Shown here: positions 1 to 32,598 of the stretch, in pieces | Position numbering within the stretch: position 1 is the stretch's first letter | How the letters are laid out: every line of letters starts with the position of its first letter | NCBI GenBank assembly: GCA_009784725.1 | Contig: WQXS01000023.1 | Coordinates: 1-32,598 of the forward strand | DNA length: 32,598 nt | DNA from: Oscillospiraceae bacterium | Lineage (GTDB): Bacteria; Bacillota; Clostridia; Oscillospirales; Oscillospiraceae | Direction of reading: 5' to 3' | Position numbers and translations under genes: made by a program | The notes under the pieces: model-generated | Seen by the model: only the letters and a program-made list of their open reading frames with translations | What the model was told of the DNA's origin: nothing | Database searches by the model: none

Positions 1-57
1 AGCGTTATAGAGCATGTATCGCCAAGCTTGGTATCAGAAAATAAAATGTTACTAAAT

Positions 58-81
58 GGCGAGTGGGATAACCCACTCGCC
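58..81 (+). promoter_or_regulatory. Hairpin in the pnp leader or upstream-gene terminator
   Basis: A perfect 10-bp stem (58-67 with 72-81) closes a four-base loop, ATAA. It lies 45 bases before the pnp start. No T-run follows it, so it is not a textbook intrinsic terminator. In many bacteria pnp follows rpsO and its leader hairpin is an RNase target used for autoregulation. The upstream gene is outside the window, so the choice between a leader element and a weak terminator of that gene is open. Confidence 0.6.
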
Positions 82-125
82 GTATGCAGTATGGAGTAAA
101 AAGAAGTTAGGAGTAGAAAGAATTA

Positions 126-2255
126 ATGATTATCAACAAAAGAGAATTTCCGAATGTAAAGAGGTACAGCATTGATTTTGCAGGCCGTCCTCTTTCGATG
201 GAAACAGGAAAATTAGCAGAGCTGTGCAATGCTTCAATACTTGTACGTTACGGCGAAACTGTCGTACTGGTAGCTGTAACGGCATCACCCCGTCCTCGTG
301 ACGGTATCGATTTTTTCCCGTTATCGGTAGATTTTGAAGAAAAATTGTATGCTGTAGGCAGAATCCCCGGCGGGTTTCTGCGGCGTGAAGGCAGACCCGG
401 TGAAAGAGGAGTACTTGCAGGGCGTATGATTGACAGACCTATGCGTCCGCTGTTCCCCGATGATTTACGCAACGATGTTGCAATTACATGTACAATACTT
501 GCAGTTGATCATGACTGCTCACCCGAGATAGCGGCAATGGTAGGAGCATCGGCTGCAGTTTCAATTTCGGACATTCCCTTTAACGGACCTATCGGCGGTG
601 TCGGACTTGGACTTATTGACGGAAACTTTATTATCAATCCGACAACAGCACAGCGCAGTGAAACAGAAATGTACTGTACAATCGCATCAACATCAAGCAA
701 GGTTGTTATGATTGAAGCGGCAGGGAATGAGATTCCCGATGATGTTATGCTCGAAGGCATTAAAACCGCACATGATGCAATCCAACCTGTTATTAACCTG
801 ATAAATCAAATGGTTTCCGAAATCGGAAAACCGAAATTTGAATATGCAAAAGCATCATTTAACGAAGAGTTGTTCGCAAAAATAACCGAAAAATATCTCG
901 ACGATGTTAAGCATTTGATGGATACCGATGATAAAAAAGTACGTGAAGACAGATTTAATGCAGTTATTGAACGCATGATAGCGGAGTTTGAAGGCGAATA
1001 TCCCGAAATTACTGCACAGCTTGAGGAAATTACCTATAAAATCCAGAAAAAAGTTGTCAAGGCGTGGCTGCTTGAAGGAAAACGTGTTGACGGCAGAGCA
1101 ATGAACGAAATCCGTCCTCTTGCCGCCGAAGTCGGCATACTTCCGCAGGTTCACGGTTCGGGTCTCTATACACGGGGACAAACCCAGGTTCTGTCTATTG
1201 CAACACTCGGAACGGTATCAAATGTTCAAAAGCTTGATACTATTTATGAAGAAGAAACAAAGCGTTACATGCACCATTATAACTTCCCGTCATTTTCAGT
1301 CGGTGAAGCACGGGGAGTACGTTCAACGACACGCCGTGAGCAAGGGCACGGAGCGCTTGCCGAGAAAGCTCTTGAGCCTGTTCTTCCGAGCATTGACGAG
1401 TTCCCGTATGCAATACGTGTAGTATCCGAAGTGCTTTCGTCAAACGGCTCAACATCACAAGGTGCAATATGCGGCTCAACGCTTGCGCTTATGGATGCCG
1501 GCGTTCCGATTAAAGCTCCTGTTGCGGGAATATCCTGCGGTCTTATTTCGGATGAAAATAAATGGACGACATTTATTGATATTCAAGGTGTTGAGGACTT
1601 CCACGGCGAGATGGATTTTAAAGTTGGCGGAACAAAAAAAGGCATAACCGCTATTCAAATGGATCTTAAAAACGACGGTTTGACAATGGAAATCATCAAG
1701 TCGGCATTCGATATGTGCCGTGAAGCCCGTATTCAAATGCTCGATGAGGTCATGCTTCCGACAATATCGGAGCCGCGCACAGAGCTTGCTGCAACCGCAC
1801 CGAAAATGATTATGATGAAGATTCATCCCGATAAAATCAGAGAAGTTATCGGCTCGGGCGGAAAAGTTATTCAAAAGATTTGCGCAGATACGGGAGCGAA
1901 GGTCGATATCGAAGACGACGGAAGTATCTATATTGCTTCAGCCGATATTGAAGCCTGCCGCACAGCGAAGAAAATGATTGATGACATTGTATTTGTGCCG
2001 GAAATCGGAAAAAATTATTACGGTAAGGTCGTAAGAATTATACCGATAGGTGCATTTGTAGAGCTTGTTCCGGGAAAAGACGGAATGGTTCATATATCAA
2101 AGCTTGAAAACCGCAGAGTCGAAAAAGTTGAGGATATCCTAAAAGAGGGCGACATGACATGGGTAAAAGTCATGGAAATCGACGACCGCGGCCGCGTAAA
2201 CCTCTCAAGAAAAGACGCACTGAAAGACCGCGAAGCACAAGGCCTGACGGACTAA
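126..2255 (+). CDS. pnp: Polyribonucleotide nucleotidyltransferase (PNPase)
   Basis: PNPase degrades RNA 3'-to-5' by phosphorolysis, releasing nucleoside diphosphates, and works in the cytoplasm as a homotrimer, often in a degradosome. At 709 residues it has the usual full length: two RNase PH-like cores (about 10-230 and 315-550) separated by an alpha-helical linker, then a KH domain with the GSGGKVI loop (about 570-620) and an S1 domain (about 625-695, beginning GKNYYGKVV). The second core carries the family segments FSVGEARG, TTRREQGHGALAEKAL and SSNGSTSQGAICG. The ATG is preceded by AGGAG at 109-113, a rather long spacing of 12. The gene is followed directly by a bidirectional terminator. 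Identification is secure. Confidence 0.98.
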   Translation: MIINKREFPNVKRYSIDFAGRPLSMETGKLAELCNASILVRYGETVVLVAVTASPRPRDGIDFFPLSVDFEEKLYAVGRIPGGFLRREGRPGERGVLAGRMIDRPMRPLFPDDLRNDVAITCTILAVDHDCSPEIAAMVGASAAVSISDIPFNGPIGGVGLGLIDGNFIINPTTAQRSETEMYCTIASTSSKVVMIEAAGNEIPDDVMLEGIKTAHDAIQPVINLINQMVSEIGKPKFEYAKASFNEELFAKITEKYLDDVKHLMDTDDKKVREDRFNAVIERMIAEFEGEYPEITAQLEEITYKIQKKVVKAWLLEGKRVDGRAMNEIRPLAAEVGILPQVHGSGLYTRGQTQVLSIATLGTVSNVQKLDTIYEEETKRYMHHYNFPSFSVGEARGVRSTTRREQGHGALAEKALEPVLPSIDEFPYAIRVVSEVLSSNGSTSQGAICGSTLALMDAGVPIKAPVAGISCGLISDENKWTTFIDIQGVEDFHGEMDFKVGGTKKGITAIQMDLKNDGLTMEIIKSAFDMCREARIQMLDEVMLPTISEPRTELAATAPKMIMMKIHPDKIREVIGSGGKVIQKICADTGAKVDIEDDGSIYIASADIEACRTAKKMIDDIVFVPEIGKNYYGKVVRIIPIGAFVELVPGKDGMVHISKLENRRVEKVEDILKEGDMTWVKVMEIDDRGRVNLSRKDALKDREAQGLTD

Positions 2256-2260
2256 AAGTA

Positions 2261-2300
2261 AAAGAATCGGGTGGCAACTGCCACCCGATTCTTTATTTTT
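2261..2300. terminator. Bidirectional intrinsic terminator between pnp and the DegV gene
   Basis: A perfect 15-bp stem (2261-2275 with 2280-2294) has a four-base loop. It is flanked by an A-rich tract on the left and TTTATTTTTT on the right, so it can stop transcription from both directions. It fits exactly between the convergent ends of pnp (+) and the DegV-family gene (-). Confidence 0.93.
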
Positions 2301-2302
2301 TG

Positions 2303-3214
2303 TTACTTCTTGTTGTAAAACTTTTCTTCGTATTCGGGTCTGTCCATGTCTGCTTCGAAGAAGAGGGCGATGCAGCCGGGGCCGACGTGGGCGCCGATGA
2401 CGGGGCCCATCATTACGATGTAGAGGTTTTCGACATCAACTCTTGCTTTTACCATATCAGCGACTTTATTGGCATCTTCGATGCAGTTGGAGTGGCTGAT
2501 TATTACTGTGTCGAGTTTTTTTGTATCGGGATGCAGGCTGCGGGACATTTGAGAAATAAGGGTTTCGAGAGCGGCTTTGCGTCCTCGTGCTTTATCCTTC
2601 AGCTTAAGTGTTCCGTCCGGGTGAACATTTAAAAGCGGCTTGATTCCGATAATTGAACCTGCGACGGCTTGGAGCTTGCTTAAGCGTCCGCCTCTGTGCA
2701 AGTACATTAAATCATCAACCGTAAAGAGCGAGAAGCATGAATGTCTTTTATCCTCAAGCCATTTTGCGGTTTCCTCTGCAGATAATCCTTCGTTGCGTTT
2801 TGCGACTGCAAGAGCTGTAACAAGCCCTGTGCCGCCTGCTGCGTTGAGACCGTCGACAACGGAAATTTTACAATCCGGATAGGTTTCTTTTACATCCTGC
2901 AGAGCAAGCGCTCCGTTTTGTGCAGTGCCGGAAAGACCGCTGCTGAGTAATATAACAAGCAATTCTTCATTTCTTTCTGCATAATCCGTAAATGCCTCCT
3001 TAAAGGTTTCGGGATTAATAAGAGTTGTGCCTGCACTACCGCCATCTGCTAATGCTTTATAAAAATCTTCGTCGGAAATATCTTGCCAGCGTCCGTCTTC
3101 ATGCGTTTCACCGTTAAGATGAAATGGAATGGGAATGATTTTAAGCTCGTTACTGTCAATGAACTCCTGCGGTAAATCGTAGCTGGTATCAACCATAATC
3201 GTGAATTTGCTCAT
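2303..3214 (-). CDS. DegV family fatty-acid-binding protein
   Basis: DegV/FakB-type proteins bind a fatty acid. Some hand it to the kinase FakA for phosphorylation and entry into phospholipid synthesis. The 303-residue protein shows the family layout: an N-terminal strand with VDTSYDLP, a first lobe with the lipid carboxylate loop LSSGLSGT (about 92-99), VVDGLNAAGGTG (about 118-129), and a second lobe containing LMYLHRGGRLSK (about 165-176) and the GPVIGAHVGPG loop near the C terminus. The ATG follows an AGAAAGG site. It starts 195 bases downstream of the end of thrS on the same strand, with no convincing terminator between them. Which lipid it binds and whether a FakA partner exists cannot be seen here. 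Confidence 0.93.
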   Translation of the reverse strand: MSKFTIMVDTSYDLPQEFIDSNELKIIPIPFHLNGETHEDGRWQDISDEDFYKALADGGSAGTTLINPETFKEAFTDYAERNEELLVILLSSGLSGTAQNGALALQDVKETYPDCKISVVDGLNAAGGTGLVTALAVAKRNEGLSAEETAKWLEDKRHSCFSLFTVDDLMYLHRGGRLSKLQAVAGSIIGIKPLLNVHPDGTLKLKDKARGRKAALETLISQMSRSLHPDTKKLDTVIISHSNCIEDANKVADMVKARVDVENLYIVMMGPVIGAHVGPGCIALFFEADMDRPEYEEKFYNKK

Positions 3215-3409
3215 TAAATAATATTACCTTTCTGAATTTAATCGATTAACATTTTAACTGTAAATAACCGTTTACCATTGCCATTATTACATCGTTTTAT
3301 TAAAAACACAAGCATTTATTGAGAAAATGACTAACATTATATGATATTTTGCCAATCGGGATAAAACGTGCAGTCTGTATGTACCATAAGATATAACAAG
3401 GATTAGCTA

Positions 3410-5158
3410 TTATACTTTTTGTTGAACTTCGTCGGATAGTTTGGCTATAAAATCATTAAGTGTCATTGCTCCGATGTCGCCTTCGCCCCGTTTTCTTACT
3501 GTGATTTGCCCGTTTTCTGCTTCCTTGTCACCCAGAACAAGCATATATGGGATTTTTTGCATTTGCGCTTCGCGAATCTTAAAACCGATCTTTTCGTTTC
3601 GGAAGTCTGAATCCACACGGAATCCGGCTTCGTTGAGTTTGTCGAAAATTTCCCATGCATATGCCTGTGTACGCTCTGTTATCGGCATGACAGTAACCTG
3701 AACGGGAGCGAGCCATGCGGGGAACGCTCCTGCGTAGTGTTCGGTGAGGATTGCAATAAAACGGTCGAGTGAGCCAAGTACCGTACGATGAATCATAACA
3801 GGGCGGTGTTTGCCGCCGTCTGCGCCGACATATTCAAGCTCAAAGCGTTCGGGCATTTGGAAATCAAGCTGCAGTGTCGCACATTGCCAGGAACGCTTTA
3901 GGCAATCGAGCAGGTGAAAATCTATTTTAGGGCCGTAAAACGCTCCGTCTTCCGGATTAATCCGGTACTCGATGTTCTTTTCTATCAGAGCATCTTCAAG
4001 GATTTTTTCGGCATTATTCCATGTGTCTATATCACCCATGAATTTTTTCGGGCGGGTAGATAATTCAACACGATATTTAAATCCGAAAACACTGTAAATT
4101 TTATCGATTAAATCAATTACACCGGCAATTTCCGAAGGAATATGTTCGGGCATCATATATAAATGAGCATCATCCTGAGTTAGAACCCGGACACGCATCA
4201 GACCGTGGAGTGTTCCGGAAAGCTCATGACGGTGTACAATTCCAAGCTCTGCCATGCGGACCGGTAAATCTCTGTAGCTCCACATACGGCGTTTATATAC
4301 AAGCATTCCGCCCGGGCAGTTCATCGGTTTAACGGCGAAGCCGCCTTCGTCAATTCCAAGGAAATACATTTTGTCTTTATAGTTTTCATAGTGCCCCGAC
4401 TGATGCCATAAATCCTCGTTTAAAATAAGCGGCGTACTGATTTCTTCGTATCCGGCTTTTGTATGTTCTTCACGCCAAAATTCAAGAAGCTGGTTTTTGA
4501 CTATCATTCCGTTTGGAAAATAAAACGGGAATCCGGGACCTTCATCATATAGAGCATACAAATCAAGCTCACGCCCGAGCTTTCTATGGTCACGAAGCTT
4601 TGCTTCTTCAATCATCTTTAAATGCTCGTCAAGCTGTTCTTTATTCATAAAGCAAGTGCCGTATATACGCTGCAGCATTTTGTTTTCGGCATCTCCCCGC
4701 CAGTATGCTCCCGTACAGCTTGTGAGTTTTAATGCATTTGCTTTTATCCTTGCGGTTGTATCAACATGCGGGCCTGCGCACATGTCGGTAAACTCGCCCT
4801 GTTTATAAAAGCTGATTATAGTACCTTCCGGCAGGTCGTTTATAAGCTCGGCTTTGTATGTTTCACCTTGCTCGTTAACCATTTTCAATGCTTCCTCACG
4901 GGAAAGCTCAAACCGTTCCAGGGTCAGCTTTTCCTTTGAGATTTTACGCATTTCTGCTTCGATCTGCTCGATAACTTCGGGGGTAAATGGCTCGGGTGAG
5001 TCAAAATCATAATAGAACCCGTCTGCTATTGCAGGGCCTATTGCAAGCTTAACTCCGGGATACAAACGCTTAACAGCCTGCGCCAATATATGAGCTGTTG
5101 TGTGGCGGTATGCATCCTTATATTCTTCGTTTTCAAACGTATATTGATTATCTGACAT
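3410..5158 (-). CDS. thrS: Threonyl-tRNA synthetase without TGS domain
   Basis: Charges tRNA-Thr with threonine. The SAD editing domain is present with HTTAHILA (HxxxH) at the very N terminus and MCAGPHVD further on. The class II core follows, with motif 1 around FPNGMIVKNQLLEFW, the zinc ligand Cys in MNCPGG, motif 2 around VHRHELSG, QDDAH, and motif 3 around MIHRTVLGSLDRF. An HGTP anticodon-binding domain (about 480-575) ends the protein. The roughly 60-residue TGS domain that normally precedes the editing domain is missing, which explains 582 rather than about 640 residues. I chose ATG at 5158: an in-frame TTG at 5167 abuts the AGAGG site with no spacing, whereas the ATG has a nine-base spacer. 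No T-box consensus is visible upstream. Confidence 0.95.
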   Translation of the reverse strand: MSDNQYTFENEEYKDAYRHTTAHILAQAVKRLYPGVKLAIGPAIADGFYYDFDSPEPFTPEVIEQIEAEMRKISKEKLTLERFELSREEALKMVNEQGETYKAELINDLPEGTIISFYKQGEFTDMCAGPHVDTTARIKANALKLTSCTGAYWRGDAENKMLQRIYGTCFMNKEQLDEHLKMIEEAKLRDHRKLGRELDLYALYDEGPGFPFYFPNGMIVKNQLLEFWREEHTKAGYEEISTPLILNEDLWHQSGHYENYKDKMYFLGIDEGGFAVKPMNCPGGMLVYKRRMWSYRDLPVRMAELGIVHRHELSGTLHGLMRVRVLTQDDAHLYMMPEHIPSEIAGVIDLIDKIYSVFGFKYRVELSTRPKKFMGDIDTWNNAEKILEDALIEKNIEYRINPEDGAFYGPKIDFHLLDCLKRSWQCATLQLDFQMPERFELEYVGADGGKHRPVMIHRTVLGSLDRFIAILTEHYAGAFPAWLAPVQVTVMPITERTQAYAWEIFDKLNEAGFRVDSDFRNEKIGFKIREAQMQKIPYMLVLGDKEAENGQITVRKRGEGDIGAMTLNDFIAKLSDEVQQKV

Positions 5159-5201
5159 CTGCTCCAACCTCTTTGAAAAATGTTTATTTGCAGTATGACA
5201 G

Positions 5202-5232
5202 AGGGACGTAGGTTTGTCAAACCAACGTCCCT
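5202..5232 (-). promoter_or_regulatory. Hairpin in the thrS leader, possibly a diverged palindromic repeat
   Basis: Between the toxin gene and thrS lies an inverted repeat: 8 bp (5202-5209 with 5225-5232), a one-base mismatch, then 5 bp (5211-5215 with 5219-5223), loop of three. It ends about 44 bases before the thrS ATG in the leader sense. No clear T-run follows. The GGGACG core and nearby ACA/TGT ends resemble the GGGACGGTTCT repeats elsewhere in the window, so it may be an old copy rather than a thrS regulator. Confidence 0.5.
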
Positions 5233-5340
5233 TTGTTATATATGTAAATCGTCAGCAGTTCCTTTCAGGCTCAGGAGGACTTGAACAAAGTAAGCCTGTC
5301 TGTATAAAGGAGCATTATGACTGATGAATCCTAAGATTCT

Positions 5341-5643
5341 TTACATCAATCTGTCATATTGTCTTCTTGCGTACAGGATTCTGCGGATGATTACGTTTTT
5401 TTCAATGATTACAAAGAAATAAATGTATTCATCAATGGTCAGCATTCTGTAGCCCCGAAGCCGAAGCTGGGAATCCCTCGCATATGGACAGCTTTCGGGC
5501 TTTGTTGCCAATACTTTTGTTTTGCCGAGTATGCTGTCAAAATGCTGCGCTACTTCCTCAGGAGGCAGCATCTTGATGCGCTCTGCGATTTCAAGAAAAT
5601 CGTTTTGCGCAGGAGAAGATATTTTTACACTATATTCATCCAT
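5341..5643 (-). CDS. RelE/ParE-family toxin
   Basis: A 100-residue protein of the RelE/ParE fold, the toxin half of a type II toxin-antitoxin pair. It shows the N-terminal pattern YSVKISSPAQNDFLEI, a helical hairpin with ERI...LPPEEVAQHFDSI, and the C-terminal strands YRMLTIDEYIYFFVI and IIRRILYARRQY, in the usual place for toxin active-site residues. Whether it cuts mRNA (RelE) or poisons gyrase (ParE) cannot be decided. Two further ATGs lie upstream (5652, 5649), but the AAAGGG site is spaced nine bases from the ATG at 5643. It overlaps the antitoxin gene by 8 bases, which implies translational coupling. Confidence 0.87.
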   Translation of the reverse strand: MDEYSVKISSPAQNDFLEIAERIKMLPPEEVAQHFDSILGKTKVLATKPESCPYARDSQLRLRGYRMLTIDEYIYFFVIIEKNVIIRRILYARRQYDRLM

Positions 5644-5902
5644 TATCATCATCCCTTTGTTTTTTTACAAACCCGTAAAACTCTACGCTGTCCGAGCCGG
5701 AAGCTGTTTCCGTTTCCGATTCGGCAAGCTTGCCGTAGAGATCGAGTTGCGCCTGTTGCCTCTCGTACATGTCAATGCTCAGCACCACCATATCACCGAC
5801 ACCGTTTTTTGTTATAAAAACCGGTTCTCTTGATGAACGGCAAAATTCGCTGATTTCGTTTGAATTGTTTCTTAAATCTGATATTGGTCTAATCGTTGGC
5901 AT
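5636..5902 (-). CDS. Phd/YefM-family antitoxin
   Basis: An 88-residue antitoxin that should neutralise the adjacent RelE/ParE-like toxin and repress its own promoter. The N-terminal Phd/YefM fold is clear: MPTIRPISDLRNN, then SREPVFITKNG and DMVVLSIDMYE. It is followed by an acidic, flexible C-terminal tail (about 60-88), the usual toxin-wrapping part. A GTG at 5911 is also in frame, but the AAGAGAG site is one base away from it and ten from the ATG at 5902, so the ATG is preferred. The antitoxin comes first in the operon, which is the standard order. Confidence 0.9.
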   Translation of the reverse strand: MPTIRPISDLRNNSNEISEFCRSSREPVFITKNGVGDMVVLSIDMYERQQAQLDLYGKLAESETETASGSDSVEFYGFVKKQRDDDNG

Positions 5903-5982
5903 ACTATTCACACTCTCTTACTATTTTTTTGCCCGTGCAAACACATAATTAATGTTTTATATTACTATTGTTTACTCCGGAT

Positions 5983-6012
5983 ATTGTATCATCACGGTTT
6001 GATTACAGTCAA
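5983..6012 (-). promoter_or_regulatory. Sigma-A-type promoter for the toxin-antitoxin operon
   Basis: Read on the minus strand there is a TTGACT -35 box (6007-6012), an 18-base spacer and a TACAAT -10 box (5983-5988). It lies about 80 bases upstream of the antitoxin ATG. A second TTGACT sits further upstream on the same strand (about 6068-6073), followed after 17 bases by TGTATA. The intergenic stretch 5903-6253 is otherwise AT-rich with no gene visible. Near-palindromes there (for example 6048-6059) could be antitoxin operators, but this is unproven. Confidence 0.65.
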
Positions 6013-6181
6013 GCAATCACGGCATCGCGGATACAATTAATTATATACACTATAGAGTGACACACGAGTCAATAAGAAATAGAATGTAAAAAGTAACATA
6101 AATATTATCAAATTATATGAACAAATAATGCACAATGCACAAAAAACATTATTAAACGTTTAAAAATAAACAAAATAACTG

Positions 6182-6210
6182 TTGTGCAAGACAACGGTTT
6201 GTGATAAAAT
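6182..6210 (+). promoter_or_regulatory. Promoter of the MerR-family gene
   Basis: TTGTGC (6182-6187), a 17-base spacer and TAAAAT (6205-6210) form a good vegetative promoter about 44 bases upstream of the regulator's ATG. The spacer contains an ACAACGGTTTGT inverted repeat, which could be an autoregulatory operator. Promoters activated by MerR proteins usually have a 19-20 base spacer, which this one lacks. Confidence 0.55.
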
Positions 6211-6253
6211 AGTAAAAAAATGAGTTTAAAATACCGGAAAGGAGATATATATT

Positions 6254-7075
6254 ATGCCCGAAAGTGGTCTGCTTTCTATAAGCGATTTTGCGGAGTTATC
6301 CCGTACAACACGAGATACATTACTCCATTATGACAGGATAGGGCTGCTTTCTCCCGTTCTCAGGGGTGAGAATAATTATCGTTATTATTCCGTTTCACAG
6401 CTTGCAATTGTTAATGTTATTCGTACCTTTCAACAGCTTGGTATGTCTCTCGAAGATATCGCAGGGCTTAGAGACAGGCGTACCCCGGAGCTTGCAGACA
6501 GTGTATTTAAACAACAGATAGAAGAAATCGACAAGAAAATCAAAGAATGGGTAAATGCCCGTAAGCTCCTTTTAACATTACAAAAAGCAATAAGCTCTGT
6601 TTCATATGTAGACGAGCGTGAAATAACGGTGGAGTTTTTATCTGCAGAGGCAATTGTTCTCGGGCGTTTAAATGATTACAGCAGGGAGAGGAGCGATTAT
6701 GATACGCTGCTCAGTTTTTATCGTGATGTGAGCAATAACTACCCCGGTTTTGACTTGAATTATCCGGTCTGGGCTATGTATTCCCGTGATAAACTTGAAA
6801 GAAAAGACTGGAGCAATCCGGACAGATACTATTTCTATAATCCCGACGGCTACGAAAGAAGACCTGCGTCACTTTATGCAATCGGCTACAAGAGAGGCGG
6901 TTACGGTATAAACAGTGATTTATTCGAAAGGATAAGCGATTATATAGACGAAAACGGATACGAAATCAGCGGAGATGCGTTTGAAGAGTATCCGATAAAC
7001 GAAATCTGCGCTATTGACGATAAGGACTATCTGATACGAATAATGATTGCGGTAAAGAAAAAAGAGCCTCTATAG
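6254..7075 (+). CDS. MerR-family regulator with GyrI-like effector domain
   Basis: A 273-residue transcription factor. Residues 6-75 form the MerR winged helix (LSISDFAELSRTTRDTLLHY, then GLLSPV and a YRYYS wing). A coiled-coil dimerisation helix follows (about 80-115), then a C-terminal domain of about 150 residues of the GyrI/BmrR-like ligand-binding type, rich in aromatic residues (YPVWAMYSRDKLERKDW, YYFYNPDGYERRP, YAIGYKRGGYG). BmrR-like proteins sense bulky cationic compounds and activate efflux genes. No such target gene lies next to it, so the ligand and regulon are unknown. GGAGA precedes the ATG at good spacing. Its stop codon lies back to back with that of ddh on the other strand. 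Confidence 0.88.
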   Translation: MPESGLLSISDFAELSRTTRDTLLHYDRIGLLSPVLRGENNYRYYSVSQLAIVNVIRTFQQLGMSLEDIAGLRDRRTPELADSVFKQQIEEIDKKIKEWVNARKLLLTLQKAISSVSYVDEREITVEFLSAEAIVLGRLNDYSRERSDYDTLLSFYRDVSNNYPGFDLNYPVWAMYSRDKLERKDWSNPDRYYFYNPDGYERRPASLYAIGYKRGGYGINSDLFERISDYIDENGYEISGDAFEEYPINEICAIDDKDYLIRIMIAVKKKEPL

Positions 7076-7085
7076 AAGCTCTTTT
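7060..7085. terminator. Shared bidirectional terminator over the merR-like and ddh stop codons
   Basis: An 8-bp stem (7060-7067 with 7078-7085) has T-tracts in both directions: TTTT on plus, and TTTTTTCTTT on minus. The palindrome CTATAG (7070-7075) in the loop supplies the TAG stop of both convergent genes, so the two coding regions overlap by six bases inside the terminator. Confidence 0.78.
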
Positions 7086-8044
7086 ATTAATGTAGCTCTG
7101 TCTTTTTCCGAAAGATAATGGAGCGGGACATCAAGCACGGTTTTTGCACCGTATAAACCCTCTTTTGACATTTTATATGCTGCTCTTGCATAGGCGGTCA
7201 TTATACTGCCGGTAAATTCGGGGTTGGATTCAAGGTTTAGGGAAAATTCCATTACCTGCTTATTTTTACCTGTATTGCCGCTGCGAAGCACCATTCCACC
7301 GTGCGGCATTTCCGTGTGGTTTTTATTAAATTCTTCCATATCGATAAAGCTTACCGAGGTGTCGTAATCGGCGAAATAGTGCGGCATGTTTTTTATGGAT
7401 TCTTCTATTAAATTTTTATCTGCACCGTTTTCGATAACAACGTAACAATCACGCTTCATTTTGTCCCGTGCTTTTAAGTCCGGTCTGCCGCCGCTGCGGA
7501 CAGCCTGAACAGCGCTGTCAATAGGAACTGTGTATTGAACGGCATGCTTCACTCCGTCTATTCGCCTGATTGCGTCGGAGTGGCCCTGAGAAACACCTTT
7601 GCCCCAAAATGTATATGTTGCTCCGTCGGGTATAATGGATTCAAACAGTGAGCGCATCATGGAAAACGGGCCGGGGTCCCAGCCTGCGGATATTATTGCT
7701 GTTGTTTTTACGGCTGCGGCATCAACCGCCGCCATATATTCGGGTATTTTTGCATGGTTATCATAACTGTCAACAGTATTAAACATTGAAGCAAAATACG
7801 GCGCCTGCTCGGGAAGGTCGGTTGCGCTGCCGCCGCAAAGCAGCATTACATCAATTTCGTTTTTCATTGATGCTGCTTTTTCTATTGGCAAAACCGATAT
7901 TGAGTCGTTGATGGTCTTTATTGATTCCGGTTTGCGACGGGTGAAGATGGCTTTAAGCTCCATGTCGGGTGCGGTGCTTACTGCCAGAGCTGCACCTTTG
8001 CCGACATTGCCGTAACCTGCTATACCAATACGAATCGTTTGCAT
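7070..8044 (-). CDS. ddh: meso-Diaminopimelate D-dehydrogenase
   Basis: NADP-dependent enzyme that interconverts L-tetrahydrodipicolinate plus ammonia and meso-diaminopimelate in one step, bypassing the succinylase or acetylase branch. The 324-residue length matches the family. The N-terminal Rossmann motif GIAGYGNVGKG, the LLCGGSATDLP segment, VDSYDNHAKIP, the catalytic-region SAGWDPGPFSMMR, and GVSQGHSDAIRRIDGV are all visible. The start lies three bases after the lysA stop, at the end of the nagB-ligase-lysA-ddh cluster. It could serve lysine/cell-wall synthesis or, running in reverse, catabolism of recycled DAP. Confidence 0.96.
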   Translation of the reverse strand: MQTIRIGIAGYGNVGKGAALAVSTAPDMELKAIFTRRKPESIKTINDSISVLPIEKAASMKNEIDVMLLCGGSATDLPEQAPYFASMFNTVDSYDNHAKIPEYMAAVDAAAVKTTAIISAGWDPGPFSMMRSLFESIIPDGATYTFWGKGVSQGHSDAIRRIDGVKHAVQYTVPIDSAVQAVRSGGRPDLKARDKMKRDCYVVIENGADKNLIEESIKNMPHYFADYDTSVSFIDMEEFNKNHTEMPHGGMVLRSGNTGKNKQVMEFSLNLESNPEFTGSIMTAYARAAYKMSKEGLYGAKTVLDVPLHYLSEKDRATLIKELL

Positions 8045-8047
8045 AAA

Positions 8048-9346
8048 TTAAATCTCGTTTTCCAGCATTTGCTCAAGGGTTTGTCTTTTGCGGATGAGTT
8101 CAAGTTTTCCTTTTGTGGTAAAGAGAACCTCGGGGGCCTGCGGGTGGGAGTTGTAGTTATATGGTGACATTGACGAGCAGTAAGCTCCGACACCGCCGAT
8201 TATAAGTAAGTCGTCGACCTTTGGCTCACCCATTGCACGGGCGACAGCATGGCCGTCCATATCAAGGGTTTGGCAGTCGCCGCTTTCGCAGCATTTACCT
8301 GCAACGACTGCTTCGAAATCATGTTTTGCTTCGTCAAACTCAGAAGAAATTACACGTGTGCCATCATATGAAACAATATATACAGGGTGCTTTGAACCAT
8401 ACAATAAAGGCCGGGAATTGATTTCCATACCTCCGTCGGTTATGACAAAGTTCGAGCGGGCGGTTTTTTTCTTGTCGATAAGACGTGTTACGGCATACCC
8501 TGCATTCGCTGTTATATATGTGCCCGGTTCAATCTCCATTTTAAGCTTGCGGCCGGTTTTTTTATAGAAATCTTCTATCTGCATTTTTGCATAACTGCCG
8601 AGGAGCGGGACATCTGCAGCATATTCGCCGGGCATACGAGCTTCCTTTAAGCCTCCGCCAAAGCAGACGGTGTCTGCGTCGGGAAAATGGTTTTCAATAA
8701 TATCCAGCAGTAAATCGATATTTTGCCGCCACATTTTTGTATCTGCGCCGGAACCGATATGAACGTGGATGTGTTTGAATTTTATTCCGTTTTCTGCTGC
8801 AAACTTATGAGCTGCGGGAAGGTCGGAAAGATGGATACCAAAGCATGAGTAGTCATCTCCCGTATTTCTGGTTGCGCTCTCGCCCGAACCGATACCGGGG
8901 TGGACACGAATACCCACATCAATATTATTTGCCTTTGCAAAACCTCCGATATGATGAAGCTGGGTTAATGAACAGGCGTTGTACCTGAGTCCGCTGAGCA
9001 ATAAATCTTCAAGCTTTTTCCTATCCTCACCGGTGTGGACCTCCTGGGTTGTGAGCATGATTTTATCATACGCAACTCCGGCAAGACCGGCACGGACAAC
9101 CTCGTTAAGGGAGCTTGCATCAAGGTGCAGACCTGCGTTGGTGATGAGTTTTAGAAGTGTTCTGTTGGAGTTTGCCTTCATTGCATAACGCACAATAAGA
9201 CCGTAAGCCTCGGGCATTTCGGTACATTCCCTGCACCGCTCGAGGATTAAAGCTTCGTCGTATACATAAACAGGCGTTCCGTATGTTTCTGCTGCAAGTG
9301 CTGCAGCCTCTGAATTAAATTTGCTGAAATCGTTTAATATGTTCAT
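8048..9346 (-). CDS. lysA: Diaminopimelate decarboxylase
   Basis: PLP enzyme of fold type III that decarboxylates meso-diaminopimelate to L-lysine. In the 432 residues the PLP lysine lies in YAMKAN (about 54-59). The barrel carries HIHVHIGSG, CFGGGLKEA and EIEPGTYITANAG (in place of the more common EPGRSI/V), and the C-terminal domain carries the CESGD substrate loop and GAYCSSM...YN. The replaced Arg-Ser in EPGR suggests a divergent subclass, so a related PLP decarboxylase (for example carboxynorspermidine type) is possible. Adjacency to ddh (three-base gap) argues strongly for DAP as substrate. Confidence 0.92.
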   Translation of the reverse strand: MNILNDFSKFNSEAAALAAETYGTPVYVYDEALILERCRECTEMPEAYGLIVRYAMKANSNRTLLKLITNAGLHLDASSLNEVVRAGLAGVAYDKIMLTTQEVHTGEDRKKLEDLLLSGLRYNACSLTQLHHIGGFAKANNIDVGIRVHPGIGSGESATRNTGDDYSCFGIHLSDLPAAHKFAAENGIKFKHIHVHIGSGADTKMWRQNIDLLLDIIENHFPDADTVCFGGGLKEARMPGEYAADVPLLGSYAKMQIEDFYKKTGRKLKMEIEPGTYITANAGYAVTRLIDKKKTARSNFVITDGGMEINSRPLLYGSKHPVYIVSYDGTRVISSEFDEAKHDFEAVVAGKCCESGDCQTLDMDGHAVARAMGEPKVDDLLIIGGVGAYCSSMSPYNYNSHPQAPEVLFTTKGKLELIRKRQTLEQMLENEI

Positions 9347-9364
9347 AATTTTATTTTTGCTCTC

Positions 9365-10543
9365 TTATTCACTTGCGTAGTTCTTGAAGTAATTTTGCAC
9401 AAGAACAATTGGTGTACCTCTGTCTCCGCTGCCTGCGACAAGGTCGCAAAGACTTCCGACCAAATCGTGGATTCTGCGGGGTGTTGTTCCTTGAGAAGCC
9501 ATATCGCCGACAAGATTGTCTGATTTACTCTTTATACGCTCTCTGATTTTGTCTGTAAGTGCCTGGCCCGTCAAATCTGCAAAATCATTATCTGCAATAT
9601 ATTTTATTTTTATTTCATTCGGTGTCCCTGAAAGCCCTTTTGTAAAAGCAGGAGAAACCACGGGGTCGGCAAGCTCCCAAATACCGCAAACAGGGTCCTT
9701 AAAAGCTCCGTCGCCGTATATCATAACCTCAAGAACCGAACCTGTTCTCTTCTTCAGCTCGTTTTGTATATCGTAAACAAGTGTTTCCGTATCGCGCGGA
9801 AAAAGTTTTAAAGATTCATCAGTTGCCTTATTTGCCCCAAGCAGGCCGTAATCACTGAAACCGCTGCCGTCAACAGGTTTATTGAGAATTTCATCAAGGC
9901 GCAGGCATTTTTCCGCACCGGCTTTTTGAATGTAAGCCTGAGTACGGTACCTTGTGTGAACATCACAGCAAAGTATGTTTTTTGTATAATTTAATATATA
10001 TGTCGGGTCGTTGGAGAAAACAATTTCACAGTCTCCGGCGATTTCCTTGTAATACTTTATATAATCAACACCGGTAAACTTATGCACGGTATTATCACCG
10101 AAAATATCACGGAACTGACTTTCGGTAAAGCTGTCCGAATGGGGGTCTACACCTTTTTCGTCGCAAACAGCTAAATCGATAAGTGTATTTCCGAACTCAT
10201 CCTGAGGATATGAAAGCTGGATATAAAGCTTGTCGCATCCGCCTGCGATTCCGATAAGCGTGTTTGCAAAGCGGTTTCTTGAAAGTATCGGAAATACGAT
10301 TCCCAAAGAGCCGCCGCCGAATTTATTATTTACATCCTTTGATACCTGCTCCAGGCTTGCGTAATTTCCCTGAACACGTCCGACAACTGCCTCTGTAATG
10401 CCTACTATGTCATTATCATTTAAAGTAAATCCGCCGTCTTTTGCTGCTTTTAAAAGGCTTTCGCAAATCATATCGATGATATCGTCACCTTGCTTAAAAA
10501 TCGGTGTGACTATTCCTCTTGCAATAACTCCGGTATTTTTCAT
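9365..10543 (-). CDS. CofE-like (F420-0:gamma-glutamyl ligase family) protein
   Basis: A 392-residue protein that I recognise as a member of the F420 gamma-glutamyl ligase superfamily from its N-terminal part, where MKNTGVIARGIVTPI is followed by GITEAVVGRVQGNYAS, matching the family's switch from a variable strand to a conserved EG-type loop. Classical CofE adds glutamates to coenzyme F420, but no F420 biosynthesis gene is nearby and most clostridia lack F420. The gene sits 44 bases after nagB and 18 bases before lysA on the same strand, so a gamma-glutamyl transfer or amide-ligase role in DAP, muropeptide or lysine metabolism is a reasonable but unproven inference. ATG at 10543 has GAGGAG at eight bases; an upstream in-frame GTG (10552) overlaps that site and is rejected. 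Confidence 0.72.
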   Translation of the reverse strand: MKNTGVIARGIVTPIFKQGDDIIDMICESLLKAAKDGGFTLNDNDIVGITEAVVGRVQGNYASLEQVSKDVNNKFGGGSLGIVFPILSRNRFANTLIGIAGGCDKLYIQLSYPQDEFGNTLIDLAVCDEKGVDPHSDSFTESQFRDIFGDNTVHKFTGVDYIKYYKEIAGDCEIVFSNDPTYILNYTKNILCCDVHTRYRTQAYIQKAGAEKCLRLDEILNKPVDGSGFSDYGLLGANKATDESLKLFPRDTETLVYDIQNELKKRTGSVLEVMIYGDGAFKDPVCGIWELADPVVSPAFTKGLSGTPNEIKIKYIADNDFADLTGQALTDKIRERIKSKSDNLVGDMASQGTTPRRIHDLVGSLCDLVAGSGDRGTPIVLVQNYFKNYASE

Positions 10544-10587
10544 GCTTAACACTCCTCACTTGCTGATGGTCCTGTGTTTTGACACGT

Positions 10588-11304
10588 TTATTCTCCGTTT
10601 GCTGCTTTGTCTACTATAACAGTTACGTTCGGATGCAGCAGGAGAAAACATGCAGGTATATCGGTATGTATTTTACCCTCGAAAAGTTTTTTTGTAATGT
10701 CGGCTTTCGCTGCTCCCGAGATTAAGAGTAAAACCTTTCTTGATTTAAATATATGCCCTATTCCCATTGTTAATGCTGTAACCGGTTGATGTTCGCCGGG
10801 GCCGAAAAAGCGTGAGTTTGCTTCTATTGAGCTTTCGGTCAGATTTACCAGGTATGTCCCTGCGGGATAAGAAACAGCAGGTTCATTAAAGCCGATATGG
10901 CCGTTTAAACCTATGCCTAACAGCATAAGGTCAATACCGCCGGCTTTGTCGATTTCGGAATCATATCTTGTGCATTCGGCAATCGGGTCGGGTGCTCCGC
11001 CGTTTGGAATTTGAAACTTGGACATGTTGATTTTATCGAAAAGATTTTCACGCATAAAATAATCGTAGCTTTGCGGATGCTTCGGATCAATCGGATAGTA
11101 CTCATCAAGATTGAATGATTCGGCTTTGGAAAAATCAATTTCACCTTTGCTGTATCTTCTTGATAATTCTTTATAAAGCCCCACCGGAGTGCTGCCTGTT
11201 GCCAGACCGAGAACGGAATCGGGCTTATCTTTCAGCTGCGCAGCATATATATCGGCTGCATAACTGCAAACATCTTCATAAGAATCACAAACGATTTTTT
11301 TCAC
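10588..11304 (-). CDS. nagB: Glucosamine-6-phosphate deaminase
   Basis: Converts glucosamine-6-phosphate to fructose-6-phosphate and ammonia, the entry of amino sugars into glycolysis. Family motifs are clear: LGLATGSTPVGLYKEL, FNLDEYYPI, SYDYFMRENLF, LMLLGIGLNGHIGFNEP with the catalytic Asp/His region, and ALTMGIGHIF near the C terminus. The open frame extends upstream to 11427, but that extension has no family similarity. It would also include the promoter at 11353-11381. I therefore place the start at GTG 11304 (VKKIVCDSYED), giving 238 residues, close to the usual 240. First gene of a likely operon with the CofE-like gene, lysA and ddh. Confidence 0.93.
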   Translation of the reverse strand: MKKIVCDSYEDVCSYAADIYAAQLKDKPDSVLGLATGSTPVGLYKELSRRYSKGEIDFSKAESFNLDEYYPIDPKHPQSYDYFMRENLFDKINMSKFQIPNGGAPDPIAECTRYDSEIDKAGGIDLMLLGIGLNGHIGFNEPAVSYPAGTYLVNLTESSIEANSRFFGPGEHQPVTALTMGIGHIFKSRKVLLLISGAAKADITKKLFEGKIHTDIPACFLLLHPNVTVIVDKAANGE

Positions 11305-11352
11305 TGTAAAATACCCGCTTTCATTAGTTATATAATCGAACCCGCAATCCTC

Positions 11353-11381
11353 AGTATACCATAAGTTGAGTTTTAGTACAA
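11353..11381 (-). promoter_or_regulatory. Promoter of the nagB-ligase-lysA-ddh operon
   Basis: On the minus strand TTGTAC (11376-11381), a 17-base spacer and TATACT (11353-11358) make a strong vegetative promoter. It lies about 50 bases upstream of the chosen nagB GTG and inside the unsupported N-terminal extension of the open frame, which helps decide the start. Confidence 0.72.
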
Positions 11382-11405
11382 AATAAAAATTACTATATTT
11401 CATGT

Positions 11406-11435
11406 TTGCGTTTTGGATATACCCCATGCTATAAT
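11406..11435 (+). promoter_or_regulatory. Promoter of the DHH phosphoesterase gene
   Basis: TTGCGT (11406-11411), an 18-base spacer and a perfect TATAAT (11430-11435). It lies about 55 bases upstream of the start and is divergent from the nagB promoter. Confidence 0.65.
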
Positions 11436-11490
11436 GTTGAGAATATCGGAGAGTATATAATGATAATTATTAATTCATAACGGAGGGGAA

Positions 11491-12402
11491 ATGATGAGAT
11501 TATTAACCAGATCGGATTTTGACGGACTCGCATGTGGCGCATTGCTTAAGGAGCTTGGAGTCATTGACCATTGGAAGTTCGTCCATCCGAAGGATATGCA
11601 GGACGGAATCGTCGAAGTAACGGATAATGATGTCCTTGCAAATGTACCTTATGTTAAGGGTTGTAAAATGTGGTTTGACCACCATTCGAGCGAAAATGAA
11701 AGACTTGGCAGTGATATAAAATTCGAAGGTGAAAGCCGTATTGAAGATAGTGCCGCTCGTGTTATCTACGAATTTTACGGAGGTAAAGAAAGACTTCCTC
11801 ATTTTGAAACAATGGTCAAAGCAGTAGACAAGGTTGACTCGGGCAAGCTTACAAAAGAAGAAATACTGAACCCCGAAGGTTGGGTACTGCTTGGCTTTAT
11901 TATGGACCCGCGCACAGGTCTCGGCCGTTTTCATGATTTTCGGATCAGTAACTACGAGCTGATGGAGCATCTTATTGACGAATGTGCAAAGCTCGATATT
12001 GAAGCTATCCTTGAAATACCCGATGTCCAGGAACGTGTGGAAATGTATTTTGAACAGGATGCCATGTTTAAGGAAATGGTTAAAGAACACACATGGACAG
12101 ACGGAAATGTAATTGTTACAGACTTACGCGGAGTGCATCCGATTTACACAGGAAACAGATTCCTTGTATACAGCCTGTTCCCCGAGCAAAACGTATCCTG
12201 TTGGGTAGTAGACGGAAGAGATAAGAAAAACTGCCCGATAGCAATTGGCTACAGCGTCCTTAACAGAACCTGCAAAGCAAACGTCGGCGCAATATGCCTC
12301 AAGCACGGCGGCGGCGGCCACCACCAGGTCGGCACCTGCCAGGTCCCGTACGACGATTACGATAAGATTATCAAAGAAATCGTAGCGGAGTTGAAAGACT
12401 AG
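11491..12402 (+). CDS. DHH-family phosphoesterase (exopolyphosphatase/NrnA-like)
   Basis: A 303-residue member of the DHH/DHHA1 superfamily of Mn-dependent phosphoesterases, which includes nano-RNases, c-di-AMP/pGpG hydrolases and exopolyphosphatases. Metal-binding motifs are visible: RSDFDG (motif I), WFDHHSSE (the DHH motif, about 61-68), KAVDKVDSG (motif IV region), and a C-terminal DHHA1 glycine-rich motif GGGGHHQVGTCQV. There are no TM, CBS or GGDEF domains, so it is a soluble stand-alone enzyme. The substrate cannot be decided. A GGAGGGG site lies 4 or 7 bases before tandem ATGs (11491, 11494), either of which could be used. Confidence 0.87.
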   Translation: MMRLLTRSDFDGLACGALLKELGVIDHWKFVHPKDMQDGIVEVTDNDVLANVPYVKGCKMWFDHHSSENERLGSDIKFEGESRIEDSAARVIYEFYGGKERLPHFETMVKAVDKVDSGKLTKEEILNPEGWVLLGFIMDPRTGLGRFHDFRISNYELMEHLIDECAKLDIEAILEIPDVQERVEMYFEQDAMFKEMVKEHTWTDGNVIVTDLRGVHPIYTGNRFLVYSLFPEQNVSCWVVDGRDKKNCPIAIGYSVLNRTCKANVGAICLKHGGGGHHQVGTCQVPYDDYDKIIKEIVAELKD

Positions 12403-12419
12403 CTATATAACAAATAAGT

Positions 12420-12452
12420 AGAAGCCCTGCGGCTGCAGGGCTTCTGGTTTTT
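12420..12452 (+). terminator. Terminator after the DHH gene
   Basis: A perfect 11-bp GC-rich stem (12420-12430 with 12435-12445) has loop GGCT and is followed by GGTTTTTATT. It also lies just past the convergent end of ppdK and may act on that strand, where the T-tract is poorer. Confidence 0.88.
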
Positions 12453-12458
12453 ATTAGG

Positions 12459-15083
12459 TTAGTCTTTCAGTGCCGCCTGGGCTGCTGCGAGGCGGGCGAT
12501 TGGTACGCGGAAGGGTGAGCAGGAGACGTAGTTGAGTCCGATTTTGTGGCAGAACTCAACCGATGAGGGGTCGCCGCCGTGTTCGCCGCAGATTCCGAGT
12601 TTGATGTCGGGACGGGCTTTTTTGCCGAGTTCAACTGACATTTCCATCAGCTTGCCGACGCCGATTTGGTCGATTCTTGCAAACGGGTCGGATTCGAATA
12701 TTTTCTTTTGATAATATTCATCAAGGAAGCCACCTGCGTCATCGCGTGAGAATCCGAATGTCATTTGTGTAAGGTCGTTTGTTCCGAATGAGAAGAACTC
12801 GGCTTCTTTTGCGATTGCATCAGCAGTCAGACATGCACGAGGAATCTCAATCATTGTACCGACGAGATACTTAAGTGCGCTGCCTGCTTCTTTAATCAGT
12901 TCATCTGCTGTTTTAACAACGATGTTTTTAAGATATACAAACTCTTTAACTTCGCCGATAAGCGGAATCATGATTTCTGGGAGGATATCCCAGTCCGGAT
13001 GTGCAGCTTTTACTTTGATTGCTGCTTTAATAACTGCTTTTGTCTGCATAACTGCGATTTCGGGGAATGTTACTGCAAGACGGCAGCCGCGGTGTCCCAT
13101 CATCGGGTTGAACTCATGGAGTCTTGTAATGATGGCTTTGATATCATCAACGGATTTGCCGGTATCTTTTGCAAGAACTTCAATATCCTTATCGTGTGTC
13201 GGGAGGAACTCATGGAGCGGCGGGTCGAGGAAACGGATGGTTACGGGTCTGCCTTCCATTGCTTCATAAATGCCTTCGAAGTCTTTTTGTTGCATCGGCT
13301 CGAGTTTTGCAAGTGCTTCTTCACGCTCCTGCACGTTTTCTGCGCAAATCATTTCACGGATTGCCGGGATACGGTCGGCTTCAAAGAACATATGCTCTGT
13401 ACGTGTAAGGCCTATACCCTCTGCGCCAAACTCAATTGCTGCTTTTGCATCATGCGGGGTGTCCGCATTTGTTCTGACTTTGAGTTTTCTGTATTTATCC
13501 GCCCAAGCCATGATACGTCCGAACTCACCGCCTATAGTTGCTTCGGTTGTTGTGATTGCTTCGCCGTAAATATTTCCGGTTGAACCATCAAGGCTTATAG
13601 AGTCGTTAATACCATACTTTTTGCCGCCAAGTTCAAATGTTTGGGCTTTTTCATCAATTCTTAAAGCTCCGCAGCCTGCAACACAGCATGTACCCATCTG
13701 ACGGGCAACAACTGCCGCATGTGATGTCATACCACCGCGTGCGGTGAGAATACCTTGTGCAGCTGCCATACCTTCGATGTCTTCCGGTGTGGTTTCAAGA
13801 CGGATAAGAATAACCTTTTCGCCTGCGTCAGTCCTTTTCTTTGCATCTTCGGCCGTAAATGATGCTTTACCTGTTGCAGCACCCGGTGATGCGGCAAGAC
13901 CGGTGCCGATTGGCGCTGCAGCTTTAAGAGCTGCCGCGTCAAATTGCGGGTGAAGCAGAGCATCAAGAGATTTTGGATCAATCATTAAAACAGCAGCTTT
14001 ATCATCGATTCTGCCTTCATCTACCAAATCACATGCGATTTTGAGTGCTGCTGCTGCAGTACGTTTACCGCTGCGTGTTTGTAGCATGAAAAGTTTTTTA
14101 TCTTCAATTGTAAACTCCATGTCCTGCATATCATTGTAATGATTTTCGAGTTTTGCAACGATTTTTACGAAATCATCATATGCGCCGGGCATAATGTCAC
14201 GAAGCTGGTCGATATTGTTCGGAGTACGGATACCTGCAACAACGTCTTCGCCTTGTGCGTTCATTAGGAACTCACCGAAGAGTTTCTTTTCGCCTGTTGC
14301 GGGGTTACGTGAGAATGCAACGCCTGTTCCGGAGGTGTCGCCGAGGTTTCCGAATACCATTTCCTGAACGTTGACTGCTGTACCCCAGTCGCCGGGAATG
14401 TCGTACATACGGCGGTATGAGATTGCACGGGGGTTGTTCCATGAACGGAAAACTGCTCTGATAGCACCCATGAGCTGGACCTTCGGGTCTTCCGGGAAAT
14501 CAGAGCCGACTTTTGTTTTATATTCATCTTTAAACTGATGTGCAAGCTCTTTTAAGCAATTGGCGGTCAGTTCGAGGTCTTCCTTAACGCCTTTTTCTTC
14601 TTTCATTTCGTCAATGAGTTCTTCAAAGTAGCTTTTCCCGACTTCCATAACGACATCTGAATACATTTGGATAAATCTGCGGTAGCAGTCGTATGCCCAA
14701 CGGGGATTGCCGCTTTTGTTTGCCATGACTTCAACGACCTTATCATTAAGACCGAGGTTAAGGATTGTATCCATCATTCCCGGCATGGAAGCACGTGAGC
14801 CGGAACGGACGGAAACGAGCAGCGGGTTGTGTTCATCACCGAATTTTTTGCCTGCAATGCCTTCGAGTTTTTCGATGTATTGCATAATTTCTGCCTGTAT
14901 TGAATCGCTTATTTTTTCGCCGTCATCATAATACTTTGTGCAAGCTTCGGTTGTTACTGTGAAGCCTTGCGGTACGGGTAATCCGAGATTTACCATCTCA
15001 GCGAGGTTAGCACCTTTACCGCCGAGAAGCTCTTTCATTGTTCCGTTACCTTCGGAAAACAGATATACATACTTATTGCTCAT
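12459..15083 (-). CDS. ppdK: Pyruvate, phosphate dikinase
   Basis: Interconverts pyruvate, ATP and phosphate with PEP, AMP and pyrophosphate. In anaerobes it is often glycolytic or anaplerotic and replaces pyruvate kinase. Full length (874 residues), with the N-terminal ATP-grasp domain (GGKGANLAEM, then SVRSGSRASMPGMMDTILNLGL), the swivelling phosphohistidine domain with GGMTSHAAVVARQMG (about 450-464), and the C-terminal PEP/pyruvate barrel with GLTRTEHMFF, GHRGCRL, FGTNDLTQMTFGFSRDD and the catalytic Cys in GICGEHGGDP. ATG at 15083 has a strong CAGGAGGG site. It stands alone between terminators. No PPDK regulatory protein gene is in the window. Confidence 0.98.
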   Translation of the reverse strand: MSNKYVYLFSEGNGTMKELLGGKGANLAEMVNLGLPVPQGFTVTTEACTKYYDDGEKISDSIQAEIMQYIEKLEGIAGKKFGDEHNPLLVSVRSGSRASMPGMMDTILNLGLNDKVVEVMANKSGNPRWAYDCYRRFIQMYSDVVMEVGKSYFEELIDEMKEEKGVKEDLELTANCLKELAHQFKDEYKTKVGSDFPEDPKVQLMGAIRAVFRSWNNPRAISYRRMYDIPGDWGTAVNVQEMVFGNLGDTSGTGVAFSRNPATGEKKLFGEFLMNAQGEDVVAGIRTPNNIDQLRDIMPGAYDDFVKIVAKLENHYNDMQDMEFTIEDKKLFMLQTRSGKRTAAAALKIACDLVDEGRIDDKAAVLMIDPKSLDALLHPQFDAAALKAAAPIGTGLAASPGAATGKASFTAEDAKKRTDAGEKVILIRLETTPEDIEGMAAAQGILTARGGMTSHAAVVARQMGTCCVAGCGALRIDEKAQTFELGGKKYGINDSISLDGSTGNIYGEAITTTEATIGGEFGRIMAWADKYRKLKVRTNADTPHDAKAAIEFGAEGIGLTRTEHMFFEADRIPAIREMICAENVQEREEALAKLEPMQQKDFEGIYEAMEGRPVTIRFLDPPLHEFLPTHDKDIEVLAKDTGKSVDDIKAIITRLHEFNPMMGHRGCRLAVTFPEIAVMQTKAVIKAAIKVKAAHPDWDILPEIMIPLIGEVKEFVYLKNIVVKTADELIKEAGSALKYLVGTMIEIPRACLTADAIAKEAEFFSFGTNDLTQMTFGFSRDDAGGFLDEYYQKKIFESDPFARIDQIGVGKLMEMSVELGKKARPDIKLGICGEHGGDPSSVEFCHKIGLNYVSCSPFRVPIARLAAAQAALKD

Positions 15084-15218
15084 TGAAACCCTCCTGATTA
15101 ATTATATTAATTTACTTCTTTATTTAATGTGTTTAACATTCAAAAAATAGCGAGCTTGACTATTGTACCACATATTTTTCTAAAGGGAATAGGTAATTTT
15201 ATAAAAAAGTAAAATCAC

Positions 15219-16712
15219 TTATTTTCCGACACAAAATCTTTCAAAAATACCGGAAATAATATCCTCACGCATGTTTTTACCGGTGATTTCACCTATTGCG
15301 GAAAGTGCAGACTCTATATCGACCAGAACCGCATCCGGTGTGACCGATGCGGTCAATGCCGTTATTGCTTCATTTATACTGCCGGCAGATCTTGTCAGTG
15401 CATCTGCCTGCCTTGCATTTGTTATCAGGCTTCCGTATTGCTGTATGTGTTTGCCGGAGTCATCTCCGGTATCTTCGGGAGAAGCGGCAAACAGGGGGAA
15501 CAAGTTTTTTATTTCTTCGTCTAAAGAAGTAAGCCCTTCGCCGGATAGGGCTGATATGCTGCAGTATTTGATTCCGAGTTTGTTAATTTCGGTATCACTT
15601 AGAACTGCAGGTAAATCGGATTTATTGACGACAGCGATTTTCGGAACATCCGGCGGAATCGAGTGCAGTGCGTCATAATCCTCGCGCATCAGCGGCTGCG
15701 AACCGTCGAGTACAAGGATAACGAGCTCCGCACCGCTGAGAGCGGCAACAGTTCTCTCAACTCCGAGCTTTTCGATTTCATTTTCCGTGTGCCTTAGTCC
15801 TGCAGTGTCGATAAGACGCAGCAGGACATTTCCTATAATAGCTTTTTCTTCGATGGTATCTCTTGTTGTACCTGCAACATCGGTAACAATGGCACGCTCG
15901 AAACCTAAAAGAGCATTTAACAGTGATGATTTTCCCGTATTCGGCCGCCCGATAATAGCGGTAGGTATTCCGTTTTTTATAACCTTACCGTGCTCATATG
16001 ATTTAAGCAGATGCTGCAATTCCGATTCTACTTCCTGCAGACTGTTCAGATAGGTTTGCAGGTTAAATTCATCTATGTCCTCATCGGGATAATCAAGAAC
16101 AGCATGAAAATGCGTCATTATATCAAGAAGATTGTTATATATTGAGCTAAGCTTTAAGCCTATCATTCCTTGAAGCTGACCGGCTGCATTTTTAGCTGCA
16201 GCGGTCGTTTCGGACTCAATCAGGTCTATAACAGCTTCCGCCTGTGTTAAATCCATTCGGCCGCTCAGAAATGCCCGTTTGGTAAACTCCCCGGGCAAAG
16301 CCTGCCGGACTCCGTGTTTAAAAAGCTGTTGCAATACTTCCGATAGGACAACCGGGGAACCGTGACAATGAAACTCTACAGTATCCTCACCGGTATACGA
16401 ATTGGGTGCTCTCGAAACTACACATAGACATAAATCAATAACACAAGGGGACGGTTCTCCTGTGTTTTTATTTAAGCCTGACGAATTATTGTTTAATGTT
16501 TCGGCAAACACAGGAGAACCGTCCCCTTGTGTCGGCTGTCTTACCAGTTCACCGTAATACATTTGCCTGCATGCTGCATCATATAAACGCATTCCGTTTG
16601 CAGAACGAAACATATTATCCGCAACGGTCAACGCTTTGTTTCCGCTGATACGGATAATTCCGACAGCAGAAATTCCGCTCCCGGTGGCAACAGCAGCAAT
16701 AGTATCAGACAA
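15219..16712 (-). CDS. mnmE: tRNA modification GTPase MnmE with palindromic-repeat insertion
   Basis: With MnmG, installs the carboxymethylaminomethyl group at wobble uridine 34. It has the N-terminal formyl-THF-binding domain (DTIAAVATGSGISAVGIIR), a helical domain with the G domain inside it (GRPNTGKSSLLNALLG P-loop, GTTRDT, DTAGLR, NKSD), and a C terminus ending FCVGK, close to the canonical CIGK. I start it at TTG 16712, with AAGGGG seven bases before; the open frame up to 16778 overlaps the preceding gene. Even so it has 497 residues, about 40 more than usual. Nearly all the excess is residues 60-91, encoded by a 92-nt perfect inverted repeat (16441-16532) in frame, in a loop between YYGELVR and VIDLCLCVV. 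The protein remains open and complete, so it is probably functional. Confidence 0.96.
   Translation of the reverse strand: MSDTIAAVATGSGISAVGIIRISGNKALTVADNMFRSANGMRLYDAACRQMYYGELVRQPTQGDGSPVFAETLNNNSSGLNKNTGEPSPCVIDLCLCVVSRAPNSYTGEDTVEFHCHGSPVVLSEVLQQLFKHGVRQALPGEFTKRAFLSGRMDLTQAEAVIDLIESETTAAAKNAAGQLQGMIGLKLSSIYNNLLDIMTHFHAVLDYPDEDIDEFNLQTYLNSLQEVESELQHLLKSYEHGKVIKNGIPTAIIGRPNTGKSSLLNALLGFERAIVTDVAGTTRDTIEEKAIIGNVLLRLIDTAGLRHTENEIEKLGVERTVAALSGAELVILVLDGSQPLMREDYDALHSIPPDVPKIAVVNKSDLPAVLSDTEINKLGIKYCSISALSGEGLTSLDEEIKNLFPLFAASPEDTGDDSGKHIQQYGSLITNARQADALTRSAGSINEAITALTASVTPDAVLVDIESALSAIGEITGKNMREDIISGIFERFCVGK
16441..16532. repeat. REP-like palindromic element inside mnmE
   Basis: Two perfectly complementary 27-nt arms (16441-16467 and 16506-16532) flank a 38-nt centre. 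Each arm begins ACACAAGGGGACGG and ends CCTGTGTTT, so each is itself a weak palindrome (ACACA/TGTGT ends), as in REP/BIME units. The same core occurs at 26046-26105 and 29933-29950. It is translated in frame as part of MnmE (arms read TQGDGSPVF and NTGEPSPCV). Confidence 0.93.
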
Positions 16713-16731
16713 AAAAACACCCCTTGGTTTA

Positions 16732-17136
16732 TTATTTTTTAGTGTGGAGTTCAATTTTTTCACGAAGTTTTTCGGCATTTATCGGTTTTATCAAGTAATC
16801 ACACGCACCGAGGCGGGTTGAAAGATTATAAAAATCTGCAGATTTTATACTTGTCAAATAGATTACAGGTGTGTTTTTATGCTCGGGAAATGAACGTATA
16901 ATAGGCATTAACTCAAATCCGCTTATTTCGGGCATGCTGTAATCGAGCAGGAATAAGTCCGGTGTTAGTTCTGTTAACAGCTCTTTAAGCTTAACGGGGT
17001 CCGACAATGTGTGTACTTTATATTTATCCTTTAATAGAGAATGAACCGTTCGCAAGATGTCGGGAGCATCATCAACAGCGAGTATTACCGGCCTGTTATC
17101 ATCGTCATGTTTCTTTTTACTTGCTTTTTTATCCAT
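16732..17136 (-). CDS. Single-domain (CheY-like) response regulator
   Basis: A 134-residue receiver domain with no output domain. Visible conserved positions are the acidic pair in AVDDAPD, the phospho-acceptor Asp in LFLLDYSMPEISG, the Thr/Ser in IYLTSIK and the Lys in YLIKPI. A lysine-rich N-terminal tail (DKKASKKKHDDDN) precedes it. ATG at 17136 is used because GGAGG lies 11 bases before it; the more upstream ATG (17154) contains that GGAGG in its own codons. It ends 19 bases before the mnmE start, so the two are probably co-transcribed. The cognate kinase is not adjacent. It may be a phosphorelay intermediate or act by protein contact. Confidence 0.88.
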   Translation of the reverse strand: MDKKASKKKHDDDNRPVILAVDDAPDILRTVHSLLKDKYKVHTLSDPVKLKELLTELTPDLFLLDYSMPEISGFELMPIIRSFPEHKNTPVIYLTSIKSADFYNLSTRLGACDYLIKPINAEKLREKIELHTKK

Positions 17137-17312
17137 ATAACAAAGTACCTCCATATTTATATAAACTATAAAACCTCTCTATTCTCTAATTAGACAAGGA
17201 GAGGTTCTGTTTGTCAAGTATATTCCAAAGAAAATGCATTTATTAGTATTAAATATAATTATTTAAGCAATATTCATGAAATGATTTTGCTGATTTATGA
17301 GTTTATCGTCTT

Positions 17313-17702
17313 TTACGGGTAATCCGGCATTTGGTTTTTTGTAACTATTTGCGCTCCGAACGGGATTAGTGAGAGTTTTGCCAACTTGAAATGCTGCAAT
17401 CCGAATGGAATTCCCACTATTGTTATGCAAAATAGTAAACCAAAGCATAAATGACTCAGGCACAGTGAAATACCGCATACTAAAATCCATATCACATTAC
17501 CCAAAGCACCCATAACCCCGAACCCGCCGGGTATGCAGTCCCTGCCAAAGGGCCAAAGTACAAAGCTCGCAATCTTAAAGCATTGAATACCAAACGGAAT
17601 ACCGAAAATTGTTATGCATAACAGCAACCCGGTAATAGCCCATACACACGCCAGAAACAATCCGCCAAATATAAGCCACAACAAATTCCCGATAAAACTC
17701 AT
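17313..17702 (-). CDS. YccF-family inner-membrane protein
   Basis: A 129-residue hydrophobic protein with the YccF domain in duplicate. The first half contains LLLCITIFGIPFGIQCFKIA followed by LWPFGRD, the second LLFCITIVGIPFGLQHFKLA followed by LIPFGAQ. Each half has hydrophobic segments likely to span the membrane (about 4-32 and 66-93, with re-entrant pieces after them). The function of the family is not established. The ATG follows AAAGGGA. Region 17137-17312 downstream and 17703-17936 upstream are AT-rich and hold no recognisable gene. Confidence 0.88.
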   Translation of the reverse strand: MSFIGNLLWLIFGGLFLACVWAITGLLLCITIFGIPFGIQCFKIASFVLWPFGRDCIPGGFGVMGALGNVIWILVCGISLCLSHLCFGLLFCITIVGIPFGLQHFKLAKLSLIPFGAQIVTKNQMPDYP

Positions 17703-17936
17703 TTAACAATTCCCTTTTCTAAATTATAAACATTATATCATCACTCAGTATTTATTGTATATTAACATACATTGATTAAACAAAAATACAAGAATTATGA
17801 AAAACACATTAAATTGCACTGCTCCTCTTTACTGCATCTTACAATGCACCTGAGAAATTGTGGGCAAATAATAGCAAAATAATGTATAAATTTGTGCAAT
17901 TAAAATAAAAAATACTACGAGAACGGTTTTATTGCA

Positions 17937-18311
17937 TTAGTCATCTATACCCAAACAAAACGGATGACCTTCCGGGTCGAACAGTGTGACCCAGTGATTT
18001 ACACCGTATTGCTGCGGTGCTTTTACAGCGCCAAGCTCAACAGCATATGCAACCGATGCATCTAAATCTTCGACTCCAAAATCAAGATGTATCTGCTTTT
18101 GCTGCATTCCATCCTCTTCCGGCCAAACAGGCGGGATATAATCAAAATCACATGCAGAAAACATCAGCATTAAATCCTTGTTTATAACCAATCCCGGAGA
18201 ATTATACATTTTACACTTCTCCAACCCCGTCAGCTTATGATAAAACTCCTGCAACCCCGCCGGGTCCTTGCAATCAATGAAAATGTGTGTTAATGAAATT
18301 TTTATAGACAT
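17937..18311 (-). CDS. VOC (glyoxalase/bleomycin-resistance) family protein
   Basis: A 124-residue protein of the vicinal oxygen chelate fold: two beta-alpha-beta-beta-beta modules, the first beginning ISLTHIFIDCKDPAGLQEFY, the second QIHLDFGVEDLDASV. It ends with VTLFDPEGHPFCLG, the usual glyoxalase-like C terminus. Metal ligands are plausible (His in LTHIF, His in QIHLDF) but a clear C-terminal Glu is missing, since the segment reads HPFCLG. It may therefore be a non-enzymatic or binding member. AAGGAGAG precedes the ATG. A decayed copy of its 5' end lies at 19452-19523. Confidence 0.85.
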   Translation of the reverse strand: MSIKISLTHIFIDCKDPAGLQEFYHKLTGLEKCKMYNSPGLVINKDLMLMFSACDFDYIPPVWPEEDGMQQKQIHLDFGVEDLDASVAYAVELGAVKAPQQYGVNHWVTLFDPEGHPFCLGIDD

Positions 18312-18370
18312 ATATGCTGTCTCTCCTTAGTATATTCTTTGATAGGCCTCGTTTCGTTGCTTTATGCGTT

Positions 18371-19207
18371 CTATTTCTCTTTTGCTTCAGACTTCAATTG
18401 CTCAACCAATGCAGTCAATTCGGCAATTTCGGCATCTTTCTCAGCCATATGGATTTTATTTTCAGCAATTTCGGCATCTAATTCGGCGATTTCTTCTTCC
18501 ATTACTTCCATATGAGTTTCGATGTTATATTCAGCCATTAACATGTTGCTGACCTCCGTTCCATATTTTTCCAAAAATCCAGTAAAAGCGTCCTGTGTCT
18601 CTGCCCATTTTACAGTTTTATCTACCGCTTCATCCGTGGTGTATCCCTTTTGCTTTTCGTTTTTTACACTCTCACAAAATGTTGTGTAAATACTTAAGGT
18701 TTCGCTTTTTTTGAGAAGCTCATCATTAAAACCGTGATTTATGTTTATTACTTTAACCGTAAGCTCAAGATTTCCAAATATATCATGTGAGTTTTTTGAT
18801 ATAAATGCGTCTGACAAACGCAATATCTTTTCACTTGGGAAAGGAGCTAATCCATTATATAATACAATAAACTCAGGAGTTGGTAAGTTAATTAATATTT
18901 GTTTAAATGCCGAACGTTTGGAAATCATTTTTTCATATATTCTACCTATATACATCAAGCATCGAAGCGGCATATTATTATTTATGGTAGATTGGTGTTC
19001 GAGTATAACTACAAACTTGTCGTCAATAGTAAATGATACATCGTTTTTTATGCCTTTGAAGAAAACCTTTTTTATTGTATTAATCTTAACCGGTGTGTCT
19101 TTACCGTAATTTGTATTTGCAAGTGCATTATATAGTTCTCGAAGATTGTCAGGTTCGTTAAAAAGCCCTGAAAATAGATTTGATTTAAACTCCCTGTTTG
19201 ATTCCAT
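18371..19207 (-). CDS. Rpn-family PD-(D/E)XK nuclease
   Basis: A 278-residue protein of the Rpn/transposase_31-like group, linked to DNA cleavage and RecA-independent recombination. The nuclease core is visible as NDVSFTIDDKFVVILEHQST, with the D...E-x-Q arrangement of the PD-(D/E)XK fold (about 54-73), after an N-terminal helix FKSNLFSGLFNEPDNLRELY. The C terminus (about 230-278) is a charged coiled coil of near-repeats (EEIAEL, DAEIAEN, DAEIAEL), also visible as repeated DNA (GCCGAAATTGC units). It has a GGAGG ribosome site and lies in AT-rich accessory DNA. These genes are often in multicopy families. Its target here is unknown. Confidence 0.85.
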   Translation of the reverse strand: MESNREFKSNLFSGLFNEPDNLRELYNALANTNYGKDTPVKINTIKKVFFKGIKNDVSFTIDDKFVVILEHQSTINNNMPLRCLMYIGRIYEKMISKRSAFKQILINLPTPEFIVLYNGLAPFPSEKILRLSDAFISKNSHDIFGNLELTVKVININHGFNDELLKKSETLSIYTTFCESVKNEKQKGYTTDEAVDKTVKWAETQDAFTGFLEKYGTEVSNMLMAEYNIETHMEVMEEEIAELDAEIAENKIHMAEKDAEIAELTALVEQLKSEAKEK

Positions 19208-19252
19208 TTGCGTTTACCTCCATATTATATGATTTATTTTTGATATTTTCAA

Positions 19253-19276
19253 GAAAAAAGTGCCGTATAACGGCAC
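19253..19276 (-). terminator. Orphan terminator upstream of the Rpn gene
   Basis: On the minus strand a 6-bp stem, GTGCCG paired with CGGCAC (19260-19265 with 19271-19276), has a five-base loop and is followed by a T-run. It lies about 50 bases upstream of the Rpn start, with no intact minus-strand gene before it. It may be a relic of the decayed VOC gene's transcript or an attenuator in the Rpn leader. Confidence 0.7.
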
Positions 19277-19451
19277 CGTAGCATGAGACTCAAAAGGCTG
19301 TCAATATACACGGAAGTGGTGAAAATGATTACAATTTCAACACTTTATCGGTCGATGTTTACACTAACGTAATCACTACAGTTGGTAAACTGTGAATATT
19401 TCAACATAAAAATATTTTTAGAAAATCAAGCAAAAGTTAAGGATTTTGTTT

Positions 19452-19523
19452 TAAAAAACTCCTGCAACCATTCCAATCCTTGCAATCTATAAATATATGA
19501 CCTAATGGAATGTTTGTAGACAT
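19452..19523 (-). pseudogene. Remnant of a VOC-family gene (5' end only)
   Basis: The minus strand from 19523 reads ATG-Ser-Thr-Asn-Ile-Pro-Leu-Gly-His-Ile-Phe-Ile-Asp-Cys-Lys-Asp. This matches the start of the intact VOC gene at 17937-18311 (MSIKISLTHIFIDCKD). The DNA match continues through GGTTGCAGGAGTTTT but is out of frame there relative to the intact copy, and it stops after about 72 bases. The sequence just upstream (AGACATATATG on plus) is shared too, while the ribosome site is lost. So this is a truncated, frameshifted duplicate. Confidence 0.75.
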
Positions 19524-19571
19524 ATATGTTGCTTTTTACTATCTAAATATTGAGAATAACGCTTGCAATAT

Positions 19572-19835
19572 CATGAGCCGGAATGTATACTCATGCTAAG
19601 GAAACGAAAGTGCCTCGCCGATATTTCCGGCGGCAGGCGGGAAGGGTTGCAGCCCTCCCCACCCTGTACACGTATGAACGCTACGTACACAATTGCATCT
19701 AGCAACACCGTCTGATTATTATAAGACTTAATGTACCATGGTGCAAGTCATAATAGTCGCTTGTGTCGCACATAACATGCTGTGTATGTAAAACTGCTCA
19801 CCAGAGCAGGCTGTACACGGCATTTTTCGTTTCCT
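19572..19835 (+). ncRNA. Candidate structured RNA, multi-stem, class unknown
   Basis: The 600-base gap before the SPFH gene holds a dense set of stems. A long closing helix pairs 19599-19614 with 19819-19835. Inside lie hairpins 19616-19632, 19639-19659, 19665-19689, 19693-19705, a long one at 19714-19758 (9 bp, AA bulge, 5 bp, then a 5-bp apical stem) and 19794-19809; weaker ones lie at 19762-19772 and 19775-19789. A CATGAG/CTCATG hairpin (19572-19595) sits just before it. Non-Watson-Crick positions are G-U on the plus strand (610/823, 716/756, 734/743, 647/652) but would be A-C on the minus strand, so plus is the transcribed strand. It ends 55 bases before the next gene, so it is either a leader or a separate RNA. 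I cannot match it to a named family. Confidence 0.62.
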
Positions 19836-19847
19836 GTAAAAGAGATT

Positions 19848-19853
19848 TATAAT
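19848..19853 (+). promoter_or_regulatory. Possible -10 box for the SPFH operon
   Basis: A perfect TATAAT lies 37 bases before the SPFH ATG, directly after the 3' strand of the structured RNA's closing helix. The best -35 at 17 bases is only TTTCGT (19825-19830), which is part of that helix. If used, the operon would start independently of the RNA. Confidence 0.35.
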
Positions 19854-19890
19854 ATTAACACTGACTTAGAATAAGAAAGCAGGTTACATT

Positions 19891-21291
19891 ATGGGATTAA
19901 TAAAAGCTGCACAAGGGGCAATAAGTGGCACATTGGCTGATCAATGGAGAGAATACTTTTATTGCGATACATTACCAGCCAATATTTTGGCAATAAAAGC
20001 AAGAAAAAGAGTTACAGGACGTTCAGCTAATGTAAAAGGTGATGAAAACATTATATCTACCGGTTCTGTAGTAGCAGTTGCCGACGGTCAATGCATGATT
20101 ATTGTTGAGCAAGGAAAAATTATTGATGTTTGCTCTGAACCGGGTGAGTTTATTTTTGATTCCGGTGGTACACCCTCACTTTTTGCAGGGGGTGACTTGG
20201 GCGCAAATGCTCTAGGTTCTTTGAAAACGGTATGGGAAAGATTCAAACTTGGAGGGCAACCCGGGTTAGATACAAGAGTATACTATTTTAATACTAAAGA
20301 AATTATTGGAAATAAATATGGAACACCAAATCCGATTCCGTTTCGTGTAGTTGATAGTAACATAGGGTTGGATATTGATATTGCTATAAGATGCTTTGGT
20401 GAATTCAGTTACAAATTAACCAATCCAATCTTATTTTATACAAACGTTACAGGCAATATAACGACTGCTTATGTGCGCGAAATGATTGATAATCAGTTAA
20501 GAACAGAACTTATGACCGCATTACAACCTGCGTTTTCTAAGGTGTCGGCAATGGGGATTCGTTACTCTGCATTACCCGGACATACGCAAGAACTTGCTCA
20601 AGCACTTAATGATATATTATCTGACCAGTGGCAAAGTTTGCGTGGTATTGAAATTGTTTCTCTTGGCGTCACATCTGTTAGCGCAAGTAAAGAAGATGAA
20701 GATATGATTAAGAATCTTCAACAGAAAGCTGTAATGAGAGACCCGGGTATGGGTGCAGCTTCTATTGTTGATGCACAAGCAGAAGCAATGAAATCCGCAG
20801 CAAGTAATGAAGTGACAGGACCGATGTTTGCGTTTGCAGGAATGAATATGGCTGCAAATACAGGCGGTATGAATGCACAGAATTTATATACAATGCAACA
20901 AAATAATAATTCAAATGATACTGCTTGGGATTGTTCGTGTGGTCATGATGGAATAACCAGTAAATTTTGTACTAAATGCGGTTTTCCGAAACAAGAAAAT
21001 GTAATTGCGCCAATAAAGGGTGATAGTTGGAAATGCTCATGCAGTGATGAAGTTATAACAGGAAAGTTCTGTGCAAAATGTGGAAAACCAAAACCTGAAC
21101 AGGAGTTAATTAATGGATGGAAATGTTTTTGTGGAGAAAATATTGCTTCCGGTAAATTTTGCTCAGAATGTGGTAAACCAAGACCCGAAGAACCGACTAA
21201 TAAATGTACCGAATGTGGATGGGAATCTCCTGATTCATCAAAGCCTCCTAAGTTCTGCTCAGATTGTGGCAGTACGATAAATTCAAATTAA
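19891..21291 (+). CDS. SPFH-domain protein with four C-terminal zinc ribbons (YdjI-like)
   Basis: A 466-residue protein. Residues about 20-290 form an SPFH/band-7-type domain of the kind annotated as virion-core-protein-like (COG4260; YdjI in Bacillus): REYFYCDTLPANILAIKA at the start, then IISTGSVVAVADGQCMIIVEQGKI, and an alternating helical end EDEDMIKNLQQKAVM. After a low-complexity Met/Ala/Asn linker come four CxC/CxxC...CxxC zinc ribbons at about 346-367, 380-401, 410-432 and 437-463. It has no TM segment, so it would scaffold on the cytoplasmic membrane face. In Bacillus YdjI helps bring PspA to the membrane; here no pspA is present. First gene of a four-gene operon; AAAGCAGG is a weak ribosome site. 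Confidence 0.86.
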   Translation: MGLIKAAQGAISGTLADQWREYFYCDTLPANILAIKARKRVTGRSANVKGDENIISTGSVVAVADGQCMIIVEQGKIIDVCSEPGEFIFDSGGTPSLFAGGDLGANALGSLKTVWERFKLGGQPGLDTRVYYFNTKEIIGNKYGTPNPIPFRVVDSNIGLDIDIAIRCFGEFSYKLTNPILFYTNVTGNITTAYVREMIDNQLRTELMTALQPAFSKVSAMGIRYSALPGHTQELAQALNDILSDQWQSLRGIEIVSLGVTSVSASKEDEDMIKNLQQKAVMRDPGMGAASIVDAQAEAMKSAASNEVTGPMFAFAGMNMAANTGGMNAQNLYTMQQNNNSNDTAWDCSCGHDGITSKFCTKCGFPKQENVIAPIKGDSWKCSCSDEVITGKFCAKCGKPKPEQELINGWKCFCGENIASGKFCSECGKPRPEEPTNKCTECGWESPDSSKPPKFCSDCGSTINSN

Positions 21292-21339
21292 TTAACACAT
21301 AATGCAGAAGTACAGTAATCAGTTATATGGGGATAAAAT

Positions 21340-21864
21340 TTGTTTAAGAAAAAAGAAAAAAGTGCTGTAGAAAAAGCACATGATGAGCGAAAAACTATAA
21401 TTGAAGAAATGAGATATCCTTATTGGATTTGTTTCTTTTTTGGAGGGTGTGCTTTATTTGGCAGTATTGGAGGATTAATTTCCTTGTCTTTTGTTGGAGT
21501 AGTTTTCGCAGTAATTGGATTTTCTTTAATTTACATTGGCATAAAATTTAAAAGAACGTTTTCAAGGAGAATGAATGTATTAAATATAGTTCCAAATAGC
21601 GGGAAGGTAAGCATTTCATATATAGCAAGTGCTGCAGGCGTTTCAGATAATATAATTATTGAAGATTTACAGACACTCATTAAAAAAGAATTGTTAGAAG
21701 GAGTTTATGTAAATATCGCAACAAATGAAGTAATAATAAATAGTAAAAGCAGAACAAACAACGAACAGCTCGATGCAAGAAGAGTAAAATGTGTAGGATG
21801 TGGAGCTATTAACAGTGTAACCGGTAAAGTCGGTGAATGCGTGTATTGCGGGTCACCATTATAG
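21340..21864 (+). CDS. Two-TM protein with winged helix and C-terminal zinc ribbon
   Basis: I do not recognise a named family. The 174 residues show a charged N-terminal helix (1-25), two membrane spans (about 27-49 and 50-70), a cytoplasmic helical segment that looks like a winged helix (about 80-134, NSGKVSISYIASAAGVSDN... followed by a beta-hairpin EGVYVNIATNEVII), and a CVGCGA...CVYCGSPL zinc ribbon (151-171). The winged helix resembles the PCI-like protein-protein module more than a DNA-binding one. The start is TTG, with GGGG seven bases before it in the same context (GGGGATAAAAT) as the channel gene. It lies 48 bases after the SPFH gene and shares its architecture with the next gene. 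Confidence 0.75.
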   Translation: MFKKKEKSAVEKAHDERKTIIEEMRYPYWICFFFGGCALFGSIGGLISLSFVGVVFAVIGFSLIYIGIKFKRTFSRRMNVLNIVPNSGKVSISYIASAAGVSDNIIIEDLQTLIKKELLEGVYVNIATNEVIINSKSRTNNEQLDARRVKCVGCGAINSVTGKVGECVYCGSPL

Positions 21865-21904
21865 AGTTATTAAGAAATAGGTAAGAAACGAGGTGAGCTA
21901 TTAA

Positions 21905-22792
21905 TTGAAGAAAGTAAAGCTGAGTTTAATTATTTTTTTTGTTCTATGTTCATTTTTTATACTCAGTGCTTGTAAATCATCAGATAACTCATCCGGTTCT
22001 GCTGATATTATTATTAAATATGAAAGTAATACATTGTTAAATAAATATGACATTGAAATATATCTTAATGGGAGAAATTTGGGGAGTATAAGACAAGGTG
22101 AATCAAAAACTTTTCCGGCTACATTAATTAGCGGAACAAATAGATTACGAACTAGTAGAGTTGACAATGTAAACAACAGTTTTGAAATAGAATTTGATAA
22201 TGTAGGAGACGGAAAATACAGTTTCACAAGCAATGCAAGAATGGGTGGACTTGAAATTAAGTTTAATAGTGGACCCAGAGAAGGTTTATATACAGTTCTT
22301 TTTGTTATCGGAGGTTTAGGTTTTACTTTTGTTATAGTTTACTTTTCTATTAAATTAGGTAAAAAGACTGATGTTAGAATTAAAAGAGAAGAAAAAGTAA
22401 CATCATTAATATCGGCGTCAAAAATCTATTCCATTACAGAAATTGCTTTTCACAGCCACTTAAGTAATGATGAAGTTGTTGATATAATCAATGACCGTAT
22501 CCAAATTGCTAATCAACTGCCGAATGACAAGAAATGTGAGGAATATGAAAAATACCGATTCTTACGCAATGCTCAAATCGATAAGATTAATAATAAAATT
22601 ATACTTGATGAGGGTGCTATGAAAATAACCTCGAAACTCGATAATGTTACGAATGCGATAAATAAAATATTTAGAGGAACCGACCCTGAGGTCCCAAAAG
22701 AAAAAGTTGTTACATGTGATTACTGTGGAGGAAAGAACACGTCAACCTCAGAAAGCATAAATAAGTGTAATCAATGCGGAGCTCCTTTGTAG
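21905..22792 (+). CDS. Lipoprotein-type membrane protein with winged helix and zinc ribbon
   Basis: A 295-residue protein. A signal peptide with lipobox LSAC (Cys 23) is followed by a beta-rich extracytoplasmic domain (about 33-125), one TM helix (about 129-151), a basic stretch, a cytoplasmic winged-helix-like region (about 163-236) and a CDYCGG...CNQCGAPL zinc ribbon (271-291). The cytoplasmic half parallels that of the preceding gene; the outer domain is extra. Such a layout suits a sensor that passes a surface signal to the SPFH/zinc-ribbon scaffold, but that is inference. The start is TTG with GAGGTGA eight bases upstream. The gene is 41 bases after its neighbour and 28 before the channel. 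Confidence 0.75.
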   Translation: MKKVKLSLIIFFVLCSFFILSACKSSDNSSGSADIIIKYESNTLLNKYDIEIYLNGRNLGSIRQGESKTFPATLISGTNRLRTSRVDNVNNSFEIEFDNVGDGKYSFTSNARMGGLEIKFNSGPREGLYTVLFVIGGLGFTFVIVYFSIKLGKKTDVRIKREEKVTSLISASKIYSITEIAFHSHLSNDEVVDIINDRIQIANQLPNDKKCEEYEKYRFLRNAQIDKINNKIILDEGAMKITSKLDNVTNAINKIFRGTDPEVPKEKVVTCDYCGGKNTSTSESINKCNQCGAPL

Positions 22793-22819
22793 TAGATTCT
22801 TAAATATAGGGGATAAAAT

Positions 22820-24916
22820 ATGAAAAAAATACGTGAGTGGATCAGCATTCGTTCTGTAAAAACACCAAAACTAATGGTATTGCTAATCATATTAGCAGCT
22901 AATATTGTTTTTTTATTCTTTGCTGCATTTGTTATTATGACATTAGAGCTTGAGATGCTCGATAATCCTGGTTTTTGGCATAGTGTATATTACGCATCAA
23001 CTATGCTTGTTTCAGGGTTTACCAGTGATGTAATTACTGAGGTTAATAGAGCAGATGCGATTCTCATTATTTTCAGTATGATTTGCGTTATTATCGGTAT
23101 GATAACATTCACAGGTACGGTCATTGGTTACATTGCTCAGGTTATTTTTAATTTTGTTGAAATGGCAGATTCAAATACCAGGAAGTTACGTATTTCCAAT
23201 CATACTGTAATTTTGAACTGGAATACGTGTGCAACAGAGATTATTAATGAATTAATGCATAAAAGTATGAGAGAAAAAATAGTTGTTCTTGTAGAACACG
23301 ATAAAGACGAAATCTTACAAGAGATAAAAGAACGGTTATCAGACACTCTTGAAATCGATAATAAAGAAGTTAGAGAAACTGCTTTGAAATTACAACCCTC
23401 TGAACGGAAAAAATATATTCGTAAAAATAAAGTCAGTAATAAATTAATGCTTATTGTTCGTGAAGGAGATTCCTGGTCTGCCAAACAATTAAATGATATT
23501 TCTATTAAAAATGCAAAAAGTATAATCATCCTAAGTAACGGGAAGGCGATTGCGCATGAGAGCAACGATTCAGATGAAGTGCTTGAAACAAAAGAAAAGG
23601 GGAATGCTAGTACAGTAAAAACATTGCTTCAAGTTGCACAATTAATCTCAGAAGAAGACTCAATGCCAAATCAAGTTGTGGTTGTCGAAGTAGAAAACGA
23701 TTGGACCCTGAAATTAGTTAAAACAATTATTGAACAAATGAAGAGCAGGGGTGGATGCAAAATTATACCCGTGGCAGCAAATCATATTCTTGGACAAGTA
23801 TTTTCTCAATTCGCATTAATGCCGGAACTTAATCTCGTTTACAATACACTTTTTTCTAATAAAGGTGTTTCGTTATTCACGAAAGCATCTGATGATTATG
23901 CTCTTACAGAAACAGAATTTGTATCTGGATATATTAAAGACCATTTTGAAGCTATCCCTCTTAGTCTAATTCATGATGAAGATGGTAAACTTTACCGATA
24001 TTATATGTCTGACACTGAGCAACATATTGATAATATTGGTTCATTTTCATCAACACGGAATCTTAATGTATCTATTAATCCCAATTACGAGATTTTGGAT
24101 AAACACATTCTTATTTTAGGACATAACAGTAAAAGTGTAGCGATTATGGAAGGAATTGATGCTTTTTATAAAGAGTGGAAGAAAATTGATGGTCCGGAAG
24201 TGTTGGATGTAACAATAATTGACTCAGAAGCGAACTTGGAAAAACATGTATGCTATAACCAATATTCTTTTATTAATAAGATTATTGGTGCTGATATATA
24301 TAGTAGTGATGTAATAAATAATGCTATAACTGAGTTTATTGAATCTTATAGAAACCGTGGGAGTATTATTATTCTTTCGGACGATACGGTTCCCGAAGAA
24401 AATATTGATGCAGATGTCCTTACATATCTGGTTTTTATTAATAATATTATCGAAAAACAGATAGCAAATAACCCGGCTTTTAATCCAGATAGTATTGATC
24501 TTGTCGTAGAAATACTTAATCCCAGAAATTTTGATATCTTAAATCAATATAGCACAAAAAACATTGTAATCAGTAACCGTTATATTAGTAAAATGATTAT
24601 GCAAATTAGTGAAAAAGAATCAATATTTCATTTTTATGAAAATCTTCTTGATTATGATATTAATGATGCAGAACCGTTGTCTTCAAAAGAATTGTTTATC
24701 AAAAGAGCAGAAGAGTTCTTTACAGAGATACCGGAAGCTTGCACTGCAGCTGAGTTGATAAGAGCTGTTTATATTAATTCACCAGAAAATAACAAATCAC
24801 TCTTACTGGGTTACTTCTGTCCAAAAGGAGAAATGACACTGTTTGCCGGAGACCAGAGGAAAATAAGTATAGCACTTACAAATAAACACAAACTTATACT
24901 ATTTAGTAACCATTAA
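22820..24916 (+). CDS. CASTOR/POLLUX-like ion channel with RCK-type domains
   Basis: A 698-residue protein with TM1 (about 17-41), a pore helix and loop (about 51-70, HSVYYASTMLVSGFTSD), TM2 (about 79-110) and a very large cytoplasmic part. The latter starts with HTVILNWNTCATEIINEL (about 128-145), the first strand of an RCK/TrkA-N-like Rossmann domain as in CASTOR/POLLUX, and has a second such domain near 430 (DKHILILGHNSKSVAIMEGI). In plants these proteins are nuclear-envelope cation channels. The filter position lacks the K-channel TVGYG signature, so ion preference is unclear. No zinc ribbon is present, unlike in its three partners. GGGGATAAAAT precedes the ATG. Last gene of the operon. 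Confidence 0.8.
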   Translation: MKKIREWISIRSVKTPKLMVLLIILAANIVFLFFAAFVIMTLELEMLDNPGFWHSVYYASTMLVSGFTSDVITEVNRADAILIIFSMICVIIGMITFTGTVIGYIAQVIFNFVEMADSNTRKLRISNHTVILNWNTCATEIINELMHKSMREKIVVLVEHDKDEILQEIKERLSDTLEIDNKEVRETALKLQPSERKKYIRKNKVSNKLMLIVREGDSWSAKQLNDISIKNAKSIIILSNGKAIAHESNDSDEVLETKEKGNASTVKTLLQVAQLISEEDSMPNQVVVVEVENDWTLKLVKTIIEQMKSRGGCKIIPVAANHILGQVFSQFALMPELNLVYNTLFSNKGVSLFTKASDDYALTETEFVSGYIKDHFEAIPLSLIHDEDGKLYRYYMSDTEQHIDNIGSFSSTRNLNVSINPNYEILDKHILILGHNSKSVAIMEGIDAFYKEWKKIDGPEVLDVTIIDSEANLEKHVCYNQYSFINKIIGADIYSSDVINNAITEFIESYRNRGSIIILSDDTVPEENIDADVLTYLVFINNIIEKQIANNPAFNPDSIDLVVEILNPRNFDILNQYSTKNIVISNRYISKMIMQISEKESIFHFYENLLDYDINDAEPLSSKELFIKRAEEFFTEIPEACTAAELIRAVYINSPENNKSLLLGYFCPKGEMTLFAGDQRKISIALTNKHKLILFSNH

Positions 24917-25015
24917 TAATCATTCAAGCGTAGTAGAATTATTGCTTATAGAAACAAATCTCAAATTACAACTTACTTAAATGTAATGTAACTCTATAAA
25001 AAGGAAAGGATTTTT

Positions 25016-25144
25016 ATGCTAGAAACTATTATAAACTTAACTCTTCCTGTGATAATCCATATATTAGAGTTAATGGGTGTTGCTGTCATTTGCTTTGGTT
25101 GTGTTGTGTCCCACTTTGAACAATTTATTTTATCAAAATTTTGA
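25016..25144 (+). CDS. Small one-TM membrane protein, 42 residues
   Basis: A short open frame with a good ribosome site (AAAGGAAAGG, about six bases before the ATG). It encodes MLETIINLTLPVIIHILELM, then GVAVICFGCVVSHFEQF and a short tail. It is one hydrophobic helix containing a Glu (residue 18) and resembles the N-terminal helix of DUF1622 membrane proteins (ELxGVxxI pattern). Full DUF1622 proteins are about 120 residues, and the following sequence has stops in all frames, so this is either a genuine small protein or a truncated remnant. It lies 99 bases after the channel gene on the same strand. Confidence 0.5.
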   Translation: MLETIINLTLPVIIHILELMGVAVICFGCVVSHFEQFILSKF

Positions 25145-25230
25145 TATTTATCTATTGACCTTGAACCTGCTTCATAGTTCATAATGATTTTGCGGTGTGG
25201 TGCACTGACAAAAAAGTAAGGGGTATGGTT

Positions 25231-26025
25231 ATGCAGGAGATTATTATTGATAATGAGTTTAAGTTTCTTCTTCCCGTGCTTGATGAAAAAGCATTTGCAG
25301 ATCTTGAGGCGGATGTTTTGGAAAACGGGATTCGTGATTCATTAGTGTTATGGGAAGGGATATTGATTGATGGTTATAACCGATTCAATATCGCACAAAA
25401 GCATGGTCTTCCGTTTAATACAGTGAGTATGGAGTTTAATTCCCGTGATGAGGTTGTGATTTGGATTATCAGAAATCAAATTGCACGCAGAAATCTTACG
25501 ACCTTTCAACTAAGGTATTTTCGCGGTTTACATTACCATGCAGACAGAAGGAGCCAAGGGAGCAATAATCCTCATGTGCAAGATTTAACAAAACCTCAAA
25601 ATGAAGTTTTGTTAAATACCGCTGCAAAACTCGCTGAGAAATATAATGTGTCAAGAAGCACTATAGAGCGTGATTCCAAGCTTGCTGATGCTCTTATTGC
25701 TTTAGGTGAAGTATCCCCCGAAGCCAAGCTTAGTATTTTATCCGGTGAAACTAAAGTAACAAGGTCTGAGCTTGATGCGATGCTTGTTGGTTCTGAGGAA
25801 AATATAACAGAAATCGCAGAAAGTATCGAGAACGGAACGTTTACGGAACGCAGAGCGGAAAATGCAGGCACTGAGGACAGGACGCTGGAGTCGGCTTTTG
25901 ATAAAATATCCAATCTCATAAAGAGGGAGCTTGATGGATTATCAAAAGCATATAAACCCGCAGAGCTAAAAGCCGCACTGAGGTCGCATATTACTGCACT
26001 TGAAGGTATTTATATGCAGATATAG
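25231..26025 (+). CDS. ParB-like N-terminal domain protein
   Basis: A 264-residue stand-alone ParB/sulfiredoxin-fold protein. The N-terminal domain contains EFKFLLPVLDEKAFADLEAD, then LVLWEGILIDGYNRFNIAQK, where GYNR replaces the classic GERR/GHNR nucleotide-binding turn. Next comes the conserved NQIARRNLTTFQLRYFRG, then a helix-turn-helix AAKLAEKYNVSRSTIERD (about 130-150). The C-terminal part is helical. No ParA gene or parS site is adjacent, so plasmid partitioning is not implied; such proteins are common as accessory genes in clostridia. ATG at 25231 is seven bases from AAGGGG; the ATG at 25225 is too close. Confidence 0.8.
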   Translation: MQEIIIDNEFKFLLPVLDEKAFADLEADVLENGIRDSLVLWEGILIDGYNRFNIAQKHGLPFNTVSMEFNSRDEVVIWIIRNQIARRNLTTFQLRYFRGLHYHADRRSQGSNNPHVQDLTKPQNEVLLNTAAKLAEKYNVSRSTIERDSKLADALIALGEVSPEAKLSILSGETKVTRSELDAMLVGSEENITEIAESIENGTFTERRAENAGTEDRTLESAFDKISNLIKRELDGLSKAYKPAELKAALRSHITALEGIYMQI

Positions 26026-26045
26026 GGTAAGTATTGAGTTTATAA

Positions 26046-26105
26046 ACACATAGGGACGGTTCTCTTGTGTCAGTCTTAGAGCACAGTAGAACCGTCCCCT
26101 TGTGT
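26046..26105. repeat. REP-like palindromic repeat, second copy
   Basis: The left arm (26046-26070) contains AGGGACGGTTCTCTTGTGT and the right arm (26082-26105) contains AGAACCGTCCCCTTGTGT. They are imperfect inverted copies around an 11-base centre. The unit is the same as in mnmE but with a shorter centre. It lies between the convergent ParB-like and LytTR genes and may also act as their terminator. Confidence 0.85.
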
Positions 26106-26130
26106 TCCGGATTGGGGCTCTGCTTTGTTG

Positions 26131-26847
26131 CTATGTTAATTTCCAATTCCGTGAAAGTAAGCAGGTTGTGTTATTTGTCATTGTGACTGTTTTTTCTTTT
26201 TTATTTATTGAAGCTATTTTGTTTTTGTTGATTATATAAGACTTGTGGCAACGGGAGAAGCAGTCATCGAGTTTTGCTTCTATTTCTTTTAGCTCTCCGC
26301 CAAACTCCAATACTCTGCTGTTTGTGTGCAGGCGCAGCTTGTGGCGGACATGTGTTGTTTCGATGAATATAATATCACTCAGTTCGACAAAGATTATTCT
26401 ATCATCAACAGTTACCTTAAGCACCTTTGAACTGTCTTCTGAAAAACTCCGGCGTAATGCGATATCTATGCATTCGCCGATTTTTATTTTTATGCTGTCA
26501 GGGTTGTCTTTAATCAGAAAATCCAGAGCTTCTACTTTATATTGGAAGGTTAAGAGGGTCATTTCAGAGTGGGTTGTTATAAATATAATAAAAACTTTTG
26601 AACCGGTGGCGTTTTTTTCTCTTATTAACCGTGCAAGTTCAATTCCGTTTATTTCGGATTTTAGGTCGATGTCAAGTAAAAAAAGTGCAGGATTTAAGCC
26701 GCTCCACTCAGATAGCAAACTCTTTGGGTCATGTGTTGCAAAAGTGAGAGCAGCATCAACGTTTTTTACTGCACAATAGTCCGAAACGTGTTCGGATAAT
26801 AATTTTCGCCAGCGTTCATTGTCTTCACAAACATAAATTTCCAACAT
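26131..26847 (-). CDS. LytTR-family response regulator
   Basis: A 238-residue AgrA/ComE-type regulator. The receiver domain has CEDNE near the N terminus, the phospho-acceptor Asp in LFLLDIDLKSEINGIEL and the ITTH switch segment. The LytTR DNA-binding domain (about 138-236) has VDDRIIFVELSDIIFIET, then HKLRLHT, LEFGGELKEIEAKL, and FSRCHKSYIINKNKI, the last being the classic signature. Its ATG overlaps the stop of the kinase gene in TAATG, so the two are translationally coupled. It probably binds the direct repeats between the kinase and the divergent ABC genes. Confidence 0.93.
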   Translation of the reverse strand: MLEIYVCEDNERWRKLLSEHVSDYCAVKNVDAALTFATHDPKSLLSEWSGLNPALFLLDIDLKSEINGIELARLIREKNATGSKVFIIFITTHSEMTLLTFQYKVEALDFLIKDNPDSIKIKIGECIDIALRRSFSEDSSKVLKVTVDDRIIFVELSDIIFIETTHVRHKLRLHTNSRVLEFGGELKEIEAKLDDCFSRCHKSYIINKNKIASINKKEKTVTMTNNTTCLLSRNWKLT

Positions 26848-28157
26848 TATTGTGCATCCTTTACAGTCAGTGTTTGAGTGAAGTATATTCCGTCAATTTC
26901 TGTTTCAAGATAGAGATTGTTTATTTTTTCCGTATAATTGCGAATCGTATACAAACCTATGCCACGGTCTTTTGATTTAGTTGAAAAGCCAAGCTCAAAT
27001 AATTTGTCTACTGCTATTTTCTGTTGTTTCCATGTGTTTTTGATAATAAAGGTTTTTGAATTCGGGTTTTTTATGACTGCAATTCCAAGTTGCTTTTCCT
27101 CTGCTTCTAAAATTGCTTCAATTGCATTATCCATCAGGATTCCCAATATCTGGCAGACAATTGCCGTTGATACTCCAAGATTTTCAATGCTTTCTCTGAC
27201 TTCAATGGTCGGTTCAATCTGCTGATGTGATGCAAAAGAGCACTTATAAATAAGAACACTTTTTATTTCGTTGATTTTTATGTTTTGCAAGCTACCAATG
27301 AGCCGGTCATAACCAAGCAGTTCCTTATTCATTTCCGATAGTTCTCCGGTGTAATATTCGGCGAGTCCTGCCATGTCGTTATTCTCAATATACAGCTTAA
27401 AAGATGACATGATATTTACATAGTCGTGCTTAATTGTCCGCATTGCTGTATATGATTCTTCCAAATCCTGAATGTATTTGCGGGAAGCTTCGGTTATAAG
27501 CCTTTCGGTTTTTAGCGAGTTTTCCTTATACGCGTTTTTGATGATTATCACAAATAATAGTATTACCGAAATAAAAAACAACGCATACATTATATCACCT
27601 GTGGAGTCTAAAAAATCTCCCCTGTAATTAATGTATGAAAGAATTATCATAATACCCGAAATTGCTGTTATGGCATATATGCTTTTATTGTTAAAAATGT
27701 TCATATCAATGCGCTTTTTAAGATAACGGCTGAAAATAAGGACAAAAGAAACCAAAATGGCAAAAAATATAATATATGTTATCAGCCACAGAATGCTTTC
27801 CTCTATCAACTCCTCCTGACCGATAATCCTAAAGAACAGGGTCGTGGTTCCGTTAATGCCGAAAATCGTTAGCCCCGACATTAACGATGCAAAAAACCCT
27901 TTGATAATATTTTTATGCATAAGCGATAACATAATCAATAAATAGAGGGTAACATACAGATAAAAAACCTCCGGAGATAAATCAGTAACTATTCCGCTGA
28001 AACCGAGAATAAAACCAAAAGCAAGTGAAACCACTACGGCGATTATGTTATATTTCAATTCTTTCTTTTTTTCAATTTTAAATAAACTCATGTTTTCGCC
28101 GCAAAGCATCATTATTATACAAAACAAAAACAGACTGAGACAAAGAATAAAATTCAA
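26847..28157 (-). CDS. GHKL sensor histidine kinase (AgrC/ComD type)
   Basis: A 436-residue membrane kinase. The N-terminal half has about seven hydrophobic spans up to residue 205, with no large outer domain, as in peptide-sensing kinases. A coiled coil leads to the phospho-acceptor His in MRTIKHDYVN (near 250). The GHKL ATPase has the N box VCQILGILMDNAIEAILEA and the G box KSKDRGIGLYTIRNY. I start it at TTG 28157, six bases after GAGGTG; the in-frame GTG at 28166 lies within that site. It is divergent from the ABC exporter, which argues for a role in sensing an antimicrobial or signalling peptide. Confidence 0.92.
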   Translation of the reverse strand: MNFILCLSLFLFCIIMMLCGENMSLFKIEKKKELKYNIIAVVVSLAFGFILGFSGIVTDLSPEVFYLYVTLYLLIMLSLMHKNIIKGFFASLMSGLTIFGINGTTTLFFRIIGQEELIEESILWLITYIIFFAILVSFVLIFSRYLKKRIDMNIFNNKSIYAITAISGIMIILSYINYRGDFLDSTGDIMYALFFISVILLFVIIIKNAYKENSLKTERLITEASRKYIQDLEESYTAMRTIKHDYVNIMSSFKLYIENNDMAGLAEYYTGELSEMNKELLGYDRLIGSLQNIKINEIKSVLIYKCSFASHQQIEPTIEVRESIENLGVSTAIVCQILGILMDNAIEAILEAEEKQLGIAVIKNPNSKTFIIKNTWKQQKIAVDKLFELGFSTKSKDRGIGLYTIRNYTEKINNLYLETEIDGIYFTQTLTVKDAQ

Positions 28158-28210
28158 ATTGTTCACCTCAGGTAATAATTTAAATTACGCGGCAGCAGAG
28201 GTCAAGGTGT

Positions 28211-28242
28211 TTTTGGATAAACAGTTGTAATTTTCGGATAAA
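28211..28242. promoter_or_regulatory. Tandem direct repeats, candidate LytTR-regulator operator
   Basis: TTTTGGATAAA (28211-28221) and TTTTCGGATAAA (28231-28242) place identical GGATAAA cores 21 bases apart, two helical turns. This is the geometry of AgrA/ComE-type LytTR sites. They lie between the kinase start and the -10 box of the ABC operon. Binding by the neighbouring regulator is an inference. Confidence 0.5.
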
Positions 28243-28267
28243 ATGCTTACCCTTTGCACTTTGGTAC

Positions 28268-28296
28268 TTTTTCAAGCCGGTTTGTTCAATTATAAT
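28268..28296 (+). promoter_or_regulatory. Promoter of the ABC exporter operon
   Basis: A perfect TATAAT (28291-28296) is preceded after 17 bases by a poor -35 (TTTTTC). That pattern is expected of an activator-dependent promoter. The GGATAAA repeats lie just upstream. The leader of about 80 bases contains a CTGAG/CTCAG hairpin. Confidence 0.5.
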
Positions 28297-28383
28297 CTGT
28301 ACTTCCGAAGGATATGCTACAGTGCTTGTGATGTTACTGAGCGGAGACTCAGAGCAAAAAGTCTATGAAAAAGAGGAGGAAAT

Positions 28384-29232
28384 ATGGATACGGCAATTAA
28401 AATGACAAATGTTCATAAAAGTTTCGGCGAGAGCAAAGTAATCAACGATGTTTCAATTTCCATTCAAAGCGGAGAGCTGATAGGTTTTCTCGGACCGAGC
28501 GGTGCAGGTAAAACGACTACGATTAAATTACTCACGGGGCAACTCAGGCAGGAAATGGGGACAGCTGAAATTCTGGGAAAGAGTAACACAACCCTTAACC
28601 ACGAAAGCTACAAGCAAATTGGAATCGTTTCGGATAATTCGGGATTGTATGAAAACTTAAACGCTTATGACAACCTTTTATTATTCTCACGAATTTTAAA
28701 TGTGGATGCAAAAAAAATAAAAACGATGCTCGAACGTGTCGGGCTAAAAGAGCATGCAAAAAAAACGGTTAAGAAATTTTCAAGGGGAATGAAGCAAAGG
28801 TTGGTTCTGGCTCGTGCTTTAATGCATAATCCCAAAGTATTGTTCCTTGATGAGCCTACATCGGGGCTTGACCCGAGTACAACAATTGAAATTCATAAGC
28901 TGATGATGGAGATGAAGGAGGGCGGTACTACTTTTTTCTTAACAACACACGATATGACGGAAGCATCAAAGCTTTGCGATAGGATAGTTTTATTTAATGA
29001 AGGCAAAATTATTGATATGGGAACCCTTGACGAATTAAGTCAAAAGTATAACACGAATAAATACGTTCAAATCCTTCTGACATCCGGAGAATCAATCAAG
29101 CTTAGGTTAAATAAAGAAAATAGTACCAAAATCGCCGATTTAATCGCAAATGACCAAATAGCGACAATGCATACCGGTGAACCGACTCTTGAAACAATAT
29201 TCTTAAAACTGACAGGGAGGGGTCTGCAATGA
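28384..29232 (+). CDS. ABC transporter ATP-binding protein
   Basis: A 282-residue ATPase of the CcmA/DrrA-like group used by ABC-2 exporters. Walker A is GPSGAGKTT (about 38-46), the Q-loop region lies near YKQIGIVSDN, the signature is FSRGMKQRL in place of LSGGQ, Walker B is VLFLDEPTSGLD, and the switch His lies in TTHDMTEA. A C-terminal extension of about 70 residues follows, typical of this group. AAGAGGAGG precedes the ATG. The stop overlaps the permease start by four bases. With the divergent LytTR/GHKL pair it fits a peptide-export or bacteriocin-immunity system. Confidence 0.94.
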   Translation: MDTAIKMTNVHKSFGESKVINDVSISIQSGELIGFLGPSGAGKTTTIKLLTGQLRQEMGTAEILGKSNTTLNHESYKQIGIVSDNSGLYENLNAYDNLLLFSRILNVDAKKIKTMLERVGLKEHAKKTVKKFSRGMKQRLVLARALMHNPKVLFLDEPTSGLDPSTTIEIHKLMMEMKEGGTTFFLTTHDMTEASKLCDRIVLFNEGKIIDMGTLDELSQKYNTNKYVQILLTSGESIKLRLNKENSTKIADLIANDQIATMHTGEPTLETIFLKLTGRGLQ

Positions 29233-29930
29233 TTTCCGGAAGAAAAATATTTGCACTTTTTGCAAAAGACATTAAGTCATTAGCATATAACATTTTTATT
29301 ATTTCCGGCTTACTGATTATGCCTGTAATGGCGATTATGTTTACCTTCGGCATGGACGAGCCGGATGTTTGGCTTGCCGATTTTCTTATAAAGATGAACA
29401 TTTTGATTAATGGAGCAAACATCATCTGCGTGATGATAGCTGAAGAAAAAGAAAAACACACCCTCAGTGTGCTCATTGCTTCGACGGTATCGGGAGCAGA
29501 CTTTCTGATCAGCAAGGTTCTTGTTACGGGTCTTCTGACGTTTATCTCAAACGGAGTTTTGTATTTCATAATGGGGCTTGGGAGTATTCTTCCGTTTGGT
29601 ACATTTATGCTTATGACGGGAATTGCAATTTTACCTGTTACGGTAGTGGGTGCAATAATCGGACTTTTATGCAAAACACAAGCGGCAGCCTCAACCGCAG
29701 TAACACCTGTTATGATGCTCCTAGTATTTCTCCCGATGTTTATCCCGCAAGAAAGTTTCTTTGCCGAAAGCATCTTTAAATATGTCTTCTCGGAGCAAAT
29801 GTCACTGGGACTTGCATCTATTTATAACGGAGAACCCTTTTTGTCAAATATCATAATAATAACAATAAATTTCGCAATACTTGCAACCGCATTCGGATTC
29901 ATATACAAAAAGAGAGGGATATCTGCATAA
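29229..29930 (+). CDS. ABC-2 type permease
   Basis: A 233-residue membrane protein with six hydrophobic segments. It begins with the family pattern IFALFAKDIKSLAYN and has the EEKEKHTLSVLIASTVSGADFLISK stretch after TM2, the characteristic ABC-2 coupling region, in residues about 72-96. It starts within the ATGA overlap with the ATPase gene, so the two form one transporter. The substrate is unknown. Context (LytTR two-component system) suggests a peptide. Confidence 0.92.
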   Translation: MISGRKIFALFAKDIKSLAYNIFIISGLLIMPVMAIMFTFGMDEPDVWLADFLIKMNILINGANIICVMIAEEKEKHTLSVLIASTVSGADFLISKVLVTGLLTFISNGVLYFIMGLGSILPFGTFMLMTGIAILPVTVVGAIIGLLCKTQAAASTAVTPVMMLLVFLPMFIPQESFFAESIFKYVFSEQMSLGLASIYNGEPFLSNIIIITINFAILATAFGFIYKKRGISA

Positions 29931-29932
29931 AA

Positions 29933-29950
29933 TAACCGTCCCCCATGTGT
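29933..29950. repeat. Half copy of the REP-like repeat
   Basis: AACCGTCCCCCATGTGT, right after the permease stop, matches the right arm of the other repeats (AACCGTCCCCTTGTGT). No matching left arm is present, so it is a truncated copy. Confidence 0.65.
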
Positions 29951-30003
29951 TCCTTGTGTGCTGGCAAACACTTGCAAAAAACGCAAGCGATTGCCGAAAC
30001 CAG

Positions 30004-30039
30004 CAAGAACTTGCAAGCTGTGCAAGTTCTTGTTATAAT
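30004..30039 (+). promoter_or_regulatory. Promoter of the DUF4143 ATPase gene overlaid by a perfect inverted repeat
   Basis: TTGCAA (30011-30016), a 17-base spacer and TATAAT (30034-30039) form a near-consensus promoter 37 bases before the ATG. A perfect 12-bp inverted repeat (30004-30015 with 30021-30032, five-base loop) covers the -35 and most of the spacer. It could be a repressor operator or, as RNA, the terminator of the upstream ABC operon (T-tract weak). Confidence 0.6.
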
Positions 30040-30075
30040 AAAACCAATGTGTGATTTAAGTACAGGAGTTTAAAC

Positions 30076-31323
30076 ATGGATAATTTAATTAATCGAAAAG
30101 AATATTTGGAACAGCTTTCTGCGTGGCGGGAAAAGGATATGATTAAAGTTGTTACAGGAGTTCGTAGATGTGGAAAATCTACCCTGTTTGAACTCTATAT
30201 AAAGCTATTAAAAAGTGACGGTGTAGCAGACAAGCAGATAATTCTTATCAATTTAGAGGATGATGATTACTGCGAACTTTTAAACTATAAAAAGTTACAT
30301 ACGTATGTTAATGCGCATTTACAAAAAGACATGGTTACATATCTATTCATTGATGAAATACAAAACTGCAAGGAATATGAAAGAGCTATATCGAGTTTAT
30401 TTTTAAGAAAGAACATTGACATATATATTACAGGTTCAAACGCTTATATGTTATCCGGAGAACTTGCGACAAAATTAACCGGTCGTTATATAGAAATTGA
30501 TATGTTGCCTCTTTCATTTATAGAGTTTAGTAAAGTGGTTCAAATTGAAGATAGAAACGAACGATTTAATCAATATATGAATATGGGAGCGTTTCCGTAT
30601 GCTACTCGTTTAATCGATAATTCTCTTTCGCATAGTCAATATCTTGAAGGAATTTATAGTACTGTACTCGTTAAGGATGTAATAACACGGGAAGGTATAA
30701 ATGACATAACATTAGTAAAATCAATTGCCGGATTTCTGTCAAGTAATGTAGGCAGTCCTGTTTCTGCCAAGAAGATTGCCGACACATTGACATCAAGCGG
30801 TCGCCCGACAGGTTCCGGTACTGTGGACACATATTTGGCAGCGTTGACTGATGCATATCTTTTTTACAAAGTGAATCGGTATGACATTAAAGGAAAGATG
30901 CATCTGAAAACTGAAAGTAAATATTATTGTTGCGACACAGGTTTAAGAAACATGATACTCATGACGTTAAACAAAGATATTGGTCATCAAATAGAAAACA
31001 TAGTATATCTGGAATTATTAAGACGAGGATATACAATAAATATCGGCAAGTCCGGTCGTGGGACAGAGGTTGATTTTGTTGCAGTCCGTAACAAGAAAAC
31101 AGAGTATTACCAAGTATCGGCATCAGTATTAGATGAAAATACATTAGGAAGAGAACTTGAATCCCTTTATAAAATTAATGACAATTACCCGAAATTTCTT
31201 ATAACGCTAGATGCTTATATTGGAGACCACAGCGGAGTGCAACAAATCAATTTGGTTGATTGGTTAACAAGAGAACACTCAATAGACGGTGGATATGACC
31301 CGTGCGGGAATTGCAAGCCTTAG
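30076..31323 (+). CDS. ATPase with DUF4143 nuclease-like C-terminal domain
   Basis: A 415-residue protein of the AAA_14/DUF4143 family, common in bacteria and archaea but without a settled function. The Walker A is GVRRCGKST (about 28-36), Walker B YLFIDEIQN (about 93-101), and a sensor-like YITGSNAYML follows. The C-terminal DUF4143 part starts near QIENIVYLELLRRGYTINIGK, then has EVDFVAV...YYQVSASV, the E...D-x-x...Q pattern of PD-(D/E)XK-like folds. Start ATG follows ACAGGAG. It is monocistronic, with its own promoter, and convergent with the glyoxalase gene. It may belong to mobile or defence-related gene sets, but nothing here proves it. Confidence 0.9.
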   Translation: MDNLINRKEYLEQLSAWREKDMIKVVTGVRRCGKSTLFELYIKLLKSDGVADKQIILINLEDDDYCELLNYKKLHTYVNAHLQKDMVTYLFIDEIQNCKEYERAISSLFLRKNIDIYITGSNAYMLSGELATKLTGRYIEIDMLPLSFIEFSKVVQIEDRNERFNQYMNMGAFPYATRLIDNSLSHSQYLEGIYSTVLVKDVITREGINDITLVKSIAGFLSSNVGSPVSAKKIADTLTSSGRPTGSGTVDTYLAALTDAYLFYKVNRYDIKGKMHLKTESKYYCCDTGLRNMILMTLNKDIGHQIENIVYLELLRRGYTINIGKSGRGTEVDFVAVRNKKTEYYQVSASVLDENTLGRELESLYKINDNYPKFLITLDAYIGDHSGVQQINLVDWLTREHSIDGGYDPCGNCKP

Positions 31324-31342
31324 CTATACATGTTAATGGCTA

Positions 31343-31711
31343 CTACCGTTTTGGTATGACCTCCAGCCAGTAGCCGTCGGGGTCTTCGATGAAGTAGAGA
31401 CCCATGGAGGTGTTTTCGTAGCAGATGCAGCCCATTTCTTTGTGGAGGGCGTGGGATGCGTCGTAGTCGTCGGTGATGAATGCGATGTGGGATTCGTTGT
31501 CGCCAAGTTCGTATGGGGTGGTTTTATCTTTCAGCCAGGTGAGTTCGAGCTGATGGGTTGATGAACCGTCCGAAAGAAATGCAAGCTCAAAGCTGCCGTC
31601 ATCGGCTTTTTTCCGATTTACAACGTCCATACCAAGAGCTTTTTTGTAAAAAGCCAATGAGCGCTCTAAATCCAGGACATTAATGTTCGTGTGTGCAAGT
31701 GAAAAATTCAT
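31343..31711 (-). CDS. gloA: Glyoxalase I-like VOC protein
   Basis: A 122-residue protein closely resembling short lactoylglutathione lyases. The four metal-ligand positions are in place: His in LAHTNINV (about residue 7), Glu in QLELTW (about 56), His in ESHIAF (about 75) and Glu in YWLEVIP (about 117). It would detoxify methylglyoxal thiol adducts, though in clostridia the thiol is usually not glutathione. Ribosome site AAGGAGAC before the ATG. It ends 19 bases from the convergent ATPase gene. Confidence 0.85.
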   Translation of the reverse strand: MNFSLAHTNINVLDLERSLAFYKKALGMDVVNRKKADDGSFELAFLSDGSSTHQLELTWLKDKTTPYELGDNESHIAFITDDYDASHALHKEMGCICYENTSMGLYFIEDPDGYWLEVIPKR

Positions 31712-31881
31712 GTTGATGTCTCCTTGTTTTTATTTTGAAGATGCATGAAATATGTAATATTAAATTTTATTTTAATGGTATTATCTGATAATTTCAATAA
31801 CCAACTTTTTAACAAATATTCAAGAATCGGCTATGCTGGGTTTTGATACTGATATGAGGATGAAATTGTGTCATTAATTGC

Positions 31882-31910
31882 TTGACTTTTGTGTGGAAAT
31901 TCATTAGAAT
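31882..31910 (+). promoter_or_regulatory. Strong vegetative promoter of the zinc-ribbon/DUF4234 gene
   Basis: TTGACT (31882-31887), a 17-base spacer and TAGAAT (31905-31910), about 39 bases before the ATG. The rest of the gap 31712-31949 is AT-rich with no gene seen. Confidence 0.75.
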
Positions 31911-31949
31911 TTTATACGAAATAAATAAATTATAAGGAGCGTATAAAAT

Positions 31950-32546
31950 ATGGCATTTTGTGGAAATTGCGGAGTAGAGACAGCTGATGACGGTGTATGC
32001 CCGAATTGCGGTCCCGCTGTCGCACAAGCAGCAGATGTTGCCCCGCCGGAGCGGGAGGTTCCCCAGCAGCAGTATCAGCAACCGCCTCAACAAGAGCAAT
32101 ATCAGCAGCCGCCTCCGCAGCCCTACGGAGCACCGGGTGGGAGACCTGCAATTCAGCTCAATACAACCCGCGGCTTACTTAAGTATATTCTGCTGTCGAT
32201 TGTTACATTCGGAATCTACTCAATAGTTTTCTATTATGGTATCTCCAGCGATATTAACACAACTGCAAGCCGTTATGACGGGAAGAAAACAATGAATTAT
32301 GCTCTTCTGTTGTTCCTTATTGCTCCGCTGACACTGGGTATTGCGGCTTTTGTTTGGAACCACAATCTTTATAACCGTATTGGTGAGGAATTAAAAAGAA
32401 GAGGGCTTAATTTCCAACTTAGTGCAGGTGACTTCTGGTTATGGGGTGTCATTGGGTCATTAATAATCGTCGGACCGTTTATTGCGTTGCATAAACTTGC
32501 AACAGCAAGCAACATGGTTAACGAGAGTTACAATAATTACGGATAA
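31950..32546 (+). CDS. Zinc-ribbon DUF4234 membrane protein
   Basis: A 198-residue protein. An N-terminal zinc ribbon (CGNCG...CPNCG, residues 4-20) is joined by a Gln/Pro-rich flexible linker (about 35-65, repeats of QQYQQPP) to a DUF4234 domain: LLKYILLSIVTFGIYSIVFYY, an RYDGKKT loop, then further hydrophobic spans, LGIAAFVWNHNLYNRIG and FWLWGVIGSLIIVGPFIAL. It has about three to four TM segments, with the ribbon in the cytoplasm. The function of the family is unknown. It recalls the zinc-ribbon membrane proteins at 21340-22792, but the folds differ. AAGGAG lies nine bases before the ATG. Confidence 0.87.
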   Translation: MAFCGNCGVETADDGVCPNCGPAVAQAADVAPPEREVPQQQYQQPPQQEQYQQPPPQPYGAPGGRPAIQLNTTRGLLKYILLSIVTFGIYSIVFYYGISSDINTTASRYDGKKTMNYALLLFLIAPLTLGIAAFVWNHNLYNRIGEELKRRGLNFQLSAGDFWLWGVIGSLIIVGPFIALHKLATASNMVNESYNNYG

Positions 32547-32571
32547 AAGTTAAATTTTATATAAAAACAAT

Positions 32572-32598
32572 GGCTGTTGCATATTTTGCAACAGCCTC
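32572..32598 (+). terminator. Terminator stem after the DUF4234 gene (cut by window end)
   Basis: GGCTGTTGCA (32572-32581) and TGCAACAGCC (32587-32596) form a perfect 10-bp stem with loop TATTT. The window ends two bases later, so the T-tract cannot be seen. Confidence 0.75.

Follow-up and report, generated by a model that had tools for sequence, protein, structure and literature searches.

A zinc-ribbon SPFH protein encoded with two winged-helix membrane proteins and a CASTOR-like channel without the filter aspartate in an Oscillospiraceae bacterium

In the pspA-ydjGHI system of Bacillus subtilis, an SPFH protein with a C-terminal zinc ribbon is encoded together with two membrane proteins, one of them ribbon-bearing, which are reported to anchor the SPFH protein (PMC8581546, PMC11237479). 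According to PMC8581546, localisation of both YdjI and PspA requires the membrane proteins YdjG and YdjH. An SPFH protein with a zinc ribbon is also described at archaeal Meth_adaptin ESCRT loci, and other archaeal ESCRT loci are described as encoding kinases with TM, Ig-like and PCI-type winged-helix domains (PMC10936438). For the channel CASTOR, the pore motif is given as AD265S(A)GNHA and the D265N substitution is reported to abolish current; the role of the aspartate rests on that one mutant (PMC6697748).

We analysed a window of 32,598 nt (the whole stretch of DNA at hand) that contains four intact, collinear ORFs on the + strand at positions 19,891 to 24,916. The features discussed below are:

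19891..21291, + strand: SPFH (Band_7_1) protein with four C-terminal C4 zinc ribbons; 466 aa; PF13421
21340..21864, + strand: P2, with a membrane hairpin, a PCI-like winged helix and a C4 zinc ribbon; 174 aa, TTG start
21905..22792, + strand: P3, a P2 paralogue with a lipoprotein signal, an outside domain, one TM, a diverged winged helix and a C4 ribbon; 295 aa, TTG start
22820..24916, + strand: CASTOR/POLLUX-like two-TM channel with an RCK-type gating region, filter aspartate lost; 698 aa
23000..23020, + strand: codons of the channel filter stretch T61-M-L-V-S-G-F67 (TMILDAGC in most relatives)
25016..25144, + strand: hydrophobic 42-aa ORF, 99 bases past the channel gene, with purine-rich AAAGGAAAGG before its ATG

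The four genes are separated by 48, 40 and 27 bases. Their tight, collinear arrangement agrees with the preliminary description, as does the first gap; the 41 and 28 bases that it gave for the other two became 40 and 27 on recounting. Its count of three ribbon-ended proteins out of four also held, with four C4 ribbons on the SPFH protein and one each on P2 and P3. P2, P3 and the channel gene each follow a Shine-Dalgarno-like purine-rich stretch, the one ahead of the SPFH gene being weaker, and the start context GGGGATAAAAT is common to P2 and the channel. A scan for terminator-like sites found none between the four genes; its sole + strand match sits within the SPFH gene, and its total of 5 compares with 3.3 ± 1.8 in shuffled sequences. 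GC content is 0.31–0.32 for P2, P3 and the channel and 0.384 for the SPFH gene. A PD-(D/E)XK transposase-like ORF and an AAA_14-DUF4143 gene lie in the neighbourhood. We infer that the locus is co-transcribed, as one operon of two parts. Membership of the 42-aa ORF, which has no Pfam match, is uncertain.

A Pfam scan assigned the SPFH domain to the first protein (PF13421, E 9.5e-17). With the four C-terminal ribbons, this bears out its earlier reading as a zinc-ribbon SPFH protein, and the same combination of SPFH domain and C-terminal ribbon is a feature of the YdjGHI-PspA system. A simple hydropathy scan, used here for all four proteins, found only a marginal hydrophobic stretch (residues 54–72). 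The membrane proteins of pspA-ydjGHI belong to a family that differs from P2 and P3, and the module adds a channel. Among the 13 proteins of the window scanned with Pfam (four from the module and nine flanking), there was no YdjH-type TPM or YdjG-type TFIIB ribbon partner and no PspA. The putative SPFH-adaptor scaffold is analogous to YdjGHI-PspA rather than an established member of that system; the likeness to the archaeal Meth_adaptin loci is one of architecture only. As the preliminary description had stated, no described system with such a gene set was found, in our case in the open-licence literature.

Zinc-ribbon SPFH proteins are common in the class, where relatives of this one are present in 114 of 245 genomes, and their partners are poorly known. 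The SPFH proteins of 29 fetched same-class loci, a set with TFIIB-type ribbon and TPM-type neighbours, are 51–69% identical to that of the module over the matched part. Their recognisable partners, named by eye, resemble YdjG and YdjH, whereas the module has P2, P3 and the channel instead. Sixteen plasmid records matched the SPFH protein, every one at less than 60% identity.

P2 and P3 align with each other along the TM–winged helix–ribbon part (BLASTP E 3e-5, 22% identity), and the common layout proposed for them earlier is thereby supported. Judged from this alignment, they are diverged paralogues of one family, composed of a membrane segment, a PCI-like winged helix and a C4 ribbon, for which Pfam and NCBIfam gave no match above cut-off. 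In P2 two overlapping peaks make up a hydrophobic stretch at residues 30–64; P3 shows a signal stretch at 4–22, a lipobox (LSAC) visible in its sequence, in keeping with the lipoprotein part already noted, and a TM at 131–149. In its own genome the P2-family profile matched P2 (1.6e-50) and P3 (1.1e-43), both of which were in the seed alignment, while P2 as a lone query matched relatives down to E 2.6e-14. The profile match runs the full length and includes the four ribbon cysteines, which are invariant across 11 P2-family rows. Profile matches of the winged-helix part to the PDB were weak, with DDRGK1/UFL1 the best (E 0.005) and the PCI subunits RPN7, RPN9 and RPN6 at E 0.1–0.5; one family member, at 20.8 bits, fell a little short of the 22-bit cut-off of Pfam PCI. 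Searches of 197 genomes of the order and 291 of the class found no full-length relative of P3 outside its own genome. Its only outside matches are to two other lipoproteins (E 2.5e-4 and 1.7e-4) and are confined to the N-terminal part of P3.

Strong full-length P2-family members were present in 13 other genomes among the 245 class genomes sampled. In 7 of these 13, or 6 if two near-identical operons are counted once, an SPFH gene lies in the same orientation as the P2-family gene and at most about 4 kb from it, so the SPFH and P2-family half of the module recurs; at the level of gene content, the SPFH-adaptor pairing is shown in other genomes of the class. The SPFH genes concerned fall in two SPFH subfamilies. 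In one genome (G176) just 12 bases separate the two ORFs, and a TFIIB-type ribbon gene is present as well as the P2-family gene. The fetched DNA around the P2-family gene held no SPFH gene in the other six genomes, three of which (G029, G195 and G023) have the gene near a contig end, nor did the fetched DNA of G135, whose match falls just below the family threshold. At locus L097 the P2-family gene is overlapped by a longer antisense ORF, and it is the profile search that detects it.

The hydropathy scan placed two TMs in the channel, at residues 21–39 and 80–98, whereas four are predicted for CASTOR. By itself the module channel matched CASTOR (6o6j) weakly (E 0.012) and reached no Pfam cut-off. 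A 40-sequence channel profile, module channel included, matched across the gating ring of CASTOR (E 2.9e-32) and DMI1 (E 1.4e-29), and 22 of the 40 members, the module channel not among them, matched Castor_Poll_mid at E up to 0.1. The profile evidence places the channel in a mostly clostridial family related to CASTOR and DMI1, and the preliminary assignment as CASTOR/POLLUX-like stands.

The pore of the module channel is altered. This bacterial family retains an LDAG motif similar to the CASTOR pore motif as given in PMC6697748, and the filter aspartate is kept in 37 of 40 alignment rows. The module channel (TMLV-SGF) and its sister L016 (TMLI-SGY) are both without it; the third gap is a fragment. 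Equivalence of this aspartate to CASTOR D265 was set by motif, as the PDB chains begin after the pore. Opposite the CASTOR Ca2+-site residues D442 and E493, the module channel has N293 and S351. These columns, matched by hand on the CASTOR profile alignment with His463 as anchor, contain D in 35 of 40 rows and E in 11 of 40.

Conserved co-occurrence and order of all four genes, which the preliminary description had made a test of its reading, did not hold up. Of the two outcomes that it had named as refuting that reading, this is one; the other, a channel with no RCK/CASTOR similarity in profile searches, did not arise. No SPFH or P2-family ORF was found beside the channel at any of 78 loci, whose flanks were short in some cases, or at three further channel loci, and P3 is without full-length relatives; on present evidence we reject a conserved four-gene unit. 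Two of the 78 loci (L057 and L084) share one contig, and five of six family channel regions were taken as already counted (L019, L028, L023, L026, L031) and not recounted. Because the channel was not found near SPFH or P2-family genes elsewhere, comparison gives no coupling of channel to scaffold, and clostridial CASTOR-like channels apparently stand alone. A genome-wide link was likewise rejected: SPFH was present in 8 of 15 searched genomes among those of the 78 loci, no enrichment over the class rate. A 203-aa ORF near the channel at L221 matched the SPFH profile (E 0.0019), has a ribbon at its start and was read as a cross-match, and two weak channel matches (E 0.0009 and 0.0012) to 76-aa opposite-strand ORFs at L186 and L187 were taken as chance.

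All four same-genus genomes listed are without the channel. This absence and the AT-richness of the module suggest recent acquisition, and the low GC that P2, P3 and the channel have in common fits their joint acquisition. Mobile cargo on phages or plasmids was considered and rejected, with no confirmed match to the channel, P2 or P3 in viral contigs or plasmids. A defence system was also rejected, since PADLOC gave no match for the SPFH protein, P3 or the channel and only weak helix matches for P2, and PHROGs gave no match for any of the four proteins.

The reading we prefer, tentatively and at somewhat less than even chances, is an SPFH-adaptor membrane scaffold that has recruited a pore-altered CASTOR-like channel. 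Its first part would be the SPFH protein with the adaptors P2 and P3, the latter with a lipid-anchored outside domain. The PCI-like winged helices and ribbons of both adaptors are predicted to face the cytoplasm. The adaptors would most likely tether the SPFH oligomer beneath the membrane and gather it into clusters, in the way that YdjG and YdjH act on YdjI. The second part would be the CASTOR-like gating-ring channel, acquired together with the scaffold, which most likely would recruit or gate it upon an envelope signal with P3 as the sensor. Because the filter aspartate is gone, we propose that the ion selectivity of the channel differs from that of CASTOR. This reading draws on the tight collinear spacing, the recurrent pairing of SPFH and P2-family genes, the weak PCI-type matches, the homology of the channel family to CASTOR and DMI1, the YdjGHI precedent and the common low GC of P2, P3 and the channel. 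Against it count the absence of scaffold genes beside the channel elsewhere, the unenriched SPFH frequency in channel genomes, the differing GC of the SPFH gene, the P2-family genomes in which no SPFH gene was found in the fetched DNA, and the weak DNA-binding helix matches of P2.

The genes may instead be neighbours only, with an SPFH-P2-P3 scaffold and an independent channel, acting alone, carried as cargo in one AT-rich accessory stretch and perhaps sharing a promoter. We regard this as unlikely, if the most serious of the competing accounts. The solitary channels at the 78 and three further loci, the channel-free same-genus genomes, and the low GC amid transposase-like and AAA_14-DUF4143 neighbours all speak for it. 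However, the P3-channel gap is just 27 bases with no terminator-like site, P2, P3 and the channel agree in GC, and P2 and the channel have a start context in common.

P2 and P3 could also be membrane-bound one-component transcription regulators, with P3 sensing outside and the winged helices binding DNA to control the operon. The P2 helix did match Csa3 HTH (E 1.4e-5) and DeoR-type models (E 2.6e-4 and 3.9e-4) in NCBIfam and CasR in PADLOC (E 5.7e-6), and the weak PDB matches include MarR- and Lrp-type regulators. But every NCBIfam helix match is far under its curated cut-off, the best PDB matches, themselves weak, are to PCI-type or related protein-binding domains, and the helix region carries a net charge of 0 in P2 and −2 in P3 (−3 to +5 over 11 sequences). 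Association with an SPFH gene fits a structural role, and we consider regulators improbable. Least probable is the reading of the preliminary description, a membrane-stress complex that is the counterpart of PspA-YdjGHI, with the channel standing in for PspA. The C-terminal ribbons of the SPFH protein do resemble those described for the Bacillus band-7 protein (PMC11237479), and membrane partners adjoin the SPFH gene. Against this, the 13 scanned proteins include no TPM-domain or TFIIB-type ribbon partner, other SPFH relatives retain such neighbours, the four-gene set is not conserved, and the job of PspA is not one that a channel does.

Within the scaffold-with-channel reading, a more specific and rather doubtful proposal is that SPFH oligomers, held by the PCI-ribbon adaptors, one of them with an outside lipoprotein sensor, cluster and gate the channel; as the pore has lost its calcium-selecting aspartate, envelope stress would then be converted into a flow of other ions. 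The P2 family is a recurrent SPFH neighbour that is open to study now, and the clostridial CASTOR-like family, with its intact LDAG and a sister pair without the aspartate, offers a natural experiment in ion selection. If true, the scaffold-coupled channel would amount to a system of membrane protection in bacteria whose effector is a channel.

Four intact genes occupy 19891-24916 on the + strand, with intergenic gaps of 48, 40 and 27 bases, which confirms the collinear, tightly spaced module of the preliminary description:

19891-21291, + strand: SPFH, a Band_7_1 zinc-ribbon protein (466 aa)
21340-21864, + strand: P2, a membrane segment, PCI-like winged helix and C4 ribbon (174 aa)
21905-22792, + strand: P3, the lipoprotein paralogue of P2 (295 aa)
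22820-24916, + strand: a CASTOR/POLLUX-like channel (698 aa)

Purine-rich stretches precede the P2, P3 and channel genes, and no + strand terminator-like site was seen between the four genes. This layout fits one predicted operon. GC content is 0.31-0.32 in P2, P3 and the channel, 0.384 in SPFH and 0.447-0.470 in four housekeeping genes of the same window (named by eye). The stretch 16500-31500 is AT-rich (GC 0.32-0.39 in 1.5-kb windows, versus 0.39-0.48 in the first half of the window) and contains a PD-(D/E)XK transposase-like ORF as well as ParB-like, two-component and ABC genes. On the 3' side of the channel, a hydrophobic 42-aa ORF (25016-25144) has a purine-rich stretch ahead of its start and no Pfam match; it may be either a remnant or a small fifth gene. 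Some 5 kb beyond the 3' end of the module, 30076-31323 encodes an AAA_14-DUF4143 protein matching the PADLOC candidate defence model PDC-S01 (E 5.7e-152).

The proposed identity of the first protein as a zinc-ribbon SPFH protein is borne out by a match to PF13421 (E 9.5e-17) and by four C4 ribbons. Of 245 class genomes, 114 gave an SPFH match (E up to 0.001, weak matches counted), and the proteins from 29 fetched loci are 51-69% identical to that of the window over the matched part. In some of these loci (e.g., L094, L101, L110 and L114), the SPFH gene adjoins genes for a ribbon protein of TFIIB type and a secreted protein of TPM type, both named by eye from sequence. Such partners accompany PspA and a band-7 ribbon protein in a published Firmicute operon (PMC11237479, in excerpt). 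None was present among the 13 window proteins scanned with Pfam. In B. subtilis, placement of YdjI and PspA at the membrane requires the membrane partners YdjG and YdjH (PMC8581546, in excerpt). At L188 (genome G029) and L189 (G183), SPFH genes adjoin several TM-ribbon paralogues with similar ends of the CPNCGAP...CEYCKS type, which are an expanded partner set.

No Pfam or NCBIfam match to P2 or P3 exceeds its cut-off. The TM, winged-helix and ribbon layout first noticed in both holds, and they are paralogues by BLASTP (E 3e-5); P3 additionally carries a lipoprotein signal together with a domain on the outside. The winged helix of the P2 family, whose net charge varies from -3 to +5, resembles PCI-type domains a little more closely than it does DNA-binding domains, and the P2 helix also has weak NCBIfam DNA-binding matches. 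Full-length relatives of P3 were absent from 197 order and 291 class genomes. Its outside domain shows weak similarity to the N-terminal part of two lipoproteins that differ otherwise, at L013 and L014 (E 2.5e-4 and 1.7e-4), and because of these matches could represent a mobile module of the envelope.

A search with P2 alone hit 20 of 245 genomes, the window's own included (E up to 0.01), several of them helix-only. Profile A3, built from 11 sequences including P2 and P3, matched 74 of the 245, the majority through the helix or ribbon alone. We defined a strong P2-family set by E up to 2.2e-11 and a match reaching profile position 198 or 199; it comprises 13 genomes besides the window's, eight of which gave seed sequences, picked by similarity to P2 alone. 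In seven of the 13, the P2-family gene has an SPFH gene in the same orientation no more than about 4 kb away:

G068, G238, G161: SPFH, hydrophobic protein, P2-family gene, in that order
G176: SPFH and P2-family ORFs 12 bases apart
G129: SPFH and the P2-family gene separated by two genes
G078, G027: four genes between them; the two loci are near-identical

None was seen near the P2-family gene in the other six (G211, G073, G045, G029, G195 and G023), the last three of which have loci near contig ends, nor within the 9 kb fetched from G135, which falls just below threshold (9.9e-10). SPFH genes are estimated to account for at most about one in a thousand genes, so linkage in 7 of 13 is, by this rough estimate, far above chance. 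At L146 (793-1251), L149 (6569-7231) and L148 (5671-6429), the hydrophobic protein encoded between SPFH and the P2-family gene has RGGF or LGGI at its C terminus, and a protein of the same type and ending lies upstream of a P2 gene at a contig end (L145 6522-7112). B. subtilis YdjG apparently ends in GGGF, as deduced from a primer in the excerpted PMC8581546. Tails like these are absent from the window proteins.

By itself, the channel sequence gave weak matches only. A scan of one genome from each of 84,980 species yielded 78 channel loci on 77 contigs, the loci being labeled as clostridial (71), proteobacterial (4), Izimaplasma, Bacillales and 'bacterium' (1 each). A profile of 40 sequences, including the window channel, matched the plant channels CASTOR (E 2.9e-32) and DMI1 (E 1.4e-29), upholding the CASTOR-like assignment; its far weaker match to the MthK pore (E 0.028) did not outscore stray sortase matches (E 0.014). 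Castor_Poll_mid was matched by 22 of the 40 members (best E 3.1e-23), which do not include the window protein. Channel matches of any kind were rare in the genomes sampled, occurring in 10 of 291 from the class, 6 of 197 from the order and 10 of 260 from the family, the window's own counted, and in none of four listed same-genus genomes.

Most relatives read TM-I-L-D-A-G-C at the filter. The filter predicted for CASTOR reads AD265S(A)GNHA, and the D265N mutant passes no current (PMC6697748, in excerpt). The aspartate column holds D in 37 of 40 alignment rows, with gaps in the window channel, its closest relative L016 and L089; L089 is fragmentary in the alignment, with LDSG in its own ORF. At 69 of the 78 loci, the letters DAG occur within the 150 N-terminal residues of the called ORF. 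Among the other nine, L052 has LDAG further on, L088 DPG, L089 and L090 DSG, and L091 DTG; L071 and L075 seem damaged or cut short at the filter, L085 is ambiguous and L016 lacks the motif. Because the window channel and L016 are sisters (support 100/99), a single aspartate loss would explain both. At columns matched by hand, N293 and S351 replace the CASTOR Ca2+-site residues D442 and E493, the latter column being variable across the family (E in 11 of 40). With both the filter and the Ca2+ sites changed, CASTOR-like calcium selection and calcium gating are doubtful for the window channel.

Conserved co-occurrence of all four genes, as first envisaged, is not borne out. No SPFH- or P2-profile ORF (E up to 0.01) was found in the DNA fetched around the 78 channel loci. 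Both flanks reach at least 3 kb at 47 of these loci and at least 6 kb at 36, shorter flanks being weak tests. Nor was an SPFH or P2-family ORF found at three additional loci, L221, L222 and L239 (the last with little flank); an SPFH-profile match at L221 is read as a ribbon cross-match. In G476, the genome of L016, the SPFH gene adjoins genes of the TFIIB-type ribbon and TPM types, and the 14 kb fetched contains no channel. Our searches of mostly open-licence literature found no work tying SPFH proteins to CASTOR-type channels and no description of the P2 family.

Gene order, the homologies, recurrent SPFH-P2 linkage and the filter change are established here; the mechanism we propose goes beyond them, and its weakest step is that an SPFH-P2-P3 assembly would recruit or gate the channel. 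The main rival to this step holds that the channel is an independent neighbor of the other three, and the failure to find SPFH or P2-family genes beside channels elsewhere leaves recruitment or gating without comparative support. Within the proposed assembly itself, P2 and P3 would tether an SPFH oligomer beneath the membrane by means of their winged helices and ribbons, and P3 would sense the outside.
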